Assembly: GCA_903929755.1 (NCBI GenBank)
Contig: CAIYVZ010000007.1
Location: forward strand, 1-64,000
Origin: an uncultured Acidobacteriia bacterium
GTDB lineage: Bacteria; Acidobacteriota; Terriglobia; Bryobacterales; Bryobacteraceae
DNA: 64,000 nucleotides
Reading direction: 5' to 3'
The translations under genes and the position numbers were made by a program. Position 1 is the stretch's first letter. Every line of letters begins with the position of its first letter. Positions 1-64,000 of this stretch are shown here, in pieces. The notes below the pieces were generated by a model, which was not told the origin of the DNA, searched no databases, and saw only the letters and a program-made list of their open reading frames with translations.

Positions 1-2
1 GC

Positions 3-131
3 CTGCTGACCGTCACGCAAACCTGCCGCATGCAGAACCGTCACCCTCTCGACTACCTCAACAGCGCCATCCGCTCACACCGCCTGGCACAACCGCCCAC
101 GTCCCTACTCAAGAATTCCCGCCCTACCTGA
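3..131 (+). pseudogene. IS66-like transposase, C-terminal tail (cut by window edge)
   Basis: The reading frame is open from the window edge to a TGA at 129-131, giving 42 residues. They include TCRMQNRHPLDYLNSAIRSH followed by an LAQPPTSLL tail. This matches the usual end of IS66-family transposases: a T-C-R-x-Q-x-R segment, then a D-Y/F-L helix, then a short Pro-rich end. The rest of the gene lies outside the window, so it is not possible to say whether the element is intact. No terminal inverted repeat was recognised downstream. The neighbouring 800 bases hold only remnants, which fits a mobile-element graveyard. Confidence 0.6.
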
Positions 132-579
132 ACTGTTACATGCCTTCAGCCTGCCAACGTAAAAAATGCTACCCAAGTATATGTTGAACTGTTAGTTTAA
201 TCAATATTTATGTTGAAGATGTGATTAATTTTACTCGGCTGTGGTTTGCGGCTGTTTTCCCTGTGCCGGAGGGTTTTCAGCGCCACGTGAGCCGGAGACA
301 CTGCCGAATGGCACGGTGCCCGGTCGAGTGCGTACCTTGCAGGGGAGATTTCTCCCATCACCATGCGGATACGGATGTCTCGAAGGTCGGCGACTGCTGG
401 GCGCGGTCGGGACGCCGACTGTAAGATCCGTGGACAACAGCAGCCATCAATCAGGAGCCATCAATCAGGAAGGCCAGGCGTCGAAGGTCCATCCACATCG
501 GCTGATCTCGTCGCTGCCGTTGACGACCGGCCCGCTCATGCCATGGCTGCCCGGTTGCAATTTCAGCAACCCCGCGAGG
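132..579. other. Gene-poor region with AT-rich patch and 14-bp tandem duplication
   Basis: No convincing gene is seen. Bases 160-235 are strikingly AT-rich compared with the rest of the window and repeat the short string tatgttgaa. Bases 442-469 are a perfect tandem duplication of agccatcaatcagg. Open frames here have biased, low-complexity translations and no start signal. The stretch probably consists of decayed insertion-sequence or toxin-antitoxin DNA. Confidence 0.5.
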
Positions 580-820
580 TCACCGACGTTGCTTTGCCTT
601 AGCTGCCCGCTCGCTGATCCGTCGTTCGACCGCTGCAAGTTGCCTCTGCAGCCGTGTCGTATGGGCCATGCGTCCGGCCCGCATCCAAATCTGCCAGCCC
701 CGCTGCAATATGTTTTTCGACCAGCGACTGCGGAGTAATCGTCATTGTGCCGTTCTCAACACTGGCTTCCAGCAGGTCGCCGACACAGGGTACCCCCGGC
801 CGTGAGCCGATCACCGCCCC
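580..820 (-). pseudogene. Remnant of AbrB/MazE-type antitoxin gene (frameshifted)
   Basis: The minus strand encodes VGDLLEASVENGTMTITPQS, followed by a helix (LVEKHIAAGLADLDAGR) and HGPYDTAAE. This is the typical second half of AbrB/SpoVT-like antitoxins, where GD-L-x-v-x-v-e-d-G-x-i-x-l-x-P is followed by an amphipathic helix and a HGP-Y/F tail. After DTAAE the frame slips. A plausible continuation, LAAVERRISERAAKAKQRR, lies in another frame and ends with a TGA at 580-582. Upstream, the swapped-hairpin N-terminus is only faintly recognisable and no start codon with a ribosome site is present. A partner toxin gene would be expected just downstream on the minus strand, but none is recognisable. 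What is visible supports a decayed antitoxin. The exact upstream limit is uncertain. Confidence 0.5.
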
Positions 821-942
821 GAAAAATAAATCCCCCACTGATCCTAAACCACTTAACCCCATTCCCCACCCCCCACCGCCACCATCTTCCTCGCCCCCCA
901 TGCCAAACTCCCAATCGAGAGACCCCTCTCCAGGAGATCAAC

Positions 943-1626
943 ATGTTTACGCTCAACGAATTCGTGTCTCACGACAACGTCCCCGAAAACGACCGCGCCT
1001 TCTACCGCCAGCTAACCACCGCCTTCGAAGCCGACCTGCAACCCTTCGGAGCCCTCGAAGTGGTCCTCGCCGCCGACATGCTGCGCTGCACCTTCCTCAT
1101 GCGGCACTACTCTTCCGTCGACCCCGCCACCCTCACGGACGACGCCGCTCGCCAAATCCTCAACATTCGCCACAACGCCGCCCTCAAAAGCTTCCGCTGG
1201 AGCACCAACCAGCTCCGCAAAACGCAAACTGACCGTGAAATCGGGAGCCGCGTCGGCTGCCATCCCCGAGGCCTTGCCGGTGTCGGCGAAATCCTCAAAG
1301 CTACCAACGGCACGTCCCGAACCCAAGCCGCCCCGCCCAACCACCCGTCAACCAACCCGGCCCCTTCACCCAAACCAGACCCCAAACCCGCCGCCATGTC
1401 CCTCGCTGACGTGGAAGCCCTCCTCCACAGGCAAATTGAAGAGGAAGGCGAAGCCGAGCTGCAGGCCATGGCCGCCACTCACGCCGATTTGAAAAAACAA
1501 ACCCAATTCGTCCCCCGCAATGCCCCTTGCCCCTGCGGTTCCGGCGAAAAACACAAGCGCTGCTGCGGTAAAGACGCCCCCGCAGTCCCCGGCGACTGGC
1601 TCCGTAACCTGAAAACCGCCGCCTAA
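943..1626 (+). CDS. SEC-C motif protein of unknown function
   Basis: This 227-residue protein carries a C-terminal SEC-C zinc-binding motif, RNAPCPCGSGEKHKRCCG (about residues 190-207), with the classic CPCGSG-x-K-x-K-x-C-C pattern found at the end of SecA and in many stand-alone proteins. The N-terminal 90 residues form a compact alpha-rich region. Residues about 110-150 are Pro/Ser/Thr-rich and look like a flexible linker. The start is the ATG at 943 because an AGGAG at 932-936 sits at the right distance; the frame is open further upstream but runs into the degenerate region. Proteins of this shape are common in Acidobacteria and their function is unknown. The zinc motif may mediate protein or nucleic-acid contact. 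The next gene converges 48 bases away. Confidence 0.7.
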   Translation: MFTLNEFVSHDNVPENDRAFYRQLTTAFEADLQPFGALEVVLAADMLRCTFLMRHYSSVDPATLTDDAARQILNIRHNAALKSFRWSTNQLRKTQTDREIGSRVGCHPRGLAGVGEILKATNGTSRTQAAPPNHPSTNPAPSPKPDPKPAAMSLADVEALLHRQIEEEGEAELQAMAATHADLKKQTQFVPRNAPCPCGSGEKHKRCCGKDAPAVPGDWLRNLKTAA

Positions 1627-1674
1627 CCCCTCGAAAACCGCCCCGCCCTCACGCCGTACGCCCGAAGTGTATTC

Positions 1675-3888
1675 TCACCGCCCGCCAGGCGCCAAATGCT
1701 CCTCAAAATACCGCGAAATCAACTGATAAATATGCAACGACGTCCCCTTACCCTCCGAAATCGCATGCGTCCGGTTCGGATACTCCATAAAGTCGAACGG
1801 CTTTCCCAGCTCAATCAGCTTGTTCACCAGCCGCTCCGTCCCCTGGAAATGGACGTTATCGTCGCCGCTCCCGTGCACCACCAGCAGTTTCCCCTGCAAC
1901 CCCTCGGCATAGTTGATCGCCGACCCCTTCTTGTACCCCGCTTCGTTCACCGCCGGCAGGCCCATATACCGTTCCTGATAGATGGTGTCGTACAACCTCT
2001 GGTCCGGCACCGGAGCCACCGCCACGCCTACCTTGTAAAGCTCCGGAACCCGGAACATCGCGTTCAGTGTATTCGTCCCGCCACCGCTCCAGCCCCAAAT
2101 CCCAATCCGCGCAGCATCTATATAAGGTCGTTCCGCCATCAGCTTCCGCAAAGCCTCCGCCTGATCCTTCGACGACAAGTCCCCCACTGCCCCATACACC
2201 GATTTCCGCCACGCCCGTCCCTTCGGGGCCGGCGTTCCCCGGTTATCGAAACTCGCAATCAGGTACCCGTCCGCCGCCAGCGCCCGGTGAAACACTTCAT
2301 TGCGCCCCGCCCACCGGTCCACCACCGTCGTCGATGCCGGTTCCCCGTACACATGCACAATCAGCGGATACTTCCTGCCCGCATCGAAGTTCGGAGGCCG
2401 GATCAGATACCCGTCCATCACCGTCCCGTCGCTCAGCGTCATCCGCAGGAACTCCGCCTTCGATTCCAGCAGCGGCCCCGCATTCTTCTGCAACTCCGCA
2501 TTGTTCTGCAGTACCCGCACGCTCTTATGCTCCGGCAGACTCACCAGCTCAATCAGCGGAGCCTTGTCAAACGCCGAATACGTGTGGAACGCCCACTTGC
2601 CGTCCGGCGAAATGTTGTACGCATGGCTTCCGGCCTGGTCCGCCGGAGTAATCCGCGCCGCCATGTCGCTCCGGTACAGATAACTCTGTGTCGCATTCCC
2701 GGGCGACGCCGTGTAATAGACCCACTTGCCCTCCGGGTCAAACCCGGCCACGCCTTCAATGTCGCTCGCCGCCCCCGTCAGCAGCTTCGGCGCGCCCCCG
2801 GCTCGCGGAGCCAGATACGCATGTCGCCACCCGTCCCGCTCGCTCACCCAAAGCAACTGCTTCCCCCCGTCCACCCAGTCGAACCCGCCCACCCTCACAT
2901 CCACCCAGGCCTCGTCCTTGTCTTCAAAGAAGATATTCGCCTTGCCCGTGGCCCGGTTCGCCAGATACACCGACAAGTGATTCTGCAGCCGGTTCAGCTG
3001 CCCCACCACCAGTTCCTCGGAATTGCCGCCCCACTCCATGCGGAACAGGTAGTTGTCGCGCGGATCTCCCGGAATGCTCAGCCACCGCGTCGCGCCCCCG
3101 TTAGCCGCCACCACGCCCACCTTCACCGCCGAGTTCTTCGTTCCCGTCTTCGGGTAGGGGATCAGCGTCGTCTTCGGATACAGCTCCGAAGTATTGTCAA
3201 TCAGCGTGAACTGCTGTACCCCGCTCGAATCGAACTGCCAGTAAGCGATCTGCTTGCCGTCCGGACTCCACCGGATGCAGTCCCGCAGCGCCAGTTCTTC
3301 CTCATAAACCCAGTCCGAAGTCCCGTTGATGATCGTCGCCGACCCGTCCCGCGTCAAAGCCTTCACCTTGCCCGACGCAATGTCCTCTACATAGATGTTG
3401 TTCGCCCGCACATACGCCACCCTCGTCCCGTCCGGCGAGAAATGCGCGAACAGCAGAGACGACTCCTGTGCGGTTCCCCCCAGCTTCTTCAGCGCGCCGG
3501 TGGCCCTGTTCAAAACCCAGTAATCCCCGCGCGTGTTGTTTCGCCAAACCTTCTTCGTATTCGTGAAGATCAGCAACTGCGTCGCGTCGTCCGACCAGTG
3601 ATAGTCGTCAATCGCCAGCGGCTCCCTCGCCTTCGGCGGTGTTATCGCCGCCGCCGAGATCAGCACCCGCCGCGCCCCCGTCGCCGTCTCGTACCGCGCA
3701 ATCTCCTTCGCCTCCAGCATCGTGTACGCCGAGCCCTTCTCTATCCACCGCGCCGGCCCGAACGCCTTCGCCTGCAGGTCCTTCGAATCGAAGATCTGGT
3801 GCAGATACCGGTCCAGTTGCTCGGAAGCCCGGCCGTTTCCGGCGGCCGCGGTCAACAACAAACAGAAAGCCAAACAACGAATTTGCAT
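1675..3888 (-). CDS. Dipeptidyl peptidase IV-like S9 serine peptidase, secreted
   Basis: This 737-residue protein has an N-terminal signal peptide (MQIRCLAFCLLLTAAAGNGR). A DPP IV N-terminal beta-propeller covers roughly residues 80-470 and includes the DWVYEEEL segment that supplies the Glu pair binding the substrate amino terminus. A C-terminal alpha/beta hydrolase domain follows. The catalytic Ser is in GWSGGG, the Asp in VHGSGDDNVHFQ and the His in RTHAISEG. It should release X-Pro or similar dipeptides from peptides in the periplasm. I chose the ATG at 3888 because it begins a good signal peptide; an in-frame GTG at 3912 would add eight residues and spoil it. The gene is transcribed divergently from htpG with about 90 bases between them. 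Confidence 0.9.
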   Translation of the reverse strand: MQIRCLAFCLLLTAAAGNGRASEQLDRYLHQIFDSKDLQAKAFGPARWIEKGSAYTMLEAKEIARYETATGARRVLISAAAITPPKAREPLAIDDYHWSDDATQLLIFTNTKKVWRNNTRGDYWVLNRATGALKKLGGTAQESSLLFAHFSPDGTRVAYVRANNIYVEDIASGKVKALTRDGSATIINGTSDWVYEEELALRDCIRWSPDGKQIAYWQFDSSGVQQFTLIDNTSELYPKTTLIPYPKTGTKNSAVKVGVVAANGGATRWLSIPGDPRDNYLFRMEWGGNSEELVVGQLNRLQNHLSVYLANRATGKANIFFEDKDEAWVDVRVGGFDWVDGGKQLLWVSERDGWRHAYLAPRAGGAPKLLTGAASDIEGVAGFDPEGKWVYYTASPGNATQSYLYRSDMAARITPADQAGSHAYNISPDGKWAFHTYSAFDKAPLIELVSLPEHKSVRVLQNNAELQKNAGPLLESKAEFLRMTLSDGTVMDGYLIRPPNFDAGRKYPLIVHVYGEPASTTVVDRWAGRNEVFHRALAADGYLIASFDNRGTPAPKGRAWRKSVYGAVGDLSSKDQAEALRKLMAERPYIDAARIGIWGWSGGGTNTLNAMFRVPELYKVGVAVAPVPDQRLYDTIYQERYMGLPAVNEAGYKKGSAINYAEGLQGKLLVVHGSGDDNVHFQGTERLVNKLIELGKPFDFMEYPNRTHAISEGKGTSLHIYQLISRYFEEHLAPGGR

Positions 3889-3978
3889 TTGATCCAGAAT
3901 AGCGAAATTCACCTCCCTTTGATCTTTTCGCTCAACGCGCCCCGCTCAATTTCTCCCGTTTCGTAAAATAGAATCTGA

Positions 3979-5844
<1,866 letters not shown>

Positions 5845-5896
5845 CCAAAGCGTTTGCCCGCCAGGCGTATCCTTAGAATCACCAGGAGCCACGCAG

Positions 5897-7012
5897 ATGG
5901 GCAGTATTCCGGCGGGCATCACTCTCGCCATCAACGCAGGCTCTTCGTCGATCCGCATCGCGGCCTTCAACGAAGACACCCTCCTGCGCCGCGACAAACT
6001 CGAACACCCTGCTGAGCCAGGTGAGACCACAACTCTCACCTGGCTCAATCAGCATCTGGCCGGTCTCGCGCCCTCGGGCCTGGCACCTTCCGCTATCGCC
6101 CACCGCATCGTCCACGGCATGGCGCGCTCCGAACCCGCGCGGATCACCCCCGCATTGGTTGTTGAATTGCACCACAACATTCCGTACGCCCCGGAACACA
6201 TGCCCCGCCAACTGGCCCTCATTGAAGCTTGCACCAGCCAATACCCCGGCGTGCCCCAAATCGCCTGCTTCGATACCGCCTTCCACGCGCGGATGCCCCG
6301 CGTTGCCACCCAACTCCCCCTCCCGCGCCGCTACGAAGCGCAGGGCCTGCGCCGCTACGGTTTCCACGGCATCTCCTGCGAATATCTCCTCGAAGAACTG
6401 GCCCGCCTCGCTGGCCCGCAGGCTGCGGAAGGCCGCATTATCCTGGCCCACCTCGGCAACGGAGCCAGCCTCACAGCCGTCAGCAACCGAGCCAGTTTCG
6501 ATACCACCATGGGCTTCACCCCCGCCGGAGGTCTCGTGATGGGCACCCGCACCGGAGACCTTGATCCCGGCGTCGCCGCCTACCTCTTCGCCTCGGGCCT
6601 TACCGCCGACCAGTTCACAAATCTCGTCAGCCACGAATCCGGCCTGCTCGGCGTTTCAGAAACCAGCGCCGACGTGCGCCGCCTCCTCGCCATAGCGCCA
6701 GAAGACCCACGCGCCGCGGAAGCCCTCAATCTTTTCTGCTACCAGGTCCGCAAGAACATCGGCGCTCTGGCCGCGGCGCTCTCTGGTCTCGACACGCTGG
6801 TCTTCGCCGGAGGCATCGGTGAAAACTCCCCCGCCATCCGTGCGCGCATCTGCAACTCGCTCCAGTTCCTCGGCCTGGAACTCGATCCGTACCGCAACCA
6901 GAAGAGCGACCCCGTCATCTCTGCCCGCGACAGCCGCGTGGCTGTCCGCGTCATCCCCACGGACGAGGAAACCATGCTCGCCCGTCATGCCCGCCGTTTC
7001 TTGAAAAGGTAA
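5897..7012 (+). CDS. ackA: Acetate kinase
   Basis: This 371-residue protein belongs to the acetokinase family. It has the N-terminal phosphate loop LAINAGSSSIRIAAF, FDTAFHARMP (catalytic Asp region), YGFHGISCEYL, HLGNGAS, and the GTRTGDLDPG and FAGGIGENS signatures. It interconverts acetate plus ATP with acetyl phosphate plus ADP. It is somewhat shorter than the usual 395-400 residues, with trimmed loops but all active-site segments present. An AGGAG precedes the ATG. The phosphoketolase gene starts three bases after its stop, so the two steps are surely cotranscribed: phosphoketolase makes acetyl phosphate and AckA turns it into acetate and ATP. The final codons run into AAAAGGTAAACC just before the next ATG. 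Confidence 0.95.
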   Translation: MGSIPAGITLAINAGSSSIRIAAFNEDTLLRRDKLEHPAEPGETTTLTWLNQHLAGLAPSGLAPSAIAHRIVHGMARSEPARITPALVVELHHNIPYAPEHMPRQLALIEACTSQYPGVPQIACFDTAFHARMPRVATQLPLPRRYEAQGLRRYGFHGISCEYLLEELARLAGPQAAEGRIILAHLGNGASLTAVSNRASFDTTMGFTPAGGLVMGTRTGDLDPGVAAYLFASGLTADQFTNLVSHESGLLGVSETSADVRRLLAIAPEDPRAAEALNLFCYQVRKNIGALAAALSGLDTLVFAGGIGENSPAIRARICNSLQFLGLELDPYRNQKSDPVISARDSRVAVRVIPTDEETMLARHARRFLKR

Positions 7013-7015
7013 ACC

Positions 7016-9376
7016 ATGTCACAGCCCCTGTCGCCCCTCGAACTCTCCCGGATGAACGCCTGGTGGAGAGCCGCCAACTATCTGTCCGTTGGCCAGATCT
7101 ACCTGTACGACAACCCTCTGCTCCGCCAGCCCCTCACCACTGCCCACGTCAAACCTCGCCTCGTGGGCCACTGGGGCACCACTCCCGGGCTCAACTTCCT
7201 CTACGTCCATCTCAACCGGGTCATCAAGGCGAATGACCTGAACATGCTCTATGTCATCGGCCCCGGCCACGGTGGCCCCGGCATTGTCGCCAACACCTAC
7301 CTCGAAGGCACTTACAGCGAAACCTATCCCGATATCGCTCAGTCCGAAGCCGGCATGCAGAAACTCTTCAAACAGTTCTCCTTCCCTGGCGGCATCCCCA
7401 GCCACGTGGCCCCGGAAATCCCGGGCTCCATCCATGAGGGCGGGGAACTCGGCTACTCCCTCCTCCACGCCTATGGCGCCATCTTTGATAACCCGGACCT
7501 CATCGCCGCCTGCATCGTCGGCGATGGCGAAGCCGAAACCGGCCCGCTCGCCACCAGCTGGCACTCCAACAAATTCGTCAACCCCGCGCGCGACGGAGCC
7601 GTCCTCCCCATCCTCCACCTCAACGGCTACAAGATCGCCAACCCCACCATCCTCGCCCGCATCCCCCACCACGAACTCGAACAACTCTTCCTCGGCTACG
7701 GCTACAAACCGTACTTCGTGGAGGGTCACGATCCAGAAACCATGCACCAACTCATGGCCGCCACGCTCGATACCGCCATCGCCGAGATTCGCACCCTCCA
7801 GCAAACAGCCCGCGACAATCCTGCAGCTCCGCGCCCGCAGTGGCCCATGGTCATCCTCCGCAGCCCCAAAGGCTGGACCGGCCCGAAGTTCGTGGATGGC
7901 AAGCAGGCCGAAGGCACCTGGCGCTCCCATCAGGTGCCTCTAACCAACTGCAACACCAACCTCGAGCACCTCGAAATCCTCAACACCTGGCTCCGCAGCT
8001 ACCACCCCGAAGAACTCTTCGACGCAACCGGCAAACTCCTTCCCGAGATCGCCGAACTAGCGCCCACGGGCAATCGCCGCATGTCCGCCAACCCCCACAC
8101 TAACGGCGGCCAGCTCCTCAAGGATCTCCACCTCCCCGACTTCCGCGCCTACGCCGTCGCTATACCCAAGCCCGGCACCGTAACTCTGGAATCCACCCGC
8201 GTGATGGGCGACATGCTCCGCGACGTGATGACCCTCAATGCCGATGCGCGCAATTTCCGCGTGGTCGGTCCCGACGAAACCGCCTCCAACCGCCTCGGCA
8301 GCCTCTTCGAAGTCACGGACCGCGAATGGATGGCCGAAACGGTCCCCGGCGACGACCACCTCAGTCATGACGGCCGCGTCATGGAAATCCTCAGCGAACA
8401 CATGTGCCAGGGCTGGCTGGAAGGCTATCTCCTCACCGGCCGCCACGGCTTTTTCTCCTGCTACGAAGCCTTCATCCACATCATCGATTCCATGTTCAAC
8501 CAGCACGCCAAGTGGCTCAAAGTTGCCAAGGAAATCCCCTGGCGTCGCCCCATCGCCTCCCTCAATTACCTCCTCACTTCCCACGTCTGGCGGCAGGACC
8601 ACAACGGCTTCAGCCATCAGGACCCCGGCTTCATTGATCAGGTCGTCAACAAGAAGGCCGACATTGTTCGCGTCTATCTCCCTCCCGATGCCAACACCCT
8701 CCTCTCTGTAACGGACCATTGCCTCCGCAGCCGCGATTACGTCAACGTCATCGTCGCCGGCAAACAGCCCGCCCTCCAGTACCTCGATATCGAAGCCGCC
8801 GTCCGCCACTGCAGCGTCGGCATCGGCATCTGGGGCTGGGCCAGTAACGATCAGGACACCGAACCCGACGTCGTGATGGCCTGCGCCGGTGACGTCCCCA
8901 CGCTTGAAACTCTCGCCGCTGTTGACCTTCTCCGCCAGCACCTCCCCGACCTCCGCATTCGCGTCGTCAACGTCGTGGATCTCATGACGCTGCAGCCCTC
9001 CAACGTTCACCCCCACGGCCTTTCCGACGCCGACTTCGACTCCATCTTTACCCTCGATAAACCTGTCGTCTTCGCCTGTCACGGCTATCCCTGGCTGATT
9101 CACCGCCTCACTTATCGCCGCACGAACCACGACAATCTCCACGTCCACGGCTATAAAGAGGAGGGCACCACCACCACGCCCTTCGACATGACGGTCCTCA
9201 ACGACCTCGACCGTTTCCACCTCGCCGGAGACGTCGTTGACCGTGTCCCCCGTCTGCGCGACCGCGCCGGCCACTTCAAACAACTCCTTCGCGATAAACT
9301 CATCGAGCACAAGCGCTACATCATGGAACACGGCGACGACATGCCCGAAATTCGCGACTGGAAGTGGCCTTACTAA
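7016..9376 (+). CDS. xfp: Xylulose-5-phosphate/fructose-6-phosphate phosphoketolase
   Basis: This 786-residue thiamine-diphosphate enzyme splits xylulose 5-phosphate or fructose 6-phosphate into acetyl phosphate and a shorter sugar phosphate. Typical phosphoketolase segments are present: the N-terminal domain with [11 protein letters not shown] and GPGHGGPG, the TPP/Mg motif GDGEAETGP followed by [10 protein letters not shown], and the C-terminal [13 protein letters not shown] and HGYPWL regions. Length matches the family. It sits directly behind ackA, the expected partner. It ends in TAATG, so its stop codon overlaps the start of the Mg2+-ATPase gene by one base, implying translational coupling. 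Whether it prefers one or both sugar phosphates cannot be read from the sequence. Confidence 0.97.
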
Positions 9377-11907
9377 TGGCGGCCCCCCCTCCCTTCTGGG
9401 ATCGGCCTCTCGCGGAATTACTCCGCCAGCTCGAAGCGACACCCGCCGGTTTAACTACAGGCGAAGCGAAACGCCGTCGCCGCCTGCACGGTCCCAACTC
9501 GCTGGAGCAGGAGTCTCGCTTCGCCGTAGTCGGCAGCTTCCTCCGCTTTTTTGCCAACCCCCTTGTCCTCATCCTCCTCGCCGCCAGCGTCATTTCGTAT
9601 ACGCTCGGGGATCCGGTCGGTGCCGTCATCATCACCGCCATGTTGTTGCTCAGTGTCCTGCTCAACTTCTTCATGGAGTTCCAGGCTCACCACGCCGTGG
9701 AGCAGATCCGCAAGCAAGTCGCCACCACCGCCGCCGTGCTCCGCGATGGCAGGGAAATCGAACTCCCGGTCGCGCAACTCGTCCCCGGCGACATCGTCAT
9801 CCTCAACGCCGGAGACCTCGTCCCCGCCGATGGCCGACTCTTGAGCGTTAAAGATCTGCATGTCCGGGAATCTGCCCTGACTGGCGAATCCCTGCCCGTG
9901 GAAAAGTCCGTCGCCGACCTTCCGCCAGGTCCGCACAGCGCCGTCGCTGCCACCAACAGCGTCTTTCTCGGTACCGCAGTCCAGACCGGCATCGCCACTG
10001 TCCTCGTCGTCGCCACGGGCCGAAACACGGCCCTCAGCGCCGTCGCCCATGACCTTTCCGCCCGTCCGCCTGAGACTGAATTCGGCCGCGGGATTCGTCA
10101 GTTCGGTTCCATGATTACGCGCGTCATTCTGGCGCTCGTCCTCTTCGTGCTCCTCATCAATCTTCTGCTCCACCGCCCGCTGCTTGAATCCTTCCTCTTC
10201 GCCGTCGCGCTCGCCGTCGGCATGACGCCCGAGATGATGCCCCTCATCATCACCGTCACTCTCGCCCGTTCCGCCATGCGCATGACGAAGAAGAAAGTCC
10301 TCGTCAAACAGCTCTCCGCCATTGAAGACTTCGGCTCCGTCACTATCCTCTGCAGCGACAAAACCGGCACCCTCACCGAAGGCGAAATCGTCCTCGATCG
10401 TCATGTTGATATCACCGGCAGGGACGACGATAATGTACTCCGCCTCATCTACCTGAACAGTTTTTTCGAGGCTGGCATTAAGAGCCCTCTCGACGACGCC
10501 GTTCTCAAACACGAACGCCCCAAAATCGTCAACTACACCAAGATCGACGAGATCCCCTTCGACTTCACCCGCAAGTGTCTCTCTGTAGTGGTAAGCCACG
10601 AAAACAAACTGCTGCTTTCCACCAAGGGCGCGGCGGAAAGCATCTTCGCGCTGTGCAGCACCGTCACGGTGGAGGGAGAACCGCAGCCTTTCGATGAAGC
10701 GCGGAGAGCCCAGGCCACCGCCACTTACCAAAAACTCAGCGCCGATGGTTTCCGCGTCCTCGGCGTTGCTTCCCGGCTTGTCGGCGTTGCAGCCGCTTAC
10801 TCGGTAGCCGACGAAAAGGACATGAATCTCGCCGGTTTCGCCTGCTTCCTCGACCCGCCCAAAGAAGGCGTCCAGGCGGTGCTTGAAGCCCTCCGCAAGA
10901 ACTCCATCTCCGTGGTCGTGATGACCGGTGACAACCAGTACGTCACCCAGAAGGTAGCTCGCGACGTCGGCCTCCCCGCCGACCTCATCATCACCGGCGA
11001 TCAGCTCGACAACATGGACAACGCCGCGCTCGCCGTCCATGCCGAACGCGGAGCCATCTTCGCCCGCGTCGCGCCGGAGCAAAAGAATCGCGTCATCCTC
11101 GCTCTCCAGGCCAGGGGCCACGTGGTCGGCTTCATCGGCGATGGCATCAACGACGCGCCGTCACTGCACACCGCTGATGTCGGCATCTCCGTCATGAACG
11201 GCGTCGATGTCGCCAAAGACGCCGCCAAAATCATCCTCCTCGAAAAGGATCTCGCTGTCCTCAACGATGGCGTCATGGAAGGCCGCCGCTGCTTCGCCAA
11301 CATCATGAAGTACATCGTGATGGGCACCAGTTCCAACTTCGGCAACATGTTCAGCATGGCCGGCGCATCGCTCTTCCTGCCCTTTCTGCCCATGCTCCCC
11401 ACGCAGATCCTGCTCAATAACTTTCTCTACGATTCCTCGCAGATCAGCATCCCGGGCGATAACGTAGATCCCGCGCTGCTCACTCGCCCCAAGCGCTGGC
11501 AAATCAGCTTCATCCGCCAGTTCATGATGATCATCGGGCCCATCAGCTCCATCTACGATTTCCTCACTTTCGGCGTCCTCCTGCTGGGCTTCCACGCAGC
11601 CTCCAACGCGGCGCTGTTTCGGACAGCCTGGTTCGTCGAATCCCTCGCCACACAGACCCTGGTAGTCTTCGTCATTCGCACCGCAGGCAACCCCTTCCAA
11701 AGCCGCCCCGGACGCGCCCTGCTCCTCTCCGTTCTGGCCGTCGTCACCATCGCCACGGTTATTCCGTGGACCCCACTGGGCCCACCCCTCGGCTTCACGC
11801 CTCTCCCCATGACGTTGCTCGCCGCCATCGCCGGCCTCGCCATTACCTATCTGCTCGTCGTCCAGCTAGTGAAGACCTGGTTCTATCGCCGCCACGCCTT
11901 GCTCTAA
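9376..11907 (+). CDS. mgtA: P-type Mg2+-transporting ATPase
   Basis: This 843-residue P3B-type ATPase resembles MgtA/MgtB. It has an N-terminal cytosolic cation-ATPase domain, the TGES actuator motif (ALTGESLPVEKS), the phosphorylation site CSDKTGTLTEGE, the nucleotide-binding KGAAESI, the hinge GDGINDAPSLHTADVGISV, and about ten membrane segments ending in a C-terminal bundle. The membrane segment LAVGMTPEMMPLIITVTLA contains the Mg2+-ATPase-type M4 motif. It should drive Mg2+ import across the inner membrane. The ATG overlaps the xfp stop codon (TAATG). Coupling to phosphoketolase is unusual, but TPP enzymes and kinases need Mg2+, so a physiological link is conceivable. A GTG at 9364 inside xfp is a less likely start. 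Confidence 0.93.
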   Translation: MAAPPPFWDRPLAELLRQLEATPAGLTTGEAKRRRRLHGPNSLEQESRFAVVGSFLRFFANPLVLILLAASVISYTLGDPVGAVIITAMLLLSVLLNFFMEFQAHHAVEQIRKQVATTAAVLRDGREIELPVAQLVPGDIVILNAGDLVPADGRLLSVKDLHVRESALTGESLPVEKSVADLPPGPHSAVAATNSVFLGTAVQTGIATVLVVATGRNTALSAVAHDLSARPPETEFGRGIRQFGSMITRVILALVLFVLLINLLLHRPLLESFLFAVALAVGMTPEMMPLIITVTLARSAMRMTKKKVLVKQLSAIEDFGSVTILCSDKTGTLTEGEIVLDRHVDITGRDDDNVLRLIYLNSFFEAGIKSPLDDAVLKHERPKIVNYTKIDEIPFDFTRKCLSVVVSHENKLLLSTKGAAESIFALCSTVTVEGEPQPFDEARRAQATATYQKLSADGFRVLGVASRLVGVAAAYSVADEKDMNLAGFACFLDPPKEGVQAVLEALRKNSISVVVMTGDNQYVTQKVARDVGLPADLIITGDQLDNMDNAALAVHAERGAIFARVAPEQKNRVILALQARGHVVGFIGDGINDAPSLHTADVGISVMNGVDVAKDAAKIILLEKDLAVLNDGVMEGRRCFANIMKYIVMGTSSNFGNMFSMAGASLFLPFLPMLPTQILLNNFLYDSSQISIPGDNVDPALLTRPKRWQISFIRQFMMIIGPISSIYDFLTFGVLLLGFHAASNAALFRTAWFVESLATQTLVVFVIRTAGNPFQSRPGRALLLSVLAVVTIATVIPWTPLGPPLGFTPLPMTLLAAIAGLAITYLLVVQLVKTWFYRRHALL

Positions 11908-11979
11908 GCCGCAGGAAGGTTCGGGCTCCGAGGCCAGTTCCTTGCCACAGCCAACCGCGCGCATGATACTTATTAAGCC

Positions 11980-12369
11980 ATGATCATTCATGTTCGCCAG
12001 ACTTCACCCTCCGCCTCCGAAGCCGTCACTGGCAACCATCGCGTGATGATCGACCGTCCCACGGAAAAAGGAGGTTCCGATGCCGGTCCCATGGGTGGCG
12101 AACTCTTCCTCGCCGCCATTGGAGGTTGTTTCATGAGCACCCTCCTGGCCGCCGTGCGTGCCCGCGAAGCCGATGTTACCGGTGTCCAAACCGTAGTGGA
12201 CGCCACACCGACCGGGACGCCCCCGGTTTTCGGTAAGATTACCCTGACGGTCTCTGCACAAACGGCGGATCCCGCGCTCCTCGGCAAAATCGTCGATATC
12301 GCCGCTCACGGCTGCATCATGATCAATACCCTCCGCGATAAACTCGACATTACCATCCAAACCGCATGA
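11980..12369 (+). CDS. OsmC family peroxiredoxin-like protein
   Basis: This 129-residue protein has an OsmC/Ohr fold. The two family cysteines are present in GGCFMSTLLA (about residue 50) and AAHGCIMIN (about residue 109). Family members reduce organic hydroperoxides or act in related thiol chemistry in the cytosol. The PMGGELFLAAIGGC segment is characteristic of the YhfA-like or general OsmC branch rather than true Ohr, so a specific substrate should not be assumed. The stop overlaps the start of the following sulfatase gene by four bases (ATGA), which suggests cotranscription, although the two functions are unrelated at first sight. Confidence 0.85.
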   Translation: MIIHVRQTSPSASEAVTGNHRVMIDRPTEKGGSDAGPMGGELFLAAIGGCFMSTLLAAVRAREADVTGVQTVVDATPTGTPPVFGKITLTVSAQTADPALLGKIVDIAAHGCIMINTLRDKLDITIQTA

Positions 12370-13763
12370 ACCGTCGCCATTTCCTCGCCACCACCGCCGC
12401 AGCCGCCACCGCCGCGCCCGCCCCCAAACCCAACTTCCTCTTCCTCATTGCCGACGACCTCACGTACAACGGCATTCAGGCCATGGGGGGCCACGAAGTC
12501 GCGACTCCGAACCTTGATCGCCTCATCGCCCGGGGTTGCGCGTTCACGCACTGCTTCCACCAGGGTTCGTGGACGGGAGCCGTCTGCGTCGCCAGCCGGT
12601 CCATGCTCAACAGCGGCCTCACCACCTTCCGCGCCCAAAAGCAATTCGAAACCACCCCTCTCTGGGGCCAGACCCTCGGCGACGCCGGTTACAACACTGC
12701 CATCGTGGGTAAATGGCACCTGAGCAAACCTGCCTTGGAACGCAGCTTCAAAAACCACGAAGCGGTCTTCATGGGTGGGATGTACGAGTCCGGCCCCGAC
12801 GCCTACAACCGCCCCGCTCCAGGCAATAGCTGGACCCCCTGGGACACGACCCGCGGAGGCCAGTGGCTCCACAGCCAGCCGTTCCGAAAGAACGAACCTG
12901 ACTCTATTCAGCACTCCGCCCAAATCTGGGCCGATGCTGCTGCCGAACGCCTCCGCGACATGGCAGCTAAACCCGACCCATTCTTCTTGTACGTCGGCTT
13001 CACTTCCCCCCACGACCCGCGCCAGGCGCCCAAAGAATTCGTTGACCGCTACCCCGCCGGTAAGATCGCCGTCCCCGCCAATTACCTTCCGGAACACCCC
13101 TTCGATCAGGGCGATGCCAAAGTCCGCGATGAACTCCTCGCGCCCTTTCCCCGGACTCGCGAAGCCGTCCAGTTGCACCGCTCCGAATACTACGCCCACG
13201 TCACTTATCTCGACCATCAGGTCGGCCGGATTCTGGACGCGCTCGAAGCCTCCGGCAAAGCAGCCAACACCTACATCATCTTCACCGCCGACCACGGTCT
13301 CGCCGTGGGCCAGCACGGGCTCATGGGCAAGCAGAACATGTACGACCATTCCACACGCATTCCGCTCATCGTCGCCGGCCCCGGCATCCGCAAGAACCGC
13401 CGCGTCAACGCCATGGTCTACCAGCACTCCGTCTTCGCCACCACCTGCGACCTGGCCGGAATCCCCGTCCCCCAAACCGTGGAATTTCCCAGTCTGAAGC
13501 GCCACCTCCACTCGGCCACCGCTACCCCAAAGAACGAAAGCGTCTTCTGCTGGTATCGCGATTTCCAGCGCTCCGTCCGCACCCGCGACCACAAGCTCAT
13601 CGTCTATCCGCTGGCCCGGAGAACCCAGCTCTTTGACTTAAGAAAGGACCCGGCGGAGACCAAAGATCTTTCCGTCGAGCCCCGTTACGCCGCGCTGAAA
13701 ACTTCCCTTACGTCCCTCCTGAAACAACACCAGAAGGACCTCGCCGACCCCCTGACTATTTAG
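12366..13763 (+). CDS. Sulfatase (type I arylsulfatase family), exported
   Basis: This 465-residue sulfatase begins MNRRHFLATTAAAATAA, a Tat-like leader with an RR-x-F-L pattern, so export in folded form is likely. The metal site LIADDL at the N-terminus, the Lys/His pair in GKWHLSKP, and FTADHGLAVGQHGLMGKQN are all present. The residue matured to formylglycine is Cys in CVASR. This is C-x-A-x-R instead of the usual C-x-P-x-R, a variant known to be accepted by radical-SAM anaerobic sulfatase-maturating enzymes. It probably cleaves sulfate esters from sulfated glycans or choline-type esters; the substrate is not predictable. It overlaps the OsmC gene by four bases. No maturase gene is present in the window. 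Confidence 0.9.
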   Translation: MNRRHFLATTAAAATAAPAPKPNFLFLIADDLTYNGIQAMGGHEVATPNLDRLIARGCAFTHCFHQGSWTGAVCVASRSMLNSGLTTFRAQKQFETTPLWGQTLGDAGYNTAIVGKWHLSKPALERSFKNHEAVFMGGMYESGPDAYNRPAPGNSWTPWDTTRGGQWLHSQPFRKNEPDSIQHSAQIWADAAAERLRDMAAKPDPFFLYVGFTSPHDPRQAPKEFVDRYPAGKIAVPANYLPEHPFDQGDAKVRDELLAPFPRTREAVQLHRSEYYAHVTYLDHQVGRILDALEASGKAANTYIIFTADHGLAVGQHGLMGKQNMYDHSTRIPLIVAGPGIRKNRRVNAMVYQHSVFATTCDLAGIPVPQTVEFPSLKRHLHSATATPKNESVFCWYRDFQRSVRTRDHKLIVYPLARRTQLFDLRKDPAETKDLSVEPRYAALKTSLTSLLKQHQKDLADPLTI

Positions 13764-13796
13764 AGTAGTTCTTCCGTCGTCGCCGCCACATGCTGC

Positions 13797-13928
13797 GACT
13801 TTCTCAGCTGGGGACAGGTCGCTATGCACCTGGCGCTCACTGGCCTCGACTTTAAAGTCGCTGACCAGCCCGAACTCGGGGAGCAGGTCCGTCTGCTCGA
13901 CACCCGGTTTCAATGCGCAACACCCTGA
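13797..13928 (+). pseudogene. Possible C-terminal remnant of a WYL-type regulator
   Basis: A 43-codon open stretch without a convincing start encodes DFLSWGQVAMHLALTGLDFK, followed by VADQPELGEQVRLLDTRF and a stop at 13926-13928. The P-E-L-x-E-Q-V-x-x-L ending resembles the C-terminal end of WYL-domain transcription regulators. This is a weak resemblance read by eye and could be chance. The surrounding 235 bases between the sulfatase and the lipoprotein gene contain nothing else recognisable. Confidence 0.2.
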
Positions 13929-13998
13929 TGGTTTGCGCGAAATCGCCCAGCCTCCCGCCGCTTATCCCCGTTTCAGGCCTCCAGGTGTGGCGATTCAA

Positions 13999-14811
13999 AT
14001 GCACCACGTCCTTTCTATGACCTCACTTCGGCTCGCCATCACCCTTCTTCCGGCAGGCTTGTTGATCCTCTCCGGCTGCGGAGGCGACAAAGCCGCCACC
14101 GCCGCGAAAGAAGCTACGCCGAAAGAGGCAGCCCCCGTTGCTTATTTCCGCGTCGATCCAGGTACCGCCGGCACCCTCCGCGGCCGCATCACTTACAAAG
14201 GCCCCAAGCCCGCTGTCAAAGTCATCAGCATGGAAGAGGAGTCTGCCTGCCAGCAGGCCAGCGGCGGTAAGCCCATCTCCGAAAGCGACGTCGTTCTCGG
14301 CAAAGATGGTGCCGTCGCCAACGTCTTTGTCTACATCAAGACAGGCCTCGAAGGCAAGAAATTCGAAGCGCCGAAGGATCCCGTCGTTCTCGACCAGAAG
14401 GGCTGTCTCTTCGTCCCGCGCGTCCTCGCCGTGCAGTCGGGCCAGCCTCTCGCGGTTCGCAACAGCGATGCGGTCCAGCACAACGTCCACCCCGCTCCCA
14501 GGAACAACCGCGAATGGAACGAAGGCATGTCCCCCGGCGCCCCCGACATCATCCACAAATTCGCCCGTCAGGAAACGATGATTCGCGTCAAGTGCAACGT
14601 CCACCCCTGGATGCGCTCCTGGCTTGCCGTCATGGACCACCCCTATTTCGCCATCACCGGCGCGGACGGTTCTTTCGAATTGAAGAACGTCCCGCCCGGC
14701 GACTACACTGTCGCTGTCTGGCAGGAAAAGCTCGGTGAACTCACGCAACCCGCCAGCCTTGCCGCCTCGGCCAGCCAGCAACTCGACTTCGCCTTCACTG
14801 CCGGTAAATAG
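13999..14811 (+). CDS. Cupredoxin-like lipoprotein
   Basis: This 270-residue exported protein has a lipoprotein signal ending ILSGC, with the lipobox Cys about 27 residues from the chosen start. The mature part contains a cupredoxin-like fold: QHNVHP supplies a first His, and CNVHPWM gives a Cys-x2-His-x2-Met cluster typical of type I copper sites. The last 60 residues (GADGSFELKNVPPGDYTVAVW) form a carboxypeptidase-regulatory-like beta-sandwich. It is probably a periplasmic electron carrier anchored to a membrane. The ATG at 13999 has an AGGTG about 11 bases upstream; an ATG at 14017 gives an equally good lipoprotein signal. The YVTN lipoprotein gene starts seven bases after its stop, and a ferredoxin gene follows, forming a three-gene redox operon. 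Confidence 0.75.
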   Translation: MHHVLSMTSLRLAITLLPAGLLILSGCGGDKAATAAKEATPKEAAPVAYFRVDPGTAGTLRGRITYKGPKPAVKVISMEEESACQQASGGKPISESDVVLGKDGAVANVFVYIKTGLEGKKFEAPKDPVVLDQKGCLFVPRVLAVQSGQPLAVRNSDAVQHNVHPAPRNNREWNEGMSPGAPDIIHKFARQETMIRVKCNVHPWMRSWLAVMDHPYFAITGADGSFELKNVPPGDYTVAVWQEKLGELTQPASLAASASQQLDFAFTAGK

Positions 14812-14818
14812 GAGACCC

Positions 14819-15856
14819 ATGCAACTTCGTTCAGCCATTTGCCTTTCCGCCGCCGCGCTCTTCCTCGCCGGCTGTGCCACCAAAGAGACCGAGCCGCCCT
14901 ACCGCGTCTTTGTCACCAACGAGGGCTCCGGAGACGTCACCGTCATCAATCCGGTCAGCCTGAAAGTGATGGCCACTATTCCCCTCGGCAAACGGCCGCG
15001 CGGCATCCATCTCGGCCCCGGCGGCAGACTGTTCGTCGCGCTCAGTGGTCACCCCAACTCGCCCCCGGGAGTCGATGAATCCACCCTGCTCCCACCGGAC
15101 AAAAGCGCGGATGGAGTGGGCATCTTCGACGTGTTTCAGAACAAGCTCATCCGCACCATTCCGGGAGGTGCGAACCCCGAGCAAGTCGCTCTCAGCAAAG
15201 ACGGCAGTATCGTCTACGTCGCCAATCAGGATGCGGACGGACTCACCCTGCTTGACCTGGTGTCGGGCAAAGATCTCGGCACCGTCCCCACCGGCGAAGA
15301 GCCCGAAGGCATCGCCGCCTCTCCCGATGGCCGCTTCGTCTATGTCACGTCTGAAACCGAAGGTATCGTTACGCAGATCGACACCGCCACCCGCAAAGTC
15401 GGTAAGCAGACGAAAGCCTGCAACCACCCCCGCACCGTGATCGCCATCCCCGACGGCACCCGCATCGCTATCGCTTGCGAGAGCGACGGCAACATCGCCA
15501 TTCTTGACGCGGTCACGCTCGAACCCGTCCAAACCATCCGTGTCGGCAAGCAATACAAGGTGATGGGCATGGCCGTTACGAAAGACGGTTCCACGGTCTA
15601 CGTCACCAGTGGCCGAGCCAAAACTCTGTTTGCGCTCGACCTCAAGACGTACGCCATCCGCGACACCTGGCCCCTCACAGGCACCCGCTCCTGGGGCGTC
15701 GCCCTCTCCCCCGATGAGAAGCTTCTCTTCACCGCCAACGGACCTTCCAACAACGTGACTGTGGTTTCCACCGATACGGGCAAAGTTCTCGCCGACATCA
15801 AGGCAGGAACACTCCCCTGGGGTGTCGCCGTCGTCCCCAATCCCGCAGCGCGTTGA
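14819..15856 (+). CDS. YVTN-family beta-propeller lipoprotein
   Basis: This 345-residue lipoprotein has the signal MQLRSAICLSAAALFLAGC, cleaved before Cys19. The mature protein is built of about seven repeated blades with V-Y-V-x-N/S motifs (VFVTNEGSGDVTVINP, VYVANQDADGLTLLDL, VYVTSETEGIVTQIDT, LFTANGPSNNVTVVST), the YVTN/NHL-like propeller seen in periplasmic proteins next to c-type cytochromes, nitrite reductases and copper proteins. Its own activity is unknown and it may act as a scaffold. GGAG at 14811-14814 precedes the chosen ATG. The downstream ferredoxin ATG lies two bases after the TGA. Confidence 0.85.
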   Translation: MQLRSAICLSAAALFLAGCATKETEPPYRVFVTNEGSGDVTVINPVSLKVMATIPLGKRPRGIHLGPGGRLFVALSGHPNSPPGVDESTLLPPDKSADGVGIFDVFQNKLIRTIPGGANPEQVALSKDGSIVYVANQDADGLTLLDLVSGKDLGTVPTGEEPEGIAASPDGRFVYVTSETEGIVTQIDTATRKVGKQTKACNHPRTVIAIPDGTRIAIACESDGNIAILDAVTLEPVQTIRVGKQYKVMGMAVTKDGSTVYVTSGRAKTLFALDLKTYAIRDTWPLTGTRSWGVALSPDEKLLFTANGPSNNVTVVSTDTGKVLADIKAGTLPWGVAVVPNPAAR

Positions 15857-15858
15857 CG

Positions 15859-16182
15859 ATGTCCGCGCCAGTCCTGAAGCGCCAGCCCATGTCGCACGGT
15901 CGCACGGACCTGCGCCGCAAGCCCCCACGCTTCCTCGCCGTCGTCAACGAGACTTGTACCGGTTGCGCCGGTAGCCCCGTGTGCATCGACTGTTGCCCCG
16001 TGGAAGCCTGTATCTATTGGGTTCCTGATGTCGACTCTTCCCCGTTTGGGCGCGTCGCTATTGACCTCACCACCTGCATCGGCTGCGCGAAGTGCGCCAG
16101 CAAAGGGCCGCACGGAATTCTCCTCGATGGTTGTCCCTGGCGTGCCATCGACATGCTCGAAGCTGCCGCGCTTACGGCTTAG
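15859..16182 (+). CDS. Ferredoxin-like iron-sulfur protein, two-cluster
   Basis: This 107-residue protein carries two cysteine groups. The first, CTGCAGSPVCIDCCPVEAC, is an expanded version of the usual C-x2-C-x2-C-x3-C-P motif. The second is CIGCAKC followed by GCPW. Two [4Fe-4S] clusters are likely, although the second site has an unusual spacing to its fourth Cys. No signal peptide is visible, so it should act in the cytosol. It closes the cupredoxin/propeller operon. Its last 11 bases overlap the 3' end of the convergent octaheme cytochrome gene. An in-frame TTG at 15853 is possible but less likely than this ATG. Its partner enzymes are unknown; the adjacent Rnf/PFOR operon is the obvious candidate context. 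Confidence 0.8.
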   Translation: MSAPVLKRQPMSHGRTDLRRKPPRFLAVVNETCTGCAGSPVCIDCCPVEACIYWVPDVDSSPFGRVAIDLTTCIGCAKCASKGPHGILLDGCPWRAIDMLEAAALTA

Positions 16183-18505
16183 CCGGCATCATCCCCATCA
16201 ACCGCCGCTGTTCCGGCGCATCCATCTGCATCATGTACCGAACCAGTAGTTCCGCATGGTCTTTCGTATAGCCGTCGAATTGAGCCGGAGTCTCGCCGGC
16301 GAACACCCAACGCCCGCCTTCTTTCCGGAATAGCCCCGACGGCATCGCCGTCCCCGGACTCATGTTCTGCGGCTCAGTCATCCAGCGCAAGGTCCACCCG
16401 GGCTGCAGACGTTCAGCAGCCGTCAGGAAATTCGGAGCTGTCGCTGTCTTGTCGTGCCTTGCATCTCCCGTCAAATGGCACTTCAAACAGGGCGCTGCCC
16501 GCGATGAAAACAGAGCCCGGGCCATCTCGCGTTCCCGCTCGTCCAGGGACACAAGTTCCGGAGCCACCCACGTCGCAGGCTGTTTCGAAAGAGCCCCAAA
16601 GAAACGCACCAGAATCCGAACCTCATTCGCCGATAATCCGAACTTCGGCATATGCGCGTCCAGGTAGGGCCGAACCCCGGTATTCGGATCCGCCAGGAAC
16701 TTTGCCAGCCACTCTGGCCGGACCCTCGCTCCCTCTTCCAGCAGCGCCGGAGGCAATTGTTCCTTGCCGTCCGCATCCTGATACCGTGCCTGCGAACTCA
16801 AAGCCGATTTCTGGCCAGGCCGCATTTCATGGCAGCCCATGCAGTTGTACTTCTTTACCACCCACCAGCCATCCTGGATATCCTTCGCGGTACCTTCCGG
16901 CTGAAAGCGATAAGCCTTCGGAATCATCCGGAACGCCCCGTCCGTGGGCACGTCCACACTGCCCAGCAGGAACGTAGTCAACGCGTTCACTTCAGTTGCC
17001 GTCAGAGAAATGTCCGGCATTCTCAGTTTGTCTTCCGCTGCTTTTGCACGACCCTTATCGAACCCGGCAGGCTCGCGCAGCTTGTGCTCCAGAAAGCCCC
17101 TGGTGTTGTACCAGCCTGCGTCCCTGGCAGGCTTCAGCAACAAGCCGAAATCCATCTGTTCCAAAAGTTTGCTGCCCTCGTGCGTCAACTCTGTGCCGAC
17201 ACGCACTGCCTGCTCAAAACCCGCGATTTCATGGCACCCGGCACACCCATAACGAGCCACCAGTTTCTTGCCCGTCGCTGCCAATCGGGCGTCATTGGAG
17301 GCCCCGCTGTCTCGCCCCGCGGGCTGCTCCGGTCCAATCAAATAAGCAGCAATATCCCAGGCCTCCTGCTGAGTCAGTCGGAGACTCGGCATGGAGGCCT
17401 GGCGACGCACCGCACTGGGGTTCAGCACCCACCTCGCCACCCAGGCCGCTGTTGTCTTCTCTCCTAATCGCGACAGATTCGGAGCAAAATCGGCCCCCAT
17501 CCTTGCCGCGCCTTCCCCTATCGAATGGCAAGCCAAACAGCCCCGCGTCCCGAACAGTTCCTTGCCGTTTGCAGAGTCCCCAGAGCCAGCCGAAGGCGAG
17601 GAAAGTGCAGCCTCATCAGCAGCCTGCCAAATGAACGCTGTAATCGAGCGCACCTCATCCTCACTCAACCGAAACTTCGGCATCCGGGTCCCCGCGCGAT
17701 ACCCCTGCGGATCCCGCAGCCATCCGGGGATCCACTCTCTTTTGAGCTGCCCCCGAACCTGTTTCAAACTCGGACCTGTCTCCCGCGCATCGAGTTCCAG
17801 TTCCGTGGCCCGACGCGTCAAATCCTCCATCCATCCGTTGCGCGCACTCATCCCCACCCGCAACGTCTCCGCCCGCGCATAGTGCCGCCGGGCCTCCTCA
17901 TCGCTCCCGGCGCCATCGCCCCCCTGGATCTCGCGCTCCATCGCCACCCTGTCCCGTTCCTGTTGCGCCCCCAGCCGCTTTGCCTCCAGCCGGACCGCCT
18001 TCAGACCATCCGCCTCCCGGTCATATTGCTCATGCCGGTGGCACCCCGCGCAGCCCTTCTGCTGATACAGATCGCGCCCCAGATTCAGAGTCTCGGCGGA
18101 CTCCAAAACCCGGTCTCGCTCATGGCACTGGACGCAGCCCGCTTCCACATTCTGCTTGCCATAAAGCGGCCACGCCCAGCCCCGATCCAGGCCGTGCGCC
18201 TTCGCGACAGTAGTTGTCGCTACCCCATTGCCGTTATGGCAAAGCGAGCAACCAAATCGCGCCGGAGCATGCAGCTGCATCAGCTTCGGGTTCGGGTGTT
18301 CCTTTAGATGACAGGACGAGCAGCGGTCCACGATCTGCGCCTCCGCCACATAGATCTGCCGGATTCCACGCGGCAGGTTCTTGTGCTTCGCGAAGTCATC
18401 CCCTATCGCCCAGCCAAGCGCCGCCACCATCAGCAGCGAGCACACCAGCAGGGGTCCGCTCAGGGACCTGCTGGTAACCGGGTCGCCATTTGGGGGGCCG
18501 TTCAT
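16172..18505 (-). CDS. Membrane-anchored octaheme c-type cytochrome
   Basis: This 777-residue protein has one N-terminal membrane segment (PLLVCSLLMVAALGWAIG) and eight CxxCH haem-binding motifs in the periplasmic part: CSSCH, CSLCH, CVQCH, CAGCH, CLACH, a second CAGCH, CMGCH and CLKCH. Several lie in cytochrome-c-like modules ending in M-P-x-F/L (GTRMPKFRLSEDEV, MPSLRLT, MPKFGLSANEV), which would supply axial Met ligands. It is the last gene of the 13-gene electron-transfer operon and overlaps the cytochrome b C-terminal gene by ATGA. In this position it probably replaces cytochrome c1 or f as electron acceptor of a Rieske/cytochrome b complex, as in 'alternative' bc complexes of several phyla. 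Redox partners beyond it are unknown. Confidence 0.88.
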   Translation of the reverse strand: MNGPPNGDPVTSRSLSGPLLVCSLLMVAALGWAIGDDFAKHKNLPRGIRQIYVAEAQIVDRCSSCHLKEHPNPKLMQLHAPARFGCSLCHNGNGVATTTVAKAHGLDRGWAWPLYGKQNVEAGCVQCHERDRVLESAETLNLGRDLYQQKGCAGCHRHEQYDREADGLKAVRLEAKRLGAQQERDRVAMEREIQGGDGAGSDEEARRHYARAETLRVGMSARNGWMEDLTRRATELELDARETGPSLKQVRGQLKREWIPGWLRDPQGYRAGTRMPKFRLSEDEVRSITAFIWQAADEAALSSPSAGSGDSANGKELFGTRGCLACHSIGEGAARMGADFAPNLSRLGEKTTAAWVARWVLNPSAVRRQASMPSLRLTQQEAWDIAAYLIGPEQPAGRDSGASNDARLAATGKKLVARYGCAGCHEIAGFEQAVRVGTELTHEGSKLLEQMDFGLLLKPARDAGWYNTRGFLEHKLREPAGFDKGRAKAAEDKLRMPDISLTATEVNALTTFLLGSVDVPTDGAFRMIPKAYRFQPEGTAKDIQDGWWVVKKYNCMGCHEMRPGQKSALSSQARYQDADGKEQLPPALLEEGARVRPEWLAKFLADPNTGVRPYLDAHMPKFGLSANEVRILVRFFGALSKQPATWVAPELVSLDEREREMARALFSSRAAPCLKCHLTGDARHDKTATAPNFLTAAERLQPGWTLRWMTEPQNMSPGTAMPSGLFRKEGGRWVFAGETPAQFDGYTKDHAELLVRYMMQMDAPEQRRLMGMMPAKP

Positions 18506-19437
18506 AGATTGAACCAGGGCGTAATCCAGACGTACTTGATCCGAAAGGCGAGTCGCAGCAAAATCTTGACCGGCACCCCCACCAGCAGCGTGATCGCAAA
18601 GAACTGAAACGTCAGATACTGCAGGGAAGTGGTCCGAGCATAGATACGCCGGTCGAGCTCCGTCCGCGTCACCAGCTTGTGAATCGCCCAGCCCGCACTC
18701 GCATAGAACAGAACCACCGTCACCAGGCCGACAAGAGCCTCACCGGCAGCCCCGTGTATGCCCAGCATCTCCGGCAAATTCCGCGTCTTTTCAAACACCA
18801 CGCGTGTGTGATCCCACGTCTCACCAGGCCAAAACCACATCCACCCCGGACCCCGAATAAACGTTCCCACAAAAATCGCTGCCAGCCAAATCGAAAACCC
18901 GGCCCCAAACGAAACCAGCACCACCTTCCGCTGCCGAATTGTGTAATACCCGGTGCCCAAAGGGCTGGCATCCAGATATGGAAACAACATCAGCCCCGCC
19001 AAAATCAGCAACGGCAACACCACCCCCGCAAACCACGGATCAAAGTAAACCAGTAATTCCTGCAGCCCCACAAAGTACCAGGGCGCCTTCGCCGGATTCA
19101 TCGTCTGGTTCGGGTTCGCCGGTTCCTCCAGCGGTGCGTTCAGAGCCAGCGACCAAACCAGCAGCAGCACCGTGACAATCATCGCCGCCAGAAACTCAAT
19201 CTTCAGCAGATGCGGCCACACTTGTACTTCACGCTCCCAGCCTTCTTCGTAAGGCTGAGTCTTGCGATGATGCGTCTTTGCCAACTCCGGTTCCGCCGCG
19301 AGCCGTACGGCCAGACGATCCATCTCCCGCCCCTGCCGCAGCCCATACCAAACGAAGAACCCGACACCCGCCAGCAGGCCCACAATGGGAACGTTATCCG
19401 CCGCCGAAAGAATCTCCCAAATCTGGCTGAAGTCCAT
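18502..19437 (-). CDS. Cytochrome b, C-terminal subunit (PetD-like)
   Basis: This 311-residue membrane protein contains the hallmark of the cytochrome b C-terminal domain/subunit IV: PWYFVGLQELLVYFDPWFAG, where the P-W/E-W-Y/F loop lines the quinol-oxidation site (here APWYF, as in PetD-type proteins with a divergent PEWY). It has an extra N-terminal membrane helix and a charged cytosolic segment before the core, and extra C-terminal helices, making it longer than the usual 160 residues of PetD. It pairs with the N-terminal subunit encoded three bases upstream and the octaheme cytochrome downstream (4-base overlap). Together they should form a quinol-oxidising complex in the inner membrane. 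Confidence 0.9.
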   Translation of the reverse strand: MDFSQIWEILSAADNVPIVGLLAGVGFFVWYGLRQGREMDRLAVRLAAEPELAKTHHRKTQPYEEGWEREVQVWPHLLKIEFLAAMIVTVLLLVWSLALNAPLEEPANPNQTMNPAKAPWYFVGLQELLVYFDPWFAGVVLPLLILAGLMLFPYLDASPLGTGYYTIRQRKVVLVSFGAGFSIWLAAIFVGTFIRGPGWMWFWPGETWDHTRVVFEKTRNLPEMLGIHGAAGEALVGLVTVVLFYASAGWAIHKLVTRTELDRRIYARTTSLQYLTFQFFAITLLVGVPVKILLRLAFRIKYVWITPWFNL

Positions 19438-19440
19438 GCT

Positions 19441-20286
19441 CTAACGGACCTCGTCTTTCATCTCGCCATCCAGCACCAGTGGCGCAGGACCAGAAATCCC
19501 GCCGTCCTTGCGAACCCTCCAGAAATGCACCCCCATCAGCAGTAAAACAACCAGAGGTATCCCGATGCAATGCCACACGTAAGCGCGCAGCAGTGCATTG
19601 CTGTCCACCACAGACCCGCCCAGCAAACCGAAGCGCAAATCGTTAAAGGGCGTCATGCCTAACTGCGGTCCGAACGGCCCTTCATGCCCCACCAGGGGCG
19701 TGGCACGCGCCATATTGGTCCCCACCGTAACGGCCCAGAATCCAAGCTGGTCGTCCGGCAGCAGATACCCGGTGAACGAGAGCAGCAGCGTGAGCACCAG
19801 CAGCGCCACACCCACGCACCAGTTGAATTCGCGAGGCTTCTTGTAAGCGCCCGTCAGCACCACGCGCAGCATGTGCAGCCACACCGTAATTACCATCAGG
19901 TGCGCCCCCCACCGGTGCATATTCCGCAGCAACCGCCCGAACGGGACATCCTGCTCCAGATACAAAATATCCCGGTAAGCCTGCACCTTGGTGGGGTGGT
20001 AGTAAAACATCAGCAGAGCTCCGGTGAACAGCAGGACCAGAAACAAATACGCGGAGATCCCGCCCATGCCCCACGTGTAGCTGTAGCGCACCGCATCGCG
20101 ATTCACACGCCCCGGATGCAGATGCAGAAACACATTCGAGACCACCGCCAGCGCCCGCGTTCTGGTGTCGTTCCGGGTATGCTTTACGCGGAAAATTGAC
20201 TTCCAAAGCTGTGTCCTTTGAGGCGCCCGCAGCCCCGCCTTTACCTCTTCAATCGCCTGCTTCGGACTTTTCGGTTCGGGTTCCAT
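19441..20286 (-). CDS. Cytochrome b, N-terminal di-haem subunit (b6-like)
   Basis: This 281-residue protein has four membrane helices. Haem-ligand His pairs are visible. In helix B, a His in MHRWGAH and one in WLHMLRV are separated by 13 residues. In helix D, VWHCIGIP and GVHFWRV give His residues separated by 14. The 13/14 spacing is the pattern of cytochrome b6 rather than mitochondrial-type b (13/13). The gene is followed by a separate PetD-like gene, the split b6f-type layout, but the partner cytochrome is an octaheme protein, not f. It lies two bases from the Rieske gene upstream. It should carry quinol electrons across the membrane to a second quinone site. Confidence 0.93.
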   Translation of the reverse strand: MEPEPKSPKQAIEEVKAGLRAPQRTQLWKSIFRVKHTRNDTRTRALAVVSNVFLHLHPGRVNRDAVRYSYTWGMGGISAYLFLVLLFTGALLMFYYHPTKVQAYRDILYLEQDVPFGRLLRNMHRWGAHLMVITVWLHMLRVVLTGAYKKPREFNWCVGVALLVLTLLLSFTGYLLPDDQLGFWAVTVGTNMARATPLVGHEGPFGPQLGMTPFNDLRFGLLGGSVVDSNALLRAYVWHCIGIPLVVLLLMGVHFWRVRKDGGISGPAPLVLDGEMKDEVR

Positions 20287-20288
20287 AG

Positions 20289-20747
20289 CTACAACGCGAG
20301 GAACGAATCCCGCGCCCCGGCTTGCAGCAAACGGCTGGTATCCACCACAACCTCGCCGTCTGCATCCAGTTCGAGGTGCACGCGATCCATGGGGCGCGGG
20401 GCCGGTCCCTCAAAGTTCCGTCCCTCCGCATCAAACCCGCTGCCATGGCAAGGACACTTGAACTTGTTCTCACCCTCCAGCCAGTTCGGCGTGCATCCCA
20501 GATGCGTGCACTTCGCATGGATTGCAAACAGGTTGCGCTGCGTCCGCACCACCCAAATACGATGGGATTGCTTGAACCTCTCATCCACACCTGGCGCAAA
20601 AGCCGTGGGAGGCCCGATGCGAAACCGCGTCTCCGGCTCAAATAAAACGCGTGGAAAGAAGAAGCGGGCAGTCATCACCGCGCCTGCGCCAAGAAAGGCC
20701 GTCAGCGCCGCCCAGACCGTCCGCCTCCTGCTGAATCTTTCACCCAC
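20289..20747 (-). CDS. Rieske [2Fe-2S] protein
   Basis: This 152-residue protein has an N-terminal Arg-rich leader and one membrane anchor (about residues 11-30), then a Rieske fold with both cluster motifs CTHLGC and CPCHGSGF, which supply two Cys and two His ligands. It takes the first electron from quinol at the bc-type complex and hands it to the c-type cytochrome. The leader MGERFSRRRTVWAALTAFLG has consecutive Arg residues compatible with Tat export, as usual for Rieske proteins. It lies between the FNR gene (4-base gap) and the cytochrome b gene (2-base gap). Confidence 0.93.
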   Translation of the reverse strand: MGERFSRRRTVWAALTAFLGAGAVMTARFFFPRVLFEPETRFRIGPPTAFAPGVDERFKQSHRIWVVRTQRNLFAIHAKCTHLGCTPNWLEGENKFKCPCHGSGFDAEGRNFEGPAPRPMDRVHLELDADGEVVVDTSRLLQAGARDSFLAL

Positions 20748-20751
20748 TTCG

Positions 20752-21612
20752 CTACTCGTACAGCAGTTCCGCGTACCGGCCCTGGCTCACAAGTTCGTCC
20801 TGTAGTTTCTGCCATTCGGCTTCGGAACCGGCAGCTTGCGCCATCGCCTTGTTGAACTTCTCCGCAACCTCCTTTAGCCCCGCCACATAAACGTAGGTTT
20901 GTGGGTCCTGTACCATGTCCCAGATCTCGTTCTGGTTATCGGCGAAGATACGCTCCATGTCGGGCTGTGGCTGCGTGGATGGCCGCGGACTCAGCGCTTC
21001 AAACGCCTTGAAAGTACCTTCCGCATAGTACAGCGAAAAGTCCTTATTCACATCGTTCATGTAGAGCAGTTCCAGGCCCGTTCGCGCGCCATAGAACAAA
21101 CGAACATCGCCCTTCCAGCCGCCCCGTTCCGTATAAATATGCTGGATGAAAGCGCGGAAGGGAGCAATGCCTGTACCCACCCCGATCATCAGCAAATTAC
21201 TGGTGTCGTCGGCCGGAATGGTGAACCGCGCCCCATAAGGCCCTGCTATCTGAACCGGATCTCCCGGCTCCGTATCGCAAAGGTAATTCGAAGCCAGCCC
21301 CGGATATCTCTCGCCCGTAATGTCATCGATGTAGAAGCACCGCCGCACGCAAAGCGAGAACGTTCCCAGGTGACCCTTCTCCCCATTCCGCGGACTGGCG
21401 ATCGAGTAGAGCCGCAAATGTCGCGGATTCCCGAACTCCATCGGACCATGCAGAATGACGGCGATACTCTGGCCTTCCAGGTAATCCAGCCGTTCGCCGG
21501 AAACCTCGAACACAATGTGGCGAACGTCGGCGTCGCCTTTTGGCGTGATGCGCTGATTCGAAACCACCGTCGCTACCTGCCAGTTACTCAGGTCATACTC
21601 ATTCAGATTCAT
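20752..21612 (-). CDS. Ferredoxin-NADP+ reductase, plant type
   Basis: This 286-residue flavoprotein has the FAD-binding R-L-Y-S-I-A-S signature (RHLRLYSIAS), a second FAD segment FSLCVRR, the pyridine-nucleotide motif GVGTGIAPFRAF, YVAGLKEV, and the C-terminal Tyr close to the end (YAELLYE). This pattern is that of plant/cyanobacterial ferredoxin-NADP+ reductases. It would exchange electrons between reduced ferredoxin and NADP(H) in the cytosol. It lacks a membrane anchor or phycobilisome domain. Its place between the Rnf genes and the Rieske gene, with 4-base overlap to the small Cys-rich protein gene, suggests that the ferredoxin pool filled by PFOR can be drained to NADPH as well as through Rnf. 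An NADPH-to-quinone or cytochrome role is also possible. Confidence 0.9.
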   Translation of the reverse strand: MNLNEYDLSNWQVATVVSNQRITPKGDADVRHIVFEVSGERLDYLEGQSIAVILHGPMEFGNPRHLRLYSIASPRNGEKGHLGTFSLCVRRCFYIDDITGERYPGLASNYLCDTEPGDPVQIAGPYGARFTIPADDTSNLLMIGVGTGIAPFRAFIQHIYTERGGWKGDVRLFYGARTGLELLYMNDVNKDFSLYYAEGTFKAFEALSPRPSTQPQPDMERIFADNQNEIWDMVQDPQTYVYVAGLKEVAEKFNKAMAQAAGSEAEWQKLQDELVSQGRYAELLYE

Positions 21613-21839
21613 GACTTTGCTCCATTCCCGGGGTTCAACCCGGCATGTTTCATGCGATTCTGGCAGCTCTGGCTGCGTTCACATCCCCCGCAGCTGTGTG
21701 CCATGTAGTCGAGCACATCGTGGTCCGCGCTACACCCGGACCCTTTACGAACAAACGCCTGGAAGACTATCCAAAGGCCCAGCACCAGAAAGATTCCGGC
21801 CGATACCGTTGCCAGTTGAATCAGCGCATCCAGCATCAT
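21609..21839 (-). CDS. Small Cys-rich membrane protein in the Rnf/bc operon
   Basis: This 76-residue protein has one N-terminal hydrophobic helix (residues about 5-30, ATVSAGIFLVLGLWIVFQAF). A short soluble tail has four or five Cys: GSGC, then HSCGGC about 15 residues later, then SQSC. The gene overlaps FNR upstream and rnfA by four bases each (ATGA-type), so it belongs to the operon and is surely translated. I do not recognise the family. The layout of one helix plus a Cys-rich tail resembles NqrM, the small maturation factor that supplies Fe to the Cys cage of NqrD/E (homologues of RnfA/E), but the Cys spacing is different. A metal-delivery or assembly role for RnfA/E is therefore an inference only. 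Confidence 0.75.
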   Translation of the reverse strand: MMLDALIQLATVSAGIFLVLGLWIVFQAFVRKGSGCSADHDVLDYMAHSCGGCERSQSCQNRMKHAGLNPGNGAKS

Positions 21840-22420
21840 GACGCGTTCCCCATTCCGGCAAAGCCCATGAAAGCCATGGAAAGAATTGCCGCCAGAATCA
21901 GCGTCAGTGCCGTGCCCCTGGCCAGCGTCACTACGTCGGATAACTCAATCCGTTCACGAACCAGTGACAGCAGCACCAGCGCCGCGCAGTATCCGCCGCT
22001 CGCCGCGATGGAGAACACCGTGCTCTGCACCAGCGTGTAACCGCGCGAGGTCTGGAACAGCGGTACCGCCAGCACCGCACAGTTCGTCGTGATCAGCGGA
22101 AGATAGACTCCCAGTTCCCGAAACAGCGCCGGACTGTTCTTCTTAATGAACATCTCGGTCAGTTGCACCGTCGCCGCAATAATCACGATGAAGATGATGA
22201 TCCGCAGATACTCCGCGTGATACTTGACCAGGAGCAGATTCGTAAACCACGACAGCACCGAACTCACCGTGATCACAAACATCACCGACACGCCCATGCG
22301 CCAGGCTGTGGAGAACTTACCCGACAACCCCAGGAAAGAGCACATGCCTAAGAACGTGCACAGCACGAAGTTATTAATCAGAAACGAGTCGAGAAAAATA
22401 TGTGTCAGCGATTCGTTCAT
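21836..22420 (-). CDS. rnfA: Rnf complex subunit RnfA
   Basis: This 194-residue, six-helix membrane protein is of the RnfA/NqrE type. The conserved INNFVLCTFLGMCSFLG near the N-terminus and YLPLITTNCAVL in the fourth helix each carry a Cys of the intramembrane Fe-S cage shared with RnfE. It forms half of the antiparallel RnfA/RnfE core through which electrons cross the membrane during ion translocation. The ATG at 22420 is chosen because it gives the family N-terminus and overlaps the end of rnfE by four bases; the frame is open another 38 codons upstream into rnfE. Confidence 0.95.
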   Translation of the reverse strand: MNESLTHIFLDSFLINNFVLCTFLGMCSFLGLSGKFSTAWRMGVSVMFVITVSSVLSWFTNLLLVKYHAEYLRIIIFIVIIAATVQLTEMFIKKNSPALFRELGVYLPLITTNCAVLAVPLFQTSRGYTLVQSTVFSIAASGGYCAALVLLSLVRERIELSDVVTLARGTALTLILAAILSMAFMGFAGMGNAS

Positions 22421-23067
22421 TGCGTGGCCTCCGCCGCCGCGAGTTTCGCCGCACGCTCTTTGCGCCACGCAAAGAACAGCAGCCACATCGCCAGTGAGAT
22501 AAAGCCACCCGGAGGCAGCAGAAACAGCACCCACGGCTCAAAGCGCGAGCCAAATACGGGGAAACCCAGGAACGTACCGGCTCCAAGAACCTCGCGGACC
22601 ATCCCCAAACAAGTCAGTGCCAACGCAAAGCCAAGCCCCATGCCGAGCCCATCCAGCATCGATTTCACTACGGGCTGCTTGCCCGCGTAAGCCTCCGCGC
22701 GCTCCAGCGTCAGGCAGTTCGAAACAATCAGCGGGATGTAAGCGCCCAGCGCCTGATACACCGGAATGCTGATCGCCTTTACCAGAAAATCCACCACCGT
22801 CACGCCGCACGCGATGATCGCAATGAACGTCGCGATGCGGACCTGTTTCGGGATCAGTTTGCGAATGGCCGAGATCATGCCGTAAGACGCCACCATCACG
22901 AACGTAGTAGCCAGGCCCATCGAAATCGCATTCTTTACACTGTTCGTAATCGCCAGGGTCGGGCACATCCCCAGCACCATCACGAACACCGGGTTCTGCT
23001 TCCACAGGCCGTTCAGGAAGGGATGGGTGTCCGCCGTAATCGTCACCGGCTGTTTGTCCCTCAGCAT
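22417..23067 (-). CDS. rnfE: Rnf complex subunit RnfE
   Basis: This 216-residue, six-helix membrane protein is homologous to RnfE/NqrD. The first Cys of the Fe cage lies in VLGMCPTLAITNSVKNAISMG (about residue 34) and the second in AYIPLIVSNCLTLERAEAY (about residue 118). The end, LGFPVFGSRFEPWVLFLLPPG, is also characteristic. It pairs with RnfA in the membrane core of the Rnf ion pump. It shares a base with the rnfG stop codon and overlaps rnfA by four bases, which suggests strict stoichiometric translation. Confidence 0.95.
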   Translation of the reverse strand: MLRDKQPVTITADTHPFLNGLWKQNPVFVMVLGMCPTLAITNSVKNAISMGLATTFVMVASYGMISAIRKLIPKQVRIATFIAIIACGVTVVDFLVKAISIPVYQALGAYIPLIVSNCLTLERAEAYAGKQPVVKSMLDGLGMGLGFALALTCLGMVREVLGAGTFLGFPVFGSRFEPWVLFLLPPGGFISLAMWLLFFAWRKERAAKLAAAEATQ

Positions 23068-23783
23068 TAGTTGCCTCGCTCGATTCGGTCCAGGTTTTTC
23101 AGGATCACCGGAGTCACATCCTCCACGCTTTTGTGCAGCATCCGGCCCACGGCCCGGGAAGAGATCGTCGCACCGGAAATCGCATCAATTTCCCAGGCGT
23201 TCTTTTTGGTCCCGTGCTTCACCGTTGTAATGTTGTGGACTTCCTTGCCGTTCTCAACCTTCGCGTCCAGGTTCTTGAAATTGGCAAGGAACGGAATATC
23301 GCTCTTGATGCGGTCGCCAAGACCCGGGGTCTCCCGCATATCCACAACCTTGAAACCGATAATCGTCTGGGTCGCCGGCGAGTACGAATACAGCGCAGAG
23401 ATCACATCGGCATAGCCACGTTCTCCCGCCTCAATTACCACGCCGACCAGCTTGCCCGAGCCATCGTAACCGGCAAAGAACTTCTTGCCCTCGCCCGTCG
23501 CGCCAGTCAGCACTTTCAGCTCGCCCGAAGGCTCCACACCGTAAGTCACCTGCTTGCTGATACCCGGCAGCAGTTCCGCCACCGACTCCCGCGTGATCGT
23601 CTCCTGATTGCTCTGAATCCGGTCTTTGGTGGCCAGATTCGTCACCACAATCAGCAGCCCGCACATCAGCGAAACCGTGCCCAGCAAACGAACCATGCGA
23701 ATACTGTTTGCGGCGGAGGGCGCGTGTGGAGACGCCGCACCAGGTCCAGTCCCGCCAGGGCCAGGAATAATTTGGCTGCTCAT
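23067..23783 (-). CDS. rnfG: Rnf complex subunit RnfG (covalent FMN)
   Basis: This 238-residue protein has an unusually Gly/Pro/Ala-rich cytosolic leader of about 25 residues and then one membrane anchor (MVRLLGTVSLMCGLLIVVTN). The periplasmic FMN-binding domain shows GLGDRI and ISGATISSRAV, in which the Thr of SGAT is the covalent FMN attachment site. It carries electrons on the outer face of the Rnf complex. The flavin is added by ApbE, whose gene is divergent at 32305. It overlaps rnfD and rnfE by one base each. Confidence 0.95.
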   Translation of the reverse strand: MSSQIIPGPGGTGPGAASPHAPSAANSIRMVRLLGTVSLMCGLLIVVTNLATKDRIQSNQETITRESVAELLPGISKQVTYGVEPSGELKVLTGATGEGKKFFAGYDGSGKLVGVVIEAGERGYADVISALYSYSPATQTIIGFKVVDMRETPGLGDRIKSDIPFLANFKNLDAKVENGKEVHNITTVKHGTKKNAWEIDAISGATISSRAVGRMLHKSVEDVTPVILKNLDRIERGN

Positions 23784-24832
23784 TACGCCACCGCCTTGCG
23801 CCGCTCGCCATAGGTCTTCGGCTGCGTCAGATTATCGATCAGCGGCGAGAGCGCGTTGCCCAGCAGAATCGCGTACATTACACCTTCGGCAAGCCCGCCC
23901 AGGAAGCGGATCGCTACCGTGAGTGTGCCCATCAGAATCCCGTAAATCCACATGCCGCGGGGCGTTACCGGTTGGCCGACGGGATCGGTCGCCATGAACA
24001 TCGCACCCAGCATCAGGCCTCCGGAAAAGAGCACAAACAGAGGTCCCGGGTACCGCGCCGCATCCGCCATGTGGAACGCCTGCGCCAGCACCACCGAACT
24101 GAGCAGCATCGCTGCCGGAACACGCCAGCTCATCATGCCGCGAATGATCAGATACAACCCGCAAAGCAGGATCAGCCAGGGCGCCGTTTCACCGGCAGAC
24201 CCCGCCCGTTCGCCCAGGAACATGGACCACGGCTCCGTCGTCACATGGTCGAACTTTTGCAGCATCAGCGGCGTCGCCCCTGTGAAGCCGTCCACCTTCG
24301 TCCGTGCGACCCACTCCGTTATCGGGGCGGCCTTCATAAACGGCCACGCCAGGGTGGATGGGACAAACTCAGTGAACCGTCCCACCGCCTTCGCAGACGT
24401 GTAGGTTGTGATTGCCACCGGAAATGCTGCCTGCAAAAACGCCCGCCCCACCAGCGCCGGATTGAACACGTTGAAACCCAGGCCGCCGAACACCATCTTG
24501 CCGGGGCCCACCGCGATAAACGCTCCCAGCGCACCCATCCACAAGGGCAAGCCCGGAGGCAGCGTCAGGCCCAGCAGCAAGCCCGTAATCACGGCCGAGA
24601 AATCGCCAATCGTCGAGCCCTTTCCGCTTGCCCGGCAGAACATCTGTTCTGTCCCTAACGCCGCCGCCGTAGTCGCCAGCAGCAACGCCAGTGTCGATAT
24701 GCCGAACAACCAAATCGCATACCCGCAAATCGGCAGCAGCGCGAATACCACGTTCGCCATGATCTTTTCCACGGACCGCGTGGAGTGCGCGTGCGGTGAA
24801 GTCCGAACCGCAAGAACCGTTGTGGCCGTCAT
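23783..24832 (-). CDS. rnfD: Rnf complex subunit RnfD (covalent FMN)
   Basis: This 349-residue membrane protein with eight to ten helices matches RnfD/NqrB. It has SPHAHSTRSVEKIMANVVFA at the start, MVFGGLGFNVFNPALVGRAF, and the covalent-flavin site FTGATPLML, whose Thr should carry FMN by phosphoester. A final MATDPVGQPVTPRG also matches. The ATG at 24832 gives the family N-terminus and overlaps the rnfC end by four bases; a longer frame to 24928 lies inside rnfC and is rejected. It forms part of the ion-translocating membrane core. Confidence 0.95.
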   Translation of the reverse strand: MTATTVLAVRTSPHAHSTRSVEKIMANVVFALLPICGYAIWLFGISTLALLLATTAAALGTEQMFCRASGKGSTIGDFSAVITGLLLGLTLPPGLPLWMGALGAFIAVGPGKMVFGGLGFNVFNPALVGRAFLQAAFPVAITTYTSAKAVGRFTEFVPSTLAWPFMKAAPITEWVARTKVDGFTGATPLMLQKFDHVTTEPWSMFLGERAGSAGETAPWLILLCGLYLIIRGMMSWRVPAAMLLSSVVLAQAFHMADAARYPGPLFVLFSGGLMLGAMFMATDPVGQPVTPRGMWIYGILMGTLTVAIRFLGGLAEGVMYAILLGNALSPLIDNLTQPKTYGERRKAVA

Positions 24833-26163
24833 GCGCGTGCCTTCCTCTCCCGGTTCATTTGTTTGGCCACCCGGAAGTACTGCACCAGCGGAATATTCGA
24901 CGGGCAGACGTAACTGCAGCACCCGCATTCAAAGCAGTCCATCAGGTGGAAGTCGGTCTCCATCTCTTCGTACCGGTCCTTACGTGCCAGCAGGCCGAGC
25001 CTTGAAGGATTCAGCTGCATCGGGCACGCTTCCACACAAGCGGCGCATTTAATGCAGGGATGCATCCGCCCGGTCTCGTCCTGCGTCAGCACCAGAATGC
25101 CAGTCACGCCCTTCGTGACCGGAACGTCGAGAGACCCGGTCGCCACGCCCATCATGGGCCCGCCCAGAATGACTTGCGACACATGGCTGGTACACCCGGC
25201 CTGAGCCAGAGCCCAGCGTAGCGGCGTCCCCAGAGCAACGAGATAATTCCCCGGCTTGGTTACGCCCGGGCCCGCAATCGTGACCACACGTTCAATCAGC
25301 CCGCGCCTGCTCGGCAGCAGATCGCCAATCTGCGCCAGCGTCGCCACATTGAATACCGCCAGACCCACTTCTGAAGGCAGGCCCGCCGACGGAATCTCAC
25401 GATTCAGCAGCACCTTTACCAGCATCTTTTCGGCACCCTGCGGATACTTCGTTGGCACCGCTTCAATGGTGATATCGGTCGCCGAGCCGTTGGCTTTCTT
25501 CAGCGCCGCCACCGCGTCCATCTTGTTGTCTTCCACGCCGACCACGGCACGCTCAGCGCCCAGAGCCCGCATGGCCACGCGCGCGCCATGCAGCACCTCG
25601 CCCGGTTGCTCCACCATTACGCGATGGTCCGCAGTCAGGTACGGTTCACACTCGCAGCCATTTACCACCACGGTATCGATCTTGCGGCCCGCCGGAACCT
25701 TCAGCTTCACGTGCGTGGGAAACGCCGCTCCACCCAGGCCAACCACGCCCGTCTCCTGCACGGCGAGCACAATTTCGTCCGGTGTCATCTTGTCGATGTC
25801 CTGGGGCGCGCCGTACAGCACTTCCTGGCTGGCGCTCTCATACGGAGTGATGTAGATCGCCTCCGTCAGTTCGCCCTTCGCGCTCGGAGCCAGGGCGATC
25901 CTTTGTACACGCCCCGTTGCCGGAGCATGCATCGGCACCGACACAAAACCGCCCGCTTTCGCGATCGGCTCTCCGCGCACAATCTCCTGGCCTTCCCGCA
26001 CCAGCGGCACTGCGGGAGCACCATTGTGTTGCGACAGCGGAACTACCAGCAGGGGAGGGAAGGGCATGCGCCGGATCGCCAGATGAGCCGTCTCATCTTT
26101 GTGCTCCGGCACATGCAGGCCCCGCCAGAGGCGCTTACCCGTAATTGCTTCCAGTAAGGGCAT
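24829..26163 (-). CDS. rnfC: Rnf complex subunit RnfC
   Basis: This 444-residue protein contains the complex-I 51-kDa-like NADH/FMN domain, with GLGGAAFPTHVKL and NGCECEPYLTADHR (typical RnfC), a SLBB domain around residues 260-330, and two ferredoxin motifs: CIKCAACVEACP and CFECGCCSYVCPSNIPLVQYF. It is the NAD(H)-facing subunit of the Rnf complex in the cytosol. It starts 10 bases after nifJ and runs into rnfD with a 4-base overlap. It lacks the long C-terminal Ala/Lys extension seen in many proteobacterial RnfC proteins. Confidence 0.95.
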   Translation of the reverse strand: MPLLEAITGKRLWRGLHVPEHKDETAHLAIRRMPFPPLLVVPLSQHNGAPAVPLVREGQEIVRGEPIAKAGGFVSVPMHAPATGRVQRIALAPSAKGELTEAIYITPYESASQEVLYGAPQDIDKMTPDEIVLAVQETGVVGLGGAAFPTHVKLKVPAGRKIDTVVVNGCECEPYLTADHRVMVEQPGEVLHGARVAMRALGAERAVVGVEDNKMDAVAALKKANGSATDITIEAVPTKYPQGAEKMLVKVLLNREIPSAGLPSEVGLAVFNVATLAQIGDLLPSRRGLIERVVTIAGPGVTKPGNYLVALGTPLRWALAQAGCTSHVSQVILGGPMMGVATGSLDVPVTKGVTGILVLTQDETGRMHPCIKCAACVEACPMQLNPSRLGLLARKDRYEEMETDFHLMDCFECGCCSYVCPSNIPLVQYFRVAKQMNRERKARA

Positions 26164-26173
26164 TCGCGGGCTC

Positions 26174-31201
<5,028 letters not shown>

Positions 31202-31208
31202 CTTCAGT

Positions 31209-32117
31209 TCACCTGGGCCCTTCTTGTGTTTGCAATACCGGCAAGTCCGCCAGTGCAACCGGCAGAGGTGATTTGCGCGTGATCTTCTTCGCTTCCACGC
31301 CCTTCACCGTGCCTTGCTTCGCGTCGAGCCAAACGATAGCGCCGGTCGGGCATCGTTCAATCGGCATCCGCGTCGCCAAACTGTTCTTCGCGTAATTCAC
31401 TACCGCAAGATTGTTCACTATCTCGACCAGCCCTGCCGGAGCATCCGCTGCGCAGCGTCCGCAAGCCGTACACGCCACTTCGCACTCGGCCTCCGCCGTG
31501 TCGCCGTGCAACAGGCTCCGGCAGGCCACCCATAACCGATGACTCACCACGTGCAGCGAGAACAAACCTTTGGGGCAAACCTCAACGCAATCGCCGCACG
31601 CCGTGCACAGGGCTTCATTCACCACCGGAAGGCCGTGGGCATCCATCCGGATCGCGTTGAACTCGCAGACGCGTTCGCAATCCGCCAGCCCCAGGCAACC
31701 CCAGCTACAGCCCTTGCCGCCACCGTTTACCAGCGCGGCGGCACGGCAGGAGGGCAAACCCTGATACTGCGCTTTTTGCCGCGCCACATGTGCGCCACCT
31801 GCGCAAGCTAACCTGGCGACGCGCTTTTCGTCGCCTCCCGCCGCTACCTTGAGGAGTGCCGCCACCGCGGCCACGCCCTCAGCGCTATTCACTGTGCACT
31901 TGCCCGGGGCGATCTCGCCCTTCACCGCTTTCTCGGCAAACGCATGGCATCCCGCACACCCGCAGGCGCCGCAATTGGCCAACGGGAGCAAAGCCTCTAC
32001 CTGGTCAATTCGCGGGTCTTCCCATACATAAAGCTTCTTGTCCGCGATCGCCAGCACAACCGCCAGAATCACCCCGATGCCACCCATCAGGATGGCCGCG
32101 ACCAATAAATCACTCAT
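31209..32117 (-). CDS. rnfB: Rnf complex subunit RnfB
   Basis: This 302-residue protein has a hydrophobic N-terminal anchor (residues 3-25) and then the [4Fe-4S] domain CGACGCAGCHAFAE with a fourth Cys in GKCTVN. Further ferredoxin motifs are CSWGCLGLADCERVC, CTACGDCVEVCPKGL and CTACGRC with a later RCPTGAI. This is the long form of RnfB, with several clusters that accept electrons from reduced ferredoxin at the cytosolic face. The leader AAGAGG is seven to twelve bases before the ATG. It is the first gene of the 13-gene operon, and nifJ starts seven bases after its stop. Separation of rnfB from rnfCDGEA by the PFOR gene is unusual. Confidence 0.94.
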   Translation of the reverse strand: MSDLLVAAILMGGIGVILAVVLAIADKKLYVWEDPRIDQVEALLPLANCGACGCAGCHAFAEKAVKGEIAPGKCTVNSAEGVAAVAALLKVAAGGDEKRVARLACAGGAHVARQKAQYQGLPSCRAAALVNGGGKGCSWGCLGLADCERVCEFNAIRMDAHGLPVVNEALCTACGDCVEVCPKGLFSLHVVSHRLWVACRSLLHGDTAEAECEVACTACGRCAADAPAGLVEIVNNLAVVNYAKNSLATRMPIERCPTGAIVWLDAKQGTVKGVEAKKITRKSPLPVALADLPVLQTQEGPR

Positions 32118-32223
32118 TGCGCCTCTTCCCCCCGATTCCCAGTCGGCAGTGCGGGAAATAGCGCACGCTGCGCAAGTTGCCGCATTGCCTCTTCGCAGCC
32201 CCGGGTTCTAAATCCGCAAAATG

Positions 32224-32239
32224 GTTGCATGTTTGCAAC
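32224..32239. promoter_or_regulatory. Perfect inverted repeat between rnfB and apbE (candidate operator)
   Basis: GTTGCA-TGTT-TGCAAC is a 6-base perfect inverted repeat with a 4-base loop, in the only divergent intergenic space of the Rnf operon (32118-32304). It lies about 107 bases upstream of rnfB and about 65 bases upstream of apbE, a sensible place for a shared regulator. The repeat is short enough to occur by chance, and no clear -35/-10 pair was found next to it. Confidence 0.35.
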
Positions 32240-32304
32240 GTCTCAGGTAGTGCCGAACCCCCTCATGTGCAATCGGCGTACCGTTCTGGCCAGTGGCATT
32301 TCAC

Positions 32305-33348
32305 ATGCAGTTCAGGTGGACCGTGAAGCATCTCTGGGTACGAACGCTGCTCGCGCTGCTCCTCGTGGGTGGCCTGCTGGCATACCATCTGTCCGGCCCA
32401 TCCCCCACGCGCCTGTTCCGCGAACAGCGGTCCTTAATGGGGACAGCCTGGAGCCTGGAAGTCCCCCTCAACGGCCATTCGGAAGACGAAGCCCGGCGAG
32501 CTGTCACCGCAGCTTATCGCGAACTCGACCGCATCGAGGCCCTCATGAGCGAATGGCGGCCCGAGTCGCCGATCTCCCTGGTGGATGCCGCCGCTGGTCA
32601 CAACCCTGTTGAAGTCCCCGAGGAACTCCGCGCCCTCCTCGAACGCAGCATGGACTACAGCCGCAAGACCGAAGGCACGTTCGACATCACTTGGCGAGGC
32701 ATGGGTCGGATCTGGCACTTTGACGACACCTTCCGCGTCCCCAACCACGCCGAGGTCGCTCAAGCCCGCCGCACGATCGACTACCGGCGCATTCATATCG
32801 ACGGCAACAATATCTATCTCCCGAAAGGCACCAACATCGGCCTGGGCGGTATCGCCAAGGGTTACGCGATAGACCGCGCCGCCGCCGTCCTGAAGAAGGC
32901 CGGCTTTCCCGATTCCCTGGTAGATGGAGGCGGCGACATTCTGGCCTCCGGCACCCGCTACGGTCACCCCTGGCAGATTGGCGTACAGGACCCGCGCGCC
33001 GAAAGAGGCAAACTCCTCGGAGTGGTGGAAATCTCCAACGCCGCTCTTGTCAGCTCCGGAGACTACGAGCGATTTCGTCTAGTCAACGGAGTTCGATACC
33101 ACCACCTCATCGATCCCCGCACCGGCTGGCCCGCCACCGCCGCCATGGCCTCCACCGTGCTTGCCCCCACTGCGGAACAAGGCGTCGTCCTCGGCAAGGC
33201 TATTTTCATCCTGGGCCCGGAAAAAGGTCTGGCGCTCGCCAAAGCTGAGGGCCTGGAAGCCCTGGTGATCGACCGAGCCCAAAAGCAACACGCCACCCAG
33301 GGCTTCAGGAAAATCTTCCGCGCCGCCGATGCAGAACTGATTCGCTGA
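32305..33348 (+). CDS. apbE: FAD:protein FMN transferase ApbE
   Basis: This 347-residue protein has an N-terminal membrane anchor or lipoprotein-less signal (LWVRTLLALLLVGGLLAYHL). The ApbE fold shows MGTAWSLEV, the GLGGIAKGYAIDRA loop, LVDGGGDILASG, VSSGDYERF and HHLIDPRTGWPA, which carry the Mg2+ and FAD ligands. It attaches FMN to Thr of RnfG and RnfD in the periplasm. It is transcribed divergently from the Rnf operon that encodes both targets, so the functional link is strong. A GTG at 32293 is an alternative start four codons upstream. Neither start has a strong ribosome site. Confidence 0.93.
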   Translation: MQFRWTVKHLWVRTLLALLLVGGLLAYHLSGPSPTRLFREQRSLMGTAWSLEVPLNGHSEDEARRAVTAAYRELDRIEALMSEWRPESPISLVDAAAGHNPVEVPEELRALLERSMDYSRKTEGTFDITWRGMGRIWHFDDTFRVPNHAEVAQARRTIDYRRIHIDGNNIYLPKGTNIGLGGIAKGYAIDRAAAVLKKAGFPDSLVDGGGDILASGTRYGHPWQIGVQDPRAERGKLLGVVEISNAALVSSGDYERFRLVNGVRYHHLIDPRTGWPATAAMASTVLAPTAEQGVVLGKAIFILGPEKGLALAKAEGLEALVIDRAQKQHATQGFRKIFRAADAELIR

Positions 33349-33374
33349 CCAGTTACCGCTGCAATACTCTTCAA

Positions 33375-33695
33375 TCAAGTTCGTCGGGGACGAAGCTCGA
33401 AATTTACACCCTCTTGCGCCTGAAGATGCGCGAGTACCCCAAACAGATTCCTGGCCGAGGGGTTGCCGTTAGGTCCAAACATCCGCATCAGGCTCGTGGC
33501 CGGAATCGATGTAGCCTCTTCCAGTTGCTGAAATCCCACCGTGGCATTGATGTAGTTCCGCAGGATTGCCCGGCCCGTCTTCTCATCACCGGAGAGCATC
33601 AACTCAATCGCTTCCCGCAATAGCGCCTTGCGGAATTGCGGCTGCCGTTGAGCCCTCTCACGTATGGTTTCGCGGAAATCCTTCGTCAGTGCCAT
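33375..33695 (-). CDS. HigA-like antitoxin (DNA-binding addiction module antidote)
   Basis: This 106-residue protein has a helix-turn-helix-like C-terminal half (EEATSIPATSLMRMFGPNGN followed by PSARNLFGVLAHLQAQEG), typical of antidote proteins paired with phage Gp49-like/RelE toxins. The N-terminal half is helical and probably binds the toxin. The ATG at 33695 follows GGGGAAG and overlaps the end of the toxin gene by ten bases, giving the toxin-first order of HigBA-type modules. It should neutralise the toxin and repress the operon. Confidence 0.8.
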   Translation of the reverse strand: MALTKDFRETIRERAQRQPQFRKALLREAIELMLSGDEKTGRAILRNYINATVGFQQLEEATSIPATSLMRMFGPNGNPSARNLFGVLAHLQAQEGVNFELRPRRT

Positions 33696-34027
33696 CCTGT
33701 CTTCCCCTCGCTTTTCCTGTCCCGGTAGTCCACCCAATATCCCTGCGCTCGCTGTATGTCGTTCTGCTGGCGCGATTTAGTTCCCCCAGCGAGCAGGATG
33801 ACCAACCGGTCACCGTCACGTCCAAGGTAAATACGATATCCCGGGCCGAAATCAATCCTGTACTCCAGGACTCCGCTGCCTACCGACTTGACGTTGGAAA
33901 GGTTCCCGTCTGAGATTCGTTCAAGCGCTGTGGCAACCTTTGCGGCTGCCTGAACATTGAGAGCATTCAACCATCTGGTAAACGGACTACGCCCAACGCT
34001 GTCAACGTATTCCCGGACGTCCAGCAT
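33686..34027 (-). CDS. RelE/HigB-like toxin (phage Gp49-like addiction module killer)
   Basis: This 113-residue basic protein matches the addiction-module killer family: a central GSGVLEYRIDFGPGYRIYLG strand pair, DGDRLVILLAGGTKSRQQND and a short C-terminal tail. RelE-fold proteins of this group usually cleave mRNA on the ribosome. It is the first gene of a two-gene module with the HigA-like antitoxin. Upstream of the start on the minus strand, AACGTATATGTT at about 34041-34052 is nearly palindromic and AT-rich, a possible autoregulatory site. The 90 bases to the divergent GMC gene hold nothing else. Confidence 0.82.
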   Translation of the reverse strand: MLDVREYVDSVGRSPFTRWLNALNVQAAAKVATALERISDGNLSNVKSVGSGVLEYRIDFGPGYRIYLGRDGDRLVILLAGGTKSRQQNDIQRAQGYWVDYRDRKSEGKTGWH

Positions 34028-34120
34028 GGCTGAATAATAACATATACGTTAGTAGATGATTGCGCTCAGACGTAGCGGCCGACATTTAAGCACCTACGCG
34101 ATACACTAACCCCAACCCCC

Positions 34121-35728
34121 ATGCCCCAACCTCTCTACGACGTCGCCGTCATCGGTTCCGGAGCCGCCGGTGGCATCGTGACCAAAGAACTCTGCGAAGG
34201 TGGCGCCAAAGTCATCCTCCTCGAAGCCGGCGCCGAGGTGAAACCCCACCAGTTCCGCTCCCACTGCATGCCCGAGGACATGGCCTTCCGCGGCTATCGC
34301 AACGAAAAACAGGAACTCTTCTACCCGCCCGACCTGAAAGACTCCATCCGCTACGACCAGTCCGACAACGTCTCCGTGGACCGCATCCGGGTCCTCGGCG
34401 GTCGCACCGTCCACTGGAATGCCGTCGTCCTCCGCTACTCCGCCGCCGACCTCCGCGAATACTCCCTCAACGGCATCGACGTCGACTGGCCCCTCTCCTA
34501 CGCCGAACTCTCCCCCTACTACGACCGCATCGAGAAAATGATTGGCGTCTGCGGCAACGACGACGGCATCGACACCCTCCCCGCCGGGCCTCACTACCTG
34601 CCCCCGCTCCCCCTCCGCTGCAGCGAACAAATCCTCCGCCGCGACATCGCTCCCATGGGCGCGAAGGTCATCTCCGTTCGCAAAGCCCTCCTCACCAAGG
34701 ACTACGACAATCGCCCCGCCTGCCACTACTGCGGCCACTGCATGGACGGTTGTGACGTTTCCGCTATCTACTCCACCCCCGGCAGCATGCTCCCCAAAGC
34801 CCGCCGCACCGGCAATCTGACCCTTCGCCAAAACGCCCTCGCCCGCGAGATCCTCGTCGATAAAGCAGGACGAGCCCGCGGCGTATCCATCATCGACCGC
34901 CTCACCGGCAAAGAGGAGGAAGTGCGTGCCCGCATCGTGGTGGTTTGCTGCGCTTCCATCGAAACCGCGCGTCTGCTGCTCAACTCGAAATCCGCCGCCT
35001 ACCCGGACGGCCTTGCCAACGGAAGCGGAGTCGTCGGCCGTTACCTCCACGGCCATGCCACCGGCCAAATGCAGATGTATCTCAAGGAACTTCAGGGTAA
35101 GCCACCCGCAAATCAGGACGGTGCCCTTGACCAGTGCCTCATCCCCCGCTGGGATACAAAATCCTACCGAGGCAGTTACGATTTCCAGGTAAACTACCAG
35201 GGCTACATGTTCCCGTTTCAGGCCCGCAGCCTCCACGGCTATGGTTCCGAGTTCAAACGCCGCGTTCGCGAAATGCAGTCCGGCTTCCTCATGATGGGCG
35301 GCTACTGCAAAGTCACCGCGCACCCCGATAACCGCGTCACCGTCGATCCCAATAAGAAGGACGCGCACGGCATCCCTATCCCGGTGGTGAACTTCCGCTT
35401 CCGTGATATGGACAAGGAAATCTACGCCGCCATGCGCCACTCCGCGCTCACCATGACCGAGCATTTGAAGGCCGACGTCACCGCCCTGCCGCCGCTCAAT
35501 CCTTCCGGCTTTGCCAGCCACGAAAATGGCACGGTGCGCATGGGGTCCGATAAAAAGACGTCCGCGCTCAACAGCTACTGTCAGTCGCACGACGTGAAGA
35601 ACCTCTTCGTCACCGACGGCAGCACCTTCCCGACGTCATCGGAAAAGAACCCGACCCTGACCATCATGGCGCTCTCTCTGCGAGCCGCTGACTACATCAA
35701 ACAGAGCCGCAAACGAGGAGAACTCTAA
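34121..35728 (+). CDS. GMC-family FAD-dependent oxidoreductase
   Basis: This 535-residue flavoprotein has the N-terminal FAD-binding motif DVAVIGSGAAGGIVTKELCE and the GMC segment RVLGGRTVHWNAVVLRYS. The region CHYCGHCMDGC (about residues 205-215) is Cys-rich. The C-terminal GMC_oxred_C region shows ASHENGTVRMGSD and DGSTFPTSSEKNPTLTIMAL. It resembles the catalytic subunit of membrane-bound gluconate or related sugar/alcohol dehydrogenases. No signal peptide is visible; such enzymes are often exported through a Tat signal on the partner subunit, which is encoded immediately downstream with a one-base overlap. The substrate, probably a sugar or sugar acid, is not known. Confidence 0.88.
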   Translation: MPQPLYDVAVIGSGAAGGIVTKELCEGGAKVILLEAGAEVKPHQFRSHCMPEDMAFRGYRNEKQELFYPPDLKDSIRYDQSDNVSVDRIRVLGGRTVHWNAVVLRYSAADLREYSLNGIDVDWPLSYAELSPYYDRIEKMIGVCGNDDGIDTLPAGPHYLPPLPLRCSEQILRRDIAPMGAKVISVRKALLTKDYDNRPACHYCGHCMDGCDVSAIYSTPGSMLPKARRTGNLTLRQNALAREILVDKAGRARGVSIIDRLTGKEEEVRARIVVVCCASIETARLLLNSKSAAYPDGLANGSGVVGRYLHGHATGQMQMYLKELQGKPPANQDGALDQCLIPRWDTKSYRGSYDFQVNYQGYMFPFQARSLHGYGSEFKRRVREMQSGFLMMGGYCKVTAHPDNRVTVDPNKKDAHGIPIPVVNFRFRDMDKEIYAAMRHSALTMTEHLKADVTALPPLNPSGFASHENGTVRMGSDKKTSALNSYCQSHDVKNLFVTDGSTFPTSSEKNPTLTIMALSLRAADYIKQSRKRGEL

Positions 35729-36255
35729 TGCAAACGGAACGCCGGACCCTGCTCAAGATCCTCTCCGCTACCGCGCTGCCCCTCAACTCGCTCCAGGCAG
35801 CCGCGCAATGTGCCGGGACTGCCCCGGCCAGCGATCTCGCCAACTACAAATTCGTCTTTTTCACGCCAACCGAACAGACCCTGCTCGAAGCCCTGATGGA
35901 GATCATCATCCCGGCTGACGACCACTCTCCAGGCGCCAAAGCGGCCCGAGTCCCCGCCTTCGCTGACCTGATGATCTCCACCGGAACCGACCGGGCCCGA
36001 ACCGCCTGGAAATCTGGCCTGGCCGCCTTCGCCACCGCTGCCACCAACCAGCCCCTCGAAGCCGTCCTCGCTAAAGCCGCCGCCGAAGAAACCAGCCCCC
36101 AATCCGACCTCGGTCGCTTCTTCATTGACCTCAAGCGCATGACCATCGACGGCTACTACACCTCAAATACAGGCATTAACCAGGAGATGGGCTACATAGG
36201 TAACCAGCACCTGAAATCCGCCCCCGGCTGCGAGCATCCCGAGCACCAGCCCTGA
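35728..36255 (+). CDS. Gluconate 2-dehydrogenase subunit 3-like protein
   Basis: This 175-residue protein begins MQTERRTLLKILSATALPLN, with RR-T-L-L-K as a Tat-type leader, so it should carry its cytosolic partner to the periplasm. The body has the family features FFTPTEQTLLEALMEIIIPA and DDHSPGAKAARVPAFADLM, and the end DGYYTSNTGINQEMGYIGNQ. Subunit-3 proteins stabilise and export the flavin subunit of gluconate-type dehydrogenases. The start codon shares a base with the GMC stop. No cytochrome c subunit gene follows, so the electron acceptor is not visible here. Confidence 0.88.
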   Translation: MQTERRTLLKILSATALPLNSLQAAAQCAGTAPASDLANYKFVFFTPTEQTLLEALMEIIIPADDHSPGAKAARVPAFADLMISTGTDRARTAWKSGLAAFATAATNQPLEAVLAKAAAEETSPQSDLGRFFIDLKRMTIDGYYTSNTGINQEMGYIGNQHLKSAPGCEHPEHQP

Positions 36256-36309
36256 TCCCGTTTACGTTCCGATATTCCATGATTTCGTAATACGCAAAGA
36301 AAATTGCGC

Positions 36310-36338
36310 TTGACGCCACTGCCGCATTTAGATATAGT
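36310..36338 (+). promoter_or_regulatory. Sigma70-type promoter of the TonB receptor gene
   Basis: TTGACG (36310-36315), a 17-base spacer and TATAGT (36333-36338) form a near-consensus promoter 55 bases upstream of the receptor ATG at 36393. It is the best -35/-10 pair noticed in the window. The promoter lies after the GMC operon, so the receptor is likely transcribed on its own. Confidence 0.7.
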
Positions 36339-36392
36339 TTGTGCACCAACGAATCCATTTCGCTGGAATTCTCCTATTCAACTGGGGCACCT

Positions 36393-39300
36393 ATGACGCT
36401 GAAACGACTGGCCTGGTCGGCGGTATTTCTTTTCTCTTCCCTCCAATTCGCCGCAGCCCAAACCGGTGTTGGCCAAATTCAGGGCGTAGTTTCCGATTCC
36501 TCCGGCGCCGTAGTCCCGAACGCCGCGGTAACCCTCAACAACGCAGCCAACGGCAATAAACAGGAAACCACCACCAGTTCCGCCGGTGCCTATCTCTTTC
36601 CTTCACTCCAGCCGGGCGAGTATAAAATCAGCGTAGTCGCCCCCGGTCTGCAGCGCTGGGAAGGCACCGCCACTCTTCGCGCTGGCCAGCAAGCCGCCAT
36701 CAACGCCGCCCTTCAGGTTGCGCAGGCCACCGAACAAGTCACCGTCGTAGGCAACGTCACCCAGCTCATCACTACCAACAGCGCGACGCTCGCCACCGTC
36801 GTCGAGCGCGCCCGCATTGAACAGCTCCCGCTCAACGGACGCTCGATCCAGGCCCTCCTCACCATCACCGTCCCCGGCCTCGAAGGCTCCGTCGCACAAC
36901 CCCGTGTCTACGGTCTCCGCGACTCCGCCATGGAATTCAACCAGGACGGCGTCCCGCTTGACGACCGCAACACCGGCAACATCCAGGCTCGCCCTCCCGG
37001 CCTCGACACCGTTCAGGAGTTCCGTGTGGAAACCAACGGATCTTCTGCGAAGCTCGACCGCCCGGCCAGCGCTATCATGATCACCCGCGCAGGTACCAAC
37101 GAACTCCACGGCGCGGCCTTCCTTACTGGGCGTAACAGCGGCTTCGGCGTCGCCCGGCAGCGGCAGGACACCTTCTCTGTCCCGCCCCACCTCGTTCGCA
37201 ATGAATTCGGCGTCTCCGCCGGGGGGCCCGTCGTCCTGCCCAAAATCTACAACGGCCGCAACAAGACCTTCATCTTCGGCGCCTGGGAAGAGCTTCGCCA
37301 GCGCCAGGCCGCCAGTCAGGGGTCTGCCGTCTGGACCGCCGCCATGCGCCAGGGCGACTTCGGCGCCCTCACCGACACCGCGGGCCGCAAGGTTACCCTC
37401 TTTGATCCCTGGTCTGTCGGCCCTGGTCCCACCTATTCCAAGTCCCCCTACCCCGGTAACCAGCTCCCCGCCTCCCGCCAGAGCCCGCTCTCGAAATACG
37501 TCTTTGGTGTGGTGCCGCTGCCGACTGACCCCGGCGTGAACCCCGTCGTCGCCAACAACTACTTCGGCCCCGCCCCCACCAATTCCGACCAGCGCACCAT
37601 CACCTTACGCGGCGACCACCGCATCAGCGACAAGGACACCATCTATGGCCGTTACTCCCGAGGCCAGTGGGACCAGATGAACCGCCGAGCCTTCAACACA
37701 TCCGGGAACCCCATCACTTCCGATGGCCTCTGGAACCGCGAGACCTACTACGAGCGCTCCAACACGCAAATGGTCTCCTGGACCCACACCTTCTCGCCCA
37801 CATTCTTCTCTGAAACCGTGGTCACCGGCTCCGCCATCAACTGGCTCTACAGCCTCAATCAGGAAAGCGCCACGCAGGATATCTCCGCCAAGTTCGGCAC
37901 GCCCAATCCCTTCAAAGTGAACGGCGCGCCCTACCTCCTCAATGTCGGCTACCAATCCGTGCAGTTCCACGGTATTGTGCCCCGTTCGGAATACACCCAG
38001 GTCGTCAGCGCGGAACAGAACTATACCTGGCAGAAAGGCCGCCACCAGATCCAGTTCGGGGGCCGCTTCCGTCAGGAAAATCTCGACACTGTTCCTGACC
38101 GTCCCGATCAATCCGATCTCGATTTCGGCAGCAACGCCACAGCCACCTACAATGCCGCTACCGGTACCGCTTTCGGCGTCACCCCGCAAACCGGTGACAA
38201 CGGCGCCAACTTCTTCCTCGGCGTGGCCGGTCGTTATGCGCAGCAGCGCCCCCCCGGAAACTACAATATGTCCGGCAAGGATCTCTCCGCCTATGTGCAG
38301 GACAACTGGAAGGTCACCCAGAACCTCACCATTAACGCGGGCGTCCGCTGGCAGTACCTCGGGCCCTATCTTGATAAAGCTGGTGTCACCAACCTCTTCG
38401 ACTTCGCCTCAAAGAGCATCGTCAGCAACGTCCCCACCTCTCAGCTCGTCAGCAGCGGCTACACCACTCAGCCCATCGTGGATGGGTACGCAGCCATTGG
38501 CGTGAAGTGGGTCACGCCCGACAAGGTCGGTCTCCCCAACGACCTCGTCTCCGTCTCGAAACACGATTTCGGCCCCCGCGCCGGCTTCGCTTACAGCCGC
38601 CGCGCCGCCAACCGAGCCTTCGTGCTCCGCGGCGGCTACGGACTCTATCACTTCCCCATCCCGGCGCGTACCTTCAACGGCATGCGCGGCAACCCGCCGC
38701 TGCAGGGCTCCTATTCGTTCAACTGGAACGATTCCGCAAATGCTCCTGACGGCCTGCCGAATTACTTCCTCCGCAATGCCCCCACCATCGTCGCGGGCGT
38801 GAACAGCGCCAACATCGCGGAACTCAGCACTGCGAAGCCCCCGGTCATCCTGCCCGGCGTCGCCATGATCGCTCTCTCTCGCGACCTGCCCACTTCTGAA
38901 GCCCACCAGTGGAACATGACGCTGGAAGGCGAAGTCATGAAGGACACCGTCTTCCGCGCCGGCCTTGTCGGCACCGCCGGCCGCAACAACGAAAGCGTCC
39001 AGCGCTACAACGCCAACCCAATCAGCAACTACGTCTGGTACAAGGCCACCGGCCTCGCGCTGCCCAACGGTTTCTATTCGAATACCGTCCGCCGCGCCAT
39101 CGACCAGACCACTTATGGCGACATCTCCATCTACACCAAAACCGGCTACTCCAACTACACCGGCGTCCAGCTGGAACTCGAACGTCGCTTCAGCCACGGG
39201 CTGGCCTTCCAGCTCTTCTACCTGATGAGTAACTCCGCCTCCACCGGCAACGTCGCCTCGCAGGGTGGAGGGTTCGCCACCTACCAGATCGACCAGCCCG

Positions 39301-40070
39301 AGATCTTCCTCCCGGGCACGGTACCCACCAGCGCTGAAGACCGTCTCCGCTTCTACCGCTACCAGCGCGACCCCGATATCCCGAAGCACCGCGTCCGCTG
39401 GAACTACCTCTACGACCTCCCCTTTGGCCGCGGCAAGAAGTTCGGCGGCAGCATGGGCCGCAACCTCGACCGCTTTGTCGGAGGCTGGCAGATCGCCGGC
39501 TACGGTACCACCAACAGCCGCTACTGGAGCCTCCCCACCGCCAACTGGGGCGCCACCAACCCCCTCCAGTTCTACGGTACCCAGTACAAGATCAACGACT
39601 GCCGCCAGGGAACCTGCTTCCCCGGCTACCTCTACTACAACGGCTACATCCCCGCCAACCGCATCAACAACGCGACCGGCGTCCAGGGAGTGCCCACCAG
39701 TTACATTCCTTCCATCCAGCCCATTAATCCCATCCCGGCCAACGGGCAGGTGGCCGACCAGAACTTCAACGACAACAACAACGTTATTGTTCCGCTGAAG
39801 AATGGCCAGAATCAGCTGGTGGCGTACGACAATGGCCTCCACCCCTGGCGCAATCAGGTGATGCCCGGGCCGTGGCTCACCAACATGACGGCCAGCGTCT
39901 ACAAGAACTTCCCCATCACCGAACGCGTCAGCCTTCGCATCAACCTCGACGCGTTTAACATCCTCAATCAGCCCGGCCTGAACCTCCCCGGCGCCGACGG
40001 AATCAGTACCCTCCGCACCTCTGCCCAGGCCGCCCGCACCATGCAATACACTGCCCGCCTCACCTGGTAG
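36393..40070 (+). CDS. TonB-dependent receptor, Oar-like, with carboxypeptidase-regulatory domain
   Basis: This 1225-residue outer-membrane protein has a signal peptide (MTLKRLAWSAVFLFSSLQFA). A carboxypeptidase-regulatory-like domain (GQIQGVVSDSSGAVVPNAAV, about residues 25-105) is followed by a plug domain (PLNGRSIQALLTITVPGLEG) and a large beta-barrel of about 22 strands. The end, AARTMQYTARLTW, finishes in an aromatic residue as usual for barrel insertion. It probably imports a carbohydrate- or peptide-like ligand using TonB energy; such receptors are strongly expanded in Acidobacteria. The neighbours (GMC dehydrogenase pair, sialidase) fit glycan use. The final 80 bases of the gene plus the terminator are repeated at 41140-41285. 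Confidence 0.92.
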   Translation: MTLKRLAWSAVFLFSSLQFAAAQTGVGQIQGVVSDSSGAVVPNAAVTLNNAANGNKQETTTSSAGAYLFPSLQPGEYKISVVAPGLQRWEGTATLRAGQQAAINAALQVAQATEQVTVVGNVTQLITTNSATLATVVERARIEQLPLNGRSIQALLTITVPGLEGSVAQPRVYGLRDSAMEFNQDGVPLDDRNTGNIQARPPGLDTVQEFRVETNGSSAKLDRPASAIMITRAGTNELHGAAFLTGRNSGFGVARQRQDTFSVPPHLVRNEFGVSAGGPVVLPKIYNGRNKTFIFGAWEELRQRQAASQGSAVWTAAMRQGDFGALTDTAGRKVTLFDPWSVGPGPTYSKSPYPGNQLPASRQSPLSKYVFGVVPLPTDPGVNPVVANNYFGPAPTNSDQRTITLRGDHRISDKDTIYGRYSRGQWDQMNRRAFNTSGNPITSDGLWNRETYYERSNTQMVSWTHTFSPTFFSETVVTGSAINWLYSLNQESATQDISAKFGTPNPFKVNGAPYLLNVGYQSVQFHGIVPRSEYTQVVSAEQNYTWQKGRHQIQFGGRFRQENLDTVPDRPDQSDLDFGSNATATYNAATGTAFGVTPQTGDNGANFFLGVAGRYAQQRPPGNYNMSGKDLSAYVQDNWKVTQNLTINAGVRWQYLGPYLDKAGVTNLFDFASKSIVSNVPTSQLVSSGYTTQPIVDGYAAIGVKWVTPDKVGLPNDLVSVSKHDFGPRAGFAYSRRAANRAFVLRGGYGLYHFPIPARTFNGMRGNPPLQGSYSFNWNDSANAPDGLPNYFLRNAPTIVAGVNSANIAELSTAKPPVILPGVAMIALSRDLPTSEAHQWNMTLEGEVMKDTVFRAGLVGTAGRNNESVQRYNANPISNYVWYKATGLALPNGFYSNTVRRAIDQTTYGDISIYTKTGYSNYTGVQLELERRFSHGLAFQLFYLMSNSASTGNVASQGGGFATYQIDQPEIFLPGTVPTSAEDRLRFYRYQRDPDIPKHRVRWNYLYDLPFGRGKKFGGSMGRNLDRFVGGWQIAGYGTTNSRYWSLPTANWGATNPLQFYGTQYKINDCRQGTCFPGYLYYNGYIPANRINNATGVQGVPTSYIPSIQPINPIPANGQVADQNFNDNNNVIVPLKNGQNQLVAYDNGLHPWRNQVMPGPWLTNMTASVYKNFPITERVSLRINLDAFNILNQPGLNLPGADGISTLRTSAQAARTMQYTARLTW

Positions 40071-40141
40071 GCAATTCAATCCTCCAAACAAAAAGGCCGC
40101 GATCCCCAACCGGGAATCGCGGCCTTTTTTTATGCCTTCCT
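39994..40141 (+). repeat. Direct repeat copy 1: 3' end of receptor gene plus terminator
   Basis: This 148-bp segment, starting CCGACGGAATCAG and ending TATGCCTTCC, recurs at 41140-41285 in the same orientation with only about eight differences. Copy 1 contains the true end of the receptor gene (TGG TAG) and its terminator. The two copies bracket a 1-kb segment with a toxin-antitoxin pair. Confidence 0.92.
40091..40132 (+). terminator. Rho-independent terminator after the TonB receptor
   Basis: AAAAAGGCCGCGAT, a short loop region and ATCGCGGCCTTTTTTT form a strong GC stem with a T-run on the plus strand and an A-run before it, so it can work in both directions. The stop codon of the receptor is 20 bases upstream. 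Confidence 0.9.
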
Positions 40142-40487
40142 TGCCTCCTATTCCGGCATCAGTAGCTTTGGTTGATGCTGCTTCGCAAATCCACAGCTCA
40201 TTCAAATACCTGTCGACCTTCAGGGGAATGCCGGTATGTACGGGATTGAAGTGACGGGAGCAAATGGCGCATCGCCGATTTTTAATTTTGAGGTGGTTTC
40301 CCCTTAAGAACACAAGGCATAACCGCGTGGATGATGGGATCGCGACATTCCCGTGAGGTCTTGAAAGCCGAATGTCCCTGGCTCCCCCGCTTCGCCCAAC
40401 TGGTCTCCCTTTTCCAACCGGGATTCGTCGCCTTTTTTCTCATATGTACTGCTAAGCGGCCCATGTCATTCATAGTAAAATAAAGCT
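40142..40487. other. Gene-free stretch before the toxin-antitoxin pair
   Basis: No gene is supported. A minus-strand frame around 40142-40310 encodes a short peptide with RRCAICSRHFNPVHTGIPLK that could be a decayed gene, but it has no recognised family. Near 40475 the sequence is AT-rich (AGTAAAATAAAG) and may hold the -10 region of the antitoxin promoter. Confidence 0.4.
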
Positions 40488-40748
40488 ATGCAAAACGTAG
40501 CCACCAGTGTACGCATTCCCCCGGCGGCCACCGCTATCCTCGCGGCTCTCTCCGGTAAGCTCGGGCAGTCCAAAGCCCAGGTTATCGAGAAGGCACTGAA
40601 AGATCTCCATGAACGGTTGTTCTGGAGCGACGTGACGGAAGCCTTTGACCATAGTGCTGCTGACGCGGAGGCGCAGGCTCGGCAGAGAGCCGAATTCGCA
40701 GTTTGGGACAAGACTTCCGCGGCTGACTTCCGGGACGAACGGTGGTAA
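40488..40748 (+). CDS. Ribbon-helix-helix-like antitoxin
   Basis: This 86-residue protein starts with a beta-strand (VATSVRIP) followed by two helices (ATAILAALSGKLGQSKAQVI and EKALKDLHERLF), a typical RHH/CopG DNA-binding arrangement. An acidic, Ala-rich C-terminal tail should wrap the toxin. The gene ends inside the following MazF-type gene (7-base overlap), so the two form a toxin-antitoxin operon. The module lies between two copies of a 148-bp direct repeat, which suggests that it was inserted. Confidence 0.8.
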   Translation: MQNVATSVRIPPAATAILAALSGKLGQSKAQVIEKALKDLHERLFWSDVTEAFDHSAADAEAQARQRAEFAVWDKTSAADFRDERW

Positions 40749-41092
40749 CCTCAGGCCTTCGGAAGGGGCAGATCTATTGGTGTGGCCTCGATCCGGTGGC
40801 GGGGCATGAGCAAGGCTCTGTTCGTCCCGTGATCATCGTCTCAGCAGATGCATATAACGCCACGCGCAGCCCCTTGGTCGGGATCGTGCCGCTCACGCGC
40901 TCCGCTGCAAAGAATCCGATTCATCTGGGGTTCTCCACTCTCGAGTCGGGGCTCGACACGGCCTCAACCGCACTCACCGATCACGCTCGGTTTATCGACC
41001 GCACCCGCCTCCGGGGCACCGCCATAGGTGTTCTGACGCCCCTGGCGATGGAGGCTCTCGACCGGCAATTGCGCCGCCTCTACGGCATTTGA
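40742..41092 (+). CDS. MazF/PemK-like mRNA interferase toxin
   Basis: This 116-residue protein has the PemK/MazF fold. The N-terminal motif RKGQIYWCGLDPVAGHEQGS is followed by VRPVIIVSADAYN, in which the R-P-x-x-V-S signature is clear, then VGIVPLTRSAAKNP and DHARFIDRTRLRG. It should cleave single-stranded mRNA at short sequence motifs. The start is a GTG that overlaps the antitoxin end. A half-terminator sequence (AAAAAGGCCGCG) follows at 41121-41132, but its second arm has been replaced by repeat copy 2. Confidence 0.87.
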   Translation: MVTSGLRKGQIYWCGLDPVAGHEQGSVRPVIIVSADAYNATRSPLVGIVPLTRSAAKNPIHLGFSTLESGLDTASTALTDHARFIDRTRLRGTAIGVLTPLAMEALDRQLRRLYGI

Positions 41093-41139
41093 CTCTTCTC
41101 CCTTCCATCCCCCAAAACGCAAAAAGGCCGCGCCCCCCC

Positions 41140-41285
41140 CCGACGGAATCAGTACCCTCCGCACCTCTGCCCAGGCCGCCCGCACCATGCAATACACTGC
41201 CCGCCTCACCTGGCAGGCAATTCACTGCTCCAAACAAAAAGGCCGCGATCCCCAACCGGGAATCGCGGCCTTGTTTATGCCTTCC
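41140..41285 (+). repeat. Direct repeat copy 2: displaced receptor 3' end plus terminator
   Basis: It matches 39994-40141 with a handful of changes. The receptor stop TAG has become CAG here, and the T-run is TTGTTT instead of TTTTTTT. It begins exactly where a truncated terminator arm plus a run of nine C ends (41121-41140). It contains a receptor C-terminus without the rest of the gene. Confidence 0.92.
41236..41275 (-). terminator. Terminator downstream of the sialidase gene
   Basis: Within repeat copy 2, the GGCCGCGAT...ATCGCGGCC stem is followed on the minus strand by TTTTTGTTT. It lies 17 bases after the sialidase stop and should end that transcript. Confidence 0.8.
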
Positions 41286-41291
41286 GCGGTA

Positions 41292-43079
41292 TTAAAGCCC
41301 CGCCCGGAAGTTGGCGATTGCCTCCGCTGTCCGCAGATAGCGGTTATAAATACGCAATCTCAGGACGCCCGTCCCGCTCCGCAGCGCGGCCAGATCCACA
41401 CTTCGCAGATTTGGACTAAATCTGCCCCAGCCGAACTGCCGGTCGTCGCCGCCGTCATTCAGCCTCCCGTTCGTCACGAACGTGATTACCTTGGGGCCGC
41501 CATCCACAATCGCCACAATGTGCTGCTGCTTCCCCGCCGAGATGCTTCCCGGGTCCGAGGTCCAACGGTTCTCTGTCCGGCCATCGTTCAGGGTCAACTC
41601 CACCGCGCCACCTGCCACCGTCCGCAGCGCAACGCCCGAACCCTCCACCAGTAAACGCCCCGCCTCCAGATTCGGCAACGATACCCACACATCCAGCGAG
41701 AACCCCGCACGCAGGTCCGCCTTCCCAGGGTCGGTGCCAGTCGACCGTCGATAGAACGTCACAGTGGCGCCCTTCTCCGCACTTGGCGCCGAAGCCCCGT
41801 TCCACAGGCCCTCCAACAGCTTCGGGTCGAGCTCATGGACTCGTGCCACGTCCTTCTGCGTTTCCGTCAGATAGTACTTTCCGCCGTCCTCCACCAGATC
41901 CGGATAGCTCATCCGAATCAGCGGATCATCGTCGTACAAAGCAATCTCGGGCTGCGACCACAAGATGACTTTTCCGGTCGGGCCATCCGCTTCCACGCCA
42001 CCCGACAGCCAGACCGGATTCCTTTCCTCATACGCCATCGTCCGCCGTTTTGGATGCTCGCGAATGAACCGACCACCATGATTGTGGAACCAGTACAGGT
42101 ACTTTCCGTTCTCCGCCCGCCACACGAAATTAGCCGCCCGCGGATGTTTCATCAGGCGACCATCCGCATACTTCATGTACTGCGAAGGCTCCCAGGTATG
42201 GCCGCCATCCCGGCTGTAAGCGTGCGCCGAATACCCGTCAATCGTACGAAAGACGCAGAAGAGTGAACCGTCGCTCATCACGGAGAATGACTGTTCTTCG
42301 GCAATGGTGCCGCCGCCTTGTGGAGCCCGAATTCCCACGTCGCCATCCGGCAGCGTCGCCCACGTAAGCTTATTCGGATCCGCCTCGGTCAGGATATTCC
42401 CGCTCCGGAGGAGCACGCCCTCGCTCGAAGTGAAGAATCCCTCTCCAAACCCGCCCACTTTGTGCAGCGGGACGTATCCGGCGCCCTTATAGGCAAAAGC
42501 CTTCCCCACGTTCCAGAAATACTTCGTCTTCCCCCCGTAAGGATTCTTCCGGTCAATTTCGAAGTCACGTTGCGGAATATCAAACCGCTCCCGTGACCAC
42601 GAACGCCCGTTGTCGTCCGTGTACTTGAAGACGAAATGGCCCAGGCTGTCCACTCTCCGAACCAAGCCATCCGGGTACGCCGGCTTATCCGCAATCACCT
42701 GCCGGAGGTTATCCGTATTGTGGTTGTAGAACGCATACACGCGACCCGAGTTCGCCTTCAGCATCACCGCGTAGGAGGCCTCTCGGGCGGGCCTTCCGTC
42801 CACCAGGCCGGGCTCGATATCCACGGCCTTCTCCCATGTCTTGCCCCGGTCCGTGCTGCGAAGGCTGACCACGTGTTGCCCGCCAGTTCCCTCCGCTCCC
42901 GGCCCCGTCGTCATCACGCAGAGCCACGCCCCGTCATTGGTCTTCACAATGTATGGCTGGTCAGCGTAAGACTCATCCGGAATCACCGCCCCCGCCACGA
43001 TATTCCGGGGATCCGCCACCTGCCCCGCTGCCCCTGCCGCCCAGAGCAGTAAGAGGCCAACAAAATTCTGATTTCGCAT
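41292..43079 (-). CDS. Exo-alpha-sialidase-like BNR-repeat protein with C-terminal LamG-like domain
   Basis: This 595-residue secreted protein has a signal peptide (MRNQNFVGLLLLWAAGAAGQ). A six-bladed sialidase/neuraminidase-like propeller shows Asp boxes SLRSTDRGKTWEKA, TDDNGRSWS and YSRDGGHTWEP. The C-terminal 150 residues (FSLDVWVSLPNLEAGRLLVE onward) form a concanavalin/LamG-like beta-sandwich that may bind glycans. It may cleave sialic acid or another terminal sugar; BNR proteins are diverse, so this is a family-level call. The start at 43079 is preferred: the longer frame to 43115 would begin inside the groEL terminator hairpin. It converges on the TonB receptor region. Confidence 0.8.
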   Translation of the reverse strand: MRNQNFVGLLLLWAAGAAGQVADPRNIVAGAVIPDESYADQPYIVKTNDGAWLCVMTTGPGAEGTGGQHVVSLRSTDRGKTWEKAVDIEPGLVDGRPAREASYAVMLKANSGRVYAFYNHNTDNLRQVIADKPAYPDGLVRRVDSLGHFVFKYTDDNGRSWSRERFDIPQRDFEIDRKNPYGGKTKYFWNVGKAFAYKGAGYVPLHKVGGFGEGFFTSSEGVLLRSGNILTEADPNKLTWATLPDGDVGIRAPQGGGTIAEEQSFSVMSDGSLFCVFRTIDGYSAHAYSRDGGHTWEPSQYMKYADGRLMKHPRAANFVWRAENGKYLYWFHNHGGRFIREHPKRRTMAYEERNPVWLSGGVEADGPTGKVILWSQPEIALYDDDPLIRMSYPDLVEDGGKYYLTETQKDVARVHELDPKLLEGLWNGASAPSAEKGATVTFYRRSTGTDPGKADLRAGFSLDVWVSLPNLEAGRLLVEGSGVALRTVAGGAVELTLNDGRTENRWTSDPGSISAGKQQHIVAIVDGGPKVITFVTNGRLNDGGDDRQFGWGRFSPNLRSVDLAALRSGTGVLRLRIYNRYLRTAEAIANFRAGL

Positions 43080-43113
43080 TAGGTCCATTAGTTTATCGAA
43101 GCGACCTAAACGC

Positions 43114-43152
43114 AAAAAGGCCGCGACCCCCTTGCGGGAATCGCGGCCTTTT
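43114..43152 (-). terminator. Terminator downstream of groEL
   Basis: AAAAAGGCCGCGACCCCC, a small loop and GGGAATCGCGGCCTTTT form a long stem with a T-run on the minus strand, 20 bases after the groEL stop. It is nearly the same sequence as the two terminators at 40091 and 41236. Confidence 0.9.
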
Positions 43153-43171
43153 AATCCAACTGAACTACTGT

Positions 43172-44815
<1,644 letters not shown>

Positions 44816-44839
44816 TTATCTCTTGTGTAAGGGCGCGGC

Positions 44840-45136
44840 TTACTTGGTTTCGAGGATCCCGAGGACCTCGTCTTCGCGCATGATCAGGTATTCCTGACCG
44901 TCAAGCTTGATCTCGCTGCCGGAGTACTTACCGAACAGGATGCGGTCACCCTTCTGGACGTCAAGCGCAACAACGTTGCCGTCTTCGAGGCGCTTACCCT
45001 TGCCAACGGCGAAAACTTCGCCTTCCTGCGGCTTTTCTTTGGCGGTATCGGGGATGAAAAGACCACCAGAGGTCTTCTCGGTGTCTCCCTCGATCCGTTT
45101 TACGACGATGCGGTCATAGAGCGGACGAATATTCAT
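44840..45136 (-). CDS. groES: Co-chaperonin GroES
   Basis: This 98-residue protein begins [17 protein letters not shown], has the mobile loop with [20 protein letters not shown], and ends [17 protein letters not shown]. It is the heptameric lid of GroEL. A GGAG lies about ten bases before the ATG. Transcription starts from a promoter embedded in the CIRCE operator about 100 bases upstream. Confidence 0.97.
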
Positions 45137-45226
45137 AGTGTTTGTCTCCAGTTGGAATTCGCTTGCAGTACAGCATTTGCAGAGGTGGATCCCGGACGCA
45201 CAGTGGCGTCCGATGACCCAAGACCA

Positions 45227-45256
45227 TTATTAGCACACTAGCCTGATGAGTGCCAA
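45227..45256 (-). promoter_or_regulatory. groESL heat-shock promoter with CIRCE operator
   Basis: TTAGCACAC at 45230-45238, a 9-base spacer (TAGCCTGAT) and GAGTGCCAA at 45248-45256 match the CIRCE consensus TTAGCACTC-N9-GAGTGCTAA with one mismatch in each arm. On the minus strand the same DNA carries TTGGCA (-35), 18 bases and TAATAA (-10, 45232-45227). The HrcA repressor should therefore cover the promoter and release it on heat shock. hrcA itself is not in the window. Confidence 0.88.
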
Positions 45257-45336
45257 GTGGAAATTTAAGACTTGAGTGTCTCACGCTAAGATTTTATGTT
45301 GGGCATTCTGCTGCCCGGTTCTCGCTACCATCAGGC

Positions 45337-45585
45337 ATGGGCCAAATCCGAACCCCGGACTGCGAAATTATCGATTCCGCGCTGCAGCGTCTCTACCCCT
45401 CGGGCGTGATCGAGATCAACACCCAAAAGGACACCTACTCCGAGGACTACATCGTCTGGCTCACTGCCGGCGACATTATCCAGCCCGTCCGCGTCACTAT
45501 TGAAGAGTACGCCGCCGGAGACTGGCTCGATAACCTCCAGGCGGCCATCGAACTCCTGGAAGTCCAGCGCGAATCAGAAGGCTGA
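45337..45585 (+). CDS. Small acidic hypothetical protein
   Basis: This 82-residue soluble protein, MGQIRTPDCEIIDSALQRLY onwards, has a mixed alpha/beta pattern and an acidic C-terminal helix (NLQAAIELLEVQRESEG). I do not recognise a family. The coding pattern is natural, with GC-rich third positions. The ATG at 45337 is the first good start, although the frame is open from 45250. It is divergent from groES with the CIRCE region between them, so heat-shock control of this gene is possible but not shown. Confidence 0.55.
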   Translation: MGQIRTPDCEIIDSALQRLYPSGVIEINTQKDTYSEDYIVWLTAGDIIQPVRVTIEEYAAGDWLDNLQAAIELLEVQRESEG

Positions 45586-46147
45586 TCGGCGTCTGCCTGG
45601 ATATTGCGGTTTTCGGGAGTCTTGCGGTTCTTGAAGCGGAAGCTGTGTTTGCGGCTCCCGACGGCGTGCAGGTCACGGAGGCGTGCCGACATGGTCCGGA
45701 AAACATCCTCGAACAGGGCCGTCGGGCGGTGTGAATTGGCTCAGGACAGCGCCGAGCGGCTGGGTGCCTTATCCAGGCCCACATGTCCCCCTTCTCTGTA
45801 CCGTGTTTCTTTACCGTTCAGGTACCCACCGAGCGGGCTAACGGCAGGTCAGTAATAAGTCGAACCTGAGTCAGTAAAACCCTGGCCTGAGCAGTAGTGA
45901 AAAAAATGTTTCCCTTCCCTGGACGAAAATAATAGCCCCTACATCCGCGGAGAAAATTTGTTGTATCATGGCGAAGTTTAGATCGGGTATTTCCGGGATA
46001 TTGTCCGCTGGCCGATGCTGTCGGAACGCAGGCAGCATGTAGGCTGGCACGCCGCCCACAGCGGCTTTGTGCCTTCCCGCGCAGGGCGTCCACTCTGCAA
46101 CATGCCTGAAGTGAGCTCTTTTGACCGTCAATTGGTTTCCGCAATTC
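45586..46147. other. Long intergenic region, no supported gene
   Basis: About 560 bases lack a convincing gene. A minus-strand frame at 45584-45692 encodes RLRDLHAVGSRKHSFRFKNR and might be a decayed gene, but the match is too short to name. Bases about 45895-45965 are AT-rich (AAAAAAATG, AAAATTTGTTGTATC) and may include the promoter of the downstream oxidase. Confidence 0.45.
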
Positions 46148-46156
46148 AAGGAGGAG
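46148..46156 (+). promoter_or_regulatory. Strong ribosome-binding site fixing a GTG start
   Basis: AAGGAGGAG, a full Shine-Dalgarno sequence, lies six bases before the GTG at 46163. It fixes the start of the amine oxidase gene at this GTG rather than at a downstream ATG. Confidence 0.85.
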
Positions 46157-46162
46157 TGATCC

Positions 46163-47890
46163 GTGGAAAATCACCAGCGCGAGCATGCCGATGTTGCAAT
46201 AGTGGGAGCGGGAATGGCTGGGCTTTTCTCAGCCTGGCGTCTGCTCACCCACAATCCGAACCTAAAGATTCACCTGTTCGATCTCCTCAATCGCACCGGC
46301 GGACGTCTCGATACCGACCGTGTCTACATCCCCGATCTGGATAAGGATCCCTCGCAGGAGGCATCCGTCGAGGTGAAGGACGAGGAAGGCGGCATGCGCT
46401 TCAACACCTCCATGCAGCAGCTGTTCACTCTGCTCAACGAACTTGGACTCTGCAGTCAGGTGGTCCATTTCGGCAGCGGAGACCAGAACAACCGCTTCTG
46501 CGTCCGAGGGCGAAGCTTCACCGTCAGCGAATCCGCCGCCAATAACAACGCTCTTTGGAAAGAGCTTTACAACCTGGCCCCCGCTGAACAGGACAAAAGC
46601 CCCACCGACATTATCACCGCCGTCTACAAGGACATTCTCTCGGCCAATAACCGCTTGGCGCCCGACAATCCCACCCCGGAATTCTGGCAGGAATTCCGCC
46701 TGCGCTTCTCCTGGAAGGGAATCCCCCTCAATGAATGGGGTCTCTGGAGTCTCCTCCGCGACTTCGGCCTCACCGAAGAATGCATCGAGATGCTCACCAA
46801 CACGGTTGGCTTCGCCGGGCCTTTCCTGTCAAACGAGGTCAGCGCCGGGGAGGCATACCAGATCCTCCTGGATTTTCCGAAGGATCCTCAGTTCTTCAGC
46901 CTCCGCCAGGGCTTTGCCACCCTCCCCGACACCCTCCGTGATCGCCTACTGGCTCTCGGCGCACAGATCCACCTGAACAGCCACGTCACCAGCCTGTCCC
47001 GCGACGATGAGACTCTCCACCTGCAGGTTCAAAGCCTCGCCGACAAAACAACGCGCACCGTCAGCGCCGCCAAAGTCATCCTCGCCCTGCCCGCAAAAGC
47101 GATGCGGGATCTCTACGCAGCCTCGCCGGCCCTCAACGCTCACCCCAAATCTCCCGCCCTCCATGCCAATCTCGGCAGCGTAGTTGGCATGCGGCTCTGC
47201 AAAGTGAATCTCTACTACCGCGACGCGTGGTGGCACGATACGCTCTCCGGCCAGCCGCCCGTCAGCGACGGAGGCAACTTCACCAGCCTCCCCATGGGCT
47301 CCGCCTACGTCTTCGATCCCATCGTCCTCAGCGATGCTGCCCGAAATGGTCCCGCCGCTCTAACCATCTATTGCGACTTCAACAACACCAATTTCTGGGA
47401 GCAACTCCAGGCCACCGGGAAGCCCTTCTGGTCCCCCCTGCAGGACACGCACACCCATGCCGATCCCCAGGTCCTTTTCGCCGCCTCCGAAAAAGTCGTC
47501 GAAGAAGCCACCCGGCAACTCAAAGAGCTCTTCCGCACCCTCTACGTCCCTCGGCCGGTGCTCACCAGTTTTCGGCTCTGGAGCGGCGAACACCAGTTCG
47601 GCGCCGCCTACCACCAGTGGGTTCGTTTTGCGAACGACGAAACCGTTATGGGCGAACTTGCCAACCCTGTTCCCGACGTTTATGTGTGCAACGAAGCCTG
47701 GTCCGATTCCCAGGGCTGGGTTAACGGCTCCCTCCGCTCCGCCGAAAATGTTCTCACGAAACACTTCGGCATTTCGCCTCTCGTTCCAGACCCCGGGACG
47801 TGGACGGTGCCCTGCGCCATCGCGCAAGCCGGGCCTGCCTCCGAGCCCCCCCACTTTCGAAATAAAGGCGGTGCAGCCTGGCTGCGCTAG
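46163..47890 (+). CDS. FAD-dependent amine oxidase-like flavoprotein
   Basis: This 575-residue protein has an N-terminal dinucleotide-binding motif ADVAIVGAGMAGLFSAWRLL and FDLLNRTGGRLDTDRV, the classic FAD-binding beginning of the flavin amine oxidase family (monoamine and L-amino-acid oxidases, phytoene desaturase relatives). The C-terminal part, SGEHQFGAAYHQWVRF and VYVCNEAWSDSQGWVNGSLRSAENVL, is the family's FAD-binding end with the W-V-N-G-S-L-x-S-A pattern. It should oxidise an amine or amino acid; no signal peptide is seen. It is followed 54 bases later by a beta-barrel protein on the same strand, probably its operon partner. The substrate is unknown. Confidence 0.82.
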   Translation: MENHQREHADVAIVGAGMAGLFSAWRLLTHNPNLKIHLFDLLNRTGGRLDTDRVYIPDLDKDPSQEASVEVKDEEGGMRFNTSMQQLFTLLNELGLCSQVVHFGSGDQNNRFCVRGRSFTVSESAANNNALWKELYNLAPAEQDKSPTDIITAVYKDILSANNRLAPDNPTPEFWQEFRLRFSWKGIPLNEWGLWSLLRDFGLTEECIEMLTNTVGFAGPFLSNEVSAGEAYQILLDFPKDPQFFSLRQGFATLPDTLRDRLLALGAQIHLNSHVTSLSRDDETLHLQVQSLADKTTRTVSAAKVILALPAKAMRDLYAASPALNAHPKSPALHANLGSVVGMRLCKVNLYYRDAWWHDTLSGQPPVSDGGNFTSLPMGSAYVFDPIVLSDAARNGPAALTIYCDFNNTNFWEQLQATGKPFWSPLQDTHTHADPQVLFAASEKVVEEATRQLKELFRTLYVPRPVLTSFRLWSGEHQFGAAYHQWVRFANDETVMGELANPVPDVYVCNEAWSDSQGWVNGSLRSAENVLTKHFGISPLVPDPGTWTVPCAIAQAGPASEPPHFRNKGGAAWLR

Positions 47891-47944
47891 ACAAGCCATG
47901 AAGTAAAGCGGTTCGAATCCAACAAAACGATAGGAAAAAATAAC

Positions 47945-49003
47945 ATGCCAAACGCGATCCCCCTGCCTCTTCTCGCCCTGTTTCAACAAGAGTTGGTTGG
48001 AACCTGGGCCAACCTCAATTTCGGGCTCGATGCCCAAAATAATCCCGTCGGCGGCCCCGATAATCCGCTGTCATACTGCCTCATGCCCCTCCCGCAGCCG
48101 CTCACCGCTCTGCCGACCCCGGGCTACATCCTGAAAAACTTTACCTACCACGAAGTTCTGAAGTTCAACGGCCCCTTTAACCCCGCCGACCCGGGCGACC
48201 CCATCGCCATCGCCGCCGAAGCTGCCAACCGCGGCGGAATCGCAGGGGGCCAGGCGATCTCCCAGAATTGCCGCGCTCTCTTCTACGAACAGCAGGTTCA
48301 GTTCGCCCAGGGCCCCGCCACCAGTTCCGTCATCCACGTTGAAAACGGCTGCTGGCTCTCGCTCCCGGAGTTCGTCCAGCAGGACGGACCCTACGCCGGT
48401 ACCTACGATCCCGCCGTTGTCCCGCCCTACACGCAGGACATCGACATGACCCCGGCTCCGGAGCCGGTGCTCGCTTCCATCGCCCGCCAGACCTCCGTCC
48501 CCCACGGCAACTCCATCCTCGCCCTGGGAACTGCGGACCTTGAATTCAGGCCGGGTGCCCCCACCATCCCTGCCGCCGTCTCATCGCTGCCGGTTGGCCT
48601 CACGGACACAGAGGCCTACACCACCCAGCAACCTCAGAATCTGACCCCTCCGGCTCCCGGTGCTTCGCCGGCCGAAATTCTGGACTACCAAAACTACCAG
48701 AACCCCAGCGTCAGCCTCACGCTCGCGCCCAATCAGGTTCTCCAGCAGGCCGTCGATATCATCCAGCCCGATTCGTTCCTGTTCTTCTCCATTGGCACCG
48801 ACTCTGGCGGCAGCGTCACCAACATTCCCTTCGAGCAGAAGGCGTCTAATGTCTCTGGCTATTCCGCGGAGTTCTGGATCATGAAAAAGGGCAGCAAAAA
48901 GTACCTCGCCTACACCCAGACCATCCTGATGGTCTTCACCATAAACGGCGTAGAAATCACCTTCCCGCACATCACCGCCAACACCGTCACCTTCGGCGGA
49001 TAA
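47945..49003 (+). CDS. Heme-binding-like beta-barrel protein next to the amine oxidase
   Basis: This 352-residue soluble protein has no signal peptide or membrane segment. Segments LVGTWANLNFG, LFYEQQVQFAQGPATSSVIH, VENGCWLSLPEF and SVPHGNSILALG recall, in the same order, a family of predicted heme-binding beta-barrel proteins of bacteria and fungi (G-T-W start, H-x-E-x-G-x-W middle, I-P-H-G-x-x-x-L-A-x-G). The His in SVIHVENG or SVPHG could be a ligand, but this is inferred. It lies directly behind the amine oxidase gene, so it may use or remove the peroxide made by that enzyme, or act on its product. The second half, about 170 residues, is not recognised. Confidence 0.55.
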   Translation: MPNAIPLPLLALFQQELVGTWANLNFGLDAQNNPVGGPDNPLSYCLMPLPQPLTALPTPGYILKNFTYHEVLKFNGPFNPADPGDPIAIAAEAANRGGIAGGQAISQNCRALFYEQQVQFAQGPATSSVIHVENGCWLSLPEFVQQDGPYAGTYDPAVVPPYTQDIDMTPAPEPVLASIARQTSVPHGNSILALGTADLEFRPGAPTIPAAVSSLPVGLTDTEAYTTQQPQNLTPPAPGASPAEILDYQNYQNPSVSLTLAPNQVLQQAVDIIQPDSFLFFSIGTDSGGSVTNIPFEQKASNVSGYSAEFWIMKKGSKKYLAYTQTILMVFTINGVEITFPHITANTVTFGG

Positions 49004-49050
49004 CGGAACCTGGTGCCTCCGGTGAAGCTCTGCGCTTCGCCGGAGGCGCA

Positions 49051-49158
49051 CAGCAATTACCCCGCGAACTTATCGGTAGCCGCAACCAAAGCCCGGCAAT
49101 TCGGAGCGTCAAACGCACTGTGTCCGCGGCCTCTCCGCTCATGCAGTTCACTCACGCG
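49051..49158 (-). pseudogene. Internally deleted remnant of a proline iminopeptidase gene
   Basis: 49051-49127 repeats 50544-50620, the 3' end of the intact gene, with four mismatches in 77 bases. 49137-49158 repeats 51425-51446, near its 5' end, with one mismatch. The middle of the gene, about 800 bases, is missing. The order and strand are the same as in the intact gene, so this is a deleted second copy and not an unrelated repeat. Confidence 0.85.
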
Positions 49159-49161
49159 GCC

Positions 49162-50400
49162 TCAGCGTCCAAACGCGATGGCCAGGGCGGTTGCTATCCC
49201 TAAGAGGCACAGGCCCCCCGCCGCGAGAGTGCGAAACTGCCCGCGCCCCAGCACCACCACAACCCCCAGTTTCACGGCGTTGTTCGCCAGGATCCCGGTC
49301 GCCGCCGCCAGCGCCGCCGTGGGCAGTTGCTCAACGGACTTAGCCGCGTTCGACATGGAGATCACCAGCGCATCCACGTCGGTCAGGCCCAGCATCCCCC
49401 CCGCGGCTACCAGGCCCGTCTGGCCCCATTGGCTCCTTGCAACTTCCACCAGGAACAACACCACCTGAAACATCGCTGCCATTTGCAGTGCGGCCCCAAA
49501 CTGCAGAGGATTCGCTGTTGTATCAACTTCACTTTCCTGCGAGCGGGAGCGAAGCCCGTAAGTACAGACGGCAAGTCCCACCACTGCCGGTGGAATCACA
49601 TAGGTCAACATCGCCTGTCCCATCGGTGGGTTCAGGAAGGTCGCCATGCCAACAACCCGGAAATACTGCATCGTTGAAGCCGCAATTACTCCGATTGCAA
49701 GCGGAATCCCGGTCTTTGTATCGTCGTCGCGCCTCCGGGAAAAAGCGAGCGTCACGTTGGTGGAGGAGACCATGCCGCCCAGCGCGCCTGCCACTACGTA
49801 CCCCTGACCCGCGCCCCAAAACGAGCGGATTATGTACGAAAGAAAGCTGATCCCGGAGCACAGCAGCACCATGGTCCATAGCTCCCGGGGGCGAATCCCG
49901 CCGAACGGACCGTACGGGCCCTCTGGCAGCAGCGGCAGAATCACCACCGCCATCAACGCAAAGCGGAATCCGGCCTTCAGGCCCACATCGGGAATCCGCG
50001 CCACCAGCGAGTGCAAACGCGATTTCTCCACCAGCAGGATGGAAGTGATTACGATGATCCCGCTGGCCAGCACCCAGGCTCCGGAACCGGAAAGTACCCC
50101 GCTGGCCAGCACAATCAGCGCGGCAAATGCCGTCGTCGCATCGGGGTCCCGCCGGCTCGCCGCCACGTAACCGGCAACCACTAAAGCCACCGCCCCCAAT
50201 AGCAGAATGGCAGCCACCGCCTGGAATTCATGGGTCCAGAACCACCCTGCCGTCCCCGACAGACCACCCAGCAGCGTGAAGGTTCGGATCCCGGCGAATC
50301 GCGACGCAGGCCCCGTGGCATGCCCCGACCACTGCCGCTCTACCCCAACGGCAGCCCCGCCCACCGCAGCCATCGCGATTCCCAGAATTTCAACCGGCAA
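49162..50400 (-). CDS. MgtC/SapB-type membrane protein with DUF4010-like C-terminus
   Basis: This 412-residue protein has about twelve membrane helices. The N-terminal MgtC/SapB segment shows GAAVGVERQWSGHATGPASR and FAGIRTFTLLGGLSG, with the conserved G-x-E-R-Q and R-T-x-x-L-x-x-L/G patterns. The second half (GYVVAGALGGMVSSTNVTLA, LTDVDALVISMSNA, ILANNAVKLGVVV) is the DUF4010-like domain usually fused to it. A role in ion or solute handling at the inner membrane is likely, but the substrate is unknown. The last codons (ALAIAFGR) are encoded by DNA also found at 51543-51568, part of a tandem duplication with the iminopeptidase gene. Confidence 0.85.
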   Translation of the reverse strand: MPVEILGIAMAAVGGAAVGVERQWSGHATGPASRFAGIRTFTLLGGLSGTAGWFWTHEFQAVAAILLLGAVALVVAGYVAASRRDPDATTAFAALIVLASGVLSGSGAWVLASGIIVITSILLVEKSRLHSLVARIPDVGLKAGFRFALMAVVILPLLPEGPYGPFGGIRPRELWTMVLLCSGISFLSYIIRSFWGAGQGYVVAGALGGMVSSTNVTLAFSRRRDDDTKTGIPLAIGVIAASTMQYFRVVGMATFLNPPMGQAMLTYVIPPAVVGLAVCTYGLRSRSQESEVDTTANPLQFGAALQMAAMFQVVLFLVEVARSQWGQTGLVAAGGMLGLTDVDALVISMSNAAKSVEQLPTAALAAATGILANNAVKLGVVVVLGRGQFRTLAAGGLCLLGIATALAIAFGR

Positions 50401-50549
50401 ACTTCATTGTAGGTGCCCCGCAACCCGGGTGCCGGGCGGTTAGCCCCCGGCTGCGGATACACTTATTTTCCTGTCAAAACAGAAGCAAGGCCGAACCCGC
50501 CGGACCCTGCTTTCCTCCGCGCTCACTCCCCCTTGCCACCGCCCAGCAA

Positions 50550-51515
50550 TTACCCCGCGAACTTATCGGTAGCCGCCACCAACGCCCGGCAATTCGGAGC
50601 GTCGAACGCGCTGTGTCCGCTGTCGGCCGTCACCACCAGCTCCGCCTCCGGCCAGGCCCGGTGCAAAGCCCACGCGCTCTCCATGGGACAAACCACGTCA
50701 TACCGCCCCTGCACAATCACTCCCGGTATATGCCGGATCCGCCCCGCATGCCGCAGCAACTGGTCGTCCGTTTCAAGGAATCCCTTGTTCACAAAGTAAT
50801 GAGCTTCAATCCGCGCAAACGCCAGCGCAAACTCATCTTCCTCGTAGTGCCCGGCAAACGCCGCATCCGGAATTAGCTTCGACGTTGCGCCTTCCCACCC
50901 GCTCCATCGCTTCGCCGCCGCCAGCCGTACGCCAGGGTCTTCACTCGTCAGCCGCTTGTAATAGGCGGCCAGCATGTCCCCGCGCTCGGCCTCCGGAATG
51001 TGCTCCCGGTACGCCTCCCAAACATCCGGATAAATCGCCGAAGCCCCCCGCTGATAAAACCAGTCAATCTCCTGCTTCCGCAGCAAAAAGATCCCGCGCA
51101 ACACCAATTCCGTCACCCTCTCCGGATAACTCTCCGCATACGCCAGCGCCAGCGTCGAACCCCACGAGCCCCCAAACACCTGCCATTTCTCAATTCCGAG
51201 GCGCTCCCGCAGCTTCTCGATATCCGCCACCAGATCCCACGTCGTATTCGCCTCCAGCGACGCGTACGGAGTGCTCTTCCCGCACCCTCGCTGGTCAAAA
51301 TTCACAATTCGGTACTTCTCCGGATTGAAGAAGCGCCGCTGCTTCGGATCCGACCCGCCCCCCGGACCGCCATGCAGAAACACCACCGGTTTCCCCGCCG
51401 GATTCCCGCTCTCCTCGAAGTAAAGCTCATGCAGCTCACTCACGCGCAGCCGTCCCGTGTTGTAAGCCTCGACAGGTGGATAAAGCCAGGTAGAAGGATC
51501 TTTTAGAAATGCCAT
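50550..51515 (-). CDS. pip: Proline iminopeptidase
   Basis: This 321-residue alpha/beta hydrolase of family S33 has the oxyanion motif VVFLHGGPGGG, FDQRGCGKSTPYAS, the nucleophile elbow FGGSWGSTLALAYAE (Ser of G-x-S-W-G-S), and catalytic Asp/His in VIVQGRYDVVCP and VVTADSGHSAFD. Length and motifs match bacterial proline iminopeptidases, which remove N-terminal proline in the cytosol. The ATG at 51515 gives the family start (MAFLKDPSTWLYPPVEAYNT); a TTG further upstream at 51554 is less likely. The 3' end is repeated at 49051-49127. Confidence 0.93.
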   Translation of the reverse strand: MAFLKDPSTWLYPPVEAYNTGRLRVSELHELYFEESGNPAGKPVVFLHGGPGGGSDPKQRRFFNPEKYRIVNFDQRGCGKSTPYASLEANTTWDLVADIEKLRERLGIEKWQVFGGSWGSTLALAYAESYPERVTELVLRGIFLLRKQEIDWFYQRGASAIYPDVWEAYREHIPEAERGDMLAAYYKRLTSEDPGVRLAAAKRWSGWEGATSKLIPDAAFAGHYEEDEFALAFARIEAHYFVNKGFLETDDQLLRHAGRIRHIPGVIVQGRYDVVCPMESAWALHRAWPEAELVVTADSGHSAFDAPNCRALVAATDKFAG

Positions 51516-51542
51516 CGCAGCCAGCATAGCGTCTTTCCCGGG

Positions 51543-51568
51543 CTCAGCGTTCAAACGCGATGGCCAGG
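51543..51568 (-). repeat. Short duplicate of the mgtC-like gene's 3' end
   Basis: 25 of 26 bases match 49161-49186, which encodes the final codons and stop of the mgtC-like protein. It sits just upstream of pip on the same strand, in the position expected if an mgtC-pip unit had been duplicated in tandem and the first mgtC copy almost fully deleted. Confidence 0.7.
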
Positions 51569-51686
51569 AAAGGGGTGAGATCCCCTGCTCGGCGTTTGGG
51601 GCGACGAGCTGCTACCTTTTTGTCCGCATGTTCGCGCCGGACGCCCCTATTCCGCTTCCCGAAGTTCGCCGGCGATGAAGTGGCAG

Positions 51687-52928
51687 TCAACGAACGTCAA
51701 TGGAGGCTACGAGTTTGCGTTCTTTGGGCAGCAGCATAATGGCCGTAGCGCCCACCACTGCTATACCCAAAACCACCGACATTGCCGTCCCGTAGTTCCC
51801 AAACTGCTCCCGGAGCAACGCCACGCCCAGCGGTATCCAGGTCTGGCCAATTGTGTCCATCGGCAGAATGACGGCCATCGCCCGCGACAGGGAATTCACC
51901 CCGAACTGTTTCGCCGCCATCAGCGGAATCAGCATATAGTCCGCGCCCATTGCGAAGCCGAACACGATGGCGAACAGGTGCGGTTTCGTCCCCGGAGTAA
52001 CGGACAGCAGCATGGGAATGCTCGCGGCCACCACAAAGTAGGTCACGGTCATCACATACTTCATCGGGAAGACATCGGCCAGTTTGCCCACCAGCAGGCG
52101 GCCCAGCGTGCTCGACACCAAAATCCAGAAAGTCGCGTCACCCCATGCATCGTTGAGCTGCTGCTGATTGTGAAAGCCCTGGTCCCGGAAAACCAGTTTC
52201 ATGTGCTGATTGATGGCACCAATGGAGCCGATGGAGCAAAAACTGCCCAGCATCAGCAGCCAGAATGGCGCCTGCTTCAGAAGGCTCCTGTAGCTCTGGG
52301 CTTCCACTTTCTGGTCAGGTGTCGCTTCGTCATCGCCGTCCTGGAACTGTCCGATGTCAGTTGGTTTGTCCTTCTGGATAAACCAGGCCACAGGCCAGGC
52401 GAGGAACATTACGCAGGCGATGCCTATCAGGGCTGTACGGAAGTCGTAATGGAGGGTGAGCCGCTTAATCAGGTTCGGCCCCATCGCCCCCACCAGGCCG
52501 ACGCCGACATAGACGATGCCCATTGCCATCCCGCGATTCCGCCGGTACCATTGCGAAATAATGATTTGGTGCGGGATCGGCCCGGACAGGATATAGCCGA
52601 ACGTATACAGAAACCAAAGGCCAAAGTAAACCCATAGCGAGCCCGTCATTTGACTCAGGCCAAAGAACGCCAACGACGTCATGGCGGTACCGGCAATGAT
52701 CAGCTTCCGGGGGCTGAAGCGCGGCACCACCAAAGGCCCTACCCACAAAGTGAGCAGCGCCGCTACCGGGAACCCCATCGTGATCCACCGCAGAGGCCAA
52801 TGGAAGGCGTTCTGGTAGTAGTCGTAGAAAAACGGCATGTTGTAATACGGCAGACCTACCGAGATCCCAAAGGTTAGAAACGCGGCCGCGATGACCCATT
52901 TCCCGTAGAAGGCGTTACGCATGTCCAT
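51687..52928 (-). CDS. MFS transporter, OFA (oxalate/formate antiporter)-like
   Basis: This 413-residue membrane protein has twelve predicted helices in two halves, with a hydrophilic middle loop (KDKPTDIGQFQDGDDEATPD). Segments GVGLVGAMGPNLIKRLT, NRGMAMGIVYVGVGLVG and STLGRLLVGKLADVFPMKYV have the MFS loop 2-3 and 8-9 patterns (G-R-L-x-x-G-x-L-A-D). It resembles the oxalate/formate antiporter and monocarboxylate group, so an organic acid is a plausible substrate. The ATG at 52928 or 52922 is preferred; the open frame continues another 106 codons into the divergent porin-like gene and is rejected. Confidence 0.83.
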   Translation of the reverse strand: MDMRNAFYGKWVIAAAFLTFGISVGLPYYNMPFFYDYYQNAFHWPLRWITMGFPVAALLTLWVGPLVVPRFSPRKLIIAGTAMTSLAFFGLSQMTGSLWVYFGLWFLYTFGYILSGPIPHQIIISQWYRRNRGMAMGIVYVGVGLVGAMGPNLIKRLTLHYDFRTALIGIACVMFLAWPVAWFIQKDKPTDIGQFQDGDDEATPDQKVEAQSYRSLLKQAPFWLLMLGSFCSIGSIGAINQHMKLVFRDQGFHNQQQLNDAWGDATFWILVSSTLGRLLVGKLADVFPMKYVMTVTYFVVAASIPMLLSVTPGTKPHLFAIVFGFAMGADYMLIPLMAAKQFGVNSLSRAMAVILPMDTIGQTWIPLGVALLREQFGNYGTAMSVVLGIAVVGATAIMLLPKERKLVASIDVR

Positions 52929-53091
52929 CCAATCTACCACCAGGGCATTCCCGTTTGTCGCTTCTTCTGTACCGTTTAAGCGCGCCCCTGCGTATACAAT
53001 CGAGAGAGGGTGGCCACAGGGGTTCGCGTCTGTTCTGCTTTTCGAATCGCGGAACGTGCACCGAACACCTGCTATCCGATCTTCCAGATTC

Positions 53092-54087
53092 ATGAGGACC
53101 GATTTGAGACTTCGTTCGCTAAATGTGTGTATCCGCGCAATCCTGTTCGGTGCCGCGCTGCTGCCAGTTGCCCTTTGTGGCGCTGATGCTCCTGTTCCCG
53201 TGGCCGATACTCCGCCGGTAGAGGCTCCCCAGCTCCAGGCTCCCACAGCCCAGGCGCCCGCTCCTGCGGCGCAGCCTGCTGCTCAGGCTCCGTCAGGCCC
53301 CCAGCGCCCACCGGTTCTGGCGAAGGGCAAAAAGCCCGACGTTCCCGACTACCCCGATCCGCAGACCATCACGTTCGGTGCTTACTACTTCGGAACTGTT
53401 CCCGGTAACGGACCTGACCTTCAGGCCGGCAAAGTTACCAGGGACTTCGGCACCATTCGCGGTCTGGGTAAGGAACACATGGGGCCCGGTGTCTTCGCGT
53501 CCGTTCCGGTTTCCCGCACTACGGAAATCCGCTTCGAAGGTTTTGAAACGAAAGGTGCCGGCAACCAGAATCTGACCGGCAAAGACCCCGCCGTCTTCGG
53601 TACTCAGTTCAACGCGGGTGACTATCTTTCAAACAGCTACCGCGTTGTCAGCGGGAAGCTTTGGGTGGACGATCTTTTCTGGCCCCACAAATTTCCGGTC
53701 GCGAAATTCCGCGTCAAAGCCATATATGGTGTTCGCTACCTGGCTGTGAAAGGCGTCGTCGATGCGCCGCTTAAGCTTCCCAGTGGCGCCACATTTGCCG
53801 GTGTTACCGCCAGCGGCAACAAGCAGGTGGTTCTGCCGGCCATTGGTCTTGCGCCCGAATTTGCCATTTCCAAGCACGTGCTCTTCCGTGTCGAAGCTTC
53901 CGGCTTCATGTTGCCGCACCGCTCCGCTCTTTGGGACGGAGAAGCCACGCTCTCCTACCGCAGGCAAAAACTGGAAGTCTTCGGCGGCTTCAAGGCTGTC
54001 GGCTTTAAGACCAGCCCGCAGAAGGACTTCTTCTATTCCGGCCAGGTGTACGGCGGCGTGGTTGGCCTCAAGTATCACTGGCAGTAG
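53092..54087 (+). CDS. Predicted outer-membrane beta-barrel protein with Pro/Ala-rich linker
   Basis: This 331-residue protein has a signal peptide (RSLNVCIRAILFGAALLPVA), then about 45 residues rich in Pro, Ala and Gln (residues about 35-80). The C-terminal 240 residues show alternating hydrophobic/polar strands (ITFGAYYFGT, TEIRFEGFET, FRVKAIYGVRYLAV, YSGQVYGGVVGLKYHWQ) as in 8- to 10-stranded outer-membrane barrels. The last residues, VGLKYHWQ, are aromatic-rich but do not end in Phe. The Pro-rich linker could span the periplasm or contact peptidoglycan. The function is unknown. It is divergent from the MFS gene. Confidence 0.65.
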   Translation: MRTDLRLRSLNVCIRAILFGAALLPVALCGADAPVPVADTPPVEAPQLQAPTAQAPAPAAQPAAQAPSGPQRPPVLAKGKKPDVPDYPDPQTITFGAYYFGTVPGNGPDLQAGKVTRDFGTIRGLGKEHMGPGVFASVPVSRTTEIRFEGFETKGAGNQNLTGKDPAVFGTQFNAGDYLSNSYRVVSGKLWVDDLFWPHKFPVAKFRVKAIYGVRYLAVKGVVDAPLKLPSGATFAGVTASGNKQVVLPAIGLAPEFAISKHVLFRVEASGFMLPHRSALWDGEATLSYRRQKLEVFGGFKAVGFKTSPQKDFFYSGQVYGGVVGLKYHWQ

Positions 54088-54678
54088 CTAAAAGCCGGGC
54101 AGCAGGGCTTCGCGCCGGTCCCGAATGACCCTGGTTTCGCCCAGACGGTCCTGTAGTGAGGGGTTTCGCTCGTCCCAGCCCGCCGGCATAAAGCCGCTAC
54201 CCCGCACAAGTCCGCTCAACAGCATCGCAAAATAGCGCCCGACGGCCTGTCCCAACGAAAGGGGCCGGCCCTCGGGCGTTACGATTTTCAGGCCCAGCAC
54301 CATCTTCCCCGGCGTTGCCCCAGAATGCGGAACAGCAGAATGCGCTCGCGAGTCTTGAAAACTGCATCTGGCCTGTGTCCTTCAGTGTCCAGCTCGACCC
54401 CGGTTCTTCCAGCAGCCGCCACCGCGTCGGGATCAACACAATCCCGCGAATCAGCTGATCAGGATGTCGTACAGTACAGCCGTCAGAAATCGAATCCAGA
54501 AGCCACTGTCCTGAACCGCCCCGGTTTGAAGCAACACACCGGGCAGAGTTCCCTGCGCCAGCCAATCGGCCATCCCGCTGTGCCACGCCAGTACCTCCGG
54601 CCCGATTACCCTGGTTTGTGCCAGTCGCGCGAACGCCGCGTCGCTCGCCGACTGCCACTTTCTTGTTCGAACTTTGTT
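54088..54678 (-). pseudogene. Disrupted gene for a GYF_2/RDD-domain membrane protein
   Basis: Three frames of the minus strand together spell one protein. First, SDAAFARLAQTRVIGPEVLA and WHSGMADWLAQGTLPG give a GYF_2-like domain, followed by GFWIRFLTAVLYDILIS, the start of an RDD domain, which then hits a TGA. Next, IRGIVLIPTRWRLLE continues in another frame. Last, ATPGKMVLGLKIVTPEGRPL and GQAVGRYFAMLLSGL give the diagnostic RDD end (G-A-T-P-G-K-x-x-x-G-L-K-I-V) in a third frame, ending at 54088. At least two frameshifts or deletions have destroyed the gene. Sequencing error in this single stretch cannot be excluded. Confidence 0.75.
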
Positions 54679-54744
54679 TCACGCCCGCTGGCCGTTTTGC
54701 AGCTTGCCCCTTGTTGGCCTTTGGCTGGTTGATACCCTGAAGTC

Positions 54745-55308
54745 TTGGCAAGAATCCTCGACGTCGGCTGCGGTATCAGGAAATTCCCCGGTTCCATCGG
54801 AATCGACTACAACTCCGCCAGTAATGCCGATGTCCTCTGCGACCTCGACCGCTTTCCCTATCCCTTTGCCGACCGCACCTTCGACGGCCTTCGCGCCATC
54901 CACGTCATTGAACACGTGACGGATATCGTGCGGACTATGGAAGAGTTCCACCGCCTCGTCCGGCCCGGTGGCACCATCCGCATCGAGACGCCGCACTACA
55001 CCGACTACAGCTCCTTCTGCGACCCCACCCACAAGCACCACCTCAATAGCTTTTCGTTCCGCTACTTCGGCGCGAAGGACGGGGGCTTTGGCTATTACAC
55101 GGAAGCCAAGTTCATCGAGAAGAAGGTACACGTGAAGCTGTTGAGTCTCTGGCGCTGGCTCGGCTTCCAGTTCCTGGTCAATCGCTTCACGCGGTTCCGC
55201 AAGTTCTGGGAATTCTACCTTTGCTATGTGATCCGCGGCAAGGCGATGGAGTTCGAGTTTGAACCTGTTGGCCCTCCGGTCAAGCTTCGTCGGCCGGCAT
55301 CGGTGTAG
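54745..55308 (+). CDS. SAM-dependent methyltransferase (class I, small)
   Basis: This 187-residue protein has the SAM-binding motif RILDVGCGIRKFPG at its very N-terminus, the acidic loop IGIDYN, LRAIHVIEHVTDIVRTMEEF and RLVRPGGTIRIETPHYTDYS, the usual order of class I methyltransferases of the type-11 group. An in-frame TGA lies five codons upstream, so the start must be the TTG at 54745, or possibly a later codon, giving a compact N-terminus. The substrate is unknown; similar small enzymes act in glycan or lipid-carrier modification. It follows the RDD pseudogene, from which it is divergently oriented. Confidence 0.8.
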   Translation: MARILDVGCGIRKFPGSIGIDYNSASNADVLCDLDRFPYPFADRTFDGLRAIHVIEHVTDIVRTMEEFHRLVRPGGTIRIETPHYTDYSSFCDPTHKHHLNSFSFRYFGAKDGGFGYYTEAKFIEKKVHVKLLSLWRWLGFQFLVNRFTRFRKFWEFYLCYVIRGKAMEFEFEPVGPPVKLRRPASV

Positions 55309-55370
55309 TCCCTGCTTTTCTGACAAAAATTCCGGAGAAAAAATCCCCGGGGACCGCACTTAGTTTCTTC

Positions 55371-55769
55371 ATGAACCTTCTGGCCCCGCTATCCAGATTC
55401 GCCGACTATGTCCGCTTTCGCCGCCATCGGGACATCGGCCGCCGTGGTGAAGACATCACGCATCGGTACCTCCGGCGCCAGGGCTTTATTGTCGCCGCGC
55501 GCAACTGGCGGCCCCCGCAGGGAGGTGGCGAAATCGACCTCATCGTTTGGGAACAGGACCACCTGGTCTTTGTGGAAGTGAAGTCCCGCGCCACCGCTGC
55601 GGGCAGTGCCCCGGAACGAGACATCGACCCCGAAAAGATACGCGCCCTGCGCCGCGCCGCCCGCGATTACCTCCGACGTTCCGGTGCGGACGCTGAAAAG
55701 GCCCGCTTCGATGTTGTTGCCATCACCGGCAGAGCCGTCGAGCACCTCCGCAGCGCCTTTTCGCTTTAA
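55371..55769 (+). CDS. yraN: YraN family (UPF0102) endonuclease-like protein
   Basis: This 132-residue protein has the UPF0102 hallmarks RRGEDITHRYLRRQGFIVAA and NWRPPQGGGEIDLIVWEQDH followed by LVFVEVKSR. The G-E-I-D-L-I and E-V-K pair is the PD-(D/E)xK-like nuclease core. The N-terminal 25 residues (FADYVRFRRHRDIGRRG) are a little longer than usual. Its cellular role is unclear; the genes are near-universal in bacteria and may act in DNA processing. galT starts 31 bases downstream. Confidence 0.9.
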   Translation: MNLLAPLSRFADYVRFRRHRDIGRRGEDITHRYLRRQGFIVAARNWRPPQGGGEIDLIVWEQDHLVFVEVKSRATAAGSAPERDIDPEKIRALRRAARDYLRRSGADAEKARFDVVAITGRAVEHLRSAFSL

Positions 55770-55800
55770 GGCCGCCCCCTCTCGCTATAGTGGACAATTC

Positions 55801-56805
55801 ATGCCGGAACTTCGTAAAGACCCCGTTTCTGATCGCTGGGTCATCATCTCTACCGACCGCGCTCGCCGTCCTTCGGACTTTGTTCGCAAACACGTCCCCG
55901 CTGAGCCTTCCGGGCGATTCTGTCCCTTCTGCGCTGGTAACGAAGCGCAGACTCCCCGCGAAGTCCTCGCCTACCGGAACGGCAGCGCGCCGAATACCCC
56001 CGGCTGGCAACTTCGCGTGGTGCCCAATAAGTACCCGGCTCTCGGTATCGAGGGCGACCTCAACCGCGAAGGCGAAGGTCTCTTTGACCGCATGGATGGC
56101 ATTGGCGCTCACGAGGTAGTCATCGAATCGCCCGACCATGTCCTCGGCATGGCGGACCTCTCCGAAGCTGCTGTCGAGCGCACGCTTTGTGCCTTTCGCG
56201 ACCGTGTCCGGGATCTTCGCAATGATCGTCGCCTGCGCTACGTTCTGCTGTTCAAAAACCACGGTGAAAGCGCCGGGATGACGGTAGAACACAGCCACTC
56301 ACAACTCATCGCCCTGCCCGTAGTGCCCAAGCGCGTTCAGGAAGAACTCGATGTCTGCAAGAAGTACTTCGATTTTAAAGACCGCTGCGTTTTCTGTGAC
56401 ATTGTTCGCCAGGAAACCAAAGCCGGAGTTCGGATCGTGGCCGAGACCGATGAATTCGTGGCTCTTTCGCCGTACGCCGCCCGCTTCCCCTTCGAGACCT
56501 GGATCATGCCCCGCCGCCACGGTTCTCATTATGAAGAAGCGAGCGGCCCGCAACTCGGTAATCTTGCCTGGATCCTCCGGTCCGTTCTGCGCAAACTCGA
56601 CAAGGTTCTGGAACGCCCGGCGTTCAACCTGCTGATCCACACCATGCCCCCGCAGGAAGCCGCCAGCCCCCACTACCATTGGCACATTGAGATCATTCCC
56701 AGCCTTACCCGCGTGGCTGGCTTCGAGATGGGGACCGGTTTCTACATCAATCCCACGCCGCCGGAAGAATCGGCGCAGTTCCTGCGTGATGCCGGCCTGA
56801 GCTAA
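55801..56805 (+). CDS. galT: Galactose-1-phosphate uridylyltransferase (GalT-like)
   Basis: This 334-residue HIT-superfamily enzyme begins MPELRKDPVSDRWVIISTDR. It has zinc-ligand Cys pairs FCPFC (about residue 42) and CVFCDI, the RVVPNKYPAL segment, NHGESAGMTVEHSHSQLIAL and HYHWHIEIIP. The active-site His is expected in the last of these (H-x-H-x-H-type motif with Pro-Ser following). It transfers UMP between UDP-glucose and galactose 1-phosphate. The ATG at 55801 is used because the longer frame to 55606 lies inside yraN. The next gene converges with a 4-base overlap. Confidence 0.88.
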   Translation: MPELRKDPVSDRWVIISTDRARRPSDFVRKHVPAEPSGRFCPFCAGNEAQTPREVLAYRNGSAPNTPGWQLRVVPNKYPALGIEGDLNREGEGLFDRMDGIGAHEVVIESPDHVLGMADLSEAAVERTLCAFRDRVRDLRNDRRLRYVLLFKNHGESAGMTVEHSHSQLIALPVVPKRVQEELDVCKKYFDFKDRCVFCDIVRQETKAGVRIVAETDEFVALSPYAARFPFETWIMPRRHGSHYEEASGPQLGNLAWILRSVLRKLDKVLERPAFNLLIHTMPPQEAASPHYHWHIEIIPSLTRVAGFEMGTGFYINPTPPEESAQFLRDAGLS

Positions 56806-57782
56806 CGCAGCCAGCTGGCCAGGTTTTCCCGGACATACTCGTCATCATTCAGCCACGGATATGCCGCACATACGCGGTCAATCTCAGCCATCTGTCCCGG
56901 CGAGAGATCTTCGCTCGGATCGAGACACCACCGCCCTGCCAGCAGTCCCTGGCGGACGAGAATCTCGTGCAACCCCGCGATGCAGCCTCGGAAGGCGTTC
57001 CTCGCGTCGAACAGCGCGGCGTTGGCGTCCGTCGTCTCGTTCGCCAGGGCCAGCATTTCCGGCGATACCACTGGTGCGGCTTTCACCCTGGCCAGCAACT
57101 CCACCGCCCGCCGCGTCCACACGGACCAGTGCCCCAGTAACCCGCCTGTAAACCCGTTCAGCAGGTCGATCACAATGTTGTCGTCGTTCCCCGTATACAG
57201 CGCAACCTTACTCTCTGACTCCCGTACCGCCCGAACCACCTCCAGCGTCCGATATCGGTTGAACGGTGCCACTTTGATGGCGACGACGTTCGGGATCTCA
57301 ACAAACTTGCGCCAGAATTCATACGGCAGCACTCGTCCCCCCACGTCCGGTTGCAGATAGAAACCCATTACAGGTATTACGGCGGCCACCGCTCGCGCAT
57401 GATCTGCCAACTGCTGAACGGATGCGTCCTGCAGCGCAGCCAGGCTCAGCAGGCCGCACTCATACCCGAGCGACGAGGCCAGCTCCGCTTCGGCGACGGC
57501 TTGTCCCGTCGGTCCGCAGATGCCCGCAATCCGGACCGCCCCGGTTCCCCGCATCTCTTCAGCAGCCAGTTCCAGCACCGGCCGAAATAACCCAACCCGA
57601 GGCTCCCGGATCGCAAACTGCGTCGTGTGCACTCCAACCGCCAGCCCCCCCGCGCCCGACGCCAGGTAATACCGGGACAGGGCTCGCTGCCGCCGCTCGT
57701 CGAGCCGCCGCTCCGCCGTTAGGGCCAGGGGATGTGCCGGGATCACCAGCCCGGACAGCAGCTTCTCGCGCAGCGCCGTCAA
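56802..57782 (-). CDS. Dihydrodipicolinate synthase/N-acetylneuraminate lyase family protein
   Basis: This 326-residue TIM-barrel aldolase-type protein has the Schiff-base Lys in NVVAIKVAPFNRYRT and a Tyr in VMGFYLQPDVGG at the expected place in the middle strands. YTGNDDNIVIDLLNGFTGGL is also DapA-like. The N-terminus (LSGLVIPAHPLALTAERRLD) has the DapA-type start, altered at the substrate T-T motif, so true dihydrodipicolinate synthesis is doubtful. It may act on a sugar acid or a keto acid. It overlaps the epimerase gene upstream by four bases. Confidence 0.83.
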   Translation of the reverse strand: MTALREKLLSGLVIPAHPLALTAERRLDERRQRALSRYYLASGAGGLAVGVHTTQFAIREPRVGLFRPVLELAAEEMRGTGAVRIAGICGPTGQAVAEAELASSLGYECGLLSLAALQDASVQQLADHARAVAAVIPVMGFYLQPDVGGRVLPYEFWRKFVEIPNVVAIKVAPFNRYRTLEVVRAVRESESKVALYTGNDDNIVIDLLNGFTGGLLGHWSVWTRRAVELLARVKAAPVVSPEMLALANETTDANAALFDARNAFRGCIAGLHEILVRQGLLAGRWCLDPSEDLSPGQMAEIDRVCAAYPWLNDDEYVRENLASWLR

Positions 57783-58801
57783 AACTTCCCGTCCTGAACT
57801 TCAAAATGGGTTGGTTTATTCAAAACACTGCCGCCCTGTTCAATCCAGTGCGCCGTCCACTCAATCACCTGCTCCACCGGTACCTGGGGGAGTCCAAACA
57901 AGCCATGCGACTTCGCCGCGTCATTCAGCAGCGCCACGCCAGCCTCCTCGCCCGAAAACTGCGGCGTAACGTTGAACAACCGCCCGAACTGCTCCGCAAT
58001 ATCCCGCACCCGCAATACTTCCGGTCCCGTAATGTTCAGAACGCAGGGCGGGGAAGCGCACTGCCCAAACGCCCGCAGGCAGTTAGAATTCGCATCCCCC
58101 TGCCAGATCACATTCACATACCCCATCCGAACATCCACCGGGCGCCGCTCAAACACTGCCCGCGCAATATCCACCAACACACCATATCGCATCTCCACGG
58201 CGTAATTCAGCCGCAGAAGTGCCACCCGCGTACCCCACTTTGCCGACCCATACTCGAACATCCGCTCGCGCCCCAGCGCCGATTGTGCGTACTCCCCCAC
58301 CGGCGCCGATGGTGTCAATTCGGTGGCGCCACCGTCGGTTATCTGCCGCAACGGGTAAACATTCCCGGTCGAAAATGCCACGATTCTGGACTCTCTGTAG
58401 CGTTCCGCCACCCTCCCCGGCAGGTATGTATTCATTGCCCACGTCAGATGCGCCTCGCCAGTAGTTCCAAACTTCCGCGCCGCCATAAAAATCACATTCC
58501 GGGCGTTGGGCAGAGCTTCCAGCGCCCCGGGCTCCAGTAAATCGCAGGAGATTGTCTCGATCCCCCCAGCTTCCAGTTGGCCCACAAGTTCACGGTTGGT
58601 GAACCGGGCTACCGCCCGAATCTGCAGCGGAACCTTGGCCAGGTCTGCTGCTCGCCGAGCCAGTCGCGCCAGGCTGGGCCCCATCTTCCCTCCCACTCCC
58701 AGGATCAACAGCTCGCCACCCATCCCAGCCACAGCCTCGGCATCGGCGTCGCACGGTTGCGACAGCCGATCTTCAACCCAGTTCAAATCCGGCAAGCGCA
58801 T
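57779..58801 (-). CDS. NAD-dependent epimerase/dehydratase family protein
   Basis: This 340-residue Rossmann-fold protein has the nucleotide motif ELLILGVGGKMGPSLARLAR, which is G-x-G-G-x-M-G rather than the usual G-x-x-G-x-x-G, then SCDLLEPGALEALPNARNVI. A Ser and Tyr in FSTGNVYPL and VGEYAQSALGRERM sit like the SDR active site (Y-x3-G/K: YAQSALG lacks the usual Lys). It is probably a sugar-nucleotide or sugar-acid dehydrogenase. It overlaps the GNAT gene by 29 bases and the DapA-like gene by four, so the three form one operon. The ATG at 58801 follows AGGGTGG. Confidence 0.75.
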   Translation of the reverse strand: MRLPDLNWVEDRLSQPCDADAEAVAGMGGELLILGVGGKMGPSLARLARRAADLAKVPLQIRAVARFTNRELVGQLEAGGIETISCDLLEPGALEALPNARNVIFMAARKFGTTGEAHLTWAMNTYLPGRVAERYRESRIVAFSTGNVYPLRQITDGGATELTPSAPVGEYAQSALGRERMFEYGSAKWGTRVALLRLNYAVEMRYGVLVDIARAVFERRPVDVRMGYVNVIWQGDANSNCLRAFGQCASPPCVLNITGPEVLRVRDIAEQFGRLFNVTPQFSGEEAGVALLNDAAKSHGLFGLPQVPVEQVIEWTAHWIEQGGSVLNKPTHFEVQDGKF

Positions 58802-59627
58802 AAATCCACCCTTCCTTCGCTCGTAACGGTTCCCCCCGGAACATGCGGACGAGCCTTCGCTCCGGGGTGAAGCCGAGTTTCCTGGCCAGTCGAACAGCGT
58901 TCGCGTTCTCCGGTAAAAGATCCCAGACGCACGGCCCCTCATTGTGGCGCAGTGCCGCGTGTATCAGGCGTTTGGCTGCCTGTGGTGTTCTGGCGACGCA
59001 CGGCCCCAGGTAAGCTGCCCGCTGCCCGTCACGTCGCATCGCGTAGCCGTCGTGCGCCGTCAGGGTCTGCGACGACTGTCCCAGCCGGAGCAGCACGGTC
59101 TCACGGTCCGTTCCAAAGGCCAGGGTATCCAGTTCCACCGCCAGGGCATCCGGCACCCTCGCACCCGGCGCCAGCGCCCTCGCGCTCGCCGCCCGCGGGC
59201 TGGCATCGTCACGTCCGGGCACGACCCACTTCGGCATGACCCACCTTTCCACCGGCTGCTCCGCGATAAATCCCAGTGCCGCGTAGAGCGGCGCGCCCTG
59301 CTCCGTGGCGTCGAGTTTTACTGTGCGGACGCCACGCGCCTCAGCCTCGCCCAGCACTCTCTCCAGCAGCAGCCGTGCAAAGCCCTGTCGCCGGAACTCT
59401 GCGCGCGTCAGCACCATGCCAACCCAGGCCAGTCGGTCACCATAACAGACCAGCGTCGCAGTCGAGACCAGCCTCCCCTCACAATCAATCCCGAAAGACG
59501 TCTCCGGATTCAGCGCGATCAAGGCGGACCAGTCAGCAGCCGTCTGGTTCCATCCGGCCGAGGTGGAAATCTCCACAGCCGTCGCTACATCCTCTGCCGT
59601 CAGTCGCCGAATCTCCACAACGGCCAT
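58773..59627 (-). CDS. GNAT acetyltransferase (two-domain)
   Basis: This 284-residue protein has an N-terminal GNAT domain with the acetyl-CoA loop VLTRAEFRRQGFARLLLERV (R/Q-x-x-G-x-A/G) and LDATEQGAPLYAALGFIAEQ. The C-terminal half looks like a second, degenerate GNAT domain ending GWIYALAGFELG. It should acetylate an amine; the substrate is unknown. The ATG at 59627 has an AAGGGAAA upstream; the frame is open to 59669. It is the first gene of an operon with the epimerase (29-base overlap) and the DapA-like gene. Confidence 0.85.
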   Translation of the reverse strand: MAVVEIRRLTAEDVATAVEISTSAGWNQTAADWSALIALNPETSFGIDCEGRLVSTATLVCYGDRLAWVGMVLTRAEFRRQGFARLLLERVLGEAEARGVRTVKLDATEQGAPLYAALGFIAEQPVERWVMPKWVVPGRDDASPRAASARALAPGARVPDALAVELDTLAFGTDRETVLLRLGQSSQTLTAHDGYAMRRDGQRAAYLGPCVARTPQAAKRLIHAALRHNEGPCVWDLLPENANAVRLARKLGFTPERRLVRMFRGEPLRAKEGWIYALAGFELG

Positions 59628-59759
59628 TTTCCCTTGGACTGTCCTGGCGAACCCCGCAGGAATGTACAATGTGTCGGAATCTGCGGCGTGTTGCGCGCGG
59701 AAGCGGCATAGTCGTCATCCCCGCAGCAGCGCGTACAGAAGCTGAGGCCGTGGGCCGAA

Positions 59760-61043
59760 CTAATGCGCGGCGGCCGTGTCCTTCACGAACACGTCAAACG
59801 GCAGGTTGTCTTCCGCATCGAAGGGCAGGTCATGCTCGCCCTGCAGAATCTCCAGCCGCGGATTGGCTTCAATCTCCGCCCGCATATTGCTGCTCAGGCC
59901 CAGAAGGCCCAGTTCCAGCGTGTTGTGGATCCAGCCCAGCCGTACCTCGGCCACATCGTGCTTGCCCACAGTCAGCGCAATCCGGTTCAGGCATTCCAGA
60001 TCCGTTGACCAATGAATCGGCGTCTTCGCCGCGCCCGGTGTGGAAGCCGTCAGCGCGTTGATCCACGTGGGAGTCGGGTCCAGCTTCGCCAGCAACCGGT
60101 CATGCACCACATCCGCCAGCCCAAACCCCACGCCATTGCCGTAGCTCAGCGAACTCAGGTCGCGCAGATAGATCCGCTCCATCTTCGGAGTGTTCCGCCA
60201 CGGGTTGTACTCGCCCGCCGTACCACGGTTCACCACCTTGGTATCCATGCCGGCGCCGCTGATCTGCTTGCCGATCTCATTGATCATGATGATGTCGAGG
60301 TCGCACGGCAGTGAAGGCGCCCAGCTCTTGCAAATCTCCAGCAGGCCTTCTTCCATCTCCAGCATCTGTCCCACCGGCACCGCGGTCAATTGCGCCGTGT
60401 TGTGGTAAGCGTCTTCCAGGATGGCCATGCCGCCCAGGATCTTGCCCGATCCCAGAACCTGCTTACCCACGCTCCGGATCACGTTTTCCATGCCGAGCCG
60501 GTAGGCGTGAGTGTGATAATTCTTGGCGCCGGACCACTTGCCAAGGCCAATAGCCATCATCTTGAACAGGCCGCTTTCGATCTTTCCTTCGAAATCGGTG
60601 TGCTGCTTCACCCGACCCACCAGCATGATGCCATCTGCGCCTGAAGCGTACTTGTCCAGAAAAGCTTCAATGCCTTCGGCTGTCTTGCCCAGCGAGATCA
60701 CGTCCAGCGAACTCTTCACCGGGCATCCCATCGTCTGTTCGTCGATCCCGTAGTGCGCCAGAACGTCCGCCTGGCCTTCCGCCGTTGCCGCACCATGGCT
60801 GCCCATAGCCGGGAAGATGAACGGGTTCATACCCTTCGCCTTCCAGAACTCCACCACGGCTTTCACAATGGTGTCAATGTTCGAGATACCCCTGCTGCCC
60901 ACGCCAACGGCAACCGACGAGCCCGCTCCCAGACCATCGCCAAAACCGGCATCACGGAGCTCCTTCGCCACGGCACCTGTAATATCGGTAATCCTGCGGT
61001 CCGGGAAGTTCTGCTTGACGAGGAGCATCTGGGGAAGAGACAT
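59760..61043 (-). CDS. LarA-family (DUF2088) protein
   Basis: This 427-residue cytosolic protein has the lactate-racemase N-terminal-type features SSVAVGVGSRGI, FIFPAMGSHGAATAEGQADV and HYGIDEQ. Two later regions are also conserved: VGRVKQHTDFEGKIESGLFK and MAIGLGKWSGAKNYHTHA, with Lys and His residues where LarA proteins bind the nickel-pincer nucleotide. It probably catalyses racemisation or epimerisation of a 2-hydroxy acid. No larB/C/E cofactor genes are in the window. A strong candidate context is the sugar-acid-like operon downstream. Confidence 0.75.
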   Translation of the reverse strand: MSLPQMLLVKQNFPDRRITDITGAVAKELRDAGFGDGLGAGSSVAVGVGSRGISNIDTIVKAVVEFWKAKGMNPFIFPAMGSHGAATAEGQADVLAHYGIDEQTMGCPVKSSLDVISLGKTAEGIEAFLDKYASGADGIMLVGRVKQHTDFEGKIESGLFKMMAIGLGKWSGAKNYHTHAYRLGMENVIRSVGKQVLGSGKILGGMAILEDAYHNTAQLTAVPVGQMLEMEEGLLEICKSWAPSLPCDLDIIMINEIGKQISGAGMDTKVVNRGTAGEYNPWRNTPKMERIYLRDLSSLSYGNGVGFGLADVVHDRLLAKLDPTPTWINALTASTPGAAKTPIHWSTDLECLNRIALTVGKHDVAEVRLGWIHNTLELGLLGLSSNMRAEIEANPRLEILQGEHDLPFDAEDNLPFDVFVKDTAAAH

Positions 61044-61081
61044 AGAGGAAATTATATCAACGGCCGAACGCTATCAACGGG

Positions 61082-61705
61082 TTAGGTTCGTTCCCACTGG
61101 TCGGACAAAAGCCGCGAGTATTCTTCAGAAGCGAACAGATCAAACCAAAAATTATCCGCCGGAATCGGCTCAAACGGCCGCAAATGCTGGAAGCAGATGT
61201 ACGCGTGATCCGCATACCGGTGGTAGTGATTCAGGAACGTCGGTGCCAGCGTCTCAATTGGTGGCGGGTCAGTAAAAATACTATAAATCCCGATCGCCCT
61301 CGAAAAAACCGCCCGGCGATCAGAAACTCCCCACCGTTCCAGTTTTTCCTTCACATTCAATGGCGGGTCTTCCACAATCAGCGAGGCAAAGCTCTGTTCC
61401 GAGTATCGGGGATTCGCATCCGCGGAGCGTCGCACGAAATCCACGCACTGCTGTAGCCACCGCGAAATATCTTTACCCAGGAACAGGAGCATACGAATCT
61501 CCTGATATCGGCCCACCATCACCCGGCGCTGTAGTTCATACCGCTCATCGCCCTCTGAATCAGGCCCCAGCAGACCTTCCAGCGAAAGGTTTGCCCGGGA
61601 ACCTTCCATCAGTTCATCCACCGAACTGCCTCCGCCAAACGGATGGAGAATCAGCGGCGGAAGCGCCCGCCCGAGTGTCGGCGCTATGTTTTCGGTGGAA
61701 GTCAA
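61082..61705 (-). CDS. Hypothetical protein, soluble, unrecognised
   Basis: This 207-residue protein begins MTSTENIAPTLGRALPPLIL. No signal peptide or membrane segment is present. The middle is helical and charged (LQRRVMVGRYQEIRMLLFLG, SRWLQQCVDFVRRSA). The C-terminal part is rich in aromatic residues (FLNHYHRYADHAYICFQHLR, ADNFWFDLFASEEYSRLLSD). The long helical start and an aromatic end are seen in some Acidobacteria-specific proteins, but I cannot name a family. It lies 38 bases from the LarA-like gene on the same strand and may be cotranscribed with it. Upstream is a 14-bp tandem repeat. Confidence 0.6.
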   Translation of the reverse strand: MTSTENIAPTLGRALPPLILHPFGGGSSVDELMEGSRANLSLEGLLGPDSEGDERYELQRRVMVGRYQEIRMLLFLGKDISRWLQQCVDFVRRSADANPRYSEQSFASLIVEDPPLNVKEKLERWGVSDRRAVFSRAIGIYSIFTDPPPIETLAPTFLNHYHRYADHAYICFQHLRPFEPIPADNFWFDLFASEEYSRLLSDQWERT

Positions 61706-61727
61706 CGGTTTGGAACGGCTCCTTCTT

Positions 61728-61769
61728 TGGTCCGCTTGTTCTGGTCCGCTTGTTCTGGTCCGCTTGTTC
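61728..61769. repeat. 14-bp tandem repeat, three perfect copies
   Basis: TGGTCCGCTTGTTC occurs three times in a row, followed by a degenerate fourth copy to about 61780. It lies in the intergenic space between the unknown protein gene and the M28 peptidase gene, on the upstream side of the former. Copy number may vary by slippage. Confidence 0.9.
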
Positions 61770-61840
61770 TGATCTGCTTGCGCAGCCCTGTTATTAGTAT
61801 CGGCAAATCTGAACCCAACGATTAGCCCGACTTGCTGAAA

Positions 61841-63661
61841 CTACTTTCGCTCGGTCAACTTCACCTTTACCGCCAACTTCTGTTCACCCCGCAGGACTTC
61901 CACCAGAACCTCGTCTCCAGCCTTATGCGACCGCAGCGCATAGGTGAAATCGTACAGATTCGCAATATCCTTGTCCCCAAACGTAATCATAATATCCCCC
62001 GCCTTCAGGCCAGCCAGCGCCGCCGGAGACCCATCTTTCACATCGGCGAACCGAACCCCCTTCGGAGGTTCCGCGAAATCCGGGATGCTGCCAAAATTCG
62101 GGCCATACCCGCCCCCGGAACTGCTGCTCGTTGAACCCGGCGTTCCTGACTTAGGCTCCACCCTGACAAACTTCGGCCTCTCGGGAGCCGCATCCAGCTT
62201 CTCGGCAATTTCCGAAACCAGCTTCAGGACCTCAACCGAATTCGGGCCGTCAATCTTGTCCCACGTGTCGCTGGGCTTGTGGTAATCCCCATGCAGGCCG
62301 GAAAAAAAGAACAGCACCGGAACCTGTTTCGCCGTGAACGAAGTATGGTCGCTTGAACCATAACCGCTGTTATCGGAGTAGTCCACTTTCAGCGGATGCC
62401 CGGGGATAATCGCATCGAGGCTGGCGCGCAGCGTGTTCCCGGTTCCGGCCCCGCCCACGTACAGCTTACCCTCCCGGACCCGCCCCACCATGTCCAGGTT
62501 GATCATGGTGACGGCGTTTGCCAGCGGCATTTCCGGGTGATTCGCGTAATAGCTCGACCCCAGCAGGCCCAGTTCCTCGCCCGCAAACGTCAGGAACAGA
62601 ATCCCGCGCTTCAGCTTCTTTCCGGCGAAGTATTTCGCCAGTTCCAGCACCGCGGCTGTCCCCGACGCGTTGTCATCGGCGCCAGGGTGTACCGTGCCGG
62701 CCAGCGAAGGTGCCATGGAAAACTGCTCGCCCAGACCAAGGTGATCATAATGCGCCCCGATGATCAAATATTCATTCGTCTCACCCGGCAGCCACGCCAC
62801 CACGTTATTGACGGTCTTTACGGCACGTTCCACTTCCACCTGTTCCCGAACCTGCACGCCCGCAAACTCAAACGACCTCGGCTTCAGATCGCCATCAATC
62901 CCCGCCTCCAGGTCCTCCAGTTTCTTTCCCGCCGCGCTGAACAGGCCGCTCAGTGCTTCCGGCATCATCTGCAACGAGAGAATGCCTGCATCCGCCGGAC
63001 CATTGGTTTTGCCGAACGCCTCCAGCTTTGCCTCATCATCCTTGTGGTTCGGACGGTCCTTCAGCACAATCACACCCCGTGCGCCGTGTGCTTTGGCGTT
63101 TGCCGCCTTGGCGTACATCTGCGAATGGTCGGTGTAGGCCTCGCCCAGAAACACGCTGTTCTTATCGCTTTCCTGTGGTTCGTGGGACAAAACAACAACA
63201 AATTTCCCCTTGGCGTCGATCCCCGCGTAGTCGTCGTAGCTGTATTCCGGGGCCGTAATCCCATAACCCGCAAATACCAGACCTCCGGATGCCTTTCCGC
63301 TGGACGAAAAATTCAGAGGCTGAAAGTCCTTCAGCGCCTCAAACGCCGTCGCCGCCCCGCCGGACGTCACTTCCAGATGATTTTCGCGGCCGATCTTCGC
63401 GCTCGTCGTCACCTGAAACGGTTGCAGATACCCCGTGGCACCCGGCGCAGGCTTCAGCTGCAGAGCTTTGAACTGCGCGGCAATATACTGGCCCGCGCGT
63501 TCCAGTTCGGGTGACCCGGTTGCCCGGCCCTTCATGTCGGGAGACGCCAGCACCTTAATGTGGTCAATGTAGCGTCCGGCATCAAAACTCTGCGCCAGAG
63601 CGATTTGCACCAGAGCCAGACTCCCCAGCGCCGTCCCGATAAACAGCAGCCGCGTCCGCAT
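61841..63661 (-). CDS. M28-family zinc aminopeptidase with PA and PDZ domains, secreted
   Basis: This 606-residue protein has a signal peptide (MRTRLLFIGTALGSLALVQI). A protease-associated (PA) domain covers about residues 125-250. The M28 catalytic core has metal ligands in IGAHYDHLGLGEQ, HPGADDNASGTAAVLELAKY (Asp bridging two Zn), FAGEELGLLGSSYYA (catalytic Glu) and YGSSDHTSFTAKQVP. A C-terminal PDZ domain (GVRFADVKDGSPAALAGLKA, LRSHKAGDEVLVEVLRG) is unusual for M28 enzymes and may recruit or sense partners. It is periplasmic or secreted and trims N-terminal residues. The ATG at 63661 gives the signal peptide; the open frame reaches 63706. It begins four bases from the DsbA-like gene. Confidence 0.9.
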   Translation of the reverse strand: MRTRLLFIGTALGSLALVQIALAQSFDAGRYIDHIKVLASPDMKGRATGSPELERAGQYIAAQFKALQLKPAPGATGYLQPFQVTTSAKIGRENHLEVTSGGAATAFEALKDFQPLNFSSSGKASGGLVFAGYGITAPEYSYDDYAGIDAKGKFVVVLSHEPQESDKNSVFLGEAYTDHSQMYAKAANAKAHGARGVIVLKDRPNHKDDEAKLEAFGKTNGPADAGILSLQMMPEALSGLFSAAGKKLEDLEAGIDGDLKPRSFEFAGVQVREQVEVERAVKTVNNVVAWLPGETNEYLIIGAHYDHLGLGEQFSMAPSLAGTVHPGADDNASGTAAVLELAKYFAGKKLKRGILFLTFAGEELGLLGSSYYANHPEMPLANAVTMINLDMVGRVREGKLYVGGAGTGNTLRASLDAIIPGHPLKVDYSDNSGYGSSDHTSFTAKQVPVLFFFSGLHGDYHKPSDTWDKIDGPNSVEVLKLVSEIAEKLDAAPERPKFVRVEPKSGTPGSTSSSSGGGYGPNFGSIPDFAEPPKGVRFADVKDGSPAALAGLKAGDIMITFGDKDIANLYDFTYALRSHKAGDEVLVEVLRGEQKLAVKVKLTERK

Positions 63662-63665
63662 CGCC

Positions 63666-64000
63666 TTACTGCAACTTCCCCGGCGCGGGTATCGACGTTC
63701 CGCCAAACTCCGGCAGTTTCACATCGCAACCACAATCTTCACCGGCATTCTTCGCCGTCTTCTGGTACCCAACCTCGTAGTCGATCACGAACTTCAGGTC
63801 TTTCCACGCCGTCACGCCACCCAGCTTCCGGCCATTCACGAACACCGTCGGCGTCTGATTCACGCCCAGGCTCTGCCCAATCGCGATGCTGGCATTCACT
63901 TCCGATTCCGTTTCCTTCGACACCATGCAGGCTTGCACCTGGGCAGGATCCAGACCCTTCACGCCCTTCGCGAACTCCAGAACCTTGCTCTGCAGGTTGT
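63666..64000 (-). CDS. DsbA-like thioredoxin-fold protein (5' end outside the window)
   Basis: The frame is open to the window edge and codes about 110 residues. SIAIGQSLGVNQTPTVFVNG gives the cis-Pro loop (T-P-T-V/F-x-x-N-G) of DsbA/BdbD-like thioredoxins (DSBA-type thioredoxin_4 family). The C-terminal GEDCGCDVKLPEFGG has a Cys pair. The active-site CxxC would lie upstream, outside the window. Such proteins are exported thiol oxidases or disulfide-handling factors. It is likely cotranscribed with the M28 peptidase, which starts four bases later. Confidence 0.8.
   Translation of the reverse strand, partial: NLQSKVLEFAKGVKGLDPAQVQACMVSKETESEVNASIAIGQSLGVNQTPTVFVNGRKLGGVTAWKDLKFVIDYEVGYQKTAKNAGEDCGCDVKLPEFGGTSIPAPGKLQ

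What the first reader, a model, noticed from the sequence alone, without database searches (positions are those of the whole stretch)
16172..32117. One 13-gene operon joins PFOR, a full Rnf pump, FNR and a b6-type quinol complex with octaheme cytochrome
Gaps and overlaps between the thirteen minus-strand genes are all between a 29-base-free 4-base overlap and a 10-base gap, so they are one transcript by sequence. Known roles: PFOR makes reduced ferredoxin, Rnf moves ferredoxin electrons to NAD+ and pumps ions, FNR moves them to NADP+, and the cytochrome b/Rieske set oxidises quinol. Packing these into one operon suggests a single respiratory strategy in which pyruvate oxidation feeds ferredoxin, both pyridine nucleotides and the quinone/cytochrome chain. 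I do not know a described operon with this full order, and this deserves a search. Inference: the whole set may be regulated as a low-oxygen energy module.
Basis: partly seen in the sequence, partly recalled or inferred. Interest (0 to 1): 0.85.

Follow-up and report, generated by a model that had tools for sequence, protein, structure and literature searches.

The report
Widespread PFOR–Rnf operon joined to cytochrome operon
A soil bacterium carries one continuous run of 13 genes that is really two operons placed end to end: a widely shared set that looks built for burning pyruvate while pumping ions, and an ordinary quinol-oxidising cytochrome complex; the join was seen only here and in one close relative.

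Summary
Observation confirmed: thirteen minus-strand genes fill 16172-32117, all twelve junctions lie between a 4-base overlap and a 10-base gap, and the gene calls hold. The run is a composite of two separately conserved operons. (1) RnfB, a giant PFOR, RnfCDGEA, a small Cys-rich membrane protein and a plant-type FNR: in 80 loci from 11 named phyla, RnfC follows this PFOR in 72 of 72 that reach far enough and FNR is present in 47 of 55. (2) Rieske, b6-like, subunit IV and octaheme c, standalone in 7 of 7 fetched relatives. The two are joined only in this genome and G151: 1 of the 80 loci, 1 of 5 relatives whose contig runs at least 2.5 kb past FNR. Low-oxygen control has no sequence support. 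The most interesting part is the core with its unnamed small protein (50 of 57 loci), built like the NQR maturation factor NqrM but not shown homologous. Ten paper searches found no description of this core. That it is an RNF-to-NQR intermediate was tested and not supported.

The parts
32293..33348 (+). ApbE-type FAD:protein FMN transferase, divergent; expected to flavinylate RnfG/RnfD
   Evidence: PF02424 E 1.6e-75; divergent ApbE present in 6 of 6 same-genus loci (L078-L083), not found in the fetched stretch of G192 (L085)
31209..32117 (-). RnfB, ferredoxin-facing Fe-S subunit
   Evidence: PRK07118-type RnfB models E 4.6e-64 (below curated cut-off); TIGR01944 66.2 bits vs cut-off 68.7
26174..31201 (-). 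giant PFOR (1675 aa from ATG 31201): POR_N, PFOR_II, POR, split double 4Fe-4S domain, TPP domain, fused C-terminal ferredoxin domain
   Evidence: C-terminal ferredoxin cysteines invariant in 12 PFORs of several phyla
24829..26163 (-). RnfC (NADH side)
   Evidence: TIGR01945 491.9 bits, over cut-off
23783..24832 (-). RnfD (start taken at ATG 24832)
   Evidence: TIGR01946 290.1 bits, over cut-off
23067..23783 (-). RnfG (FMN-binding)
   Evidence: PF04205; TIGR01947 93.9 bits vs cut-off 102
22417..23067 (-). RnfE
   Evidence: TIGR01948 224.2 bits, over cut-off
21836..22420 (-). RnfA (start taken at ATG 22420)
   Evidence: TIGR01943 222.2 bits vs cut-off 229.3
21609..21839 (-). 76-aa protein: one hydrophobic helix plus Cys motif; conserved partner of the core, NqrM-like in build
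   Evidence: no Pfam/NCBIfam hit; family just after RnfA in 50 of 57 loci; W23, Q27, C50, C53, C59 invariant in 21 sequences
20752..21612 (-). plant/cyanobacterial-type ferredoxin-NADP reductase
   Evidence: best solved relatives are PetH/FNR, E 9.4e-46; PetH model E 6e-58, below cut-off; RLY(S) and GTGIAPFRA in an alignment of 51
20289..20747 (-). Rieske 2Fe-2S protein, CTHLGC...CPCH present
   Evidence: PF00355; motif
19441..20286 (-). cytochrome b6-like subunit; His pairs with 13 and 14 residues between; no Cys at the haem ci position
   Evidence: best PDB match cytochrome b6 E 9.5e-39; G73 invariant in 10 sequences where the aligned b6 has C (that this Cys binds haem ci is recalled); NF040969 ExtP 261.7 bits vs cut-off 290
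18502..19437 (-). subunit-IV/petD-like cytochrome b C-terminal half, motif KAPWY where PEWY is usual (recalled)
   Evidence: PF00032; motif
16172..18505 (-). octaheme cytochrome c, 8 CXXCH, N-terminal hydrophobic stretch
   Evidence: 8 CXXCH in all 9 proteins of this type counted (window, L078, L247-L253)
15853..16182 (+). convergent 2x[4Fe-4S] ferredoxin; travels with the cytochrome operon
   Evidence: Fer4_7; near the standalone cytochrome operon in 4 of 7 loci (L247, L248, L249, L253)

Best explanation
Two operons fused end to end. Core operon (ApbE | RnfB-PFOR-RnfCDGEA-small protein-FNR): the PFOR oxidises pyruvate (or another 2-oxoacid) with CoA and passes low-potential electrons, probably through its own fused ferredoxin domain or free ferredoxin, to RnfB; Rnf passes them to NAD+ and exports Na+ or H+; the plant-type FNR diverts part to NADP+. 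Net effect: an ion-pumping alternative to pyruvate dehydrogenase with adjustable NADH/NADPH output. The small Cys-rich membrane protein probably helps place the iron-sulphur cluster between RnfA and RnfE, as NqrM does for NQR. Second operon (Rieske-b6-IV-octaheme c): a quinol:cytochrome c oxidoreductase common in the order, whose octaheme subunit takes electrons onward in the periplasm. In the ancestor of this genome and G151 the cytochrome operon came to lie directly behind FNR and so probably under the core promoter. Shown: gene content, order, conservation, standalone occurrence of each half. Inferred: co-transcription, electron path, direction, maturation role.
For: Core order kept in 8 of 8 relatives with strong RnfC as far as their contigs reach. 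In the best 80 loci of a genome-wide PFOR scan: RnfC follows PFOR in 72 of 72 with at least 500 nt after PFOR (8 of 80 shorter, not counted); RnfC, D, E and A in 53 of 55 and FNR in 47 of 55 with at least 6.5 kb (25 shorter, not counted); RnfB just upstream in 57 of 80 and after PFOR in 13 of 80; 11 named phyla. Cytochrome b/Rieske genes in 1 of 80, L092, the same contig as L078. Rieske-b-IV-octaheme without Rnf in 7 of 7 fetched loci L247-L253, with the same ferredoxin near in 4. PFOR aligns to solved PFORs. No nifH over cut-off in the 97.9% complete genome, so no sign of nitrogenase as electron sink.
Against: PFOR scores 418 bits against a curated cut-off of 911 for pyruvate:ferredoxin oxidoreductase, so the substrate is unproven. 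In the wider PFOR family of the phylum (27-51% identity pieces), Rnf lay near PFOR in only 1 of 15 genomes examined, some on short contigs. FNR is missing in 8 of 55 long loci. The small protein is not recognised by the NqrM model (1 of 21 at E 0.0028) and profile comparison gave 58% probability over 15 columns. No expression data. The genome also has a 2-oxoacid dehydrogenase E1 (below PDH cut-offs) and an oxoglutarate dehydrogenase, so PFOR need not be the main route; Rnf could run in reverse.
Confidence: 0.72

Rival explanations
1. Reverse mode: the cell uses ion-motive force through Rnf (and NADPH through FNR) to make reduced ferredoxin, and PFOR works as pyruvate synthase fixing CO2 onto acetyl-CoA.
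For: Rnf is reversible (review PMC12174285, passages; abstract in listing); PFOR reversibility is recalled; a separate 2-oxoacid dehydrogenase E1 is present.
Against: No nifH over cut-off, and other ferredoxin sinks were not searched for; FNR and RnfC give outlets to NADP+ and NAD+; direction cannot be read from sequence.
Confidence: 0.2
2. The whole 13-gene run is one co-evolved respiratory module: quinol complex, Rnf and FNR form a working unit, perhaps with FNR docking on the b6-type complex as reported for chloroplasts (recalled).
For: 4-base FNR/Rieske gap here and an overlap in G151 if Rieske starts at its first matching ATG; within the 19 genomes of the genus searched, a strong octaheme hit (E below 1e-100) occurs in 6 of 7 with strong RnfC and 0 of 12 without; FNR is plant-type.
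Against: Outside the genus the link vanishes: neither Rnf carrier (G184, G192) has a strong octaheme hit, and 21 of 40 non-carriers have one; the cytochrome operon is on another contig in G158, G155, G157, G161; FNR stays with Rnf where no cytochrome operon follows. The genus counts are not corrected for shared descent.
Confidence: 0.12
3. Low-oxygen energy module under an oxygen sensor.
For: PFOR and other Fe-S enzymes are often oxygen-sensitive (recalled).
Against: No Fnr/CRP-like box within 2 mismatches in 32118-32292 (consensus recalled); other regulators were not searched for.
Confidence: 0.1
4. The core is a surviving RNF-to-NQR intermediate: RnfCDGEA + FNR-family reductase + NqrM-like protein is colinear with nqrABCDEF + nqrM.
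For: Gene order; published model of NQR from a duplicated rnf operon that lost rnfB and gained a reductase (PMC4014512, abstract and passages).
Against: In a 118-row tree NqrE lies outside all RnfA (94/72, not a starred branch) and not inside the PFOR-linked clade (98/93); the RnfE/NqrD half is unresolved. FNR is PetH-like rather than NqrF-like.
Confidence: 0.05

Closest known systems
Rnf complex (RnfABCDGE), e.g. rnfBCDGEA of Chlorobi/Bacteroidetes (PMC4014512 passages)
   Same: All six subunits; order C-D-G-E-A as in those operons; ApbE nearby
   Different: PFOR lies between RnfB and RnfC (or first), and a small Cys-rich membrane protein and a plant-type FNR follow RnfA
Pyruvate:ferredoxin oxidoreductase, single-chain type (6cin, 1b0p)
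   Same: Domain order and the aligned thiamine and core motifs
   Different: 1675 aa against 1171-1232; about 127 residues between the two domain-V cluster motifs; fused C-terminal ferredoxin domain; below the curated PFOR score
Plant-type FNR (PetH)
   Same: Best solved relatives; RLY(S) and GTGIAPFRA motifs
   Different: Tied to Rnf in organisms not known for photosynthesis (recalled)
Cytochrome b6f and other split Rieske-cytochrome b complexes; ExtPQ of selenite/tellurite operons
   Same: Split b (b6 + IV), Rieske, 13/14 His spacing
   Different: No haem ci cysteine, KAPWY motif, octaheme c where b6f has cytochrome f (recalled)
NqrM (DUF539)
   Same: Single helix plus Cys cluster, encoded beside the pump genes
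   Different: Window protein not matched by the NqrM model; homology not shown

Membership tests
Rnf complex | All six subunits RnfA, B, C, D, G, E encoded together | tested here: met
   C, D, E over curated TIGRFAM cut-offs, A, B, G slightly below
Rnf complex | Ferredoxin:NAD+ activity with ion transport | not testable with these tools
   Needs membranes and assays
PFOR | PFOR domains with thiamine site and Fe-S cluster motifs | tested here: met
   Cys sets invariant in 12 sequences
PFOR | Curated equivalog score for pyruvate:ferredoxin oxidoreductase (TIGR02176) | tested here: not met
   418.2 bits against 911.35; so PFOR-like, substrate open
Plant-type FNR | FAD and NAD(P) domains with plant-type motifs | tested here: met
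Plant-type FNR | Curated score for cyanobacterial PetH (NF045929) | tested here: not met
   196.5 bits against 600
Cytochrome b6f | Haem ci cysteine in b6 | tested here: not met
   Gly in all 10 aligned, Cys in the aligned b6
Cytochrome b6f | Cytochrome f as the c-type subunit | tested here: not met
   The fourth gene is an octaheme c with no cytochrome f model among its hits
Rieske/cytochrome b complexes in general | Rieske + four-His cytochrome b + subunit IV + c-type cytochrome | tested here: met
NqrM | Match to PF04400 | tested here: not met
   No hit for the window protein; 1 of 21 family members at E 0.0028
NqrM | Single helix plus Cys cluster beside the pump operon | tested here: met
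   (helix judged by eye from the sequence)
NQR ancestor | NQR branches with this Rnf clade | tested here: inconclusive
   RnfA/NqrE half against, RnfE/NqrD half unresolved

The most novel reading that the evidence does not exclude
The core encodes a previously unrecognised, physically coupled pyruvate:NAD(P)+ ion pump: the giant PFOR feeds Rnf directly through its fused ferredoxin domain, FNR branches the flow to NADP+, and the small Cys-rich membrane protein is a dedicated Rnf maturation factor; it is used in many phyla, including aerobic-living bacteria, as an energy-saving alternative to pyruvate dehydrogenase.
Probability: 0.35. Interest if true: 0.78.

Novelty: new variant of a known kind. 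Interest (0 to 1): 0.52.

Why it matters
If the core works as proposed, bacteria of many phyla conserve energy at the pyruvate step by pumping ions, a saving usually linked to anaerobes, and use a plant-type FNR to balance NADH and NADPH. It also hands the Rnf field a candidate assembly factor that can be tested by deletion in culturable marine Bacteroidota. The fused 13-gene run itself is a good example of operon growth by joining, but a local one.

Tried and rejected
Rejected: a widespread 13-gene operon (cytochrome genes in 1 of 80 other loci). Not found: conserved genes downstream of the core in other phyla (among 89 downstream genes, none of the 12 largest clusters was printed as reaching three loci; only L092 had a multihaem protein). 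Unsupported: RNF-to-NQR intermediate, NqrM homology, Fnr-type control, nitrogenase as sink. Led nowhere: promoter/terminator scan. The ten paper searches listed no paper that I could recognise as describing a PFOR-Rnf-FNR operon; only open-licence PMC papers are held, I opened four of those listed, and synonyms were not exhausted.

The small-protein model was built from 21 sequences, the window's and 20 from these loci; 29 of the 50 in-place hits were not in the model. For the tree I chose 36 of the 80 loci plus the window and L286, 6 other Rnf loci and 14 NQR loci, and kept proteins of 170-280 aa; L241, L242 and L285 (NQR loci with only one gene found) and L288 were left out. The 24 genomes searched for NqrF were picked by me from the 80 loci. 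The 16 stretches from other genomes were picked by PFOR score.
Full report
What is there. The window (G000:C7; genome of 6.9 Mb in 212 contigs, 97.9% complete) has thirteen minus-strand genes from 32117 down to 16172. Pfam and NCBIfam name the genes as RnfB, PFOR, RnfC, RnfD, RnfG, RnfE, RnfA, an unnamed 76-aa protein, a ferredoxin-NADP reductase, Rieske, cytochrome b N-terminal part, cytochrome b C-terminal part and a multihaem cytochrome with eight CXXCH. All twelve junctions are between a 4-base overlap and a 10-base gap once the likely starts are used. ApbE is divergent at 32293 and a two-cluster ferredoxin is convergent at 15853.

Relatives. RnfC was searched in 61 genomes, own included. 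A strong hit (E below 1e-100) occurs in 7 of 19 of the genus (own included), 1 of 18 others of the family, 1 of 20 others of the order and 0 of 4 others of the class: patchy. In the eight relatives the core order RnfB-PFOR-RnfCDGEA-FNR is kept as far as the contigs reach: FNR is seen in 7, the eighth (G158) ends inside RnfA; in G184 the contig begins inside PFOR. Divergent ApbE is seen in the six same-genus loci, not in the fetched stretch of G192. Of the five whose contig runs 2.5 kb or more past FNR (L078, L080, L082, L083, L085) only L078 (G151) has Rieske, b, IV and octaheme genes behind it.

Beyond the phylum. Mapping the window proteins on them: RnfC follows PFOR within 1.5 kb in 72 of 72 loci with at least 500 nt after PFOR; RnfC, D, E and A are present in 53 of 55 and FNR in 47 of 55 with at least 6.5 kb; RnfB lies just upstream in 57 and after PFOR in 13 of 80; a cytochrome b or Rieske gene in 1 of 80. 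Taxon names give 11 phyla with 3 loci unassigned: Pseudomonadota 22, Bacteroidota 16, Acidobacteriota 14, Hydrogenedentota 9, Planctomycetota 5, Myxococcota 3, Verrucomicrobiota 2, Calditrichota 2, Kiritimatiellota 2, Binatota 1, Spirochaetota 1. Two orders occur, with RnfB first or last. Gemmatirosa (plasmid-collection record) has PFOR beside Rnf too. Against: in the wider PFOR family of the phylum (a match in 125 of 149 genomes), 16 stretches from 15 genomes were examined and only G033 had Rnf beside PFOR; some of these contigs are short.

The small protein. Between RnfA and FNR many loci keep a reading frame of about 60-80 aa with one hydrophobic stretch and a Cys cluster, often C-x2-C-x-C-x3-C. 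A profile from 21 of them finds a member just after RnfA in 50 of the 57 loci that have RnfA and 400 nt behind it, at E 1e-5 or better, 29 of them not in the model; 6 have nothing at E 10 (L103, L106, L133, L149, L154, L155) and 1 only a weak hit (L137). Elsewhere among 20,236 frames (the window's included) the only separate hit at E 0.01 or better lies upstream of RnfB in L105; two further fragments belong to the L094 frame that holds the in-place member. G192 has it too (E 4e-19) and G033 perhaps (E 0.084); in the other Rnf and NQR loci scanned in that call only two weak matches in one Phocaeicola locus appeared at E 0.5 or better. NqrM, the small membrane protein needed to put the intramembrane 2Fe-2S cluster into NQR (review PMC12174285, passages), has the same build, but the NqrM model finds one of 21 at E 0.0028, nothing in the window's genome, and profile comparison aligned 15 columns at 58%. 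Same job is my inference; same family is not shown.

The PFOR. It aligns to solved PFORs (6cin E 2e-88), with YPITPS and the following Glu and Arg visible in that alignment; it also carries SNTGGQ, whose match in solved PFORs and the catalytic roles are recalled. It scores below the curated PFOR cut-off. About 127 residues separate the two cluster motifs of domain V, and a C-terminal ferredoxin domain (1dax E 1e-4) has its four Cys invariant in all 12 compared, from several phyla. The genome holds one such PFOR, an E1 alpha-beta 2-oxoacid dehydrogenase below PDH cut-offs and an oxoglutarate dehydrogenase; no nifH over cut-off.

The FNR is of the plant type (PetH and chloroplast FNRs are the best solved matches, E 9e-46) and an alignment of 51 from these loci keeps RLY(S) and GTGIAPFRA. 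In the core it is usually the last gene, or the last before RnfB.

The cytochrome operon. The octaheme protein was searched in the same number of relatives, 61 genomes. Strong homologues (E below 1e-100) occur in 6 of 19 of the genus, 2 of 18 others of the family, 18 of 20 others of the order and 1 of 4 others of the class. In seven fetched loci (L247-L253) the block Rieske-b-IV-octaheme stands without Rnf, with eight CXXCH in each octaheme protein; the convergent ferredoxin is near in four and relatives of the 13933-14811 protein in seven. The window genome has no second close copy (next cytochrome b 47%). So a standing operon became joined behind FNR. The b subunit is closest to cytochrome b6 but has Gly where b6 has the Cys recalled as the haem ci ligand, in all ten aligned, and the subunit-IV motif is KAPWY. 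In the genus the octaheme protein goes with Rnf (6 of 7 against 0 of 12), outside it does not (0 of 2 against 21 of 40); counts, shared descent not corrected for.

NQR. 17 of 24 carriers that I picked from the loci also have a NqrF over cut-off, so NQR and this Rnf coexist. In a tree of 118 RnfA/NqrE and RnfE/NqrD rows (bootstrap not fully settled) the RnfA of the core, 38 rows, is a clade (98/93) that includes both Rnf copies of L114, one of them without PFOR, and excludes Gemmatirosa and G033; NqrE is outside all RnfA (94/72). The RnfE half is unresolved. The missing-link reading is not supported, nor finally excluded.

Literature. Seen: passages of PMC12174285, abstract, outline and passages of PMC4014512, passages of PMC8238504 and PMC3534657; the rest only as search listings. 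In what I saw none describes PFOR in the rnf operon with FNR; the main text of PMC8238504, a survey of flavinylation clusters, has no occurrence of 'pyruvate'; PMC3534657 describes an rnfCDGEAB operon with two extra genes, a lipoprotein and an unknown. Searches.

Verdict. The sequence observation is right; the unifying story is half right. The real unit is the PFOR-Rnf-FNR-small protein core, widespread and apparently undescribed in what I could search; the quinol complex is a recent neighbour seen in two genomes.

Noticed in passing
L114 394-4821 and 9081-20237: A Calditrichales contig carries two Rnf sets in tandem, only the second with PFOR, RnfB and FNR hits.
   Followed up: partly
L286 (Gemmatirosa kalamazoonensis plasmid 1): RnfB-PFOR-RnfC-D-G-ApbE-E-A: ApbE inside the cluster; no FNR or small-protein hit in the fetched stretch.
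   Followed up: partly
L045 3159-13367: Another Acidobacteriota genome (G033) has RnfB-PFOR-RnfCDGEA with an ordinary-length PFOR and a further gene matching the PFOR C-terminal part beside RnfB.
   Followed up: partly
L031 13776-18731: A 51% identical giant PFOR (G104) with no Rnf hit in the 20 kb fetched, 1.3 kb of it downstream.
   Followed up: no
L043 12337-18857: A PFOR relative lies next to Rieske/cytochrome b genes in a distant Acidobacteriota genome (G010).
   Followed up: no
window 14735-15856: Beta-propeller protein (TIGR03866, below cut-off) between the ferredoxin and a carboxypeptidase-regulatory-domain protein; kept in G151.
   Followed up: no
window 34121-36255: GMC oxidoreductase followed by a gluconate 2-dehydrogenase subunit-3-like protein.
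   Followed up: no
L202 8819-12027 (G000:C24): A second Rieske-cytochrome b set with a cytochrome of seven CXXCH in the same genome.
   Followed up: partly
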